From positions 1-46,407 of the forward strand of contig JACQZV010000072.1 in NCBI GenBank assembly GCA_016213695.1: a stretch of DNA of 46,407 nt. The letters are read 5' to 3'. Each line of letters begins with the position of its first letter. The first letter of the stretch is position 1. A model generated the notes under the pieces. The model saw only the letters and a list, made by a program, of their open reading frames with translations, did not search any database and was not told the DNA's origin. Made by a program: the position numbers and the translations under genes. The stretch is from Acidobacteriota bacterium. Its GTDB lineage: Bacteria > Acidobacteriota > Vicinamibacteria > Vicinamibacterales > UBA2999. Positions 1-46,407 of the stretch are shown here, piece after piece.

Positions 1-273
1 CAGCCCCACGCCAATCCAGCCCATCTTGAGGAAGCTGCCGCCGAGGCTCGCGCCGTCGAGCCGCGCGTCGGTCATTTCGGGGAAGAACGCGCCCCCCTGG
101 ACGAACACCGCCGTCTGCCGCGAGATGACGAGGCGGTACAGGGAGTTGCGGGTGCGCACGAGCAGCGTCGTCAGCGGCTCGAGGTCCCGCAGGCTGACAC
201 CCTCGACCCCCTCGAAGGCGGCGGCGAAGCCGTCGAGCGTGGCGGCGCGGGGCAGCAGAACGGTGGAATCCAT
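1..273 (-). CDS. Conserved protein of unknown function, 3' end cut by the window edge
   Basis: The 91 visible codons run from an ATG at 273 off the left edge with no stop. The start of the protein reads MDSTVLLPRAATLDGF. It continues with a segment containing TTLLVRTRNSLYRLV, then VFVQGGAFFPEM, and ends in a hydrophobic, glycine-rich stretch (GWIGVGL). It has no signal peptide, and I recognise no catalytic motif. It lies 14 nt downstream of the cupin gene on the same strand, so the two are probably co-transcribed. The TRNSLYRLV segment looks like a small conserved acidobacterial family, but I cannot name a function. The reading frame is well supported; the function is unknown. Confidence 0.6.
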   Translation of the reverse strand, partial: MDSTVLLPRAATLDGFAAAFEGVEGVSLRDLEPLTTLLVRTRNSLYRLVISRQTAVFVQGGAFFPEMTDARLDGASLGGSFLKMGWIGVGL

Positions 274-287
274 GCTCGCCGGTGTCT

Positions 288-719
288 TCAATATACCGGT
301 TTCGTCCGCACGAAGGTGTCGGGCGTGCCGTCGGCCGGATTCACGAAGACGACATCCCGCGGGTCGCGCCGCGGCGTGTCGACCGACAGGAACACCAGCG
401 GCTCCTCGACGATGTCAATGGCGTGCACGGTGCCCTTCTTGAAGAAGATCAGGCGTCCCGGGCCGATCTCGGACGGCCCGAGGTCGCCCATCCGGAAGCG
501 CGCGCGGCCGCTGACGACGAGCAGATATTCGTCGCAGGTCGCGTGGTAATGGGGCGGCACGGTCGCGTAGATCCGGAACAGCCGGCAGCTCGCCTCCGCC
601 TCATCGGTGAGCCGCGTGTCGACGAGCATCGTGTCGGCCCGCGCCGGGAACGCGCCCGCGATTCCGGCGATGTCGAACGTCCCGCACGAGCGGGCCGGCG
701 TCCCCTTGTCACCCGTCAC
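288..719 (-). CDS. Small single-domain cupin protein
   Basis: The protein has 143 residues and a compact cupin barrel. Cupin motif 1 is PPHYHATCDEYLLVVSG, giving candidate metal ligands His57, His59 and Glu64. Motif 2 is PGRLIFFKKGTVHAI, giving His99. Cupins of this size bind a divalent metal and act as isomerases, dioxygenases or small-molecule sensors; nothing here fixes the substrate. I chose the GTG at 719 because GGGAGG lies 6 nt upstream of it on the minus strand. The frame stays open to a GTG at 848, but the extra residues are low-complexity and non-cupin. There is no signal peptide, so it is probably cytoplasmic. It is transcribed away from the lactate-type permease, and the 140 bp between them should hold both promoters. 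Confidence 0.75.
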   Translation of the reverse strand: MTGDKGTPARSCGTFDIAGIAGAFPARADTMLVDTRLTDEAEASCRLFRIYATVPPHYHATCDEYLLVVSGRARFRMGDLGPSEIGPGRLIFFKKGTVHAIDIVEEPLVFLSVDTPRRDPRDVVFVNPADGTPDTFVRTKPVY

Positions 720-859
720 TGTGCGCCTCCCGCGACCGGTTGCGCCGTCCATCGTAGCATCGGTCGCGTCTGCTGCCGTGGTGAGTGTAGTATTGCACCG
801 CTCCAACGAGCCTCTTTGCCCACAAGTCGGGTCCCGGGCCGGACTCACGCGAGGACATT

Positions 860-2530
860 ATGTGGCAGCAGAACTATGAACCGGTGGCGGCAAGCCTGGG
901 CCTGTCGGCCGTCGTCGCCGCGATTCCAATCCTGGTCCTGTTCTTCGCGCTGGGGGTGAAGAAAACGCCCGTCTGGGTGGCCGCGATCAGCGCGCTGGGG
1001 TCGGCCGTGATCGTGGCGCTCGTGGCCTACGGCATGCCGCTTCCGCTGGCGATCATGTCCGCCGTGTACGGCGCCGCCTTCGGGCTCTTCCCGATCGCCT
1101 GGATTGTCTTCACCGCCATCCTGCTGTACCGGCTCACCGTGGAGACCGGCAAGTTCGACATCATCAAGGATTCGGTGGGCGGGTTGACCACCGATCGCCG
1201 GCTGCAGGCGCTGCTCATCGCGTTCGCGTTCGGGGCCTTCATCGAAGGGGCGGCCGGGTTCGGTACGCCGGTGGCGGTGGCCGCCGCGATGCTGGCGGGA
1301 CTGGGCTTCTCGCCCTTTCATGCCGCGGCCATCTGCCTGCTGGCCAATACCGCGCCGGTCGCGTTCGGGTCGCTCGGGATTCCGGTCACGACGCTGGCGA
1401 ACATCACCGGCATGCCGGTGCTGCCGCTCAGCGCGATGGTGGGTCGTCTGAGCGCGATGATTTCCCTGTTCATTCCGGGCTACCTGATCGTCGTGATGAC
1501 CGGACCGCGGCGCGCGCTCGAAGTGCTCCCGGCCATCGTGGCCTGCGGGCTGTCGTTTGCCGCCGTCCAGTTCACGGTCTCCAATTACGTCGGACCCGAG
1601 CTGACCGACATCCTGAGCTCGCTCACCGCGATCGGCACGATCGTGGTGCTCATCAAGTTCTGGACGCCGCGGACCACCATGCAGATGGAGGGCGACTGGG
1701 CCGGCTCCACGTCCGGCGCCGGCGTCCGGGTCGCGCCCGGGCGGCGCACCGGATCGGAGACGTTTGCCGCGTGGATGCCGTATCTGCTGCTCGTGCTCTT
1801 CGTCCTGGTGTGGGGCGCGCCGTCGGTCAAGGGAGCCATCGATCGAGCGACGACGCTGTTGTTACCGGTTCCCGCATTGCACCAGAGCATCGTCCGCGTG
1901 CCCCCGGTCACGGCCCAGCCGGCGCCGTACGCGGCGGTCTTCACGTTCAACTGGCTGGGCGCGTCGGGCACGTCATGCCTGCTGGCGGTACTCGCGGCGG
2001 CCGCCTTCCTGCGCGTCGGGGCACGGCGGTTCATCAGGCTCGGCGGCACCACCTTCACGCAGTTGAAGATGCCGATTCTGACCATTGCGGCCATGCTCGC
2101 CATGGCCTACGTCATGAACTATTCGGGCATGACGTCGACGCTCGGTCTGGCGCTGGCCGGCAGCGGCGCCGGGTTTCCGTTCTTCAGTGCGACGCTGGGC
2201 TGGCTGGGTGTGTTCCTCACCGGCAGCGACACGTCCGCCAATGCGCTGTTCGGGAATCTGCAGGTCGTCACGGCGAATGCGCTGGGCCTCAATCCCGTCC
2301 TCACCGCCGCCGTCAATTCAGCCGCCGGCGTCGTGGGAAAGATGGTCTCTCCTCAGAGCATCGCCGTGGCCGTGGCGGCGACCGGGATGGCCTCGTCTGA
2401 CGAGGGGAAGTTGTTCCGGTTCACCTTGAAACACAGCGTGCTGCTGATGGTCGTGATCGGCATCGTCTCGATGCTGTACGCCTATGTCTTTCCGGGCCTT
2501 GTGCCGGTTGTTCCGGCACCGACGCCATAA
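860..2530 (+). CDS. lldP: L-lactate/glycolate permease family transporter (LldP/GlcA type)
   Basis: This 556-residue integral membrane protein matches the usual length of the LctP family, which imports lactate or glycolate with protons. It begins MWQQNYEPVAASLGL and then alternates hydrophobic helices. Family-like segments include FIEGAAGFGTPVAVAAAML near residue 130, ANTAPVAFGSLGIPV, and FLTGSDTSANALFGNLQ followed by SPQSIAVA near the C-terminus. GAGG lies 5 nt before the ATG. A two-component system follows after 87 nt and may respond to the same nutrient, though this is position-based inference. No lactate dehydrogenase gene is adjacent, so whether the substrate is lactate, glycolate or a related 2-hydroxy acid is open. 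Confidence 0.92.
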   Translation: MWQQNYEPVAASLGLSAVVAAIPILVLFFALGVKKTPVWVAAISALGSAVIVALVAYGMPLPLAIMSAVYGAAFGLFPIAWIVFTAILLYRLTVETGKFDIIKDSVGGLTTDRRLQALLIAFAFGAFIEGAAGFGTPVAVAAAMLAGLGFSPFHAAAICLLANTAPVAFGSLGIPVTTLANITGMPVLPLSAMVGRLSAMISLFIPGYLIVVMTGPRRALEVLPAIVACGLSFAAVQFTVSNYVGPELTDILSSLTAIGTIVVLIKFWTPRTTMQMEGDWAGSTSGAGVRVAPGRRTGSETFAAWMPYLLLVLFVLVWGAPSVKGAIDRATTLLLPVPALHQSIVRVPPVTAQPAPYAAVFTFNWLGASGTSCLLAVLAAAAFLRVGARRFIRLGGTTFTQLKMPILTIAAMLAMAYVMNYSGMTSTLGLALAGSGAGFPFFSATLGWLGVFLTGSDTSANALFGNLQVVTANALGLNPVLTAAVNSAAGVVGKMVSPQSIAVAVAATGMASSDEGKLFRFTLKHSVLLMVVIGIVSMLYAYVFPGLVPVVPAPTP

Positions 2531-2617
2531 CACGGGCAGAAGGCCCGCGCGACAGGTGGCGCCCGGTCGTCCGATGGCGTAGGCTTCAGGGGCCGCGCCT
2601 GCTGCCAAACCTGGGTC

Positions 2618-4396
2618 ATGAACCTGCCCGACGTCTTTCCCGGCCACGACGGCGCGTCACGGCGGTCGGCAGCCCGTGTCGAGCGGGTGCTGGCGGTCGG
2701 CCGCGCGTTTCTGACCGTCACCGGCTTCGTCGCGATCTACCTGGATCCGACCGAGCCCGTTCGCCTGCGGGAGATCACCTACGGCGTGCTGTTCGGCTAC
2801 GCGCTGTACAGCCTCGCCGTGCTCGTCTACACGCACAGGACGGTCCGGCTCACGCCCGCGCACGGGCGCGCCCTCCACGCCCTCGATATCCTGTGGACGT
2901 CGGTCCTGACGTTCGTCAGCCAGGGGCCGCTCAGCCCCTTCTACCTGTTCTTTCTTTTCGTCGTGCTCGCTGCCGCCTACCGGTGGCGCTTCCGCGAAAC
3001 CGCCGGGACGGCGGTGGTCATCATCGCCGTGTTTCTGGTCGAGACCGCCGTCGCCGCGCTCGGCCCGTGGAATGAGCGGTGGTTCACTCCGAACACCTTC
3101 GAACTGAACCGCACGATCATCCGGCTCGCCTACCTCCTGCTCACGGGCGTCCTGCTCGGCTACCTCGCCGAGCAGGAGAAGTACTCGCGGGCGGAACTGA
3201 CGGCCACGGTCGACGTCGCCCGGCAGCCGCAGCTGCACCTCGGGCTCGGCGGCTCGATCGCCGCGGTCGCGCGCGCCCTGTCCGCCACCTTCGGCGCCGC
3301 GTCGGTGATCGTCGTCGTCAGGGATCACGAGATGCACCGCACCCAGTTGTGGCAGCTCGATCGGGCGGCCGACGGCCACGCCGCGCCGCACGTGCATCGT
3401 GTCGAGCTCGACGCGCGGCAGCAGCCGGCCTGGCTGTTCACCGACCCCGGGCGCGCCTGGTACGCGGTGCGGGGGAGCGACCGCGGGATCGCCCCGGCGT
3501 GGGTCATCGAAGCCGACGCCTGGCACCTGCGGCGGGAGGTGATTGATGTGCCGCGCGCGTTTCTTGACGCGCGGCCGTTTCGCCGCGTCATGGCCGTGAA
3601 CATGGGCCTCACGCACGAGTGGCACGCCCGGGTGTACCTGTTCGACCCGGCCGAGCGGGGCGGACTCGATCGACGCCTCTATTTTCTGGAGGCGCTGGCC
3701 GAGCATGTGACGCCCGCGCTCACCAACGTGTTCCTGCTGCGCCGCCTCCGCGCGCGGGCCGGCGCCGCCGAGCGCGCGCGCGTGGCGAGGGAGCTGCACG
3801 ACGGCGCCATCCAGACGCTGTTCGGTCTCGACATGAAGATCGAGGCGATCCGCCGCCGGCTGCAGCACGGATCGGCGGTCGTCGAGGGCGACCTCGCGGA
3901 GGCGCAGGGTCTGCTCCGCCAGGAAATCCTGTCGCTTCGCGAGCTGATGCAGGCGCTCCGCCCGATCGAGCTCGATTCCGGCGACCAGCTCCCGGACGTG
4001 CTGGCCGGCCTCGTCGAGCGCTTCCGCCGCGACACCGGCATCTCGGCGCGGTTCGTCTCGACGGGCGGCACCCTCTCGCTCTCCCCGGCCAAGGCCATCG
4101 AGATCGTCCGCATCGTCCAGGAGGCGCTCGTGAACGTGCGGAAACACAGCCACGCGCGAAACGTGCTCGTCCGTGTGGGCGACGGCGACGGCGCGTGGCG
4201 CGTCGTCGTCGAAGACGACGGGTGCGGCTTCGAGTTCAACGGGCGCCTGTCGGGCCGCGAGATGGACGAGCGGCGGCTGGGACCGGCCATCATCAAGGAA
4301 CGCGCGCGCATCGTCGGCGCGCAGCTCGCCGTGGATTCCACCCCGGGCGTCGGCGCCCGCGTCGAGCTCGTCCTGCCTGAGGACGCGCATGTCTGA
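2618..4396 (+). CDS. Membrane sensor histidine kinase, NarL/DesK class (HisKA_3)
   Basis: The protein has 592 residues. The first 190 or so form several membrane helices, including an LYFFF-like stretch near 110 and a long hydrophobic run near 130-150. A soluble region of about 180 residues follows and could be a GAF-like sensor, although I see no decisive motif. The dimerisation and phosphoacceptor box is ARELHDGAIQTLFGLDMK, with His394. The ATPase domain shows VQEALVNVRKHS (N box, Asn506) and VVEDDGCGF, and ends with a GVGARVELVLP strand. This is the arrangement of kinases paired with LuxR-type regulators, and such a regulator begins inside the last codons of this gene. The sensed signal is unknown. 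No strong ribosome-binding site precedes the ATG at 2618, so the exact start is uncertain. Confidence 0.9.
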   Translation: MNLPDVFPGHDGASRRSAARVERVLAVGRAFLTVTGFVAIYLDPTEPVRLREITYGVLFGYALYSLAVLVYTHRTVRLTPAHGRALHALDILWTSVLTFVSQGPLSPFYLFFLFVVLAAAYRWRFRETAGTAVVIIAVFLVETAVAALGPWNERWFTPNTFELNRTIIRLAYLLLTGVLLGYLAEQEKYSRAELTATVDVARQPQLHLGLGGSIAAVARALSATFGAASVIVVVRDHEMHRTQLWQLDRAADGHAAPHVHRVELDARQQPAWLFTDPGRAWYAVRGSDRGIAPAWVIEADAWHLRREVIDVPRAFLDARPFRRVMAVNMGLTHEWHARVYLFDPAERGGLDRRLYFLEALAEHVTPALTNVFLLRRLRARAGAAERARVARELHDGAIQTLFGLDMKIEAIRRRLQHGSAVVEGDLAEAQGLLRQEILSLRELMQALRPIELDSGDQLPDVLAGLVERFRRDTGISARFVSTGGTLSLSPAKAIEIVRIVQEALVNVRKHSHARNVLVRVGDGDGAWRVVVEDDGCGFEFNGRLSGREMDERRLGPAIIKERARIVGAQLAVDSTPGVGARVELVLPEDAHV

Positions 4397-5042
4397 GACC
4401 CGGCGACCCGTGCGGATTGCCATCGCCGACGACCACCAGATTTTCAGGGACGGGCTCCGGCGGCTGCTCGAAAGCGAGCCGGGATTCGAGGTCGTGGCCG
4501 AAGCGGCCGACGGGATCGAGGCCGTGCGCGTCACGCGCGAGACACGGCCCGACGTGCTGCTGCTGGACGTCACGATGCCGCACATGACCGGGATCGAGAC
4601 GCTGGCGGACCCTGATGTCGGATCCACGTGCGTGATCCTGCTGACGGCCGCGATCGACCCCTCGGACCTGCTGCGCGCCGTGGAGCTCGGGGCCCGGGGC
4701 GTCGTCCTGAAGGAATCGGCGACCCGGCAGCTCATTGAGGGCATCCATGAGGCGATGGAAGGGAAACTCCTCATCGGGCCGGAGATAGCCGAACACCTCG
4801 CGCAGGCGGTTCGCCGCGCCGGCGGGCCCAGAGCCCGGCCCTACGGCCTGACCCCCCGCGAGGCGGAAATCGTCGAGGCGATTGCCGCCGGGGACAGCAA
4901 TCGCGAGATTGCCACACGCCTCGACATCAGCCTCCAGACCGTCAAACACCATCTGACCAGCGTGTTCGACAAGACCGGCACCTCGACGCGTCTCGAGCTG
5001 GCGCTCTTCGCGATTCGAAACGGGCTGGCCGACGCCCGGTGA
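4389..5042 (+). CDS. NarL/FixJ-family response regulator
   Basis: The protein has 217 residues: an N-terminal receiver domain and a C-terminal LuxR-type helix-turn-helix. The receiver has the acidic pair in IAIADDHQ, phosphoacceptor Asp60 in LLLDVTMPHMTG, Thr86 and Lys108 (GVVLKES). The DNA-binding domain spans about 153-215, with LTPREAEIVEAIAAGDSNRE and TVKHHLTSVFDKTGTSTR. The ATG overlaps the kinase stop by 8 nt, which implies translational coupling and a cognate pair. The frame is open further upstream, but that part is the kinase read in another frame. Its targets are unknown; the neighbouring permease is an obvious candidate. Confidence 0.93.
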   Translation: MSETRRPVRIAIADDHQIFRDGLRRLLESEPGFEVVAEAADGIEAVRVTRETRPDVLLLDVTMPHMTGIETLADPDVGSTCVILLTAAIDPSDLLRAVELGARGVVLKESATRQLIEGIHEAMEGKLLIGPEIAEHLAQAVRRAGGPRARPYGLTPREAEIVEAIAAGDSNREIATRLDISLQTVKHHLTSVFDKTGTSTRLELALFAIRNGLADAR

Positions 5043-5105
5043 CCGCCGGGCGGGGCACTTTGGTTCCATGGACCTCGGGCCGTCACGCGCGTAGCCTCTC
5101 CGTGC

Positions 5106-6170
5106 TTGGCGGCCTTCGGTGCGGTGCCTCGGCGTCCGGTTCTCCTCCTCGCATGCGCGACCCTCGCGGCATCCATGGCCTGCGGCACGCGCGAACTGCA
5201 ATCCCCGACGAGCGCCAGCGCGCTTCCCGGCGCTGGGGGGCCGGCTCGGTCGGAGACTGACGAGCCGGATCCCGGCGAGGTGGAGGCACGGCTGCGGTCG
5301 GAGCCGGAGGACACCGAGGACGGCAGCACACGGGTGCCCGGGGGCCAGGCCGGCGCACGCGCGGTCCTGATTGGCGCGGGCGATCTCGCCCAGTGCGGCC
5401 TCGAAGGAGTGGTGCAGACGGGTCTGCTGATGGACAAGCTCCTGAGGCAGGAGTCCGACCCGACGCTCGTCACGTTCGGCGACAATTCCAACGACAACGG
5501 CAGCCGGCAGCGCTACGAGTGCTTCGACCGGTGGTGGGGGCGGTTCAGGTCGAGCATCTGGCCGTCGCCCGGCAATCACGACTACGAGACGGACCCCGCC
5601 AGCCCGTACTACTACGAATACTTTCCGCACGCCGGGACGCCCGGGCGCGGCTACTACTCATACGACCGCGGCAGCTGGCACATCGTCGTCCTCAACAGCG
5701 AGCTCGCCGAGGCGAGCCGGCCGGCGCAGATCGTCTGGCTCGAGACCGATCTCCGGACGCATCCGTCAGAGTGCACGCTCGCGTACTTCCACCGGCCGTA
5801 CCTCTCGTCGGGCGAGTTTGCGGCGTTCCGCATGAAGCGGGTCTGGGACGTGCTGTATCGCTACGGGGTGGATGTCGTCGCCAACGGGCACGAACATTTC
5901 TACGCCGCATTTCCACCGATGGCTCCCGACGGGACGCGGGACGGGCGGTTCGGCATCCGGCAGATCATCGCCGGTACCGGCGGCGCGAGGCTGTTTGCCG
6001 CGCCCGTGCCGGCGTACGGCGAGCGGATCGTCAGCCAGTCGTGGGGGTTGCTGAAGCTCACGCTCGAGTCCGACCGCTATGCGTGGGACTTCGTCTCGGT
6101 GAACGAAGCGGTGCTCGACCACGGCGAGGACCGCTGCCACGGCCGTCCGCCCGCCGGGATCGCCTTCTAA
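5106..6170 (+). CDS. Exported metallophosphoesterase (calcineurin-like), probable lipoprotein
   Basis: The protein has 354 residues if translated from the TTG at 5106, or 348 from the GTG at 5124; neither has a clear ribosome-binding site. The N-terminus is arginine-rich, then VLLLACATLAASMAC, a plausible lipobox with Cys26. The two-metal phosphoesterase motifs follow in order: GAGDLAQC (Asp93, with Gln where many members have His), TFGDNSND (Asp126, Asn127), SPGNHDYE (Asn157-His158-Asp159) and VVANGHEHFY near the C-terminus. The aromatic-rich spacing resembles purple-acid-phosphatase-like secreted esterases. It probably hydrolyses phosphate mono- or diesters outside the cytoplasm; the substrate is unknown. 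A dispersed repeat follows the stop codon. Confidence 0.82.
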   Translation: MAAFGAVPRRPVLLLACATLAASMACGTRELQSPTSASALPGAGGPARSETDEPDPGEVEARLRSEPEDTEDGSTRVPGGQAGARAVLIGAGDLAQCGLEGVVQTGLLMDKLLRQESDPTLVTFGDNSNDNGSRQRYECFDRWWGRFRSSIWPSPGNHDYETDPASPYYYEYFPHAGTPGRGYYSYDRGSWHIVVLNSELAEASRPAQIVWLETDLRTHPSECTLAYFHRPYLSSGEFAAFRMKRVWDVLYRYGVDVVANGHEHFYAAFPPMAPDGTRDGRFGIRQIIAGTGGARLFAAPVPAYGERIVSQSWGLLKLTLESDRYAWDFVSVNEAVLDHGEDRCHGRPPAGIAF

Positions 6171-6181
6171 CGCGGTTCGCA

Positions 6182-6345
6182 GGTTGCCCTGGTGCTCAGG
6201 CGCCCGGGTTCCGGTTCGTGGGTTCTCAGGTACTCGGTTCAACGCCGGCGTCGGCGACCGTCGACGTGCCGGAGCACCACGAACCGAAGCAACCTGTGAA
6301 CCGGCACCTCAGCACCGAAGCACCGAAGCAACCCGAGAACCGCTC
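6182..6345. repeat. Dispersed intergenic repeat, copy 1, with an inverted partner
   Basis: Positions 6182-6279 align without gaps to 34814-34911. The first 76 bp differ at about 10 places, and GGTTCAACGCCGGCGTCG is identical in both. After this core, 6284-6345 carries related sequence in the opposite orientation (pieces such as GAACCGAAGCAACC and CCCGAGAACC). It includes three octamers of the form AGCACCGA/AGCAACCC at 6311-6334. The whole spacer can therefore fold back on itself. It fills the gap between two convergent genes. No transposase is present. Confidence 0.75.
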
Positions 6346-6366
6346 TACATCAGCACGCGTTCGGGA

Positions 6367-7083
6367 TCAGGGGACCAGCCGATAGAGGCGCTCGTCGTAC
6401 GGGGCGCCGTCGACGGCCTGCTCGCGCAGCCCCTCGCGATAGCTGCGGGTGCGCGTTGCCGTCAGGTGCGCGTCGCGGGCGCCGTCGTCGCGCCACGCTT
6501 CGAGCACCGTGTAGTGGTTCTGGCGCGCACCCTGCAGAATGTCGAAACGAAGGTTGCCCGCCTCGCCGCGGCTCGCCGGCGCCTGCGACCGCAGCATCTC
6601 CCGCGCTTTGTCGAGGCCTGGAGGCGTGATGTCGATGTGCGTGGCGACGAGCACGGCCCCGCCTGAGGGAACAGACGAGGGCGCGCCGACGGCGAACGAC
6701 GTGTGAACCCGCTCGTCGTACGAGCTGATGCGGAGCGGGCCGAACTTCTCATGGAACTGTGCGACGTGCGCCGCCTCGCGATGGGCCTTGCGCGACGCTT
6801 CGTCCTGCCACTGCTCGACGATGACGAAATGGCCGCGCACGCCGTTCTGCTGCCAGATCTGCGAGTCGGCGTTGCCGTGGTCGCGCCGGGCGGCGTCGCG
6901 GTAGCCCTTGAGCAGCGCCAGCGCCTGCGCTTCGGAGGCGGGCACGACATCCACGTACGTGACGACGAACCGCGGTCCTGCCGGTTCGGCGGCGGGCGCC
7001 GTCTGACCGGCTGCCGGTCCTCCGGCTCCAGCGAGGGAAGCGGCGAACACGGCGAGCACTCCGACCAGATGGCGTCTCTGCAT
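6367..7083 (-). CDS. Exported protein with two antibiotic-biosynthesis-monooxygenase (ABM)-like domains
   Basis: The protein has 238 residues and starts at the ATG at 7083, which has GAGG 6 nt upstream; an ATG at 7089 and a TTG at 7095 are alternatives. A signal peptide (LVGVLAVFAASLAGAGGPAA) is followed by two dimeric alpha/beta-barrel-like repeats. Each has the ABM pattern of a starting strand (RFVVTYVDVVP; VLVATHIDITP), a helix, and a strand ending in an aromatic (FVIVEQWQDEAS; YTVLEAWRDDGA). ABM proteins include small quinol monooxygenases and haem-degrading enzymes. An exported tandem form is less usual, and I cannot assign a substrate. It is convergent with the metallophosphoesterase and separated from it by the dispersed repeat. 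Confidence 0.8.
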   Translation of the reverse strand: MQRRHLVGVLAVFAASLAGAGGPAAGQTAPAAEPAGPRFVVTYVDVVPASEAQALALLKGYRDAARRDHGNADSQIWQQNGVRGHFVIVEQWQDEASRKAHREAAHVAQFHEKFGPLRISSYDERVHTSFAVGAPSSVPSGGAVLVATHIDITPPGLDKAREMLRSQAPASRGEAGNLRFDILQGARQNHYTVLEAWRDDGARDAHLTATRTRSYREGLREQAVDGAPYDERLYRLVP

Positions 7084-7121
7084 GAGCATCCTCAACTGCG
7101 CTGCATTCTGTCACCACAGCC

Positions 7122-7143
7122 GACACAGTGTCCATGTGTCCAT
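7122..7143. promoter_or_regulatory. Candidate operator upstream of the ABM gene
   Basis: GACACAGTGTC at 7122-7132 is a perfect inverted repeat of two 5-bp arms around one base. It overlaps a tandem pair of GTGTCCAT at 7128-7135 and 7136-7143. The element lies about 40 bp upstream of the ABM start on the minus strand, where a repressor of TetR/MarR type could act. No regulator gene is adjacent, so the role is inferred from symmetry and position only. Confidence 0.3.
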
Positions 7144-7294
7144 GAGGCCGGTGCCCCGGTTCGGAGACCGCGAGCTGCTTCCTTACGTGGAGTGGCGGCG
7201 GCTTACGCGGCCCGGCGGAGTAAGCGCCCTCGCGGGGTCCGATTAGGGACGAAAGCGAACAGGAGCGGCCTCTAGAGTCTGGAACGAAAATCGC

Positions 7295-7323
7295 TTGGCA
7301 GATGGATCGAACCACCGTATATT
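7295..7323 (+). promoter_or_regulatory. Sigma-70-like promoter for the FHA/serine-hydrolase pair
   Basis: TTGGCA at 7295-7300 and TATATT at 7318-7323 are separated by exactly 17 bp and stand out in GC-rich surroundings. The expected transcription start is near 7330, giving a leader of about 12 nt before the ATG at 7342. This argues against the in-frame GTG at 7324, which abuts the -10 box. Confidence 0.65.
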
Positions 7324-7341
7324 GTGGTCGCATCAAACGAT

Positions 7342-7779
7342 ATGCCGCCGGTAGTGGCTATGCTCGCGCCTCTAACGGAAGAAGCCAGGCACGCGCTCGG
7401 AGGCGCGGAGGAGGTGCCCATTGCCTGCTTTCCATTCCGAGTGGGGCGCGACACCGGTCGCACGAGGCCCGGAACGGCATCCATCGACGCCGGAGACGCC
7501 GGCGGCTCCGGGACGTCACCCGAAAACGACGTGTGCCTGATCGAGACCTCCGGGCATGCCCGGCACGTCTCGTCGCGGCACTTCGCCATCGAGCGCGAGG
7601 ACGGGCAGTTCTTTCTCGTCGACCGCGGCAGCGCCTGTGGCACGATCGTCTCCGGCAGGCGTATTGGAGGCAACCGTGAAGGCGGGCGCGCGCAACTGCG
7701 CGACGGCGATGAGATCATCGTCGGGACGTCGCGGTCGCGCTACGCGTTTCGGTTTGCCGTTCTCCATCACGAAAGCTGA
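7342..7779 (+). CDS. Small FHA-domain protein
   Basis: The protein has 145 residues. It carries the forkhead-associated fold that binds phosphothreonine peptides: FRVGRD near residue 32, VSSRHFAIE (the Ser-Arg-x-x-His region), the loop GSACGTIVSGRRI corresponding to the usual GSxNGTxVNG, and LRDGDEIIVG. The loop has Ala-Cys-Gly where most members have Thr-Asn-Gly, so the phosphopeptide-contacting Asn is not conserved. It has no membrane segment and no fused kinase or other domain. The serine hydrolase gene begins inside its last 71 bp. A partner Ser/Thr kinase is not in the window. Confidence 0.85.
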   Translation: MPPVVAMLAPLTEEARHALGGAEEVPIACFPFRVGRDTGRTRPGTASIDAGDAGGSGTSPENDVCLIETSGHARHVSSRHFAIEREDGQFFLVDRGSACGTIVSGRRIGGNREGGRAQLRDGDEIIVGTSRSRYAFRFAVLHHES

Positions 7780-8863
7780 TCGCCGCCTGATCGCGGCGCT
7801 GGCCGTCCTGAGCCTCGCCTGGCCGGCGGCCTCCCGCGCGCAGGACCCCGGGGCATGGAACCCCCCGGGTCTGGACGCCGCGGCTCGGCGGCTGCCGCGC
7901 CTGCACAGCCTGCTCGTGAGCCGGGGCGGCGAGCTGGTCTTCGAGCGGTATTTCCACGGCGCCAGCCGCGACCGGGCCGCCAACATCAAGTCGGCATCGA
8001 AGAGCGTGATCTCGGCGCTTGTCGGCATTGCCATCGACCGCCGGCTCATTCAGGGCGTGACCGCGCCGATCGCGACCTACTTCCCGGAGCTCGCGCGGGA
8101 TCCGGATCCGCGCAAGCGCGCCATCACCGTCGAGCACCTGCTGACCATGCGGCCGGGGCTCGAGGGGACGAGCAATCGCAACTACGGCGCCTGGGTGACA
8201 AGCGGCAACTGGGTGCGGCACGCCCTTGCCCGCCCGATGTTCGCGGCGCCTGGCGAGGAGATGGAGTACAGCACCGGCAACACGCACCTGCTGTCGGCCA
8301 TCGTCACGAAGGCGTCGGGCACCAGCACGTGGCAGTTTGCAAACGAGGTGCTCGCGAAGCCTTTGGGGTTTACGCTCGCCCCGTGGCCGCGCGATCCGCA
8401 GGGGATCTACTTCGGCGGCAACGACATGCTGATGACGCCGCGGCAGATGCTCGCGTTCGGCGAGCTGTATCTGAACACGGGACGGATGGCCGGCCGGCAG
8501 ATCGTGCCTGCGTCCTGGGTCGAGCGATCCTGCGACGGCCGCGCGCGCACTCGTCGTCCGGGGAGCCCGGGATTTGACGCGCGTGGAGTGTTCGATCCCC
8601 TGCGCGATCGCACCTACGGCTATCTGTGGTGGGTGTACGACATCCGCGGCTACAAGACCTGTTTTGCGTGGGGGTATGGGGGCCAGTACGTCTTCGTCGT
8701 GCCGCGGCTCGACCTGGTCATTGTCACGACGTCGACGCCCGACGTCAGCGAAGAGCGGCGGGATCACCGCCGGCTGCTCTTCGAGCTGCTCGACCGGTTC
8801 GTCGTGGCGCCGCTCTCCGCCGGCCGCTCCGTCAGGCCGGCTGCCGCAGGAACCAGCGATTGA
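7709..8863 (+). CDS. Exported serine hydrolase of the beta-lactamase/PBP family
   Basis: The protein has 384 residues. The start is uncertain: the ATG at 7709 overlaps the FHA gene by 71 bp, and a TTG at 7754 is also possible. Either gives a signal peptide (LIAALAVLSLAWPAASRAQ). The catalytic SxxK is SASK, Ser95 to Lys98. A YxT/N-like motif occurs in MEYSTGNTH, followed by a GYGGQYVFV strand in place of the KTG triad. HLLTMRPGLEGT is also typical of the family. This class includes esterases, D-aminopeptidases and carboxypeptidases, and real beta-lactamase activity is unlikely to be its main role. Its 3' end overlaps the convergent flavoprotein gene by 32 bp. Confidence 0.85.
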   Translation: MRSSSGRRGRATRFGLPFSITKADRRLIAALAVLSLAWPAASRAQDPGAWNPPGLDAAARRLPRLHSLLVSRGGELVFERYFHGASRDRAANIKSASKSVISALVGIAIDRRLIQGVTAPIATYFPELARDPDPRKRAITVEHLLTMRPGLEGTSNRNYGAWVTSGNWVRHALARPMFAAPGEEMEYSTGNTHLLSAIVTKASGTSTWQFANEVLAKPLGFTLAPWPRDPQGIYFGGNDMLMTPRQMLAFGELYLNTGRMAGRQIVPASWVERSCDGRARTRRPGSPGFDARGVFDPLRDRTYGYLWWVYDIRGYKTCFAWGYGGQYVFVVPRLDLVIVTTSTPDVSEERRDHRRLLFELLDRFVVAPLSAGRSVRPAAAGTSD

Positions 8864-9917
8864 TCAGGACATGGCGCGTGAACGCGCGCGAGCGGAGCAG
8901 GAGGCGTCCGATCGACCGCGCCGCGCCCGCCAGCGCGTCCGGCGTCCGGGCGGCCGCCGGATAGCGGCTCCGCAGCGCGGCCTCGTAGGGCCGGAGGTCG
9001 TCACGCTGGACGCGCCCGCCGCCGGCAATCAAGGTTTCCGCCGCGAGTCGTCCGGACTCCACGGCCGGCTTGATCCCCTCGCCGCTTTCCGGGTACGCGA
9101 GGCCCGCCGCGTCGCCGGCCACGAGCACGCCGTCGCCGATGAGCGGGCGCGGCCCGGTGCCCCGCGCGAGGTAGGCGTGCCCGTGCCAGCGCACGAGCGA
9201 CGCCCGTCGCGCCAGGCCGCGGCGCTCGAGAAACGGGATGAAGTCGTCGAGGTGCGGATTCAGGTCGCCGTGGTCCCGCCGCCCCAGGCCGATATTGAGG
9301 TAGTCCCCCTTCCGTACGCACCAGCCGTACCCCTCCAGATCGCGGCAGAAGAACAATTCCGGCATTTCGCCGGTCACGTCGCTGCCGTTCGCTTCGAGCC
9401 TGAACTCGGCCTCCTTCGCGACGACGGGCCGCGCGGTATCGGCGCCGCCGCGCAGTTGTCGCGCCACCGGACAGAAGTGCCCGCCGGCGCCGACAACCAC
9501 CGGCGCGCTGATGGCGTCGTTGGCAATCCACGTCCCGTCGCGCCTGACGAGCGACGCGAGCGGCGTGCCGTCGACGACGCGCGCGCCGGAGCGGCGCAGG
9601 AGGTAGGCGTCGAATTCGCAGCGTCGGATGGCATAGCTGACGACGCCGGGATACCGGGTCTCGATCGCCCGCTGTCCCATCACCGAGGTGCGGAAGCCGG
9701 TGATGTCCTGGATGATCAATCCGGCGGCGCGGTAGTCGGCGGGGTCGAGATCGAGCAGCGTGAACACGCCGGGCGTGACCCATCCGGCGCACACCTTGTC
9801 ACGCGGAAACCGCGCGCGGTCGAGGACGGCGACGTTCCACCCGGCCTGCGTGAGGGCGCGCGCGCAGGTCGATCCGGCGGGGCCGCCGCCGACCACGAGC
9901 GCATCGCACTGCATCAT
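8832..9917 (-). CDS. FAD-dependent oxidoreductase, geranylgeranyl-reductase family
   Basis: The protein has 361 residues. The N-terminal Rossmann motif is ALVVGGGPAGSTCARAL, followed by DRARFPRDKVCAGW, the cysteine-containing segment typical of geranylgeranyl reductases. The second FAD motif is VLVAGDAAGLAYPESGEGI. Members reduce isoprenoid or other unsaturated lipid chains, or act as halogenase-like monooxygenases. The start lies 10 nt after the stop of the cyclopropane-synthase-type gene, so the two form an operon and probably act on the same lipids. Two adjacent ATGs (9917 and 9914) can serve as start. The natural substrate is unknown. Confidence 0.85.
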   Translation of the reverse strand: MMQCDALVVGGGPAGSTCARALTQAGWNVAVLDRARFPRDKVCAGWVTPGVFTLLDLDPADYRAAGLIIQDITGFRTSVMGQRAIETRYPGVVSYAIRRCEFDAYLLRRSGARVVDGTPLASLVRRDGTWIANDAISAPVVVGAGGHFCPVARQLRGGADTARPVVAKEAEFRLEANGSDVTGEMPELFFCRDLEGYGWCVRKGDYLNIGLGRRDHGDLNPHLDDFIPFLERRGLARRASLVRWHGHAYLARGTGPRPLIGDGVLVAGDAAGLAYPESGEGIKPAVESGRLAAETLIAGGGRVQRDDLRPYEAALRSRYPAAARTPDALAGAARSIGRLLLRSRAFTRHVLINRWFLRQPA

Positions 9918-9927
9918 GACGCGGGGT

Positions 9928-11160
9928 TCAGTCCAGGCCGATCAGTTCGTACGACGCGCGCGGACCGGCGCTGCGGTAGATCTCGGCGCGCGTCCAGTGC
10001 GGCGGGTCCGCCTCCGCTGGCGCGAACACGACCTGGAACAGCTGGAGCGACCCGGTGACAAACGCCGCTTCCGACCCGGCGAGGTAGAGCTCCCAGGCGC
10101 GCCTGAACTCCTCGCTGTAGCGCGTGCGGACCTGGTCGCCCATGGCCGCAAACCGGCGGCTCCAGTGCGCGAGCGTGCGCGCGTAGTGCAGGCGGAGATT
10201 CTCGACGTCGAGGATCGACATCCGGGCCGGGGCCAGCACCCGGGTCGCTACTTCAGCCAGCGCCGGCGGATACCCGCCCGGAAAGATGCGGCGCCTGATC
10301 CACGCGTTGAGCGGACGCGGCTGGTCACGGCCGATGAAGTGCAGCAGCCCGCGGCCGCACGTGCGCCGCACGGCGCGGGTGAGGACGGCGGCCAGAGACG
10401 GGAAGTGCTTCAACCCCACATGTTCCAGCATGCCCACCGACACGAACACGTCGTACTCACCCCGCACGTTCCGGTAGTCGTCCTCGATGAACTCGACCTG
10501 CGAGGCGAGCCCCTCGCGGGCGGCGCGCGTCCGGGCGTACGCGGTCTGCTCGCGCGAAATATTGAACGCCTTCACCCGCACGCCGTACTCCCGCGCCATG
10601 TGCAGCGCCAGGGCGCCCCATCCGCAGCCCGCTTCGACGACCGTCTCGCCGGGCCGCAGCCGCAGCTTCCGGCAGACGAGATCCATCTTGGCGATCTGCG
10701 CCCGTTCGAGCGTCAGATCCGGATGCTCGAAGTACGCGCACGTGTAGAGCAGCTCCCGGTCCAGCCAGCCGCTGTAGAAGTCGTTGCCGAGGTCGTAGTG
10801 ATGGTGCACGTTGCGGCGGGACCGCCGCGGGGTGTTGGCGGGCGGGAACCGCAGCGTCAGCCGATCGCGCAACGTCGGCGTCAGGCTCAGCCGGGAGACG
10901 GCTTCCAGCACGGGCTCGAGCCCGCCGCGGACCTCGAGCGTCCCGGTCATGTAGGTCTCGCCGAAATGCAGGTGCGGGTCGAACAGCACGCGCCGGAGCG
11001 TTCGTGCGTCGCGGACGACGAGGGCCCCGACCGGCGGGTCGACCCCGTCGTAGGGCGAGCTGCCGTCCCAGAGCTCCAGCCGCACGCGTGCCGGCGCCAG
11101 CCTGCGCTGGAGCGCACCGGCCAGCCGCCTCGCGACCCAGCCCACCGACGCAGAGGACAT
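9928..11160 (-). CDS. cfa: Cyclopropane-fatty-acyl-phospholipid synthase family methyltransferase
   Basis: The protein has 410 residues and transfers a methyl/methylene group from S-adenosylmethionine to a fatty acyl chain. The SAM loop is VVEAGCGWGALAL (about 174-186), and YDLGNDFY lies at 122-129. Residues matching the E. coli CFA bicarbonate site are present: Cys141 (LYTCAYF), Glu246 (SVGMLEHVG), His274 (LLHFIG) and Tyr326 (LHYARTLAHW). I chose the ATG at 11160 because residues upstream do not belong to the family. True cyclopropane synthesis and mid-chain methylation cannot be told apart from sequence alone. The flavoprotein downstream would fit a methylation plus reduction route. Confidence 0.92.
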   Translation of the reverse strand: MSSASVGWVARRLAGALQRRLAPARVRLELWDGSSPYDGVDPPVGALVVRDARTLRRVLFDPHLHFGETYMTGTLEVRGGLEPVLEAVSRLSLTPTLRDRLTLRFPPANTPRRSRRNVHHHYDLGNDFYSGWLDRELLYTCAYFEHPDLTLERAQIAKMDLVCRKLRLRPGETVVEAGCGWGALALHMAREYGVRVKAFNISREQTAYARTRAAREGLASQVEFIEDDYRNVRGEYDVFVSVGMLEHVGLKHFPSLAAVLTRAVRRTCGRGLLHFIGRDQPRPLNAWIRRRIFPGGYPPALAEVATRVLAPARMSILDVENLRLHYARTLAHWSRRFAAMGDQVRTRYSEEFRRAWELYLAGSEAAFVTGSLQLFQVVFAPAEADPPHWTRAEIYRSAGPRASYELIGLD

Positions 11161-11188
11161 GGCCACAGAAAAATACAACGACACCGCC

Positions 11189-11230
11189 GAAAGCCCAAGG
11201 CCAAAGCCGACAGCCCACTTTCCACTTTGC
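11189..11230. repeat. Degenerate heptamer-like repeat between divergent genes
   Basis: The stretch can be read as six loose 7-mers (AAGCCCA, AGGCCAA, AGCCGAC, AGCCCAC, TTTCCAC, TTTGCGC). It resembles a decayed relative of the clean heptamer arrays elsewhere in this window. It lies in the 146-bp spacer between the cfa and malate synthase starts. Periodicity is weak and could be chance. Confidence 0.3.
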
Positions 11231-11306
11231 GCCGGCCGGTCACGTTGACCCACCGGCCCCGCAGGTAGTACAAAGAACGGCCCGTACCGACCTTTGGAGG
11301 CGCCTG

Positions 11307-13400
11307 GTGCCAACCCTGCAGATCCGCTCCGACATCCGCCAGCAGTACTCGCTCTTCGGCGCGTATACCGTCAACGGCCGCACGGTCGTCGTCGAAGACC
11401 TGATTGTCGATCTGACCAGAGCCATCCGCGGCGAACTGCCGCAGTTGCTCGCCGACCGCCACGCGTTTCTGGAGCGGGTCGGCCGGAAGGCAGCGCGGTA
11501 CGGATTCCTGCCCGGGCCCGACGTCGTGGGCGACGCCGACGGCACCAGCACGACGGTGGACCGGATCCGGCGCGGCATGCTCGACGGCTTTTTCGGCCGG
11601 ACGACGGCCGACGCCTGGCGGCTCAACCCGACGGTGCCGATTCCCCCCGACACGATGCGGCCGGGGCTCGAAGGCACCGGTCCCGCGATCGACCTCGGCA
11701 TGGCGTTCGGCGCGCTCAACAGCGGCGCGTCGCAGTGGATGTGGGACTGGGAGGACGCCGGCGGCGATTACCGGGATCAGCTCTATCGCGCGTGGGTGAA
11801 CCTGGCCGACATCCTGGCGCACACGTGGGACGACAAGCCCTACGTGCATCCGACCAAGCAGCGCTCCTACCGGATCGAGGTGCCGCCGGCGCAGTGGCCC
11901 ACGATCTTTCACCGCGTGCCGGGCCTGCACCTGCGCAACCGGCAGATGACGCTCGACGGCGAGCACGTGCCGGCCATTGTCCCCGCGCTCGTGATCCACG
12001 CGGTGAGCAACTACGAATCACAGCAGCGCAACGGATCCGGCATCTACTACTACGTGCCGAAGATCGAAACGTGGCAGGAGGCGCGGCTGGTTGCGACGCT
12101 GCTGAAGCGGCTCGAGGGGGCGCTCGGCCTGCGCCGCGGGACGCTCAAGATCAAGATGCTCAACGAGCGGGCGGAGTACGCGCTGCAGCAGGAAGTCATC
12201 ATGTGGGTGCTGCGCGAGAACCTCATCGGCCCCAACGTCGGCCGCTGGGACTACATCAACAGCCGCGAGGAGATGTTCCGGCACGATCCGGCGATGGTCA
12301 TTCCGGACCCGAACGCGGTCACCATGACCGAGCCGTCGATGTCGTACTACACGATGCGCAACGCGCTGCTGGCGACGCTGGCGGGCGGCATGCCGATTGG
12401 CGGCATGGCGGCGCAGATGCAGAACCCGCACGCGCCCGAAAACGACGCGAAGGCGCTGCGCGACATCTGGTTCGACAAGCTGCGCGAGCGGCTGACCGGG
12501 CTCCTCCGCATCGAAGGCACGCTCCACGACACGTACCGCCAGAGCTGGGTGGCCACCGTGCAGCGCGACTACGTCGACGCGGGGCGCGAGCCGCTCGTCA
12601 CCGCCCTCGACAGCCTCGAACAGGTCGTCGCGAAGCTGACGGCCGAGGAACGCGGCCGGCTCGAGACGCTCGGGCTCATCAAGGGGGGCCGCATTACGCC
12701 CCTGGAGCTCACCTCGGCCGACCTGACCGTCGAGAAGCTCTTCTCGGAAGAGGCGCGCGAGCGCCTGCTCGCCCGCCCGAAGGGACCCACCACGGAGGAC
12801 GGCCTTCGCTACGCGATGTACATGGCCACCGAGTACATGTACCAGCAGCTGCAGGGCAACAACGCCGCGGCCATTCTCGACCCGAGAACCGGCCTGCGAT
12901 TCATGAACGATCTGGCAACCTACGAAATCTTCTGGCACTTCCTGTACCTGACGGTCTACCACGGCGCGGAGCTCTCGGCCGACGGCGTGATGTCGAAGAA
13001 AGGCGACCGGGTCACCCCGGAGCTGTTCTCGAAGCTCATCGACGAGCGGCGCGACACCGTCAAGGAGCTGTTCAAGACGCTGAACGTCGTCTACGAGCGG
13101 ACGCATGCCGAGCTGGTGCTCCAGGTGCTGAAGCGGCAGATCATCACCACGGGTCCGGACGGCCGCCTGGTGCCGCAGCCGCGCTGGATCAAGTACGGAT
13201 CGCGGGTGCTGCTGTCGCTCATCGAACAGCCCGCGGCCGACCAGCAGGCGATTCTCGATGCGATTCTGAGCGATCGGCAGGACGTGGCGGCGCGGCTCGC
13301 GCGCGAGGGCGACCCGGCCGCGCGTGTGCGGCTCGAGAAGGCCCTCCAGGCGCACGACTACGTGTACGACGTGATGCAAGGGGCCGCGCCGGCGGCATAA
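11307..13400 (+). CDS. Malate synthase family protein, enlarged form
   Basis: The protein has 697 residues, against about 530 for malate synthase A and 720 for type G. The motifs are type A: MWDWEDAGGDY (compare the MADFED region), MLNERAEYALQQEVIMWVL, GPNVGRWDYIN at about 310-319, and MNDLATYEIFW with Asp535 at the place of the catalytic base. The enzyme would condense glyoxylate with acetyl-CoA to malate. Differences are MLNERA in place of the usual LIETLPA, and a C-terminal extension of more than 100 residues. The GTG start at 11307 is preceded by GGAGG with 6-nt spacing; the open frame upstream of it is not family-like. No isocitrate lyase is nearby, so glyoxylate would have to come from another route, or the acyl-CoA or oxoacid may differ. 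Confidence 0.85.
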   Translation: MPTLQIRSDIRQQYSLFGAYTVNGRTVVVEDLIVDLTRAIRGELPQLLADRHAFLERVGRKAARYGFLPGPDVVGDADGTSTTVDRIRRGMLDGFFGRTTADAWRLNPTVPIPPDTMRPGLEGTGPAIDLGMAFGALNSGASQWMWDWEDAGGDYRDQLYRAWVNLADILAHTWDDKPYVHPTKQRSYRIEVPPAQWPTIFHRVPGLHLRNRQMTLDGEHVPAIVPALVIHAVSNYESQQRNGSGIYYYVPKIETWQEARLVATLLKRLEGALGLRRGTLKIKMLNERAEYALQQEVIMWVLRENLIGPNVGRWDYINSREEMFRHDPAMVIPDPNAVTMTEPSMSYYTMRNALLATLAGGMPIGGMAAQMQNPHAPENDAKALRDIWFDKLRERLTGLLRIEGTLHDTYRQSWVATVQRDYVDAGREPLVTALDSLEQVVAKLTAEERGRLETLGLIKGGRITPLELTSADLTVEKLFSEEARERLLARPKGPTTEDGLRYAMYMATEYMYQQLQGNNAAAILDPRTGLRFMNDLATYEIFWHFLYLTVYHGAELSADGVMSKKGDRVTPELFSKLIDERRDTVKELFKTLNVVYERTHAELVLQVLKRQIITTGPDGRLVPQPRWIKYGSRVLLSLIEQPAADQQAILDAILSDRQDVAARLAREGDPAARVRLEKALQAHDYVYDVMQGAAPAA

Positions 13401-13403
13401 AGG

Positions 13404-13445
13404 CCCACCGCCCACTGCCCACTGCCGACTGCCGATTGCCGATTG
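13404..13445. repeat. Heptamer tandem array (six perfect-length units)
   Basis: Six consecutive 7-mers are CCCACCG, CCCACTG, CCCACTG, CCGACTG, CCGATTG and CCGATTG. They start 3 nt after the malate synthase stop and end just before the ribosome-binding site of the MFS gene. This is the reverse complement of the CAGTGGG/CAGTCGG units at 38763 and 43706. Confidence 0.9.
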
Positions 13446-13456
13446 AGAGGAGCGGG

Positions 13457-14689
13457 ATGATGAACGTGAACAATCGCTGGTTCCAGCTGGGCGCGTCTCT
13501 CGTCGCCATGATCATGATCGCCAACCTGCAGTACGCGTGGACGCTGTTCGTCAATCCGCTGCGGGAGGGCAACGGCTGGACGCTGGCCGACGTGCAGTGG
13601 GCGTTCACGCTCTTCATCCTGTGTCAGACGTGGGTGCAGCCGCTCGACGGCTGGCTCATCGACCGGCTCGGGCCCCGCTACTTCATCACGGCGGCCGGCG
13701 TGCTCTGCGGCTGCGGCTGGGCGGGCATGGGCTACGCCACGTCGGTGCCGATGCTGTACGTGCTGTACGCGCTGGCCGGCACCGGCGCCGCGTTTGTCTA
13801 CAGCGGCTGCATCGGCTCCGCGCTCAAGTGGTTCCAGGATCGGCGCGGGTTTGCCGCGGGCATCATCGCGGCCGGTTTTGGCGGCGGCACGGCGCTCTTC
13901 ATTCCCCTCATTTCCAGCCTCATCGCGAACCAGGGATACAGGGCCGCGTTCTTCTGGACCGGCATCCTGCAGGGGCTGGTGATTCTCGTCGTCGCGCAGT
14001 TCCTGCGGCATCCGGCGCACGCGGCGGTCGCCGCCGCGGCGCGCAGCGGCACCGGCGCCGCCCGGCCGCAGTACACGACCGCCGAAATGGTGCGGACACC
14101 GCACTTCTACGTGATGTACGCGATGTTCGTCATGATGAGCATTGGCGGCCTCATGGTGACGGCGCAGGCCGGACCGATCGCGAAGGTCTGGGGGCTCTCG
14201 ACCGCCGCGCTGACGCTCGCGGCGTCGCTCAGCCCTGTGGCCAACGGCGCGAGCCGGGTGTTCTGGGGCTGGGCCTCGGATCGCCTGGGCCGCGAGAAGT
14301 CGATGATCATCGCGTTCGTGCTGCAGGCGATCGCGCTGCTGCTCGTGCTCGGCGTCGGCCACCTGTCGGCCGCCTGGTTCGCGGCGACGCTCGTCTTCGT
14401 CTACTTCACCTGGGGCGAGATCTACTCGCTCTTCCCGTCGCTCACCGGCGACTATTTCGGCGCGCGGCACGCCACGTCGAACTACGCCGTGATGTATACG
14501 GCCAAGGGCGCGGCGTCCATTGTCGGCGGCGGGCTCGCCGCGATGCTCTTCGAACGGTTCGGCAGCTGGTCGGCGGCCTTCTACGGCAGCGCGGCGCTCG
14601 CGCTCGTTGCCGCCGGTCTGGCTGTCGGTCTCCGCGCGGTCGGTGCGCCGGCACGCCGCGATCACCCTCTTCCAGTGGTAAGCAGCTGA
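13457..14689 (+). CDS. MFS transporter, oxalate/formate antiporter (OFA) family
   Basis: The protein has 410 residues and about 12 predicted membrane helices. Typical OFA-family segments are NLQYAWTLFVNPL in helix 1, FTLFILCQTWVQPLDGWLIDRLGPR (helix 2 plus loop), SGCIGSALKWFQDRRGFAAG, and WGWASDRLGREKSM in the second half. OFA carriers exchange small mono- and dicarboxylates. The gene sits between malate synthase and a 2-oxoacid hydratase-like enzyme, so a C2-C5 oxoacid or dicarboxylate is the likely cargo (inference). GAGAGGAG precedes the ATG. Its stop overlaps the next start (TGATG), showing tight coupling. Confidence 0.88.
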   Translation: MMNVNNRWFQLGASLVAMIMIANLQYAWTLFVNPLREGNGWTLADVQWAFTLFILCQTWVQPLDGWLIDRLGPRYFITAAGVLCGCGWAGMGYATSVPMLYVLYALAGTGAAFVYSGCIGSALKWFQDRRGFAAGIIAAGFGGGTALFIPLISSLIANQGYRAAFFWTGILQGLVILVVAQFLRHPAHAAVAAAARSGTGAARPQYTTAEMVRTPHFYVMYAMFVMMSIGGLMVTAQAGPIAKVWGLSTAALTLAASLSPVANGASRVFWGWASDRLGREKSMIIAFVLQAIALLLVLGVGHLSAAWFAATLVFVYFTWGEIYSLFPSLTGDYFGARHATSNYAVMYTAKGAASIVGGGLAAMLFERFGSWSAAFYGSAALALVAAGLAVGLRAVGAPARRDHPLPVVSS

Positions 14690-15513
14690 TGACTGACTCT
14701 CGCGTACCCGCGCTCGCGCGCGAACTCCTGGACGCATTCACCACCGGTGCCCGCGTGCCGGTTCCCCCCTCGGCGCGTCCCGGGGGCATCGATGTCAACA
14801 CGGGGTACGCCGTCGAAGCGGAGATCGTCCGCCTGCGGCGCGCGGCGGGACGCCGGACCGTCGGTCGCAAGATCGGCGTGGCGAACCGCGCCGTGTGGCC
14901 CGCGATGGGGATTACGACCGTCGTCTGGGGAAACATGTACGACGACACGGTCCAGCAGGCGAAGAGCGGCCGCGCGACGCAGTCGCTCGCGCGCATGCGC
15001 GCCCCGCGTATCGAGCCGGAGGTCGTCGTCAAGCTGAAGGGGGTGCCGCCGGCCGGCGCCGGGGCCGCAGCCGTCATCGAGGCCGTGGACTGGATGGCGC
15101 TCGGCTTCGAGATCGTCGACTGCCCGTTTCCCGACTGGAAGTTCAAGGGTGGGGATTTTCTCGCGTCCCTCGGCCTGCACGCCGCCCTCGTGGTCGGCAC
15201 GCCCCGGACCATCCGGCGCGACGAGGTGGCGGCGCTTGTCGACCAGTTCGCCGCGTTCAAGACGCGCCTGTCGAGGAACGGCCAGATCGTGGAAGAGGGC
15301 GGTGGGAAAAATGTCCTGGAGAGCCCCGCGCTGTGCCTGGCCGAGTTTGTCGCGGCCGTCCCCGCGCAGCCGGGCGTGGAGCCGCTCGGGGCCGGCGAGC
15401 TGATCAGTACCGGGTCGACAACGGCGGCCAAGCCCGTGGCGGCCGGCGAGCAGTGGACGATGGAGGTGGAGGGTCTCGACCTGGCGCCGCTCACCGTGGA
15501 CCTGGTTGCGTAG
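14689..15513 (+). CDS. 2-oxopent-4-enoate hydratase / fumarylacetoacetate-hydrolase superfamily protein
   Basis: The protein has 274 residues, the usual length of the MhpD/XylJ/CatD group. Seen segments are GYAVEAEIVRLRRAAGRRTVG, KIGVANRAVWPAMG, APRIEPEVVVKL (the acidic metal-binding strand), ALGFEIVDCPFPDW and a C-terminal GELISTGSTTAAKPV. The family uses Mg/Mn to hydrate 2-hydroxydienoates or to decarboxylate 2-oxoacids in catabolism of aromatic meta-cleavage products or sugar acids. The ATG overlaps the MFS stop by one base. No dioxygenase or aldolase partner is in the window, so the pathway is not fixed. No ribosome-binding site is needed if translation reinitiates. Confidence 0.85.
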   Translation: MTDSRVPALARELLDAFTTGARVPVPPSARPGGIDVNTGYAVEAEIVRLRRAAGRRTVGRKIGVANRAVWPAMGITTVVWGNMYDDTVQQAKSGRATQSLARMRAPRIEPEVVVKLKGVPPAGAGAAAVIEAVDWMALGFEIVDCPFPDWKFKGGDFLASLGLHAALVVGTPRTIRRDEVAALVDQFAAFKTRLSRNGQIVEEGGGKNVLESPALCLAEFVAAVPAQPGVEPLGAGELISTGSTTAAKPVAAGEQWTMEVEGLDLAPLTVDLVA

Positions 15514-15582
15514 CGCTCCCCATTCCCGTCGCGCGTACGGTATGCTCCGTCGCACGAGCGCGCACTTCAACGAGGAGGCATC

Positions 15583-16758
15583 ATGAACGTCGGATCGAGG
15601 CGAGCCCTGTTCGGCGCTGCGGTAATCGGAGCCGTGTGTCTGTGGGGCGCGGCGCTGGGGGCGAGTCAGGCGGCGCCGGCGGCGCCAGCCCAGACCGCGG
15701 GCGTGCCGATGAGCGAACAGGTCTTCAAGAACATTCAGATGCTCCGCGGCATCCCGGTCGACACCTTCTTCGACGCGATGGGCATGTTCGCCAACGCGAT
15801 GGGGAACGACTGCACGTTCTGCCACGTGTCGAAGGCGTACTTCGACAAGGCGATGTTCGCCGAGCAGACGCCGCGCATGCAGCGCGCCCGCGGGATGATC
15901 GCGATGATGAACACGATCAACAAGCAGTACTTCGCCGGGCAGCCGCGCGTGACGTGCTACACGTGCCACGCCGGCAGCCAGAGCCCGCGGAGCGACCCGG
16001 ACTTCATGACGCAGTACGGCACGCCGATCGAGGATCCCAACATCCGCGACTTCCCGACCGACCGCCGCATCGTCGCCGACCAGGTGTTCGACAAGTACTT
16101 CCAGGCGCTCGGCGGCGTGGATCGGCTCGCCAAGTTCACCAGCTTCACCGGGAAGGGAACCTACGCCGGCTTCGACACCTCCTTTGACAAGGTGCCGGTG
16201 GAGGTCTACGGCCAGGCGCCCGGCAAGACGTCGATGGTCGTGCACCTCGAAATCGGGGCGAGCACGAAGACGTACGACGGGACCAATGCCTGGCTGGCGG
16301 GCCCCGACACGCCGATGCCGCTCATGACGTTGACGGAAGGCAACCTGGACCGCTTCCGCCTCGAGGGGATGGTGGCGTTCCCCTCGGCGGCGCTGAAGCA
16401 GGCGTTCGCGCAGTGGCGCGGCGGCCGGACGGCGATCGACGACAAGGAAGTGATCGTGCTGCAGGGGAGCGCCGACGGTCAGCCGGTGGCCAACTTGTAC
16501 TTCGACGAATCCGGCCTGCTCGTGCGGTTGATCCGCTGGACCCGGACGCCGGTGGGCTTCGTGCCGACCGAGATCGACTATTCGAATTTCCGTGACGTCT
16601 CCGGGGTGAAGGTGCCCTTCAACCGCCGGGTCAGACAGACGTATATGGAAATGACGCTCGAACTGAGCGACGTGCAGGCGAACACACGCATCGACGCGTC
16701 GCGCTTCGCCAAGCCGGCGCCCGTGCAAGGGCCGGGTTCAGCCGCGGTGGCGAAATAG
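15583..16758 (+). CDS. Exported dihaem cytochrome c, reaction-centre cytochrome c subunit-like
   Basis: The protein has 391 residues. A signal peptide (LFGAAVIGAVCLWGAALGASQA) precedes two c-type haem sites, CTFCH (Cys77-His81) and CYTCH (Cys125-His129). The pattern FKNIQMLRGIPVDTFFDAM before the first haem is typical of the photosynthetic reaction-centre cytochrome c subunit domain, which is abundant in non-phototrophic Acidobacteriota. The remaining 250 residues are haem-free and beta-rich (KFTSFTGKGTYAGF onward) and resemble an outer-membrane lipoprotein-like domain. It is probably a periplasmic electron carrier or redox enzyme. GAGGAGG lies 6 nt before the ATG, and a strong terminator follows. 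No photosystem genes are present. Confidence 0.85.
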   Translation: MNVGSRRALFGAAVIGAVCLWGAALGASQAAPAAPAQTAGVPMSEQVFKNIQMLRGIPVDTFFDAMGMFANAMGNDCTFCHVSKAYFDKAMFAEQTPRMQRARGMIAMMNTINKQYFAGQPRVTCYTCHAGSQSPRSDPDFMTQYGTPIEDPNIRDFPTDRRIVADQVFDKYFQALGGVDRLAKFTSFTGKGTYAGFDTSFDKVPVEVYGQAPGKTSMVVHLEIGASTKTYDGTNAWLAGPDTPMPLMTLTEGNLDRFRLEGMVAFPSAALKQAFAQWRGGRTAIDDKEVIVLQGSADGQPVANLYFDESGLLVRLIRWTRTPVGFVPTEIDYSNFRDVSGVKVPFNRRVRQTYMEMTLELSDVQANTRIDASRFAKPAPVQGPGSAAVAK

Positions 16759-16794
16759 CGCACGGCACGACACGCACTGGCGCCACACCATACC

Positions 16795-16824
16795 GGGCGG
16801 GCCGTTCAGGCCCGCCCTTTTTTT
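16795..16824 (+). terminator. Rho-independent terminator after the cytochrome gene
   Basis: GGGCGGGCC (16795-16803) pairs perfectly with GGCCCGCCC (16809-16817) around a 5-nt loop, followed by seven T residues (16818-16824). Confidence 0.95.
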
Positions 16825-16852
16825 GCGTTCCTGGTTTTCTTCGTATTGGGAG

Positions 16853-16858
16853 TAGAAT
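16853..16858 (+). promoter_or_regulatory. Candidate -10 element of receptor gene 1
   Basis: TAGAAT lies 25 nt upstream of the ATG. The same TAGAATC followed by a CGCC element occurs 26 nt upstream of the second receptor gene, although the rest of the spacer has diverged. Conservation supports function; no convincing -35 box is seen. Confidence 0.45.
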
Positions 16859-16883
16859 CGGCGCCTTCAGCAAGGGAGGACTC

Positions 16884-19800
16884 ATGACTCGCGTTCTCAG
16901 GCTCGTGGTCGCCACGGGACTCGTAGTACTGGTCACCAGCGCCGCCGCATGGGCGCAGCTCTCCACCGCCCAGTTGAGCGGCCGCGTGGCCGATGACAGC
17001 GGCGCGGTACTCCCCGGCGTCACGGTCACGGTCACACAAACCGACACCGGGCTTTCCCGTACCGTCGTCACCGATGAGAACGGCGCGTACGTGCTGCCGA
17101 ACCTGCCCACCGGACCGTACCGGCTGGAAGCGATGCTGCAGGGATTCCGCACCTACGTGCAGACCGGCATCGTGCTGCAGGTGGCGGCCACCCCCGCGAT
17201 CAACGTGGTGCTTGGCATCGGCAACCTCGAAGAGACCGTCTCGGTCGAAGCCGCGGCGCCGCTCGTTGACGTGCAGAGCGCCGGCATTGGCGACGTGATC
17301 GACAACGAGCGGATCGTGGAGCTGCCGCTGCAGGGGCGCCAGGTGACCGACCTCATCGTGCTGGCCGGCGCGGCGGTTCAGACCGGCGTCGTCGGCACCC
17401 GGAACTTCCCGGGGGGCGTCCTCATCTCCGTCGGCGGCGGCCTGCCGGCCGGCGTCGGGTATCTGCTCGACGGCGCCGTGCACAACAGCCCGCAGAGCAA
17501 CACGAACCTCCCGATGCCGTTCCCCGACGCGCTGCAGGAATTCCGCGTGGCCACCAGCGGCCTGACCGCGCAGAACGGCATGCACGCGTCGGCGTCGGTC
17601 AACGCGGTCACGAAATCGGGTACCAACGCCTTCCACGGCAATGGCTTCGAGTTCCTCCGCCACCGCGCGCTCAACGCCAAGAGCCGGTTCGCGAGGAAGG
17701 GCCCCGACGGCAAGCCGCAGGACGACGGGCTGCTGCGGAATCAGTTCGGCGGGACGCTCGGCGGCCCGATCGCGCGCGACCGGCTGTTTTTCTTCGGCGG
17801 CTATCAGGGCACCGTGCTGCGGTTCCGGCCCGCCGACCAGGTGGCCTTCGTGCCGTCGGCCCAGATGCTCGCGGGCGACTTCACGGCCGTGACCTCGCCG
17901 GCCTGCACCGGCGGGAGGCAGATCAACCTCGGCGGGGGGTTCGTCGGCAATCGCATCAATCCGGCGCTCTTCAGCCCCGCGGCGATGAATCTCGCCAGAC
18001 GCCTGCCGGCGACGACCGATCCCTGCGGCCAGATCACGTTCCAGACGGCCGACGACAGCAATGAAGGGCAGGGCGTCGGACGCGTGGATTACCAGCTGAC
18101 CGCCGACCAGTCCGTGTTCGGGCGCTACATGGCCACCTTCATCAAGAAACCGCCGGCGTACGAGGGTGGCAGCGACAACGTGCTCAAGGCCGTCAACTCC
18201 GGCTTCGACAATCTCGCCCACGCGCTGACGCTCGGCGACACATGGGTCGTCGGGCCCACGGTCGTGAATTCCATTCGCGTGGCGTACAACCGGACGACGG
18301 TGAACCGCTACAACACGCCGTACTTCGATCCGACCGACCTGGGCATCAAGCTGTACCCCTATGTCAAGGGCCAGATGCCGATTCAAGTCCTCCCCTCGTT
18401 CGAGTTGCCGGCCGGCACGACAGGCGCGTTCTTCCGGAATAACTTCTACCAGGGGGCCGATGATCTCACCCTGGTTCGCGGCCGTCATCAGTTCGGGGTT
18501 GGCGGCAACGCCGCGTACTGGAACGGCCACTACAATTCCTCGTCGCGGGCGGCCGGGATCTGGATCTTCGATGGAAGCGCGACAGGGCTCGGCCTGGCCG
18601 ATCTCCTGCTCGGCCGCGTCACGTCGGTGGAGCACGGCGCTGCCCAGGACGTGCCGATCCACAGCTACTATCTCGGATTCTACGCGCAGGACACGTGGCG
18701 CGCGACCGACCGGCTGACGTTCAACCTCGGCCTGCGCTGGGAGCCCTACTTCGGGACCAGCGTGGACAACAATGCGGTCTACAACTTCAACCTCGACAAC
18801 TTCCGCCGCGGCGTCAAGAGCAGCGTCTTCGTCAATGCGCCCGCCGGCCTGCTCTACCCGGGTGATACGGGGTTCCCGTCAGGGCGCACCGGTCTCAACA
18901 AACAGTGGGACAACATCTCGCCGCGCGTCGGCGCCGCGTGGGACGTGACCGGTGATGGCCGCATGGCGCTGCGCGCGTCCTACGCGCTGGCCTACGACTT
19001 CATGTCGAGCGACTATCACCAGATCAATTCCTCGGCGCCGCCGTTCGGCAACCGGTCGCTCATCACCGATCCCCCCGGGCGCATGGACGACCCGTACGGG
19101 CACATAGGCGGCGATCCGCACCCGATCGTGACCAACCGCGACGTGGCGTACCCCGCGTTTGGCTCCTTCGGCACGATGGACCCCGCCATCAACTCCCCGC
19201 GCGTGCAGAACTGGAACGTCACGTTCGAGCGGCAGGTCGGCAGCAACTGGGCCGCCGCGGTGAGCTATCTCGGCACCTATTCGGATCGACTGTGGGCGCA
19301 AACGGCGATGAACCCCGGCATCTACATGGGGCTCGGGCCGTGCACCCTGCGCGACGGCAGGTCCTACCCGGTCTGCTCGACCAACGCCAACCTGAACGTC
19401 CGGCGCGCGCTCTACCAGGAGAACCCGGCGGAGGCCCGGCTGCTCGGCACGCTGGATCTGAACGACGACATCGGGTGGCAGGAGTACCGCGGGCTGAAGC
19501 TGTCGGTCACGCGGCGGGCGGCGAGCGGGCTCAGCCTGAACGGCAACTATACCTGGTCGCGCTGCATGGGCACCAAGACGCCGAACACCTTCAGCCAGAT
19601 CGCCTCCGGGTACACGAACCCGGACGACCCCGAGTTCGACAAGGGCTACTGCGATCACGATCGCACGCACCTGGCCAGCGTCACGCTCGGGGCGCAGTCC
19701 CCCGACTTCGCGGGCGGGGTGCTCGGCGTGCTCGCTTCCCGCTGGCGCGCCTCGGGCATCCTGACGATGCAGTCCGGCAGCCGCATCGACATCATCACCG

Positions 19801-20204
19801 GCCGCGACAACGCCCTCAACGGCCAGCGGAACCAGCGGGTGAACAAGGTCAGCGATGACTTTTACGCCAGCCCGCGGACGCTGAATCAGTATTTCAATCG
19901 CGCCGCGTTCGCCCAGCCGGACCCGGGGACGTTCGGCAACCTGATGCGGAATTCCCTGACCGGTCCCAGCTACTGGAACGTGGACCTGGCGATCTCGCGC
20001 CAGGTTGGCTTCTTCTCGACCCAGAACCTTGAGCTCCGGCTCGAGACGTTCAACCTGTTCAACACGTTCAACTGGGGCGTCCCCGGCACCGAGCTGACGG
20101 CCGGTGGGTGGCAGGCCAATTTCAACGCGGGCACCTTCGGCCGCGTCACGACGCAGGCCGGGTTGCCGCGCATCATCCAGCTGGGGTTCAAGTACGTGTT
20201 CTGA
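16884..20204 (+). CDS. TonB-dependent receptor-like outer-membrane protein with carboxypeptidase-regulatory-like domain (copy 1)
   Basis: The protein has 1106 residues. The signal peptide ends at AAAWAQ. Residues about 27-110 form a CarboxypepD_reg-like beta-sandwich (QLSGRVADDSGAVLPGVTV, VLPNLPTGPYRLEAMLQGF). A plug-like region follows (LPLQGRQVTDLIVLAGAAV; FRVATSGLTAQNGMHASASV), then a long barrel. The last strand ends IIQLGFKYVF, with the terminal Phe typical of outer-membrane proteins. Acidobacteria carry many such proteins, thought to import oligosaccharides or other large substrates with TonB. GGAGG precedes the ATG. A paralogue follows after a terminator. No SusD-like partner is seen. 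Confidence 0.92.
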   Translation: MTRVLRLVVATGLVVLVTSAAAWAQLSTAQLSGRVADDSGAVLPGVTVTVTQTDTGLSRTVVTDENGAYVLPNLPTGPYRLEAMLQGFRTYVQTGIVLQVAATPAINVVLGIGNLEETVSVEAAAPLVDVQSAGIGDVIDNERIVELPLQGRQVTDLIVLAGAAVQTGVVGTRNFPGGVLISVGGGLPAGVGYLLDGAVHNSPQSNTNLPMPFPDALQEFRVATSGLTAQNGMHASASVNAVTKSGTNAFHGNGFEFLRHRALNAKSRFARKGPDGKPQDDGLLRNQFGGTLGGPIARDRLFFFGGYQGTVLRFRPADQVAFVPSAQMLAGDFTAVTSPACTGGRQINLGGGFVGNRINPALFSPAAMNLARRLPATTDPCGQITFQTADDSNEGQGVGRVDYQLTADQSVFGRYMATFIKKPPAYEGGSDNVLKAVNSGFDNLAHALTLGDTWVVGPTVVNSIRVAYNRTTVNRYNTPYFDPTDLGIKLYPYVKGQMPIQVLPSFELPAGTTGAFFRNNFYQGADDLTLVRGRHQFGVGGNAAYWNGHYNSSSRAAGIWIFDGSATGLGLADLLLGRVTSVEHGAAQDVPIHSYYLGFYAQDTWRATDRLTFNLGLRWEPYFGTSVDNNAVYNFNLDNFRRGVKSSVFVNAPAGLLYPGDTGFPSGRTGLNKQWDNISPRVGAAWDVTGDGRMALRASYALAYDFMSSDYHQINSSAPPFGNRSLITDPPGRMDDPYGHIGGDPHPIVTNRDVAYPAFGSFGTMDPAINSPRVQNWNVTFERQVGSNWAAAVSYLGTYSDRLWAQTAMNPGIYMGLGPCTLRDGRSYPVCSTNANLNVRRALYQENPAEARLLGTLDLNDDIGWQEYRGLKLSVTRRAASGLSLNGNYTWSRCMGTKTPNTFSQIASGYTNPDDPEFDKGYCDHDRTHLASVTLGAQSPDFAGGVLGVLASRWRASGILTMQSGSRIDIITGRDNALNGQRNQRVNKVSDDFYASPRTLNQYFNRAAFAQPDPGTFGNLMRNSLTGPSYWNVDLAISRQVGFFSTQNLELRLETFNLFNTFNWGVPGTELTAGGWQANFNAGTFGRVTTQAGLPRIIQLGFKYVF

Positions 20205-20252
20205 GGCAAAGGCGGGTCTGATGACCCGCCGCGCCGGTCCTTCGAACGTCGA

Positions 20253-20278
20253 GGCGGACCCCCGGGGTCCGCCTTTTT
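20253..20278 (+). terminator. Rho-independent terminator between the receptor genes
   Basis: GGCGGACCCC (20253-20262) is the exact reverse complement of GGGGTCCGCC (20264-20273). It is followed by five T residues and, after CG, another T run. The 1-nt centre means the innermost pairs open to form the loop. Confidence 0.85.
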
Positions 20279-20289
20279 CGTTTTTCGGG

Positions 20290-20295
20290 TAGAAT
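20290..20295 (+). promoter_or_regulatory. Candidate -10 element of receptor gene 2
   Basis: TAGAAT lies directly after the terminator and 26 nt before the ATG, in the same position as in receptor gene 1. It would restart transcription for receptor 2 and the three genes downstream. The -35 region is not recognisable. Confidence 0.45.
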
Positions 20296-20321
20296 CCCCG
20301 CCACTTCCACAAGGAGGATCC

Positions 20322-23300
20322 ATGACACGCGTCGAGAGGCTCGTCGTCATCGCCGTCCTGGCTGGTGTCACCGCGCTCTTCGCCAGCAGCGCGTCCGCCC
20401 AGCTTTCCACGGCCCAGTTGAGCGGCCGCGTCGCCGACGACAGCGGGGCCATCCTGCCGGGCGTGACGGTCACCGTGACGCAGACGGATACGGCGCTGAC
20501 GCGCACCGTTGTCACCGACGAGAACGGTACCTACGTGCTGCCCAGTCTCCCGACCGGCCCGTACCGGCTCGAGGCGATGCTGCAGGGGTTCCGCACGTAC
20601 ACGCAGACGGGGATCGTGCTGCAGGTGGCGGCGGCGCCCGTCGTGAACGTGACGCTCGCGATCGGCAACCTCGAGGAGACCATTTCGGTCGAGGCGGCCA
20701 CGCCGCTGGTCGACGTGCAGAGCGCCGGCATCAGCGACGTGGTGGACAACGAGCGAATCCTCGAGCTGCCGCTGCAGGGGCGGCAGGTGACCGACCTGAT
20801 CGTGCTGGCCGGGGCGGCGGTCCAGAGCGGCACCCCGAGCGCTCGAAACTTCCCCGGCAGTGTGACGATCTCGGTCGCCGGCGGCCTGCCGATCGGGGTC
20901 GGGTATCTGCTCGACGGCGCGTCGCATAACAGCGGGCAGAGCAACACGAACCTGCCGTTGCCGTTCCCCGATGCGCTGCAGGAGTTCCGGGTCGCCACGA
21001 GCGGCCTCTCCGCCCAGAACGGCATGCACGCGGCGGCGTCGGTGAATGCCGTCACGAAGTCGGGCACCAACACCCTGCACGGCAACCTGTTCGAGTTCCT
21101 GCGCGACCGGCGGCTGAACGCGAAGAGCCGGTTCGCCGCCATCGGGGCGGACGGCACGCGCCAGGACGACGGGCTGCTGCGCAATCAGTTCGGCGGGACG
21201 GCCGGCGGGCCGATCGTGCGCGACCGGCTCTTTTTCTTCGGCGGCTATCAGGGCACGGTGCTCCGCTTCCGGCCGGCCGACCAGATTGCGTGGGTGCCGA
21301 CGCCCGCGATGCTCGCCGGCGACTTCACGACGTTCGCCTCGCCGTCGTGCAACAACGGCAGGCAGATCAACCTGCGCGGCGGCTTCGTGAACAACCGCAT
21401 CGATCCCGGGCTCTTCAGCCCGGCCGCGCTGAACCTCGCCAGGCGGCTGCCGGCCACGACCGACCCCTGCGGCCAGATCACGTACCAGACGGGGGACGAC
21501 AGCAACGAAGGCCAGGCCATCGGGCGGCTCGACTTCCAGTGGAGCGCCGATCACTCGGTGTTCGGCCGCTACATGAATGCGTTCCTGAAGAAGACGCCGC
21601 CCTACACGGGCGAGGGCGACAACGTGCTGAAGGCCGCCGGCATACCGGGTTCGGTCCCGGGCCTCGACAACATGGCCCACATGCTGACCCTCGGCGACAC
21701 GATAGTCTTCGGGCCCACGATGGTGAACTCGGTCCGGGTGGCGTACAACAAGACCAGAGTGAGCCGGTACAACACGCCGTATTTCGATCCGGCCGACCTC
21801 GGCATCAAGATGTATCCGTACATTCGCGGCCAGATGCCGATGACGGTGACGAACGCGTTCCAGTTTCCGGCCGGCTCGACCAAGGCGCTCTACCGGAATG
21901 ACTCCTACAACGTGGTCGACGACTTCACGCTTGTGCGCGGCCGGCACCAGTTCGGGATCGGCGGCAATGGCAGGTACTGGAAGGGCTATATCCGGTCCAC
22001 GTCGCGCGCGGCCGGCACCTGGATTATCGACGGCAGCGCCACCGGACTCAGCCTCGCGGACCTGCTGCTCGGCCGTGTCACGTCAGTGGAGCACGGCGCC
22101 GAGCAGAACCTGCCCGTGCACAGCTGGTACATGGGGCTGTATGCGCAGGACATGTGGCGGGCGACCAACCGGCTGACGTTCAACCTCGGCCTGCGGTGGG
22201 AGCCATACTTCGGAACGAGCGTCGACAACAACGCCGTCTACAACTTCAACCTCGACAACTTCCGCCGCGGCATCAAGAGCAGCGTCTTCGTGAACGCGCC
22301 CGCCGGTCTCCTCTACCCCGGCGACGCAGGGTTTCCGCCAGGACGGACCGGCCTCTACAAGCAGTGGGGGAACGCGTCGCCGCGGGTGGGGTTCGCGTGG
22401 GATGTGACCGGCGATGGCCGCACGGCGATCCGTGCGTCGTACGCACTGGCCTACGACTTCATGGCCGGGGACTATCACCAGATCAACTCCGCGGCGCCGC
22501 CGTTCGGCAACCGGTCGCTCATCGTCGATCCTCCGGGCCGCATGGACGACCCGTACGGCGGCAACGATCCGCACCCGATCGTGACCGATCGGAACGTTGC
22601 GTACCCGGCATTCGGCGCCTTCGGCACGATCGACCCCGACATCAACTCGCCGCGTGTGCAGACCTGGAACATCACGTTCGAGCGTCAGATCGGCGCCGAT
22701 TGGGGCGTGGCCGTCAGTTATCTCGGCAACTATTCGGATCGGCTGTGGTCGCAGGCGGCGTTCAACCCGGGCGTCTTCATGGGGCTCGGCCCGTGCACTT
22801 TACGCGACGGCCGGTCCTACGCTGTCTGCTCGACCAACGCCAACCTGAACGTGCGGCGCGCGCTGTACCAGGAGAATCCACAGGAAGGGCGGCTCATCGG
22901 CGCGGTCGATCTCAACGACGACGTCGGCTACCAGGAATACCACGGGCTGAAGCTGTCGACGCAGCGGCGCGCCGTACGGGGGATCAGCCTGAACGCCAAC
23001 TACACGCTGTCGCGCTGCATCGGCACGGACACGCCGAACACGTGGAACCAGATCAGCTCCGGCTACACGAACCCGGACGACCCGAGGTTCGATGAAGGCT
23101 ACTGCGATCAGGACCGCACGCACCTGGCGACGCTGACGGCCGGCTATGAGATCAGCGACGTGGGCAGCGGCGTGCTGGGTGCGCTCGCCTCGAGGTGGCG
23201 CTTTACCGGCATTGTCAACGCGCGATCCGGCAATCGGATCAACGTGATCACCGGGATCGACAACGCGTTCACGGGTCAGCGGAATCAGCGGCCGAACCAG

Positions 23301-23657
23301 GTGAGCGACGACGTCTATCCGAAGGAGCGGACGCTGGCCAATTATTTCAACCGCGCCGCGTTCGCCCAGCCGGCGCCGGGTACGTACGGCAACCTGAAGC
23401 GGAACGCCCTCAGGGGACCCCGTTTCTGGAGCGTGGACCTGGCGGCGTCCCGCCAGATTACCGTCATCGGGACGCAGGCGCTGGAGTTCCGCCTCGAGGC
23501 GTTCAATCTGTTCGACACGTTCAACTGGGGCGACCCCGGCTCCGACGAAACCGCCGGTGGCACGATTGCGAACTTCAACTCGGGTCAGTTCGGCCGCATC
23601 ACCACGCAGGCTGGCACTCCGCGCATTGTCCAGCTGGGTGTGAAGTATGCGTTCTAG
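20322..23657 (+). CDS. TonB-dependent receptor-like outer-membrane protein with carboxypeptidase-regulatory-like domain (copy 2)
   Basis: The protein has 1111 residues and is collinear with copy 1 throughout. It has the same signal peptide type (ASSASAQ), the same regulatory-like domain (QLSGRVADDSGAILPGVTV), the same plug region and long identical barrel segments such as DNNAVYNFNLDNFRRG and VFVNAPAGLLYPGD. Differences cluster in surface-loop-like parts, for example an insertion near AAGIPGSVPGLDN and a shorter DPYGGNDPHP segment. It ends IVQLGVKYAF. This is a tandem gene duplication followed by divergence, presumably in ligand specificity. AAGGAGG lies just before the ATG. The stop overlaps the start of the SMP-30-type gene, with no terminator between. 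Confidence 0.92.
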   Translation: MTRVERLVVIAVLAGVTALFASSASAQLSTAQLSGRVADDSGAILPGVTVTVTQTDTALTRTVVTDENGTYVLPSLPTGPYRLEAMLQGFRTYTQTGIVLQVAAAPVVNVTLAIGNLEETISVEAATPLVDVQSAGISDVVDNERILELPLQGRQVTDLIVLAGAAVQSGTPSARNFPGSVTISVAGGLPIGVGYLLDGASHNSGQSNTNLPLPFPDALQEFRVATSGLSAQNGMHAAASVNAVTKSGTNTLHGNLFEFLRDRRLNAKSRFAAIGADGTRQDDGLLRNQFGGTAGGPIVRDRLFFFGGYQGTVLRFRPADQIAWVPTPAMLAGDFTTFASPSCNNGRQINLRGGFVNNRIDPGLFSPAALNLARRLPATTDPCGQITYQTGDDSNEGQAIGRLDFQWSADHSVFGRYMNAFLKKTPPYTGEGDNVLKAAGIPGSVPGLDNMAHMLTLGDTIVFGPTMVNSVRVAYNKTRVSRYNTPYFDPADLGIKMYPYIRGQMPMTVTNAFQFPAGSTKALYRNDSYNVVDDFTLVRGRHQFGIGGNGRYWKGYIRSTSRAAGTWIIDGSATGLSLADLLLGRVTSVEHGAEQNLPVHSWYMGLYAQDMWRATNRLTFNLGLRWEPYFGTSVDNNAVYNFNLDNFRRGIKSSVFVNAPAGLLYPGDAGFPPGRTGLYKQWGNASPRVGFAWDVTGDGRTAIRASYALAYDFMAGDYHQINSAAPPFGNRSLIVDPPGRMDDPYGGNDPHPIVTDRNVAYPAFGAFGTIDPDINSPRVQTWNITFERQIGADWGVAVSYLGNYSDRLWSQAAFNPGVFMGLGPCTLRDGRSYAVCSTNANLNVRRALYQENPQEGRLIGAVDLNDDVGYQEYHGLKLSTQRRAVRGISLNANYTLSRCIGTDTPNTWNQISSGYTNPDDPRFDEGYCDQDRTHLATLTAGYEISDVGSGVLGALASRWRFTGIVNARSGNRINVITGIDNAFTGQRNQRPNQVSDDVYPKERTLANYFNRAAFAQPAPGTYGNLKRNALRGPRFWSVDLAASRQITVIGTQALEFRLEAFNLFDTFNWGDPGSDETAGGTIANFNSGQFGRITTQAGTPRIVQLGVKYAF

Positions 23658-24657
23658 CGCCGGAGTGCCGGGAATTCGGCTCCGTGTCTCCGTGTCTCCG
23701 TGGCTTGTCATCGTCGGGGGACTGCTGGCTGGTCCCGTGGCCGCGCAGCAGCGCCCGGCTGTCCCGCCGCCGACAAACCTCGTCGCACCGGGCATCCCCG
23801 GCGTCGTGGCGGCCGGGACACCGATCGAGCTCGTCAAGGGCGACTTCCGGCGCACCGAGGGGCCGGTGGGGGCGCCCGACGGGAGCCTCCTCTTCACCGA
23901 AGCCGACAGCATCGTCCGGATCGACGCGCGCGGCGGCGTGTCCACGTTCGTCGAGCGCTCGAACCAGTCGAACGCGCTGGCCTTTGACGCCACGGGGCGT
24001 CTGATCTCGGTGCAGCGGGCGCCGAAGAATGAAAAGGTCGGCGTGCTGTATCCGGCCGGCAGCGAAGCGGTGCTCGCCGACAGCGTCGAGGGCAGGCCGT
24101 TCAGCCGGTTGAACGACCTGGTCGTCGATCGGCGGGGCGGCGTCTATTTCACCGACGCCGCCGGCATCTACTATCTGCCGCCGGGCGGCCGCGCCGCCCG
24201 GGTCGTCGACGGCATTCCCAACCCGAACGGCGCGATCCTGAGTCCCGACGAGAAGACGCTGTACGCCAACGACAAGGACGGCGAGTACCTCCTGGCGTTC
24301 GACGTGCGGCCGGACGGCACAGTCGGTAATCGGCGCAACTTTGCGCGATACAGGAGCCTGCGAATCGCGGGCCATAAGGATCCGCTCATTGCCGAGGACA
24401 ACGGCGCGGACGGCATGGCCGTGGACAACGACGGCCGTGTCTACGTGGCGACCAACGTCGGCATCGAAGTGTTCAGTCCGGCAGGCGAGCAGATCGGAAC
24501 GATTCCAGCCATCTGGGGCGCCGAGGCGTTTACGCTGCGCAAGCCGCAGAACGTGGCGTTTGCCGGTCCCGACAGGAAGACCCTGTACATGGTGGGTGCC
24601 GGCGCGGTGTTCAAGGTGCGGATGCTCGCGCAGGGCATCACGACCCGCGCCAAGTAA
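23647..24657 (+). CDS. Exported SMP-30/gluconolactonase-like beta-propeller hydrolase
   Basis: The protein has 336 residues and is a six-bladed propeller of the SMP-30/LRE family, which opens sugar lactones using one divalent metal. Candidate ligands lie in RTEGPVGAPDG (Glu), RLNDLVVDRRG (Asn), IPNPNGAILSPDEKTLY and NGADGMAVDNDGRVY (Asp), matching the Glu-Asn-Asn-Asp set of the family. The ATG at 23647 overlaps the receptor stop by 11 nt; a GTG at 23692 is an alternative. The signal peptide (SPWLVIVGGLLAGPVAAQQ) is partly encoded by a tandem octamer repeat. It probably acts in the periplasm on material brought in by the receptors. Confidence 0.88.
   Translation: MRSSAGVPGIRLRVSVSPWLVIVGGLLAGPVAAQQRPAVPPPTNLVAPGIPGVVAAGTPIELVKGDFRRTEGPVGAPDGSLLFTEADSIVRIDARGGVSTFVERSNQSNALAFDATGRLISVQRAPKNEKVGVLYPAGSEAVLADSVEGRPFSRLNDLVVDRRGGVYFTDAAGIYYLPPGGRAARVVDGIPNPNGAILSPDEKTLYANDKDGEYLLAFDVRPDGTVGNRRNFARYRSLRIAGHKDPLIAEDNGADGMAVDNDGRVYVATNVGIEVFSPAGEQIGTIPAIWGAEAFTLRKPQNVAFAGPDRKTLYMVGAGAVFKVRMLAQGITTRAK
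23680..23703. repeat. Tandem octamer repeat within the signal-peptide codons
   Basis: Three units of CTCCGTGT at 23680-23687, 23688-23695 and 23696-23703 (the last ends in G). The complementary strand reads CCACGGAGACACGGAGACACGG, shortened here to its units ACACGGAG. The array encodes the LRVSVSPW part of the SMP-30-type protein. Confidence 0.8.
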
Positions 24658-24718
24658 CTTTACGTCTGGGCCCGCGCCCTGCCGGCGCGCCGGCTGCAGC
24701 GCCTGTCGAGAGAAGACC

Positions 24719-25612
24719 ATGCGCACGCGCACTCGTCGGCTCACCTGGATGGGTGTGGCAGCGGTCCTGGCCGCGGGCCCATACGGCACGTCTTCGGCCC
24801 GGAACTCACCTCAAGCGCCTCCCTCTGGCGGCGAGACGTTCGCGGCGCTGCCCGGCGTTCGCCTCTGGTACACCGATACGGGTGGCCCTGGCGTGCCCAT
24901 CGTCCTCATCCATGCCGCAACGGGCAGCAGCCGGGTGTGGGAGTACCAGCGTCCGGCGTTTGCCGCTGCGGGCTACCGCGTGATCGCGTACGACCGCCGG
25001 GGATTTGGACGTTCCGCGATCGATCCAGCCGGCGCGCAGCCAGGGACCGGAGCGGACGACCTGCTCGCGCTGGCGAATCACCTGGCGCTGGACCGGTTTC
25101 ATCTCGTTGGCACGGCCGCCGGCGGGGGAGTGGCGCTGGATTTTGCGGTGTCTTTTCCCCGACGGCTGCGGAGCCTGGTGGTTGCCAACGCCGTCGGTGG
25201 CGTGCAGGATGACGAGTATCTCGAACTGGGACGGCGAATCAGGCCCGCGCCCCAGTTCGACGCGCTGCCTCCGGACTTCCGGGAGCTGGGGCCTTCGTAC
25301 CGTGCCGCGAATCCCGGTGGGACCGAGCGCTGGCTGGCATTGCAGCGCGCGAGCCGGCCCGCGGGATCGCCTCCGATTACCCAGACGTCGAGAAACCGGA
25401 TCACCTTCGCGCTGCTCGAGGGGCTCAACGTCCCGACGCTTCTCCTCACGGGCGACGCCGACTTGTACGCGCCTCCAGCCGTGCTGAAACTCTTCGCGGC
25501 CCGAATCAGACGCTCGGAGTCGGTCGTCGTGCCAGAGGCCGGTCACTCGGTCTATTGGGAGCACCCCGAAGTCTTCAACCGCGCGGTCCTGGAGTTCGTC
25601 CGCAAGCACTAG
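24719..25612 (+). CDS. Exported alpha/beta-hydrolase-fold protein lacking the usual nucleophile
   Basis: The protein has 297 residues. The N-terminus MRTRTRRLTWMGVAAVLAAG is a plausible signal peptide. The fold is clear: VPIVLIHAATGSSRVW, VIAYDRRGFGRS, the elbow FHLVGTAAGGGVALDF, LLLTGDADLYAPP and VPEAGHSVYWEHPE (His276). The nucleophile elbow reads G131-T-A133-A-G135, so Ala replaces the catalytic Ser, and the preceding His of the common GHS motif is Thr. It may therefore not be a classical esterase. It could work by a different mechanism, as a cofactor-free oxygenase or lyase, or only bind ligand. It lies 61 nt after the lactonase gene and 6 nt before the glyoxalase-like gene. Confidence 0.85.
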   Translation: MRTRTRRLTWMGVAAVLAAGPYGTSSARNSPQAPPSGGETFAALPGVRLWYTDTGGPGVPIVLIHAATGSSRVWEYQRPAFAAAGYRVIAYDRRGFGRSAIDPAGAQPGTGADDLLALANHLALDRFHLVGTAAGGGVALDFAVSFPRRLRSLVVANAVGGVQDDEYLELGRRIRPAPQFDALPPDFRELGPSYRAANPGGTERWLALQRASRPAGSPPITQTSRNRITFALLEGLNVPTLLLTGDADLYAPPAVLKLFAARIRRSESVVVPEAGHSVYWEHPEVFNRAVLEFVRKH

Positions 25613-25618
25613 GTCTGC

Positions 25619-26329
25619 ATGTACAGGTATGTGACCGCCATGTTCGTGGCGCTGTCCGGCGTCATCGTCGCCGGCAGCGTCCCGCAGGTCGAGCCCCGCG
25701 GCCTGCTCGCCGCCGTGGATCATCTCGTGTACGCCACGCCGGACCTGCAGGTCGGGATCGACCGGATAGAGAAGATGCTGGGCGTGCGGGCCGCGCCGGG
25801 CGGCCAGCACCCCGGCCGCGGAACCCGAAACGCGCTGATCGCACTCGGTCCGCGAACCTACCTGGAGATCATCGGCCCCGATCCGGCCCAGCCCACCCCG
25901 GCGCAACCGCGTCCCTTCGGCATCGACGACCTCGGGGAACCCCGGCTCATGGCATGGGCCGCCAAGGGACAGGACCTCGAGCATCTGGCCGGCGAAGCCG
26001 CACGTGGCGGAGTGAAGCTGGGGGAGGTCATCCCGGGCAGCCGCCAGCGGGCCGATGGCGTGATGCTCTCCTGGCGCTACACGGATCCGCGTACGGTCGT
26101 GGCCGGTGGGATTGTGCCGTTCTTCATCGATTGGGGGACGACGCCGCATCCCTCCGCTGCCGCTCCGCAGGGAGCGTCGCTCGTCGGCTTGCGCGCGGAG
26201 CACCCTGAGGCGGAACAGGTGCAGACGATGCTGCGTCGACTGGGACTCGACGTGCCGGTGCAATCGGGGCCCAGGGCCGCGCTGGTGGCGACGATCAGCG
26301 CCCCGCGCGGCCGGGTCGAATTGCGGTAA
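25619..26329 (+). CDS. Exported glyoxalase-like (VOC superfamily) protein
   Basis: The protein has 236 residues. A hydrophobic N-terminus (VTAMFVALSGVIVAGSV) resembles a signal peptide or anchor. Then AVDHLVYATPDLQVGIDRI starts a vicinal-oxygen-chelate fold with a candidate metal His. RGTRNALIALG and RTYLEIIGPD (candidate Glu ligand) follow, then a second half with VPFFIDWG. It matches the 'glyoxalase-like domain' type, usually of unknown substrate. It is the last gene of the presumed receptor-2 operon and ends 27 nt from a convergent gene. Whether the hydrophobic start is cleaved is uncertain. Confidence 0.8.
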   Translation: MYRYVTAMFVALSGVIVAGSVPQVEPRGLLAAVDHLVYATPDLQVGIDRIEKMLGVRAAPGGQHPGRGTRNALIALGPRTYLEIIGPDPAQPTPAQPRPFGIDDLGEPRLMAWAAKGQDLEHLAGEAARGGVKLGEVIPGSRQRADGVMLSWRYTDPRTVVAGGIVPFFIDWGTTPHPSAAAPQGASLVGLRAEHPEAEQVQTMLRRLGLDVPVQSGPRAALVATISAPRGRVELR

Positions 26330-26356
26330 GGGGGCGCGCAGGCTGACGTCTGCGCG

Positions 26357-26857
26357 CTACTTGGCGACGACGCTGAACCGTTTCGAGCCGAGCGGCGCGC
26401 TGCCGCGCGACACGGTGACGTTCACGGTCCACGTGCCCGCCATCGACAGCTGACCGGTTCCGCGATAGACGCCGCCGCCCGCGTGTGTCAGCGGCGCGTC
26501 GCTCCGCATCGCCGGCATGTTCATCGCCGGCATCGCCGGCATCGTGAACACGGTGGCGACGGTGGCGTCGGTTATCGGCGAGCCGTCGGGCTGCCTGACG
26601 GTCACCTCAATCGTGTTCGGCCCGAGATGCGGCGGATCCGGTTCGTTCCGGTACTGGATGTCGAGCCCCGGCGCGGCCGCGTCGCCGGGCTGAGCCGCCG
26701 GAGCCGGCTGCGGCGCGGGCACGGCGCCGCCAGGGGCCGGCGTGTCGCTGCCGCCGCCGCACGCCGCTCCCGCGGCGCAGGCCACGGCAAGTACGAACAC
26801 CGCCGCCGTCCGGCTGAAGCCGGACACGACGTCAAGACAAACCCGCTGCGCGTTCAT
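26357..26857 (-). CDS. FixH/YtkA-like lipoprotein
   Basis: The protein has 166 residues. The N-terminus is unusual: MNAQRVCLDVVSGFSRT is encoded by a REP-like palindrome, followed by AAVFVLAVACAAGAAC with a lipobox Cys33. A proline/alanine-rich linker (about 40-65) precedes an Ig-like beta-sandwich: NTIEVTVRQPDGSPITDATV, a Met-rich stretch FTMPAMPAMNMPAM, and YRGTGQLSMAGTWTVNVTV. YtkA/FixH-like domains often accompany copper proteins, and the methionine cluster would suit Cu(I) binding (inference). The ATG overlaps the stop of the RND pump gene by one base, so the two are translated together. Confidence 0.8.
   Translation of the reverse strand: MNAQRVCLDVVSGFSRTAAVFVLAVACAAGAACGGGSDTPAPGGAVPAPQPAPAAQPGDAAAPGLDIQYRNEPDPPHLGPNTIEVTVRQPDGSPITDATVATVFTMPAMPAMNMPAMRSDAPLTHAGGGVYRGTGQLSMAGTWTVNVTVSRGSAPLGSKRFSVVAK
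26805..26833. repeat. REP-like palindrome inside the lipoprotein signal peptide
   Basis: GTCCGGCT (26808-26815), GA, AGCCGGAC (26818-26825) is a perfect 8-bp inverted repeat with a 2-nt centre. On the minus strand it encodes VSGFSRT; on the plus strand it would read VRLKPDTT. From memory I recognise these as recurring peptides in acidobacterial genomes, where the same palindrome is scattered; I could not check this here. Confidence 0.7.
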
Positions 26858-29800
26858 CACATCTGTTCTCCCGCCGCGAACGTGGGCGCCTGCCGGACGC
26901 CGAAGCGCTCGGGCCACCGCCGCCGGATGTCGTCGCCAATCGCAAACAGACACGGAATCATGAAGAGCACGTACAGGGTCGAACTGATCATACCGCCGAG
27001 CGTCGGCGTGGCAATCGGCTGCGTGATATCCATGCCCGATCCGCTCGAGAACATGATGGGAAGCAGGCCGAAGACGGTCGTCGCCACTGTCATCAGCTTC
27101 GGCCGCAGCCGCGCGACCGACCCCTGGACGACGGCGTCCATGTACGACTGATCGGGCGTGCGGTGCGCCAGCGCCTCGCGGATGAACTCGATCATGATGA
27201 TGCCGGTCTGGATGGCCACCGCGAAGAGCGACACGTAGCCGATGATCACCGCGGTCGTCATGGAGAAGCCGCGTTCCCACTGCAGGAACACGCCGCCGAC
27301 CAGCGCCAGCGGCGCCGAGAGCATGATGAGCGCGCTGTCGGCGAGCGACCGGAACGCCATCATGAGCAGCGCGAACATGATGACCAGGGTGATCGGCACC
27401 ACGACACCGAGCTTCGCGCGGGCGTCCTCGGCGTACTGATACAGGCCGGTCCACTCGACGGAATAGCCGGCGGGCACCTGGAGCTTCGCCTGCAGGTACT
27501 GGCGCGCGCGATCGACGTACTCGGGCGCGGTGACGTCGTGGAGGAACACGTAGACATAGCCGGCAAGCTCGCCGTTGTCGTTGCGGATCATCTCGGGCGC
27601 TTCGCGGACGCTGACGTCGGCGATGTCGTCGAGCGGCACCGAGCGTCCGTCGGCGGTGAGCACCGGCGTGTGGCGCACCTTTTCCAGCGTGTCGATGTAT
27701 TCCGGCGAGTACTGGACCGCCAGCGGCACCACCGTCTTGTCGGGCTCCCGGATGCCCATCACGTTGTCGCCGCCAATCGCGAACCGCACGGTGGGCAGCG
27801 CCTCGTCAACCGCGACGCCCTGCGTCGCCATCCGCTCGAGATCGAGCTGCGCGTCCACGAAATAACCCTGCGAGATGCGCTCGGCGATCACCGACTGCGT
27901 GCCGGGCACGTCGCGCAGCAGCCCTTCGATCTTCTGGGCGATCTCCTGCACGGTGGCGAGGTCCTTGCCCTTGACCTTGATGCCGACCGGCGTCTGGATG
28001 CCGGTGTCCTGCATGACGACGCGGGTGCTGATCGGCTGGCTCCAGCTGTTGACATAGCCGACAATCTGCATCGCGTCGTTCATCTCGGCGATGAGCCTGT
28101 CCTTCGTCATCCCCTCGCGCCACGCCGTGCGCGGCTTCAGCATGACGGTCGTCTCGATCATCTCCACCGGCGCCGGGTCGGTGGCGGAGTCGGCCCGCCC
28201 GAGCTTCCCGAAGACGCGCTCCACTTCGGGAAACGCCTTCAGCTTCCGGTCCATCTGCTGGAGGATCCATCCCGCCTCACGCGAGGGGAGCCCCGGCAGC
28301 GTCGTCGGCATGTAGAGGATCGATCCCTCCTCCATGTCGGGCATGTAGTCCTTCTGGAAGCCGGTCATCAGCACGACCGCCACCATCAGGACCACGGCGC
28401 TGGCCCCGACAAAGGCGTAGCGATAGCGGATGGTACCGAGGAGCGCGCGGCGGTACGCCCGCACGAACACGCTTTCACGCTCGTCACCGCGCCGCCAGAC
28501 GTCGCGCTTGAAGATCCAGACGATCACCACCGGCAGGAGGAACAGCGTCAGCAGCGTCGAGAACGCCATGGCCGCCGTCTTGCCGAACGCCAGCGGGTTG
28601 AACAGCCGCCCTTCGCGCTGGCCGAGGAAGAAGATCGGCAGAAACGACGTCACGATGATGAGCATCGAGAAGAGCAACGGCCGGGTCATCGCGGCGGTGG
28701 AGCTGACGATCATCCGCCTCTTCTCGGCGGCGCTGAGGTTCGGGTGCTTCGCCAGCCGCGACGTGCAGTTCTCGACGATGACGATCGTCGCGTCCGCCAT
28801 CTCGCCGATCGCGATCGCCAGCCCCGCGAGCGAAAACAGGTTGATGGTCTGGCCGAAGGCCGCCAGCGGGAGCGCGGAGAAGAGCGTGCCGAGCAGCAGC
28901 ACGCAGACGGGCGCGACGGCCGCCCGGAGGCTTCGCAGCGCCACCGCGATGACGACGATGACGACGATGAGCTCGTAGACAAGCGCCTGGAAGAAGTTCG
29001 TCAGCGTGTCCCAGATGAGGGTGGATCGGTTGTAGGTCGGTACGATCTCGATCCCCTCGGGGAGCGATGGCCGCAGGTCGTCCACCCTCTGCAGCAGGCC
29101 GCGCGTCACGGCGAGCACATTGCGCCCCTGCTCCATGACGGCGATGCCGCCCACCACTTCGCCGGCGCCGTCAAGGTCGGCGATGCCGCGGCGGAGGTCG
29201 TAGCCGATCTGCACGTAGCCGACGTCCTTGAGCTGCACCGGCCGGCCGCTCCGGTCGCGGCCGAGCACGAGGAACTCGAGCTTGTCGATGCTCTGCGTGC
29301 CCACCCCGCCGCGCAGCTGGTCTTCGCGGTTGGTCACCTCGATCGTGCGGCCGCCGGCCTCCTGAAAGGCGCCCTGCAGCGCGGCCAGCACGTGCTGGAG
29401 CGAGAGGCCCCGGTCGGCGAGCAGCGGCGGAAACAGCTTCAGCTGGTACTGCTTCTCGAGCCCGCCGACCGAGGCGACCTCCGCGACGCCGGGCGACGCC
29501 TGCAGCGCCGGCTTGACCAGGCTCTCGTTGAGGAGCCGCAGCTCGCGCAGGTCGCGGGTATTCTGCCGGTCGAGGAGCGCGTACTGGAAGATCCAGCCCA
29601 TGCTGCTGGCGTTGGGTCCGATCGCGACGTTGGCGTCGGCGGGCAGTTGCGACCGGACGGCGGCGAGGCGGTCGGCGAGGTACTGCCGCACGGCGGCGCG
29701 CCGGTCGGGGTTCTCGAGGATGACGTAGACGAACGAGTACCCCATGTGCGAGGTGCCGCGGATCGTCTGGATGTCGGGCGACCCCGCCAGCGCCCGGATC

Positions 29801-30003
29801 ACCGGCTCGGTGACCTCGGTTTCGATCACCTGCGGGCTGCGCGGCCACTTCGTGTAGATGATGATCTGGGGGTCGGAAATGTCGGGAATGGCGTCGAGCG
29901 ACGCGGTGCGGAGCGCGTAGGCGCTGAGCGTCACCAGGGCCGCCACCGCGGCCCAGACGAGCCAGCGGAACCGGATGACGTGTTCGATGATCGCCGTGAT
30001 CAC
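26857..30003 (-). CDS. Heavy-metal RND efflux pump, CusA/CzcA type
   Basis: The protein has 1048 residues, full length for the HME-RND family: 12 membrane helices and two large periplasmic loops. It begins MITAIIEHVIRFRWLVWAAV, then SLDAIPDISDPQIIIYTKWP, a hallmark of CusA-like pumps. IAIGEMADATIVIVENC is the helix-4 proton-relay region. MEEGSILYMPTTLPG and VVMQDTGIQTPVGIKVKG resemble the Cu/Ag subclass more than the Zn/Co/Cd subclass. It probably exports Cu(I) or Ag(I) using the proton gradient (metal choice is inference). The GTG start at 30003 lies 4 nt after the adaptor stop. No CusC/TolC-like gene is in the operon. Confidence 0.93.
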   Translation of the reverse strand: MITAIIEHVIRFRWLVWAAVAALVTLSAYALRTASLDAIPDISDPQIIIYTKWPRSPQVIETEVTEPVIRALAGSPDIQTIRGTSHMGYSFVYVILENPDRRAAVRQYLADRLAAVRSQLPADANVAIGPNASSMGWIFQYALLDRQNTRDLRELRLLNESLVKPALQASPGVAEVASVGGLEKQYQLKLFPPLLADRGLSLQHVLAALQGAFQEAGGRTIEVTNREDQLRGGVGTQSIDKLEFLVLGRDRSGRPVQLKDVGYVQIGYDLRRGIADLDGAGEVVGGIAVMEQGRNVLAVTRGLLQRVDDLRPSLPEGIEIVPTYNRSTLIWDTLTNFFQALVYELIVVIVVIAVALRSLRAAVAPVCVLLLGTLFSALPLAAFGQTINLFSLAGLAIAIGEMADATIVIVENCTSRLAKHPNLSAAEKRRMIVSSTAAMTRPLLFSMLIIVTSFLPIFFLGQREGRLFNPLAFGKTAAMAFSTLLTLFLLPVVIVWIFKRDVWRRGDERESVFVRAYRRALLGTIRYRYAFVGASAVVLMVAVVLMTGFQKDYMPDMEEGSILYMPTTLPGLPSREAGWILQQMDRKLKAFPEVERVFGKLGRADSATDPAPVEMIETTVMLKPRTAWREGMTKDRLIAEMNDAMQIVGYVNSWSQPISTRVVMQDTGIQTPVGIKVKGKDLATVQEIAQKIEGLLRDVPGTQSVIAERISQGYFVDAQLDLERMATQGVAVDEALPTVRFAIGGDNVMGIREPDKTVVPLAVQYSPEYIDTLEKVRHTPVLTADGRSVPLDDIADVSVREAPEMIRNDNGELAGYVYVFLHDVTAPEYVDRARQYLQAKLQVPAGYSVEWTGLYQYAEDARAKLGVVVPITLVIMFALLMMAFRSLADSALIMLSAPLALVGGVFLQWERGFSMTTAVIIGYVSLFAVAIQTGIIMIEFIREALAHRTPDQSYMDAVVQGSVARLRPKLMTVATTVFGLLPIMFSSGSGMDITQPIATPTLGGMISSTLYVLFMIPCLFAIGDDIRRRWPERFGVRQAPTFAAGEQM

Positions 30004-30007
30004 GACG

Positions 30008-30652
30008 TCAGGATCCCTTGAGTTTGTGCTCGGCGTCGATGAAAAAGCTGCCGATCGTCACGACGTGCTCCCCGGCGGTGAGGCCCCCGAGGACCTGGGT
30101 GAAAAGCTCGCCCTGGACGCCGATCCTGATTTCCCTCGGCGTATAGGAGCTGTCCGGCTGCTGGACGTAGACCAGACGCCTGTCGCCGGTCTCGATGATC
30201 GCCTCGTTCGGGACCGACAGGAAGTCGCCCTGGTCGGTGACGATCTCCAGGATATACCGCGCGCTGTTTTCGTGGCCGGGGCCGATGAGCGTGGCGGTCA
30301 CCGTCACGCGCCCGTCGCGCTGTGCCACGCCGGTCACGCGTGCCTGGTACATCCTCGACCGCGACTCCGGTGAAAACGCGCGGACGCGCTGGCCGACCGA
30401 GAGGCGCGCGCCTTCGGCCGGCCCCACGAACGCCGTCACCTGCTTCCGCGAGGCGTCGATCAGCCCGGCCGCCCGCACCCACACCTGAATCGGCCGCACG
30501 GCCGCGTCGGTCAGCGTGAGCGTCAGCTCGCCCGCCTGCGACTCGGTCACGGCGGTCGAGCGGTTGGGTGTCGGCCGCGTGTGGTCGCGGACGCCCTGCG
30601 CGCGAGCCGGCCCCGATGCGGCGACGAGCAGAACAAGGACGAGGACGCGCAC
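30008..30652 (-). CDS. Miniature RND periplasmic adaptor (CusB/HlyD-like), lacking the hairpin
   Basis: The protein has 214 residues, about half the usual 380-450. A signal peptide (VRVLVLVLLVAASGPARAQ) is followed by TLTLTDAAVRPIQVWVRAAG, which resembles the membrane-proximal strand of adaptors. Next comes VGPAEGARLSVGQRVRAF, a half-lipoyl-like piece, a beta-barrel region (VTVTATLIGPGHENSARY), FLSVPNEAIIETGDRRLVYV and a C-terminal GGLTAGEHVVTIGSFFIDAE like that of CusB. The coiled-coil hairpin and flanking lipoyl halves that reach TolC are missing. I see no frameshift, so the short form looks native. The start is the GTG at 30652, 5 nt after the propeller stop. Confidence 0.8.
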   Translation of the reverse strand: MRVLVLVLLVAASGPARAQGVRDHTRPTPNRSTAVTESQAGELTLTLTDAAVRPIQVWVRAAGLIDASRKQVTAFVGPAEGARLSVGQRVRAFSPESRSRMYQARVTGVAQRDGRVTVTATLIGPGHENSARYILEIVTDQGDFLSVPNEAIIETGDRRLVYVQQPDSSYTPREIRIGVQGELFTQVLGGLTAGEHVVTIGSFFIDAEHKLKGS

Positions 30653-30657
30653 CGGGC

Positions 30658-31842
30658 TCAATGGCAGTAGTTGTCCTTGCTGTCCATGATGTGGGTGCCC
30701 CAGGGATACAGTCCCACGCTGCGGACCCGTTCGATGGCGTTGGTCCTGGCGTTGATGATGACAACCTCGTGGTTGGTCGATTCCGCCAGATAGATGTTCT
30801 CTTCCGCCGTATCGGTGGTCGCGGTTTCGATCTGGATGTTCGTCCCGATCTTGAGGCGGCCGGCCGGCTTGAGCGACTTCATGTCGTAAATGTAGACGAA
30901 CCCCGGCGCGCTGATGACGAACGCCTTGCCCTGGGCGAAGTTGACGCCCGTCATATTCTCGCCAGCTTCGAGCGTCGCCGCCACCTTGTTGGCCGCCGTG
31001 TCGATCACGGAAATCGTCTGGTCGCCGTTGTTGACCGTCACCGCGTACTTGCCGTCGTGGCTCATGTAGGCGCGCCACGGTCCGGCGCCCACCCGGATGA
31101 CCTTCACCACCTTGTCGTCGCGCGTGTCGACGACGCTGACCACGCCGAGGTCGCTGTCGGCGGCATACAGGTAACGGCCGTCATTGGTGATCGTCGCGTT
31201 CGACACGCCGTTGATCTCGCCGAGGTATTTCTCGGGGTCGAGCTTCGCGACGCCCGGCACCTCGGCGACCTGGATCTTCTTCAGCAGCTCGTGGCGCCGC
31301 ACGTCGATGACGCCGATCCAGTGGCCTCCGTAATTGCCGACGTAGGCCTTCGCGCCGTCGGGCGTGAACGTCACGTTCAGCGGCTCGGCGAAGCCCGGGA
31401 TCGTCTTGATCTTGGTCAGCGACTGCATGTCGATGACCGAGATCGAATCCCCGTCCGGGTTCCCCTGGTAGTACCACCGGCCGTCGGGCGAGAAGGCGAG
31501 GTGCTCGGGGGCGATGTCCACGGGGATGGTCTTGACGAGCTGCAGCGTCCGCGTGTCGATGATGTAGGCCTTGTTCGCCCGCGTGCCGCCCGTCACGACG
31601 TAGCGGCCGTCGGGCGACATCATCACCATGTGCGGGTTCACGTTGTTGCCGAGGAACGTCCGGCCGACGATCTTGTGCGACTTGATGTCCATGAACGCGA
31701 TGTCGTTCGAGTCGCGGTTGACGATCATGACCACGGTGGTCGGGTCGGCAATCTTGACGTCCTGGGCGGCAGCACCGATGACGGACGCGCCCGCGACGGC
31801 GATGAGCCCGGCGGTTCGGATGAGGTTTCGTGCGTTGACCAT
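30658..31842 (-). CDS. Exported YVTN-type beta-propeller protein
   Basis: The protein has 394 residues. A signal peptide (LIRTAGLIAVAGASVIGAAAQ) is followed by about seven blades with recurring 40-residue patterns such as VNPHMVMMSPDGRYVVTGG, PEHLAFSPDGRWYYQGN, LNVTFTPDGAKAYVGN and NATITNDGRYLYAAD. These are like surface YVTN repeats and the d1-haem propeller of nitrite reductases, but no haem ligand set is obvious. It ends DSKDNYCH, an unusual Cys-His terminus. It is likely a periplasmic scaffold or binding protein. The operon ties it to the metal pump. AGGAG precedes the ATG, and the porin stop is 17 nt upstream. Confidence 0.85.
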   Translation of the reverse strand: MVNARNLIRTAGLIAVAGASVIGAAAQDVKIADPTTVVMIVNRDSNDIAFMDIKSHKIVGRTFLGNNVNPHMVMMSPDGRYVVTGGTRANKAYIIDTRTLQLVKTIPVDIAPEHLAFSPDGRWYYQGNPDGDSISVIDMQSLTKIKTIPGFAEPLNVTFTPDGAKAYVGNYGGHWIGVIDVRRHELLKKIQVAEVPGVAKLDPEKYLGEINGVSNATITNDGRYLYAADSDLGVVSVVDTRDDKVVKVIRVGAGPWRAYMSHDGKYAVTVNNGDQTISVIDTAANKVAATLEAGENMTGVNFAQGKAFVISAPGFVYIYDMKSLKPAGRLKIGTNIQIETATTDTAEENIYLAESTNHEVVIINARTNAIERVRSVGLYPWGTHIMDSKDNYCH

Positions 31843-31859
31843 GACTCCTGCTCCTCGCG

Positions 31860-33491
31860 TTAGAAGGCGGCCTGCAGCCGGACGCCCGGCAGCAGATACC
31901 CGAACCGGTTCCCGGCGCCGGGCCCTTCCAGCACGTGCTGGAGGTGCAGCGACAGCCGCAGCTTATCGGTGAGATGGAAATTGTAGTAGCCCTCGGCGAG
32001 CTTTTCGTTGGGCCCCGAGGCGCGCGCCACCTGCGCGTAGCCGACGCCCCACGTGTCCTGCGGGCTGAAGATCAGCCCGCTCTGAAAGCCGACGCCGGCC
32101 GCGTAGAACGTGTCGCGGTCGCCGCCGTCCACTTCCTGCGTGCCGTAGCGGCCGAACAGGCCGACGATGGCGGTGAGCTTCTGGTCGGCGCTGACACCGG
32201 CCGCCCGGCGAAGGTCGGGCGCGGTGTTGTCGGTGCGGAACCAGCCGCGGTACGTCCCTTCGGGCAGCGCGAAGGGCGTGAAGGTGTAGCCGACTTCCGA
32301 CAGCGTGTACATCGAATTGGAGAGATTGGTGGCGTCGGTGTTGCTCTGCTGCAGTCCGAACTTCAGCCGGAAGCCGGTTTTCGCATCGTACTCGGCCGCG
32401 AGGCCGGTGCCGTTCACCGCGAGGCCGAGCATCTGGTTGTTGACGAGCGCGTCGCTGATGAACTGCGTGCTCTCGTCGTTGGCGAGCGCGTTCTGGTCGA
32501 AGTAGTTGGTGAGGTCGAGCCGCCCGGCCGTGAGCGCCAGCCGCTGGCTGAAGAGCTCGGTCCGCAGCCACGCCTCGCGCAGGTTCAGCTCGTTCTGACG
32601 CACCAGCCGCGCCGTATAGCCGTTGAGCAGCGTCATCGACCGAATCTCGGCGTCCGGCGGCGCGCCGCTCAACCCGACGATGTCGGCGAAGAACAACGTG
32701 TTCTGGGCGAGGCCCGCCGTGAAGAACAGGTCGGCCGATGCCAGTTGATAGGCGTGGCCGCCGGCCTCGCCGGCGTCGCCCCGGGTCTGGCGAGCCACCT
32801 GCGTCGCGATGGCGGCGTCGACGCCGACCCGCACGCTCCGGCTCGCGGCATCGTCGAGCGCCTGGGTCAGCTTCTCGTTGATCGTCTGCCGCCGGTAGAC
32901 ACGCTCCCGCTGGTAGGTGACGCGCGGCGTGGCGCCCTGCGCCGGCTCGTCGTGGACGTTGCCGTTTTCGTCGACATATACCTCGATACGGCGCACGCGC
33001 GTCTCGGGCTCCGAGAGCACCGCGCTCGATTCGAGATCGTTGATCCGCTGCTCCAGCGTGGCGATCCGTTCAAACAGCGTCTGCCGCTCGGTGTCCCCGA
33101 GCTGCGAGGCGCCGAGCGGATTGAGCGCGATGCTCACGTCGACGCTGCGGTCGGCGGCGACGTCCACGCCCGTGCGCCGGAACAACGTCAGGCCCGCGGC
33201 CTCGACCGTGATGTCGTAGGTGCCGACCGGGAGCGCTGCAAAAACATAACGGCCCTGGGCGTCGGTGACGGCGGTGAATCGCGCGGTCGTGTTCGCGTTG
33301 GCCGCCACCACCGCGACACCGGCCGCCGTCGTCGCGTCGGCGTTTCTCACTGCGCCAGCAAGGATGCCCCGGACGTCCGCCGGCATGTTGTGCGAGGCGG
33401 GATGCGCCGGTTCCTGGGCGGCGGCCTTTGCGGCCACCCCGCACGCCAGCGCGCCGTACATGATTCCGCGGACGAGCCAGTCTGTTCTCAC
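31860..33491 (-). CDS. Outer-membrane porin-like protein with N-terminal carboxypeptidase-regulatory-like domain
   Basis: The protein has 543 residues from the GTG at 33491, which has GGAGG 5 nt upstream; an in-frame ATG at 33506 would add five residues. The signal peptide ends near AAKAAAQ. Residues about 30-110 form a regulatory-like beta-sandwich (VRGILAGAVRNADATTAAG, GRYVFAALPVGTYDITVEAAG). A short coiled coil (LFERIATLEQRINDLES) follows, then a basic linker. From about 185 onward it is an OprB/OprP-like barrel (LASADLFFTAGLAQNTLFFAD, LTAGRLDLTNYFD, GYYNFHLTDKLRLSLHLQ), ending with Phe. It is the first gene of the metal-pump operon, where a TolC-like channel would be expected. Confidence 0.82.
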   Translation of the reverse strand: MRTDWLVRGIMYGALACGVAAKAAAQEPAHPASHNMPADVRGILAGAVRNADATTAAGVAVVAANANTTARFTAVTDAQGRYVFAALPVGTYDITVEAAGLTLFRRTGVDVAADRSVDVSIALNPLGASQLGDTERQTLFERIATLEQRINDLESSAVLSEPETRVRRIEVYVDENGNVHDEPAQGATPRVTYQRERVYRRQTINEKLTQALDDAASRSVRVGVDAAIATQVARQTRGDAGEAGGHAYQLASADLFFTAGLAQNTLFFADIVGLSGAPPDAEIRSMTLLNGYTARLVRQNELNLREAWLRTELFSQRLALTAGRLDLTNYFDQNALANDESTQFISDALVNNQMLGLAVNGTGLAAEYDAKTGFRLKFGLQQSNTDATNLSNSMYTLSEVGYTFTPFALPEGTYRGWFRTDNTAPDLRRAAGVSADQKLTAIVGLFGRYGTQEVDGGDRDTFYAAGVGFQSGLIFSPQDTWGVGYAQVARASGPNEKLAEGYYNFHLTDKLRLSLHLQHVLEGPGAGNRFGYLLPGVRLQAAF

Positions 33492-33561
33492 GCGTTCCTC
33501 CGTCATCGGCGGCGCCGGCGCCGATCCGCCCCGATCTTAGAAGGCGCCCGCGCTCGCGCAC

Positions 33562-33590
33562 CTGAAGAGTTCCTGAATCTTTTGTCAGGA
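33562..33590. promoter_or_regulatory. Candidate operator between the efflux operon and the cytochrome genes
   Basis: CTGAA occurs at 33562-33566 and 33573-33577, an 11-bp period typical of OmpR/PhoB-type sites. It overlaps an inverted repeat TCCTGA (33571-33576) and TCAGGA (33585-33590). The site lies about 70 bp upstream of the porin start and 60 bp upstream of the cytochrome start, so it could serve both. No regulator is encoded nearby. Confidence 0.35.
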
Positions 33591-33648
33591 AGATTGCGGG
33601 GCAAATCTGAGTAGGATTGAGGCGGTGCCGAAAGGAGAGGCCACGATC

Positions 33649-34197
33649 ATGCGAGTCCGCCACCGGCTCTCGGGAGTCATCTATTGCGCGGCGATCGGGA
33701 CGGTCCTGCTGGCGGGCGCGGCGGCGCAGACCGCGCCGACGCAGGGTCCGCGACGGGGAGGTCCGCCGCCCGCCGCGAGGGGCCGCGGCGCCGCGCCGCG
33801 CGTGCAGGGGACGCTCCTGCAGGTGATGCGCGGGATCCTGTACCCCGCCTCCAACGTGATCTTCGCGGCGCAGACCGACGATCCGGCGGCGATCAAGCCG
33901 GCGCCCGATCCGGCCACGTCGCCCAACCCGCTGACGAGCGCGTACGGCGGGTGGAACGCCGTGGAGAACAGCGGCATCGCGCTCGCCGAAGCCGCGAGCC
34001 TGCTCACGATTCCCGGGCGGATGTGTTCAAACGGCAGGCCCGCCCCGATCCAGAACGCCGACTGGCAGATGTGGGTGCAGGAGCTGCGCACGGCGGGGAT
34101 GGCCGCGTACAAGGCCGCGCAGGCGAAGAACCAGGACGCCATCCTCGACGCGGCCGGCGTCGTCACGGAGGCCTGCTCGCACTGCCACGACAGATAG
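33649..34197 (+). CDS. Exported monohaem cytochrome c'-like protein (copy 1)
   Basis: The protein has 182 residues. The signal peptide ends near AGAAAQ. A proline/glycine/arginine-rich linker (30-50) is followed by a helical domain with LLQVMRGILYPASNVIF, ALAEAASLLTIPGR and NADWQMWVQELRTAGMAAY. A single C-terminal haem site is CSHCH (Cys176-His180). A C-terminal CxxCH on a four-helix protein is the pattern of class II cytochromes c. It is likely a periplasmic electron carrier or gas/redox sensor. I chose the ATG at 33649 because GGAGAGG lies 8 nt upstream. It is divergent from the metal-pump operon. Confidence 0.82.
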   Translation: MRVRHRLSGVIYCAAIGTVLLAGAAAQTAPTQGPRRGGPPPAARGRGAAPRVQGTLLQVMRGILYPASNVIFAAQTDDPAAIKPAPDPATSPNPLTSAYGGWNAVENSGIALAEAASLLTIPGRMCSNGRPAPIQNADWQMWVQELRTAGMAAYKAAQAKNQDAILDAAGVVTEACSHCHDR

Positions 34198-34259
34198 CGG
34201 GAGGTGCCCGGCGGGGTGGCGAATCGGTGTTAAGGTATACGCCTCGCCGAGGAGGTTGC

Positions 34260-34802
34260 ATGGTCCGTTGCGGAGTCGTCGGGCGTCTGATCGTGATCGG
34301 AGTGCTGGTGCTCGCGTCGCGCGGGTCGGGTTTCGCGCAGGCGCCGGCGCCGGGTGGCGCGGCAGGGCAGCCGCGCATCTACGCCAACATGCTCTATGTG
34401 ATGCGCGGCATCTTATATCCCGCCTCGAACGTGATCTTCACCGTGCAGTCCGACGACCCGACGTCGTTCAAACCGGCGGCGCGACCGTCCACGTCGTCGG
34501 ACCCGCTGACGAGCGTGTACGGCGGATGGGACGCGGTCGGGAACGCCGGCTTCGCGCTGGCGGAGGCCGCCAATCTCCTCATCGTTCCCGGCCGCACCTG
34601 CTCGAACGGCCGCGTGGCTCCGGTGCAGAATGCCGACTGGCAGATGTTCGTGCAGGAAGTGCGTGACGCGGGGATGCAGGTCGTCAAGCTCGCGGAGAAA
34701 AAGGATTCCGACGCGATCCTCGACACGGCGCAACTGGTCGCTGACTCGTGCCTGCACTGCCATAACAAATACCGCAACAACGCGCGCGCGGGCCGCTGCT
34801 AG
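34260..34802 (+). CDS. Exported monohaem cytochrome c'-like protein (copy 2)
   Basis: The protein has 180 residues and is a clear paralogue of the preceding gene: MLYVMRGILYPASNVIF, YGGWDAVGNAGFALAEAANLL, GRTCSNGR and NADWQMFVQEVRDAGMQVV match block by block. The haem site is CLHCH (Cys164-His168), with a short basic tail ending RAGRC. The signal peptide is VIGVLVLASRGSGFAQ. GGAGG lies just before the ATG, and a GGTATAC -10-like element lies in the 62-bp gap, so it may have its own promoter. The shared GR(M/T)CSNGR loop is conserved for an unknown reason. Confidence 0.82.
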   Translation: MVRCGVVGRLIVIGVLVLASRGSGFAQAPAPGGAAGQPRIYANMLYVMRGILYPASNVIFTVQSDDPTSFKPAARPSTSSDPLTSVYGGWDAVGNAGFALAEAANLLIVPGRTCSNGRVAPVQNADWQMFVQEVRDAGMQVVKLAEKKDSDAILDTAQLVADSCLHCHNKYRNNARAGRC

Positions 34803-34813
34803 AACGATTCTCG

Positions 34814-34911
34814 GGTTGCTCTGGTGCCCGGGTGCCCGGGTTCAGGTTCGCGGGTTCTCAGGTGCTTGGTTCAACGCCGGCGTCGCCAATCTGAGAACCG
34901 CTGGAGCGCCG
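34814..34911. repeat. Dispersed intergenic repeat, copy 2
   Basis: This is the partner of the repeat at 6182-6279, with the same length and orientation and about 85-90% identity in the first 76 bp. It again lies between convergent genes, 11 nt after the cytochrome stop and 4 nt before the stop of the DHA2 exporter. It lacks the long inverted tail of copy 1 but retains a short GAGAACC piece. Confidence 0.75.
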
Positions 34912-34915
34912 CAGA

Positions 34916-36442
34916 TTACCCTTCAGGTACCGCAACGGGCTCGTCTTCGGGCTCGAGGTTCGCCATCTCCGCCGCCAGCATCTGCTCGCCGGCGTCCGGC
35001 GCGACGCCGTCGGAAAAATCGACCGGCGGGAGGAACAGCGTGGCCACAATCGACCCCGGCGCCAGCGCGGCGCCGGTGACGAAGACCTGGTGCAGCGCGG
35101 CGGCGAACTGCACGCGCGCCGCGCCGGTGAGCATGGCACCCGTGGCGGCCAGCGCCTCGACGCCTCCCGGCGTCGAGATGCCCGGGAGCCGGCGCGTCAG
35201 CAGCGCGCCCATGATCGCGACGCCGACGGCGGCGCCGACGCTGCGCGAGAACTGGTTGAGCGAGGTGGCCAGGCCGAGGTGCGCGCGGGCGACGCCGTGC
35301 TGCACGGCGAGCAGCAGCGACAGCATCGACAGGCCCATGCCGCCCCCGATGAACAAACCCGCCGCGAGCACCGAGCGGCGCGCTGACTCGGCGCCGACCG
35401 TGGACAGGCCGATGAATCCGGCGGTCATCAGCACGCTGCCGGCCATCGCGAGCTTCCGGTAGCCCACCTTCACGGTGAGGCGCGCGCTTGCCACTGACAT
35501 CAGCACCCATCCCATGAAGAGCGGCGTCAGCACCTGGCCGGCCTGGGTCGCCGTGCCCCCCATGACGCCCTGGACGAAGAGCGGGATGAAGGCAATCGCG
35601 CCGAAGAGCGCCATGCCGACGAGAAATACGACGGTGAGCGTTCGCGCGACGAGCGGATTGCGAAGCAGATCGACCGGCAGCAGCGGGTCGGGCGATCGGT
35701 GTTCGACGACGGCAAACGAGGCGAGCAGCGCGGCGGCAGCGCCGCCCAGCCACCAGGCGGCGCCGCCGGTGTCACCGCCGAGCGCGAGCAGCAGGGCGCT
35801 GATGCCGGCGAAGAGCAGGCCGGCGCCCGGCCAGTCGACGCGCACCGCCCCGGACCGCCGTGTCGGCGGATACGCCAGCAGCAGTACCGCCGCACACGTC
35901 AGTCCGAACGGCAGATTGAGGTAGAAGACCCAGCGCCATGACAGCGCGTCGGTGATATAGCCGCCGACGAGCGGTCCCGCCACCGACGCGACGCCCCAGA
36001 CGCCGCTGAAGAGCGCCTGCGCGCGCGCGCGCTCCTTGAGCGTGTAGAGCTCGCCGATGATGGTCAGGCTGAGCGGAATGACCGCCCCCGCGCCCAGGCC
36101 CTGCACCGCCCTCGACACGATCAGGACGGTCATCGACGTGGCGGCGCCCGAGGCCATCGAACCGATCAGAAAGACGGCGATGCCGGTCAGGTACATGCGC
36201 CGCCGTCCGTACAGGTCGGAGAGGCGTCCCCAGATCGGCACCGACGCCGTGGACGTCAGCAGGTAAGCGGAAAAAACCCAGCTGTAGTGGGCCAGGCCGC
36301 CGAGCGTGGCGATGACGGTCGGCATCGCCGTGCCGACGACGGTCGCTTCGAGCGCGCCCAGGCTCATGCCGAGCAGCAGGCCGGCGGTGATGGCGCGGCG
36401 GCGGCGCAGGCTGATGGCTGAACCGGAGTCCGACGCACCCAT
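34916..36442 (-). CDS. MFS multidrug exporter, DHA2 (14-helix, EmrB/QacA-like) family
   Basis: The protein has 508 residues and about 14 predicted helices. It starts MGASDSGSAISLRRRRAITAG. Family motifs include LGALEATVVGTAMPTVIATLGG in helix 1, WGRLSDLYGRRRMYLTG (motif A), AVQGLGAGAVIPLSLTIIGEL and GPLVGGYITDALSWRWVFYLNLPFG (motif C and after). It probably exports drugs or other amphiphiles against protons. It lies 33 nt downstream of a small exported-protein gene on the same strand and may share its promoter. No MarR/TetR regulator or EmrA-like adaptor is adjacent. Confidence 0.9.
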   Translation of the reverse strand: MGASDSGSAISLRRRRAITAGLLLGMSLGALEATVVGTAMPTVIATLGGLAHYSWVFSAYLLTSTASVPIWGRLSDLYGRRRMYLTGIAVFLIGSMASGAATSMTVLIVSRAVQGLGAGAVIPLSLTIIGELYTLKERARAQALFSGVWGVASVAGPLVGGYITDALSWRWVFYLNLPFGLTCAAVLLLAYPPTRRSGAVRVDWPGAGLLFAGISALLLALGGDTGGAAWWLGGAAAALLASFAVVEHRSPDPLLPVDLLRNPLVARTLTVVFLVGMALFGAIAFIPLFVQGVMGGTATQAGQVLTPLFMGWVLMSVASARLTVKVGYRKLAMAGSVLMTAGFIGLSTVGAESARRSVLAAGLFIGGGMGLSMLSLLLAVQHGVARAHLGLATSLNQFSRSVGAAVGVAIMGALLTRRLPGISTPGGVEALAATGAMLTGAARVQFAAALHQVFVTGAALAPGSIVATLFLPPVDFSDGVAPDAGEQMLAAEMANLEPEDEPVAVPEG

Positions 36443-36475
36443 GCCCAGAGGGTACCACGCGGTTCCGAAACCGGT

Positions 36476-36853
36476 TTATCGAACTCCCGTGCCTGTGACC
36501 GTCAGCGTGCTGGTGGCCGTGCCGCGCAGGTCGCGGGTGGAATACACCTGGGCCCGCAGCGTGTAGGAGCCGGCCGGCAGGCCCGTGTACGTGAAGCTGT
36601 GCAGCCGCTTTTCGCCGGCGCCGCTGAGCGACACCTCGCTCGAGCGGAACATGTCGGTACTGTCGGCTTCGATGCGCAGCATGCGGTTGTCGGCGTTGGG
36701 CTGCACGGCGACCATGAAGCGCACGGTCGCCGGCGCGGGGAAATACTGCCGGTACAGCACGATCTCCACGACGTCGCGCGCGCCGCCCGGCGCCGCGCCG
36801 GCTGTGAGGAGCAGAGCCGGAATCGCAAGCCAGGCGATGGGGCGGCGTGTCAT
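36476..36853 (-). CDS. Small exported protein of unknown function
   Basis: The protein has 125 residues. The signal peptide is IAWLAIPALLLTAGAAPGG. The mature part is an all-beta, Ig-like sequence: VVEIVLYRQYFPAPATVRF, VQPNADNRMLRIEADSTD, and a last repeat-like half LPAGSYTLRAQVYSTRDLRGT. LPAGSYTLRAQV resembles the end of a carboxypeptidase-regulatory or Big-type domain. GGAGG lies 5 nt before the ATG at 36853. It has no cysteines or metal motif and is probably periplasmic. I do not recognise a named family. Confidence 0.7.
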   Translation of the reverse strand: MTRRPIAWLAIPALLLTAGAAPGGARDVVEIVLYRQYFPAPATVRFMVAVQPNADNRMLRIEADSTDMFRSSEVSLSGAGEKRLHSFTYTGLPAGSYTLRAQVYSTRDLRGTATSTLTVTGTGVR

Positions 36854-36943
36854 GGCGACCTCCTGCAGCCGCACAAGAGCAACGGGAGTGCCAACCCCGC
36901 GCGGAGCCTCTTGCGGCTGATTCAGTCATGACAACGATGTCCG

Positions 36944-36976
36944 GTGAGAATCCGAACACCACATGTGAGTCCGAAC
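36944..36976. promoter_or_regulatory. Direct repeat upstream of the small exported-protein gene
   Basis: GTGAGAATCCGAAC (36944-36957) and GTGAGTCCGAAC (36965-36976) start 21 bp apart, two helical turns. They lie about 90-120 bp upstream of the start at 36853 on the minus strand, in the spacer after the phospholipase-D gene. They may bind a dimeric regulator. Evidence is limited to repetition and position. Confidence 0.3.
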
Positions 36977-36987
36977 GGCCACACAGT

Positions 36988-38235
36988 CTATTGCTGGCGT
37001 TCGAGGACCCAGGCGACCGGTCCCAGCAGCTTTTCCAACAGGGATCGGCGGCGCCAGTCGGCGGCGGAGATCTCGGTGCTCGCGGCCAGATCCGACTCGA
37101 AATCGCGGCGAAGCTGCCCGGTGACGGCGGCGTCGTGGAACGCCACGTTTACCTCGTCATTGTGCTCGAACGACCGATTGTCCACGTTGGTCGTGCCGAC
37201 AACCGCCCACGTGCCGTCCACGAGCAGCGCTTTGGCATGCGTCATCGCGGGCTGGTACTCGTAGATGCGGACGCCGTCGGCCAGCAGCTCGCCGTAGAGC
37301 CGGCGGCTCGCGAGCCGGACCAGGCGCTGGTCGGTGCGCGGTCCAGGCACGAGCGTGCGCACGCGCACACCTCGGCGCGCCGCGCGCGTGAGCGCGCGCC
37401 GGAGTGCCCGGTCCGGGAGAAAATACGGCGTGGTGAGGTCGATATCCCGCACCGCGCCCTCGATGAGCATCTGAAAGACGACGCGGGAGGAGGTGGCCCG
37501 ATCCGACGGCGAGCTCTTGAGGAGCATCGCCTCGGTGGTGCCCGACGGCTCGATCGCGGGCCAGTCGCGGGGCGCGGTCAGGATCTCGCCGCTGCATTCG
37601 AGCCAGTTCTCCGCGAAGACGCCCTGCAGCGCCGTGACGATTGGCCCTTCCAGGCGCACCATCGTGTCGCGCCAGGCCGGGGCGCCGTCCACCGGCCGGT
37701 ACCACCAGTCGGCAATGCCCGCCCCGCCGGTGAACGCCACGCGCCCGTCGAGAATGAGCAGCTCCCGGTGCGTGCGATTGTTCAGGCGGTGGATCCCGTA
37801 CCAGGTGATCGGCTGGTAGAAATGGAGCTGGCACCCGGCCTCGCGCAGGCGGCGCGTCGCGGGCCCGCCCATGCTCGCGCTGCCGATCGAATCGAGTACC
37901 AGGCGGACGTCGACGCCGGCGCGCGCGCGGTCGACCATCGCGTCGACGAGCGTGTCGGCCACTTCGCCGGGGTAGAAGATGTACGCCTCCAGATTGACCG
38001 ACGCCTGCGCCCGGAGAATGGCCTCGCGCATGGCCGGATAGAACCGGGTCCCGTTGGTCAGGATCTCGACGCGGTTGCCGGGGTGGACGGCCGCCTGACA
38101 GGTGGCCTGGATGACGTGCAGGAACTCCGCGCTGTCCGGCTGCAGCGGTCCGGCGACGCGGTAGTCGATCCGCGGCGTGAACAGGATGACGAACAGCAGC
38201 CACGCCACGAAGAGGAGGACGATGACCGTCCACAC
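36988..38235 (-). CDS. Phospholipase D family / cardiolipin synthase-like protein
   Basis: The protein has 415 residues. One N-terminal membrane helix (VIVLLFVAWLLFVILFTP) precedes two PLD half-domains. The second HKD motif is intact: MTHAKALLVDG with His333, Lys335 and Asp340, then GTTNVDNRSFEHNDE. The first reads RTHRELLILDGRVAFTGG, with His156 and Asp163 but Glu158 in place of Lys. Cardiolipin synthases transfer a phosphatidyl group between phosphatidylglycerols in the membrane. The altered motif may change activity or be a subfamily trait. The GTG start lies 8 nt after the yajQ stop, forming a two-gene operon. Confidence 0.87.
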   Translation of the reverse strand: MWTVIVLLFVAWLLFVILFTPRIDYRVAGPLQPDSAEFLHVIQATCQAAVHPGNRVEILTNGTRFYPAMREAILRAQASVNLEAYIFYPGEVADTLVDAMVDRARAGVDVRLVLDSIGSASMGGPATRRLREAGCQLHFYQPITWYGIHRLNNRTHRELLILDGRVAFTGGAGIADWWYRPVDGAPAWRDTMVRLEGPIVTALQGVFAENWLECSGEILTAPRDWPAIEPSGTTEAMLLKSSPSDRATSSRVVFQMLIEGAVRDIDLTTPYFLPDRALRRALTRAARRGVRVRTLVPGPRTDQRLVRLASRRLYGELLADGVRIYEYQPAMTHAKALLVDGTWAVVGTTNVDNRSFEHNDEVNVAFHDAAVTGQLRRDFESDLAASTEISAADWRRRSLLEKLLGPVAWVLERQQ

Positions 38236-38243
38236 GACCGGAG

Positions 38244-38747
38244 TTACCCTCGATAATTCCCGAACTGCAGGGCGACCCCGAAGTCCTGCTCCCGCAGCAC
38301 CCGCATCACTTCCTGCAGCTCGTCCTTCGACGATGAGGTGATACGTAACTGGTCGCCCTGAATCGCCGCCTGGACTTTCTTCAGTTTGGCATCCTTGATG
38401 AACTTGACGATCTCACGCGCCTTGTCGGAGGGGATGCCCTGCTGCAGCGCGACCTCCTGCCGGACGGTGCTGTTGGCGGCCGGCTCAGCGGTGCCGCGCG
38501 CCAGGTTCTTCGTGGGGACGTTCCGGCGCACCAGCCGGGTGAGGAGGATCTCCCACAGCGCGTTCAGCTTGAACTCGTCGTCAGCAATCAGCACGAGCTT
38601 CGAGTCCTTGGCGTCGAACTCGATCGACGCCTTGGATCCCTTGAAGTCGTAGCGCTGCGCGACTTCCTTGCGTGCCTGGTTCAGGGCGTTGTCGATTTCC
38701 TGCAGATCGACGGTCGACGTGACATCGAAAGAGGGCTGGATCGCCAT
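38244..38747 (-). CDS. yajQ: YajQ family nucleotide-binding protein
   Basis: The protein has 167 residues, the normal length. It begins PSFDVTSTVDLQEIDNALNQ and includes YDFKGSKASIEFD, LIADDEFKLNALWEIL, REIVKFIKDAKLKKVQAAIQG and the C-terminal QDFGVALQFGNYR, all hallmark YajQ segments. Some YajQ proteins bind cyclic di-GMP and act with transcription factors; others bind RNA or nucleotides. It is cytoplasmic. The ATG at 38747 has no ribosome-binding site, and a -10-like box ends only 8 nt before it, so the mRNA may be leaderless. Confidence 0.95.
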   Translation of the reverse strand: MAIQPSFDVTSTVDLQEIDNALNQARKEVAQRYDFKGSKASIEFDAKDSKLVLIADDEFKLNALWEILLTRLVRRNVPTKNLARGTAEPAANSTVRQEVALQQGIPSDKAREIVKFIKDAKLKKVQAAIQGDQLRITSSSKDELQEVMRVLREQDFGVALQFGNYRG

Positions 38748-38755
38748 TCGGGGGA

Positions 38756-38761
38756 ATCATA
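38756..38761 (-). promoter_or_regulatory. -10 element of yajQ, likely leaderless
   Basis: On the minus strand TATGAT occupies 38761 down to 38756, and the ATG begins at 38747, leaving 8 nt. Transcription would start at or next to the start codon. The region where a -35 box would lie is occupied by the heptamer array. Confidence 0.5.
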
Positions 38762-38762
38762 A

Positions 38763-38810
38763 CAGTGGGCAGTGAGCAGTGGGCAGTGGGCAGTGGCAGT
38801 GGGCAGTGGA
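38763..38810. repeat. Heptamer tandem array (seven units)
   Basis: Units are CAGTGGG, CAGTGAG, CAGTGGG, CAGTGGG, a 6-nt CAGTGG, CAGTGGG and CAGTGGA. The array sits between two divergent promoters. Further ACTGCCGG fragments at about 38832-38853 look like decayed units in the opposite orientation. Confidence 0.9.
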
Positions 38811-38862
38811 GCGCCGTGAGCACTTCGCCGAACTGCCGGCTACCGACTGCCGGCCAGTTCCG

Positions 38863-38868
38863 TATAAT
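38863..38868 (+). promoter_or_regulatory. Consensus -10 element, likely leaderless transcript
   Basis: TATAAT is a perfect -10 hexamer ending 8 nt before the ATG at 38877. There is no ribosome-binding site in the gap, so the mRNA probably begins at the start codon. No -35 match is visible at 16-18 bp. Confidence 0.6.
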
Positions 38869-38876
38869 CTTGACGT

Positions 38877-39137
38877 ATGGGTGACGCTGGAGAAGGGCTC
38901 GTCGACGCGGAATCCCGCCTCGCCGAGCGGATGGAAGAACGGGAAGACGAGAAGAAGATGGCCCGCCAGGCCGTCAGGGGCGGCGATCCCGAGCGCGGGC
39001 GCCAGCTCGAATCGTGCCGCCTGGCGCGTACCGAGATGCAGCACCAGCTCGACGTGGCGACTCACGAGGTCCGCAGGCAGCAGCTCGGGCAGGCGATCGC
39101 CGAACTCGATCGGCGGATCGCACGGCTCTCTCAATAG
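38877..39137 (+). CDS. Small charged coiled-coil protein of unknown function
   Basis: The protein has 86 residues, strongly helical and charged: AESRLAERMEEREDEKK, RQLESCRLARTEMQHQLDV and GQAIAELDRRIARLSQ. It has no signal peptide and no catalytic motif. A consensus TATAAT directly upstream supports it as a real gene. Its end faces a glycosyltransferase gene across a hairpin. It may be a small adaptor or regulator, but nothing in the sequence fixes this. Confidence 0.6.
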   Translation: MGDAGEGLVDAESRLAERMEEREDEKKMARQAVRGGDPERGRQLESCRLARTEMQHQLDVATHEVRRQQLGQAIAELDRRIARLSQ

Positions 39138-39151
39138 GCCTGTCCGGGTAA

Positions 39152-39191
39152 CCACGAAGACGCGAGGGTCACGAACTCGTGGTCTTCGTGG
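39152..39191. terminator. Hairpin in a convergent spacer, possible bidirectional terminator
   Basis: CCACGAAGAC (39152-39161) is the exact reverse complement of GTCTTCGTGG (39182-39191). Between them CACGA-AC-TCGTG forms an inner hairpin. It occupies nearly the whole 55-bp gap between convergent stops. There is no T tract, so termination is uncertain. The outer arms resemble a common CCACGAAGAC-type genomic repeat. Confidence 0.5.
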
Positions 39192-39192
39192 C

Positions 39193-40341
39193 TCAGAACA
39201 GATCCACGGACACGTCATACTCCGCAAGGATGGCGCGCGCCCGGTCGGTGCCGTCGGCCGTCAGGTGGGCCGGCCAGCCGGCGGGGCGCGGCGGCGGTCC
39301 GAGGGCGGCCGCCTCGGCCAGGATGGTTTCCCACGCATCGGCGGCCCGCGTCGTCGTGGCGTGCGCGCGCCACCAGGTGCACCCCTGCTCCCCGAGGCAT
39401 CGCCGCAGCACGGGGTCCGCGGCCAGGCGGCCCACCGCCAGCCCGAGCGAATGTTCCTCGTCGCGCGGGTCGAGCGAGATGGCCGCGGGCGCTTCGGCGC
39501 CGAGCCCCCGCGGCTGCCACGTCTGCGGGTCGAGCGCCGGCCAGTCGGCGGAACACGCGGTTTCGAGCGTCACGAGCGGGACACCTGACGCCATGGCCGC
39601 CAGGGCCAGCGTGTGGGCCTCGCCGAGGGCAGGCCACTGCAGGGACAGCATCACGTCGACCTCCTCCAGCAGGCGCGCGGCGGACGAGTCGGCGACGAGC
39701 ACGGCCGGGGCTCCAGCGTCGCACGCGCTGGCGATCGCACGCTGCGCGACATCGATCCGATCGCTCGCGAGCGCCCCGAAGGTGACGGCCCTCCTGCCTC
39801 CTTCCTCCTGCCGGGTTCGCCCTGTCCGCCGTCTCGCGTCCACCGGCATCGGTGCGTATCGCACGCGCGCGTCCGGACACTGCCGCTCAAGCGTCCCTGC
39901 CGCGCTTCGGTTCGGCACAACCGCCAGGCGTGCGGCGGCGAGCGGCACGCGCAGCATCGGCCAGGTGCCGGCGAACGGCCGGCGCGTCCAGGAGAAATGG
40001 GGCGCGTGGTGCTCGTTGAACGCGAACTCGCTCACGTACTCGTCCAGACGCGCGGTGTCGAGCAGCGCCTGCGCGCGGCTGTCGTGCAGGGTCAGCGCCC
40101 GGAGCAGGAGGACGCCGCCGTACTGGAGCAGGTACGCCCACACGAACGCGTGGGCCGGCGTGTTATCGAGCTCGAAGACGCACAGGTCGTAGGGCGCGCG
40201 GGCGTCGGTCCAGACGAACTCATGCGCGCGGGCGGGGGTGAACAGGTCGATCTCGTGCCGCGCTCGAAGCGCACCGATGAGGAGAGCGCTGTCATCGAGC
40301 GGCGGCGCGGCGGGTGAGGGACCGAACCAGGCGAGCCTCAC
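39193..40341 (-). CDS. Glycosyltransferase family 4-like protein
   Basis: The protein has 382 residues, starting at a GTG. The N-terminal half (MRLAWFGPSPAAPPLDDSAL, ALRARHEIDLFTP) and the C-terminal half form two Rossmann-like domains. EVDVMLSLQWPALGEAHTLAL followed by AAMASGVPLVTLET matches the donor-binding region of GT4 enzymes, with Glu in the GE(A/S)H position. No membrane helix is seen. It would transfer a sugar from a nucleotide donor; the acceptor is unknown. It stands alone, convergent to the small coiled-coil gene and divergent from the nuo operon. The usual ribosome-binding site is weak, so the start is approximate. Confidence 0.78.
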   Translation of the reverse strand: MRLAWFGPSPAAPPLDDSALLIGALRARHEIDLFTPARAHEFVWTDARAPYDLCVFELDNTPAHAFVWAYLLQYGGVLLLRALTLHDSRAQALLDTARLDEYVSEFAFNEHHAPHFSWTRRPFAGTWPMLRVPLAAARLAVVPNRSAAGTLERQCPDARVRYAPMPVDARRRTGRTRQEEGGRRAVTFGALASDRIDVAQRAIASACDAGAPAVLVADSSAARLLEEVDVMLSLQWPALGEAHTLALAAMASGVPLVTLETACSADWPALDPQTWQPRGLGAEAPAAISLDPRDEEHSLGLAVGRLAADPVLRRCLGEQGCTWWRAHATTTRAADAWETILAEAAALGPPPRPAGWPAHLTADGTDRARAILAEYDVSVDLF

Positions 40342-40363
40342 GCCTCGACCGCGCCGGAATGCA

Positions 40364-40393
40364 TTGACCTGTCCACGTGCGTTCTAATAGCAT
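40364..40393 (+). promoter_or_regulatory. Candidate promoter of the nuo operon
   Basis: TTGACC at 40364-40369 is a good -35 match. The -10 box is either TAATAG at 40385-40390 (15-bp spacer) or TAGCAT at 40388-40393 (18-bp spacer). The leader would then be about 65-70 nt and would include the hairpin at 40440. No other promoter-like sequence is evident in the 121-bp spacer. Confidence 0.45.
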
Positions 40394-40439
40394 GAAGGTT
40401 TGAGAAACTCTTCACAAGCGCGATTGTGCGCATGTGAGC

Positions 40440-40459
40440 GGTCCTCAGGCTGAGGGACC
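40440..40459 (+). promoter_or_regulatory. Inverted repeat overlapping the nuoA ribosome-binding site
   Basis: GGTCCTCAGGCTGAGGGACC folds into a hairpin of about 8 bp with one bulged G. The 3' arm contains GAGGG, the likely ribosome-binding site of the ATG at 40464, so the stem could limit initiation of the whole operon. An in-frame GTG at 40434 just upstream would start translation through the stem. Confidence 0.45.
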
Positions 40460-40463
40460 ACCG

Positions 40464-40859
40464 ATGGACGGCTGGCTTGGCGTCATCATCATGATCGCTC
40501 TCGGCGTCGGCTTCGCCGCGGTCATGATTGGACTCTCCCTCCTGCTCGGTCCCCACAATCCGACTCCGGAAAAGCTCGCGCCCTACGAATGCGGCATGCC
40601 CGCGGTGGGCAGCGCCCGCGAGCGCCACTCGGTGAAGTTCTACCTGGTGGCGATGATCTTTCTTCTCTTCGATATCGAGGTGGCCTTCCTGTATCCGTGG
40701 GCGGTCGCGCTGCGCGATCTCGGCTGGGCCGGCTTCGTTCAGCTCGTCACGTTCTTCCTGATCCTGTCGGTCGGCTACGTCTATGTGTGGCGCAAGGGGG
40801 TGCTCGACTGGGGCCCCGCGGCGCGGGCCGGGCGGCACGCCGCCCGCCGGGCGGCATAA
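40464..40859 (+). CDS. nuoA: NADH-quinone oxidoreductase subunit A
   Basis: The protein has 131 residues and three membrane helices, a membrane-arm subunit of complex I near the quinone site. Hallmarks are [16 protein letters not shown] with the loop cysteine, and [24 protein letters not shown] with the conserved acidic residues of helix 2. An alternative GTG at 40434 would add ten residues. A ribosome-binding site (GAGGG) supports the ATG at 40464. The Ala/Arg-rich C-terminal tail ([12 protein letters not shown]) is longer than typical. It starts a tightly packed operon. Confidence 0.95.
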
Positions 40860-40869
40860 GGCATCGCCA

Positions 40870-41355
40870 ATGGCGCCGTCCGATCCCCACCTGCACGGCC
40901 TCGACAGCGAGCTTCCGCTCATCACGACGACGGTCGAGCGGATCGTTCAGTGGGCGCGCCGGTCGGCCATCTGGCCGGCGCAGTTCGGGCTGGCCTGCTG
41001 CGCGATCGAGATGATGGCGATGGCGGCGAGCCGGTACGACATCGCGCGGTTCGGTGCCGAGGTGTTCCGCGGCTCGCCGCGCCAGTCGGACCTGATGATC
41101 GTGGCGGGGCGGCTGTCGCGGAAGATGGCGCCGGCCATGCGCCGCGTGTACGACCAGATGCCGGACCCGAAGTGGGTGATCTCGATGGGCGCCTGCGCCT
41201 CGGTCGGCGGCGTCTTCGACAACTACGCGATCGTCCAGGGCGTGGACCAGGTGGTGCCGGTGGACGTGTTCGTGCCGGGATGCCCGCCGCGGCCCGAGTC
41301 CCTCATCTACGGGATCGTCCAGCTGCAGCAGAAGATCGCGCGGTCGCGAGCCTAG
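40870..41355 (+). CDS. nuoB: NADH-quinone oxidoreductase subunit B
   Basis: The protein has 161 residues and carries cluster N2, the last iron-sulfur centre before quinone. The four cysteine ligands are present: Cys43-Cys44 ([10 protein letters not shown]), Cys109 ([10 protein letters not shown]) and Cys138 ([10 protein letters not shown]). [20 protein letters not shown] is also family-typical. In a normal complex I, N2 receives electrons from NuoI, whose gene is not found at its usual place in this cluster. It starts 10 nt after nuoA. Confidence 0.97.
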
Positions 41356-41367
41356 ACGCCTGACCCG

Positions 41368-41910
41368 ATGGATTCACACGGCATCATCGACACGCTGACG
41401 CGGCTCGTCCCGGGCGCGACCTACGACGCGGGCGCGAATGTCGATTTCGCCACGCTGTACGTGCCGGCCGCGCGCCTGGTCGACACCTGCCTCGCGCTGC
41501 GCGACACGCCGGCGCTGGGTTTCAACGTGCTCGTCGAAGTGACGGCCGCCGACTACTTGCCGCGCGATCCCCGCTTCGAGGTGGTCTACCACCTGCTGTC
41601 GATCCCCCACCGCCGGCGTCTCCGGCTGAAGGTGCGGACGACCGACGCGGCGTCGATTCCGACGGTCCAGGGCGTCTGGCCGTCGGCGGGGTGGCTCGAG
41701 CGCGAAGTCTGGGACATGTTCGGCGTCGTCTTCGACGGGCACCCCGACCTGCGGCGGCTGCTCATGCCGGAGGACTGGGAGGGACACCCGCAGCGCAAGG
41801 ACTACCCGGTGCAGATCCGCAAGGCGGCGCAGACCTACGAGCCGCTCGAGATCACGGAAGAGGAATTCAAGGCCAACCTCGAGAGGGACAGGCTCAAACG
41901 CACCCACTGA
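41368..41910 (+). CDS. nuoC: NADH-quinone oxidoreductase subunit C
   Basis: The protein has 180 residues, the 30-kDa peripheral-arm subunit. Seen segments are FEVVYHLLSIPHRRRLRLKV, VWPSAGWLEREVWDMFGVVF and HPDLRRLLMPEDWEGHPQRKDYP, the 30-kDa signature. It is separate from nuoD rather than fused. A 12-nt gap follows nuoB. The C-terminus (EITEEEFKANLERDRLK) is charged. Confidence 0.97.
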   Translation: MDSHGIIDTLTRLVPGATYDAGANVDFATLYVPAARLVDTCLALRDTPALGFNVLVEVTAADYLPRDPRFEVVYHLLSIPHRRRLRLKVRTTDAASIPTVQGVWPSAGWLEREVWDMFGVVFDGHPDLRRLLMPEDWEGHPQRKDYPVQIRKAAQTYEPLEITEEEFKANLERDRLKRTH

Positions 41911-41923
41911 CGGCCGGGAGACG

Positions 41924-43105
41924 ATGGCAGAGCTTCGCACCGAGACGATGACGGTCAACATGGGGCCCCAGCACCCCAGCACGCACGGCGTGCTGCGCCT
42001 CGTGCTGGAGCTCGACGGGGAAGTGATCCGCTCGGCGCAACCGACGATCGGCTACCTGCACACCGGGATCGAGAAGACGGCCGAGCAGAAGAAATGGCAG
42101 CAGGTGGTCCCGCTCGTCGAGCGGATGGACTACCTCGGCGCCCAGTCGAACAGCCTGGCGTACGTGCTGTGCGTGGAGAAGCTGCTGGGGCTCGAGGTTC
42201 CGCAGCGCGTCAGGGACATCCGCGTGCTCATCGCCGAGCTGCAGCGTATGTCGAGCCATCTGATCTGGCTGGGCACGCACGCGATGGAAATCGGCGCCGT
42301 CTCGATGCTCTTTTACGCCATCCGCGAGCGGGAGCTGCTGCTGAACATCAACGAGCTGCTCGCCGGCTTCCGCTTCTTTCCGAGCTACCTCCGCGTCGGC
42401 GGGCTGCGCGAGGATCTGCCGCGAGGGTTTCACGAGGCGGTCACCGCGTTCCTCGACCGCTTCCCGGCGAAGATCGACGAGTACGAAGGGCTGCTCAGCG
42501 GGAACGACATGTTCCTGCGCCGCACGAAAGGCGTCGGGGTGATCGCGCAGGATGACGCGCTGGCGTGGGGGCTGCTCGGGCCGATCGCGCGCGGGTCGGG
42601 GTGCGGCTACGACGTGCGCCGGTACTTCCCGTACTCGGGCTACGAGACCTACGACTTCGACGTGCCGACCGAGACCGACGGCGATGTGTACGCCCGGTAC
42701 CGGGTGCGGATGCGCGAGTTGCGGGAGTGCGTGAAGATCTGCCGCCAGGCGCTCGCCCGGATTCCGCCGACCGGCGCCTGGGCCTGCGACGACCCGCGCG
42801 TGGTGCCCCCGCCCAAGGACAAGGTGTACACGGAGATGGAGGCGCTCATCCAGCACTTCCTGATCTATTCGCAGGGCTTCACGGTGCCGGCCGGCGACGC
42901 GTACGTGCCGGTGGAAGGGCCGCGCGGCGAGCACGGCGTCTATGCGGTGTCGGACGGCACGAACCGCCCGTGGCGCGTCAAGATGCGCGCGCCGTCGTTT
43001 CTCGCGATTCAGGCGCTGCCGACGCTGATTCGGAACGGCCTCATTGCAGACGTCGTCGCCGTCATCGGATCGACCGACGTTGTCATGGGAGACTGCGACC
43101 GGTGA
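41924..43105 (+). CDS. nuoD: NADH-quinone oxidoreductase subunit D
   Basis: The protein has 393 residues, the 49-kDa subunit that with NuoB and NuoH forms the quinone pocket. Hallmarks are MTVNMGPQHPSTHGVLRLVL with the quinone-gating His, TIGYLHTGIEK, MSSHLIWLG, FRFFPSYLRVGGLREDLP and the C-terminal STDVVMGDCDR. It descends from NiFe-hydrogenase large subunits but lacks their metal cysteines, as expected. It overlaps nuoE by 4 nt (GTGA). Confidence 0.97.
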   Translation: MAELRTETMTVNMGPQHPSTHGVLRLVLELDGEVIRSAQPTIGYLHTGIEKTAEQKKWQQVVPLVERMDYLGAQSNSLAYVLCVEKLLGLEVPQRVRDIRVLIAELQRMSSHLIWLGTHAMEIGAVSMLFYAIRERELLLNINELLAGFRFFPSYLRVGGLREDLPRGFHEAVTAFLDRFPAKIDEYEGLLSGNDMFLRRTKGVGVIAQDDALAWGLLGPIARGSGCGYDVRRYFPYSGYETYDFDVPTETDGDVYARYRVRMRELRECVKICRQALARIPPTGAWACDDPRVVPPPKDKVYTEMEALIQHFLIYSQGFTVPAGDAYVPVEGPRGEHGVYAVSDGTNRPWRVKMRAPSFLAIQALPTLIRNGLIADVVAVIGSTDVVMGDCDR

Positions 43106-43764
43106 GCTTTCACCCTCGAATGGAGTACGCGCCGGCGGCGTTCCACGCGTCGACGCGCGCGCTGCCGGAGGAAGGCAGTCCCTTCGCCTTCACCCCGGAG
43201 AACCAGGCGAAGTTCGATGCCAACGTCGCGCGGTACCCGCCCGAACAGCGGAAGTCGGCCATCCTCTACGCGCTGTACCTGGCGCAGGGGCAGCAGGGGT
43301 ACCTGACGCGCGCGGCCATGCGCCACGTCGCCCTGCAGATCGGCTGCACCGCGGCGGAGGTCGAAGACGTCGTCTCGTATTACACGATGTTCTTCACGAA
43401 GCCGGTCGGCCGGTACGTGTTGAACGTCTGCCGCACGCTCTCGTGCGCGCTCGTCGGCGCCGAGCGCGTCACCGAGGCGCTCGGCGACGCGCTGGGGATC
43501 AAGCCGGGCGAAACGGATCCGACCGGCACCTTCACGCTGATCGAGGTCGAGTGCCTGGGTGCGTGCGACCGCGCGCCCGTGGTGATGGTCAACGACGGAT
43601 GGCAGGAGCGGCTGTCGCCCGAGCAGGTGTCGCAGTTTCTCGAGGCGCTGCGCGCGCGCGGCGAGGCCGCGTTGAGCGGGTGCCATCTGCGGAGGGAGAA
43701 GCAGGCAGTGGGCAGTCGGCAGTCGGCAGTCGGCAGTGGGCAGCCGGCGGTGGGTGGTGACTGA
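43102..43764 (+). CDS. nuoE: NADH-quinone oxidoreductase subunit E with a repeat-encoded C-terminal tail
   Basis: The protein has 220 residues, longer than the typical 160-180. It carries the [2Fe-2S] cluster N1a: Cys110 and Cys115 (LNVCRTLSCALVG), Cys151 and Cys155 (VECLGACDRAP). VEDVVSYYTMFFTKPVG is family-typical. The GTG at 43102 overlaps the nuoD stop; an ATG at 43120 is an alternative start. From about residue 202 to the end, the tail QAVGSRQSAVGSGQPAVGGD is encoded by the heptamer array and is unrelated to other NuoE proteins. Only one base separates the stop from nuoF. Confidence 0.95.
   Translation: MSFHPRMEYAPAAFHASTRALPEEGSPFAFTPENQAKFDANVARYPPEQRKSAILYALYLAQGQQGYLTRAAMRHVALQIGCTAAEVEDVVSYYTMFFTKPVGRYVLNVCRTLSCALVGAERVTEALGDALGIKPGETDPTGTFTLIEVECLGACDRAPVVMVNDGWQERLSPEQVSQFLEALRARGEAALSGCHLRREKQAVGSRQSAVGSGQPAVGGD
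43706..43754. repeat. Heptamer tandem array within the 3' end of nuoE
   Basis: Seven 7-mers are CAGTGGG, CAGTCGG, CAGTCGG, CAGTCGG, CAGTGGG, CAGCCGG and CGGTGGG. They belong to the same family as the arrays at 13404 and 38763. Here the array is translated, so its 7-nt period gives a 7-residue peptide period. Confidence 0.92.
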
Positions 43765-43765
43765 C

Positions 43766-45076
43766 ATGGCATACGAGCCGGTTCTCACCACGTTCGTGAC
43801 CGAGCCGAATTCCCATACGCTCGACTTCTACGTGTCGCGACGACGCGGCTACGAGGGACTCCGCAAGGCCCTCACGCTCAAGCCGAACGACATCATCGAG
43901 CAGGTCAAGGCGTCGGGGCTGCGCGGCCGCGGCGGCGCGGGGTTTCCGACCGGCCTGAAGTGGCAGTTCGTCCTCAAGGACACGCCGAAGCCGAAGTACC
44001 TCTGCTGCAACGCCGACGAGAGCGAGCCGGGCACGTTCAAGGACCACGTGCTGATGGAGCGGAATCCGCACCTGCTGATTGAAGGGTGCGCGATCGCCTG
44101 CTACGCGATCGGCGCGAAGGTCGCCTACATCTACATCCGCGGCGAGTTCTACCACGTGCAGCAGATCCTCGAGGCCGAGATCGAGAAGGCCTACGCGGCG
44201 GGCTATCTGGGCCGGAACATTCTCGGGAGCGGGTTTGACTGCGACGTGTACGTGCACCGCGGCGCCGGGGCCTACGAGGCGGGCGAGGAGACGGCGCTCA
44301 TCGAGTCGCTCGAGGGCAAGCGCGCCCAGCCGCGCATCAAGCCGCCGTTCCCGGCCGTGTCGGGCCTCTATCAGTGCCCGACGGCGGTCAATAACGTCGA
44401 GACGCTCTGCAACGTCCCGCTCATCGTGCTGCACGGCGCGGACTGGTTCACCGCCCTCGGACCGGAGAAGAACGGGGGGCCGAAGCTGTTCTGCATCAGC
44501 GGCCATGTGAAGCGGCCGGGCGTCTACGAAGCGTCGATGCACACCACGCTGCGCGAGCTCATCGACGACCACGCGGGCGGCATGATCGACGACCGCCCGC
44601 TCAAGGCGATCATTCCGGGCGGGTCGTCGGTGCCGCTGCTGCTGCCCGACCAGCTCGACACGCCGGCGAGCTTCGATCACGTGCAGAAGGCGGGGTCGCT
44701 GCTCGGATCGGCGGGGCTCATCGTGATGAACGACACGGTCTGCATGGTGTGGCTCGCGATGAACCTGCTGCACTTCTACCGCCACGAGTCGTGCGGCAAG
44801 TGCACGCCGTGCCGCGAGGGGTCCGACTGGCTCTACCGGCTGCTGGCGCGCATCGAAGCCGGCGAGGGGCAGCCGAAGGATCTCGACCTGCTCTTCGGCG
44901 TCTCGAACAACATCGTCGGCAAGACGCTCTGTGCGTTTGGCGACGCCGCCGCGACGCCGGTGCTGACGACGATGAAGCTGTTCCGGCACGAGTACGAGGC
45001 GCACGTGCGCGAAGGACGGTGCACGCTGCCGGCCGGGTGGCGCGCGAGCCGTCCCGTCTTCGCGGGGGCGCACTGA
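43766..45076 (+). CDS. nuoF: NADH-quinone oxidoreductase subunit F
   Basis: The protein has 436 residues and binds NADH and FMN and the first [4Fe-4S] cluster (N3). The NADH loop is GLRGRGGAGFPTGLKW and the FMN segment CCNADESEPGTFKD. The cluster ligands are Cys343, Cys346 and Cys349 (SCGKCTPCREG) and Cys389 (LCAFGDAA). It is full length. In a standard cluster nuoG would follow to pass electrons on, but here the stop overlaps the start of nuoH by one base. The frame is open slightly upstream of 43766 only through the repeat region. Confidence 0.97.
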   Translation: MAYEPVLTTFVTEPNSHTLDFYVSRRRGYEGLRKALTLKPNDIIEQVKASGLRGRGGAGFPTGLKWQFVLKDTPKPKYLCCNADESEPGTFKDHVLMERNPHLLIEGCAIACYAIGAKVAYIYIRGEFYHVQQILEAEIEKAYAAGYLGRNILGSGFDCDVYVHRGAGAYEAGEETALIESLEGKRAQPRIKPPFPAVSGLYQCPTAVNNVETLCNVPLIVLHGADWFTALGPEKNGGPKLFCISGHVKRPGVYEASMHTTLRELIDDHAGGMIDDRPLKAIIPGGSSVPLLLPDQLDTPASFDHVQKAGSLLGSAGLIVMNDTVCMVWLAMNLLHFYRHESCGKCTPCREGSDWLYRLLARIEAGEGQPKDLDLLFGVSNNIVGKTLCAFGDAAATPVLTTMKLFRHEYEAHVREGRCTLPAGWRASRPVFAGAH

Positions 45077-46101
45077 TGGACCTGCGGTTCCTCGTCCAGC
45101 TCGCCATCATCGGGCTGACGTTCTTCATGCTGATCAACGCGTCGGCGCTGCTCGTCTACGCCGAGCGCAAGGTCATGGGCTTCATGCAGCAGCGGTACGG
45201 CCCGTACCGCGTCGGGCCGCACGGGCTGCTGCAGCCGCTCGCCGACATCCTCAAGCTCCTGATGAAGGAGGAGCTGCGTCCCAAGGGGGCCGACCGCTGG
45301 CTCTTCACGCTGGCCCCGATGCTGGCGATCACGGCGGCCTTCGCGGCGTTTGCCACCGTGCCGTGGGGCGCCGAGACGACGCTCTTCGGCCTGCTCGACC
45401 AGCCCGTCAAGCTCGGCGCGGCCGACCTCAATGTCGGCGTGCTCGTCGTGTTTGCGATCACCTCGATGGGCGTCTACGGCATCGTGCTGGCCGGCTGGTC
45501 CTCCAACAGCAAGTACTCGCTGTTCGGCGGGCTGCGCGCCTCCGCGCAGATGATCAGCTACGAGCTGTCGTACGCCACGGCGCTCTCCGCCGTGATCCTG
45601 CTCGCCGGATCGCTGTCGATCCGCGAAGTGGTGGACGGCCAGGCGGGCTACTGGCTGGGCGTCGTCCCGCGGTGGTTCGTGTTCCTGCAGCCGGTCGGCT
45701 TCCTCATCTACGTGATCGCGGGCGTCGCCGAGACCAACCGCGCGCCGTTCGACTTTCCCGAGGCGGAGCAGGAGCTGGTGGCCGGCTACAACACCGAGTA
45801 CAGCTCGGTGCGCTTCGCGCTCTTCCCGCAGGCCGAGTACATCAACATGACGACGATGGCCGCCGTGGCCACCGACCTGTACCTCGGCGGCTGGCACGGG
45901 CCGTTCCTGCCGGCGGAGTACGGGTGGATCTGGTTCCTGCTGAAGGTCGGCGCGATTCTGTTCACCTACATCTGGGTGCGCTGGACCGTTCCCCGGTACC
46001 GGTACGACCAGCTGATGCAGTTCGGGTGGAAGTGGCTGTTTCCGGCGTCGGTGGTCAACCTGGTCGTGACCGCGGCGCTCGTGCTGTATTTCCATGCCTG
46101 A
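45076..46101 (+). CDS. nuoH: NADH-quinone oxidoreductase subunit H
   Basis: The protein has 341 residues and about eight membrane helices. It links the peripheral and membrane arms and forms the quinone tunnel. Hallmarks are YAERKVMGFMQQRYGPYRVG, GLLQPLADILKLLMKEE, ISYELSYATAL, AETNRAPFDFPEAEQELVAG and YNTEYSSVRFALF. It starts directly on the nuoF stop (TGATG), and nuoJ begins within its last 8 nt. The usual nuoI between H and J is missing. Confidence 0.97.
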   Translation: MDLRFLVQLAIIGLTFFMLINASALLVYAERKVMGFMQQRYGPYRVGPHGLLQPLADILKLLMKEELRPKGADRWLFTLAPMLAITAAFAAFATVPWGAETTLFGLLDQPVKLGAADLNVGVLVVFAITSMGVYGIVLAGWSSNSKYSLFGGLRASAQMISYELSYATALSAVILLAGSLSIREVVDGQAGYWLGVVPRWFVFLQPVGFLIYVIAGVAETNRAPFDFPEAEQELVAGYNTEYSSVRFALFPQAEYINMTTMAAVATDLYLGGWHGPFLPAEYGWIWFLLKVGAILFTYIWVRWTVPRYRYDQLMQFGWKWLFPASVVNLVVTAALVLYFHA

Positions 46102-46407
46102 GACGCTCGTCTTCTATCTCCTCGCCGGGTTCGCGATCGTCGCCTCGGCGCTCGTCATCGGGCAGCGCAACCCGATGTACAGCGTGATGCTGCTCGTGGC
46201 CTCGTTCGGCGCGCTGGCCGGGCTGTACATCCAGCTCGACGCGCCCTTTGCCGCCGTGGCGCAGATCATCATCTACGCCGGCGCCGTCATGGTCCTGTTC
46301 CTCTTCGTGGTCATGCTGCTCAACGCGTCGCAGGAGGACGGGGCCGGATGGGACCGGACCCATCCGCTGCGGCGGCCGACGATCTCGCGCGTCGGCGCGC
46401 TGCTGGC
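46094..46407 (+). CDS. nuoJ: NADH-quinone oxidoreductase subunit J, cut by the window edge
   Basis: The 104 visible codons start at an ATG overlapping the nuoH stop by 8 nt. LVFYLLAGFAIVVASALVIG, QRNPMYSVMLLVASFGALAG and QIIIYAGAVMVLFLFVVMLL are the conserved first three helices of this membrane-arm subunit. IYAGAVMVLFLFVVMLLN is the helix-3 stretch that changes shape during the catalytic cycle. The gene runs off the right end. Confidence 0.95.
   Translation, partial: MPETLVFYLLAGFAIVASALVIGQRNPMYSVMLLVASFGALAGLYIQLDAPFAAVAQIIIYAGAVMVLFLFVVMLLNASQEDGAGWDRTHPLRRPTISRVGALL

Follow-up and report, generated by a model that had tools for sequence, protein, structure and literature searches.

What might an RND pump do when its operon holds a half-size adaptor, a porin and an exported beta-propeller, and no TolC gene? 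RND pumps are textbook exporters, which reach the outside of the cell through TolC. The question is raised by an operon in the window, i.e. the whole 46,407-nt stretch of acidobacterial DNA that was analysed.

Gene organization of the operon

The preliminary description of this DNA had recognized five tightly packed genes, and the gene calls on the minus strand confirmed this arrangement: successive genes are separated by 17, 5 and 4 nt, and the last two overlap by 1 nt. The operon spans positions 26357-33506; the end originally given (33491) lies 15 nt short of the porin start (33506). Its genes are as follows:

31860-33506, minus strand: outer-membrane porin, 548 aa (CarboxypepD_reg and OprB)
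30658-31842, minus strand: exported beta-propeller, 394 aa, 17-nt gap to the porin (PF02239, AlphaFold2)
30008-30652, minus strand: half-size periplasmic adaptor, 214 aa, GTG start, 5-nt gap (match to the C-terminal half of CusB)
26857-30003, minus strand: CusA-like RND pump, 1048 aa, GTG start, 4-nt gap (TIGR00914)
26357-26857, minus strand: YtkA/FixH-like, methionine-rich lipoprotein, 166 aa, 1-nt overlap with the pump (YtkA)

The porin is made of a signal peptide, an Ig-like CarboxypepD_reg domain (residues 49-128; 53 bits, cut-off 32), a predicted helix (139-161) and an OprB-like barrel, which gave a weak OprB match (30.5 bits, cut-off 22.9). The lipoprotein matched YtkA with 70.8 bits (cut-off 25.9).

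Distribution and conservation of the gene set

A propeller-based scan of GTDB contigs yielded 35 loci in Acidobacteria and Gamma-, Alpha- and Betaproteobacteria; two are alphaproteobacterial bins and one is a Dechloromonas, the rest belonging to Acidobacteria and Gammaproteobacteria. The porin stands before the propeller in all 35 loci, and wherever the contigs extend far enough the short adaptor (33/33) and the pump (30/30) are present as well, with the order reversed in L051, where the pump lies ahead of the adaptor. No TolC gene was found between or directly beside the core genes, either in the window or in the cassettes of the 35 loci. The combination of porin, propeller and short adaptor in a cassette without TolC, which the preliminary description had proposed to look for across Acidobacteriota, therefore recurs, and it does so beyond this phylum too. 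The same description had named a lone truncation of the adaptor as the outcome that would overturn its view; the gene order is repeated in 35 public loci, and none of the homologous operons within the loci searched has an adaptor of normal length.

Among 297 sampled Acidobacteriota genomes, a full-length short adaptor was found in three (the window's own, G088 and G116), and a separate search with the propeller recovered exactly the same three. Nearly all other adaptor matches in these genomes are the ends of ordinary longer adaptors. The short adaptor of G144 (L031, 8079-8852) was rejected as a degenerate relic, as it joins a TolC-type start to a CusB-type end and has no adjoining pump. Plasmid matches from Methylobacterium, Croceicoccus and Methylosinus were also rejected, being full-length adaptors in ordinary copper operons.

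The core of the system comprises four genes, encoding the porin, propeller, adaptor and pump. All five genes originally listed are present in the window, but neither the YtkA gene nor the regulatory-like domain of the porin belongs to the conserved system: the former occurs only in acidobacterial loci, and only in some of them, and the CarboxypepD_reg domain is not conserved across the family in a 33-member alignment. In L037 (10655-14212) and L047 (11081-14641) the pump continues in frame, through a hydrophobic segment, into a C-terminal YtkA domain, as if to tether a periplasmic domain to the pump. Because of this restricted occurrence and these fusions, we regard YtkA as an accessory.

It could be argued that the operon is a degenerate or opportunistic efflux set, which makes use of a TolC and a complete adaptor encoded by other loci and in which the porin and propeller are bystanders. 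A TolC homologue and a full-length adaptor encoded elsewhere and co-varying with this pump had been named beforehand as evidence against an unusual assembly. The genome does contain ordinary sets of TolC, adaptor and pump (C35, C77), but each of them has its own CusA-type pump. Three further loci (L049, L067 and L069) adjoin a complete tripartite set. However, the porin, propeller and adaptor are kept with the pump wherever the contig reaches, the propeller retains 67-88% identity across phyla, and the pumps form one clade (SH-aLRT 100, in a rapidly built tree that had few reference sequences and drew a long-branch warning). Borrowing of this kind is thus very improbable.

The half-size adaptor

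Residues 65-206 of the adaptor resemble the C-terminal region of CzcB/CusB adaptors, in a match that falls short of the family cut-off (E 1e-14). In an hhalign comparison, residues 65-214 corresponded to residues 239-400 of E. coli CusB (probability 99.4%, E 4.8e-21), and no other stretch of CusB was aligned. Judged from its sequence, the adaptor is composed of the membrane-proximal and beta-barrel parts, and the stretch forming the lipoyl domain and hairpin of CusB is absent. The earlier statement that the hairpin is missing is supported by this comparison, and the lipoyl domain is gone as well. The retained part of CusB is the one which contacts CusA in known structures.

Complete adaptors among the loci are mostly 214-280 residues long. 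The adaptor of L063 (10168-11199) reaches 343 residues because a CopC domain, preceded by a Met/His-rich linker, is fused to its end; the copy in L037 contains an internal gap.

An RND adaptor without an alpha-hairpin has been described in Borrelia burgdorferi, namely BesA, in which the lipoyl domain is present and which has the TolC homologue BesC as its partner (PMC3807786). The window adaptor shares the lack of the alpha-hairpin with BesA. In contrast to BesA, which keeps the lipoyl domain and works with BesC, it has no lipoyl region and is encoded in an operon without a TolC gene. With no TolC of its own, a hairpin-less adaptor and a constant porin and propeller, the system is therefore not a standard tripartite pump, and the conservation of all these features bears out the proposal of an RND assembly of another kind.

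The RND pump

The pump scored 830 bits against the CusA/CzcA model TIGR00914 (cut-off 701). Motifs were counted on 27 family pumps, using CusA numbering. The methionine triad M573/M623/M672 and D405 are invariant (27/27) and K984 is nearly so, which means that the Asp and Lys of the proton relay are retained in the window pump; two Czc-like control pumps have no such triad. The methionine relay of the membrane part has mostly been lost: M391 is missing from all 27 pumps, M410 and M501 from 26 of them, and M1009 is kept in 10, whereas complete CusA-like control pumps retain all four. Moreover, E939 and K678 are replaced by Gln in the family pumps that were checked. The pattern would fit a soft-metal site that receives its metal from the periplasm and has no relay from the cytoplasm.

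The system thus resembles CusCFBA of E. coli in having a CusA/CzcA-family pump with the Met triad, D405 and K984, and an adaptor homologous to the C-terminal half of CusB. It differs from CusCFBA in that its core includes neither CusC/TolC nor CusF, its adaptor lacks the lipoyl and hairpin regions, its constant partners are a porin and a propeller, and in some lineages it is preceded by a B12 riboswitch.

Two cysteines, C413 and C1018, are nearly invariant in the pump clade (26/27 and 23/23, respectively), and are absent from CusA and from two CusA-like pumps of the window's own genome.

Cobalamin riboswitches and B12-related neighbours

In L054, L056, L057, L060, L061, L066 and L068 the porin is preceded, on the coding strand, by a cobalamin riboswitch (Rfam RF00174), at a distance of 91-201 nt from the porin start; a copy clipped by the contig end precedes it in L059. 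The riboswitch stands before the porin in 8 of the 13 proteobacterial loci having upstream DNA, and as these genomes contain only one to five cobalamin riboswitches each, this placement is far beyond chance. In a tree of the propellers, the carriers belong to three separate lineages or more; the root of this tree on the Manganitrophus propeller, a very long branch, is unreliable. No RF00174 match precedes the operon in the proteobacterial loci L053, L055, L058, L063 and L071, in the window or in any acidobacterial locus. A riboswitch in the window had to be rejected, since nothing reached the gathering score and no Rfam match up to E 5 was obtained in 33300-33900. In the window's genome, cobalamin riboswitches are located before a TonB receptor accompanied by BtuF/BtuC-like genes and before BtuD/BtuC-like genes.

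Several operons have B12-related neighbours: CbiX, CobB, CobO and CbtA in L056, CobB in L054 and L060, and CbtA downstream in L053. Furthermore, plasmids of Candidatus Manganitrophus carry a porin and a propeller (41% identity) but neither an adaptor nor a pump, directly behind a cobalamin biosynthesis operon and with a cobalamin riboswitch of their own:

L073, 8631-11116: Candidatus Manganitrophus porin-propeller pair
L074, 7226-9497: Candidatus Manganitrophus porin-propeller pair, propeller split by a frame change

In the riboswitch-bearing gammaproteobacterial genomes, further cobalamin riboswitches stand before BtuB-like receptors, CobO/CobB and MetE, so the operon appears as an additional member of the regulon, and corrinoid uptake already has its own gene. 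CobN was detected in 7 of 25 and CbiC in 5 of 28 carrier genomes; the absences mean little, because most of these genomes are incomplete bins.

Genes known to be switched by B12 are those for its biosynthesis, B12 transport, cobalt transport or isozymes (PMC3766115), whereas cobalt efflux is normally regulated by the ion (PMC7689651). In B12-switched expression and in the neighbourhood of cob genes, the operon is similar to CbtAB, CbiMNQO and HupE, and CbtA itself lies near two of the operons. The catalogues of cobalamin-riboswitch and cobalt uptake genes that we searched name neither a porin nor a propeller nor an RND pump among the members of the B12 regulon, and no description of a cobalamin riboswitch combined with an RND pump and a porin or propeller was found in the open-access papers searched.

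Some further features of these loci may be mentioned. In L053 a cyanase gene lies downstream of the operon, besides CbtA. A divergent LysR-type regulator adjoins the porin in L053 (275-1312) and L058 (1947-2996), both gammaproteobacterial and without a riboswitch. About 6.6 kb upstream of the acidobacterial operon of L048 there is a region (468-7032) in which a cobalamin riboswitch precedes the genes of a TonB receptor and of a membrane protein of the PepSY type. Another cobalamin riboswitch is located on L120 (1501-1885), about 150 nt from the end of a contig. This contig belongs to the same genome as L052, which starts 55 nt before the porin, and the two contigs may join.

The propeller and the porin

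The propeller matched PF02239 (cytochrome d1 domain) with 66.3 bits (cut-off 25.5), and YncE and other propeller models were also above their cut-offs. It had been described as seven-bladed, but in our reading the strand order of the AlphaFold2 model (pLDDT 89) implies otherwise, and eight blades, closed by the C-terminal strand, are predicted. In a Foldseek search the heme-d1 propellers of NirS/NirN were among the best whole-length TM matches (0.71-0.76 by query length); the lowest E-value was that of an archaeal YVTN protein. In its predicted fold, and in matching PF02239 above the cut-off, the window protein thus resembles the heme-d1 propellers (NirS, NirN, NirF). On the other hand, the identity to NirS/NirN is only 15-18%, and the cytochrome c domain is absent.

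Residues H71, M72, E113, H114, W256, R257 and W381 and the C-terminal NYCH motif (C393, H394) are invariant or nearly so, the Manganitrophus relative included. Most of them sit at the start of inner strands in the model, and they may therefore line one pocket. The AlphaFold2 model of the porin is weaker (pLDDT 75, pTM 0.55), with OprB (4gey) as its best Foldseek match (E 1e-12).

The fold raises the question of whether the propeller might bind a corrinoid (cobalamin or cobinamide) itself, like BtuG or the d1-type propellers which bind heme d1. In Bacteroides, BtuG is a surface propeller which binds B12 and, as a lipoprotein, partners BtuB. Such corrinoid capture would agree with the closest fold, that of the tetrapyrrole-binding NirS/NirN propellers, with a weak DUF5074 match, with the B12 riboswitch and with the precedent of BtuG, likewise an exported propeller in the B12 regulon. 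However, the window propeller, which has a signal sequence with no visible lipobox, appears to be soluble and exported, is paired with a porin in an operon without a BtuB gene, has eight predicted blades, and did not give BtuG among its sequence matches or listed fold matches. Furthermore, riboswitch-controlled BtuB-like receptors are present in the same genomes, the Manganitrophus pair belongs to a biosynthesis operon, where the need is for cobalt, and a porin of the OprB type would normally be too narrow for B12. We therefore consider direct corrinoid capture distinctly unlikely.

The propeller might also be a copper enzyme resembling nitrous-oxide reductase, whose copper would be loaded by the RND part; as N2O destroys B12, such an enzyme would be produced under B12 shortage. 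A connection between N2O and B12 is known (PMC13059711), the pump is of copper type, and the lactonase-type L-NosZ model (NCBIfam NF052460) does give a match of 88 bits. Membership of L-NosZ was rejected, as this score is far below the 700-bit cut-off; the match falls in repeat regions, only a few His remain invariant once the Manganitrophus propeller is included, and the best fold matches are heme-d1 propellers. An enzyme of this kind is hardly credible.

Possible function of the system

We suggest, with a probability of about one half, that the four genes encode a cell-envelope system which acquires cobalt (or, less likely, a corrinoid) for B12 economy, and whose RND module does not use TolC. 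Gene composition, conservation, the truncation of the adaptor, the pump motif and the riboswitch position were computed; import as the purpose and cobalt as the substrate are our reading of them. The riboswitch operons of Proteobacteria and the pump-free Manganitrophus pair point to cobalt/B12 supply.

According to this proposal, the porin would admit the substrate into the periplasm, where the exported heme-d1-type propeller would capture it, and the pump and half-size adaptor would act either on this periplasmic pool or directly on the propeller. What remains of the adaptor is the part that in CusB touches CusA, whereas the lipoyl domain and hairpin, from which CusB builds the tube to TolC, are gone; discharge therefore probably takes place inside the periplasm, either onto the propeller or in the direction of the porin, rather than via a TolC duct. 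The pump might also dock on the porin by way of the propeller, as proposed earlier. In Proteobacteria, B12 would turn the operon off through the cobalamin riboswitch, and in Candidatus Manganitrophus the porin and propeller alone would be under such control.

A bolder version, which we consider unlikely, is that the pump and half-size adaptor power the uptake, proton-driven cycling via the adaptor and propeller acting on the porin to move cobalt or a corrinoid into the periplasm or the cell. RND transporters are not known to work as importers; if true, this would be a TonB-independent energised import and the first RND transporter for nutrient acquisition.

Several observations speak against cobalt. 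The triad present in all 27 pumps is a Cu(I)/Ag(I) one, and for the conserved His, Met and Cys residues of the propeller copper would be as suitable a ligand as cobalt. No riboswitch precedes the operon in the window, in the other acidobacterial loci or in five proteobacterial ones. Acidobacterial and alphaproteobacterial forms have copper-type parts, i.e. the YtkA lipoproteins, the CopC domain on the L063 adaptor and CusF beside L071, and copper therefore remains a serious rival. The system might handle periplasmic copper(I), with the pump passing Cu(I) to the propeller or expelling it through the porin, with YtkA, CopC and CusF as chaperones, and with the B12 control of some lineages as an indirect link. 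The YtkA-pump fusions, the copper-type neighbours in L065, the triad missing from Czc-like controls, and the invariant H71, M72, H114, C393 and H394 of the propeller would all fit. What this reading does not account for is the cobalamin riboswitch in at least three lineages, the cob and CbtA neighbours, the Manganitrophus porin and propeller in a B12 regulon without any pump, and the loss of most of the membrane Met relay of CusA. Copper handling is thus a tenable, if somewhat unlikely, explanation. The original assignment to copper or silver efflux is supported as far as the CusA-like metal triad is concerned, but not as the whole function, because the regulation in Proteobacteria and the pump-free pair tie the porin and propeller to cobalt/B12. 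The core may also serve different metals in different lineages.

Returning to cobalt acquisition, we have here a conserved RND set whose adaptor no longer has the half that forms the tube, which has acquired a porin and a propeller as fixed partners, and which is B12-switched in several Proteobacteria. If confirmed, the proposal would give the B12/cobalt regulon a member not recognised before, help explain the passage of cobalt across the outer membrane for B12 synthesis, and indicate that RND machinery can be turned to tasks other than efflux across the envelope. Thanks to the riboswitch, the function of the operon is directly testable.

Neighbouring genes in the window

A link to hydrogenase or nickel via a NuoB-like gene at 40783 was rejected, since it belongs to ordinary complex I genes (NuoB, C, D and F-like; 40783-45076, plus strand), which lie about 7 kb past the operon and are unrelated to it. 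Two small c-type cytochrome-like genes (33625-34197 and 34256-34802, plus strand) are divergent from the porin; both products have a CxxCH motif near the end, and the first is weakly cytochrome c'-like. Relatives of these genes are located near the operon in the acidobacterial loci L037, L041, L042 and L044.
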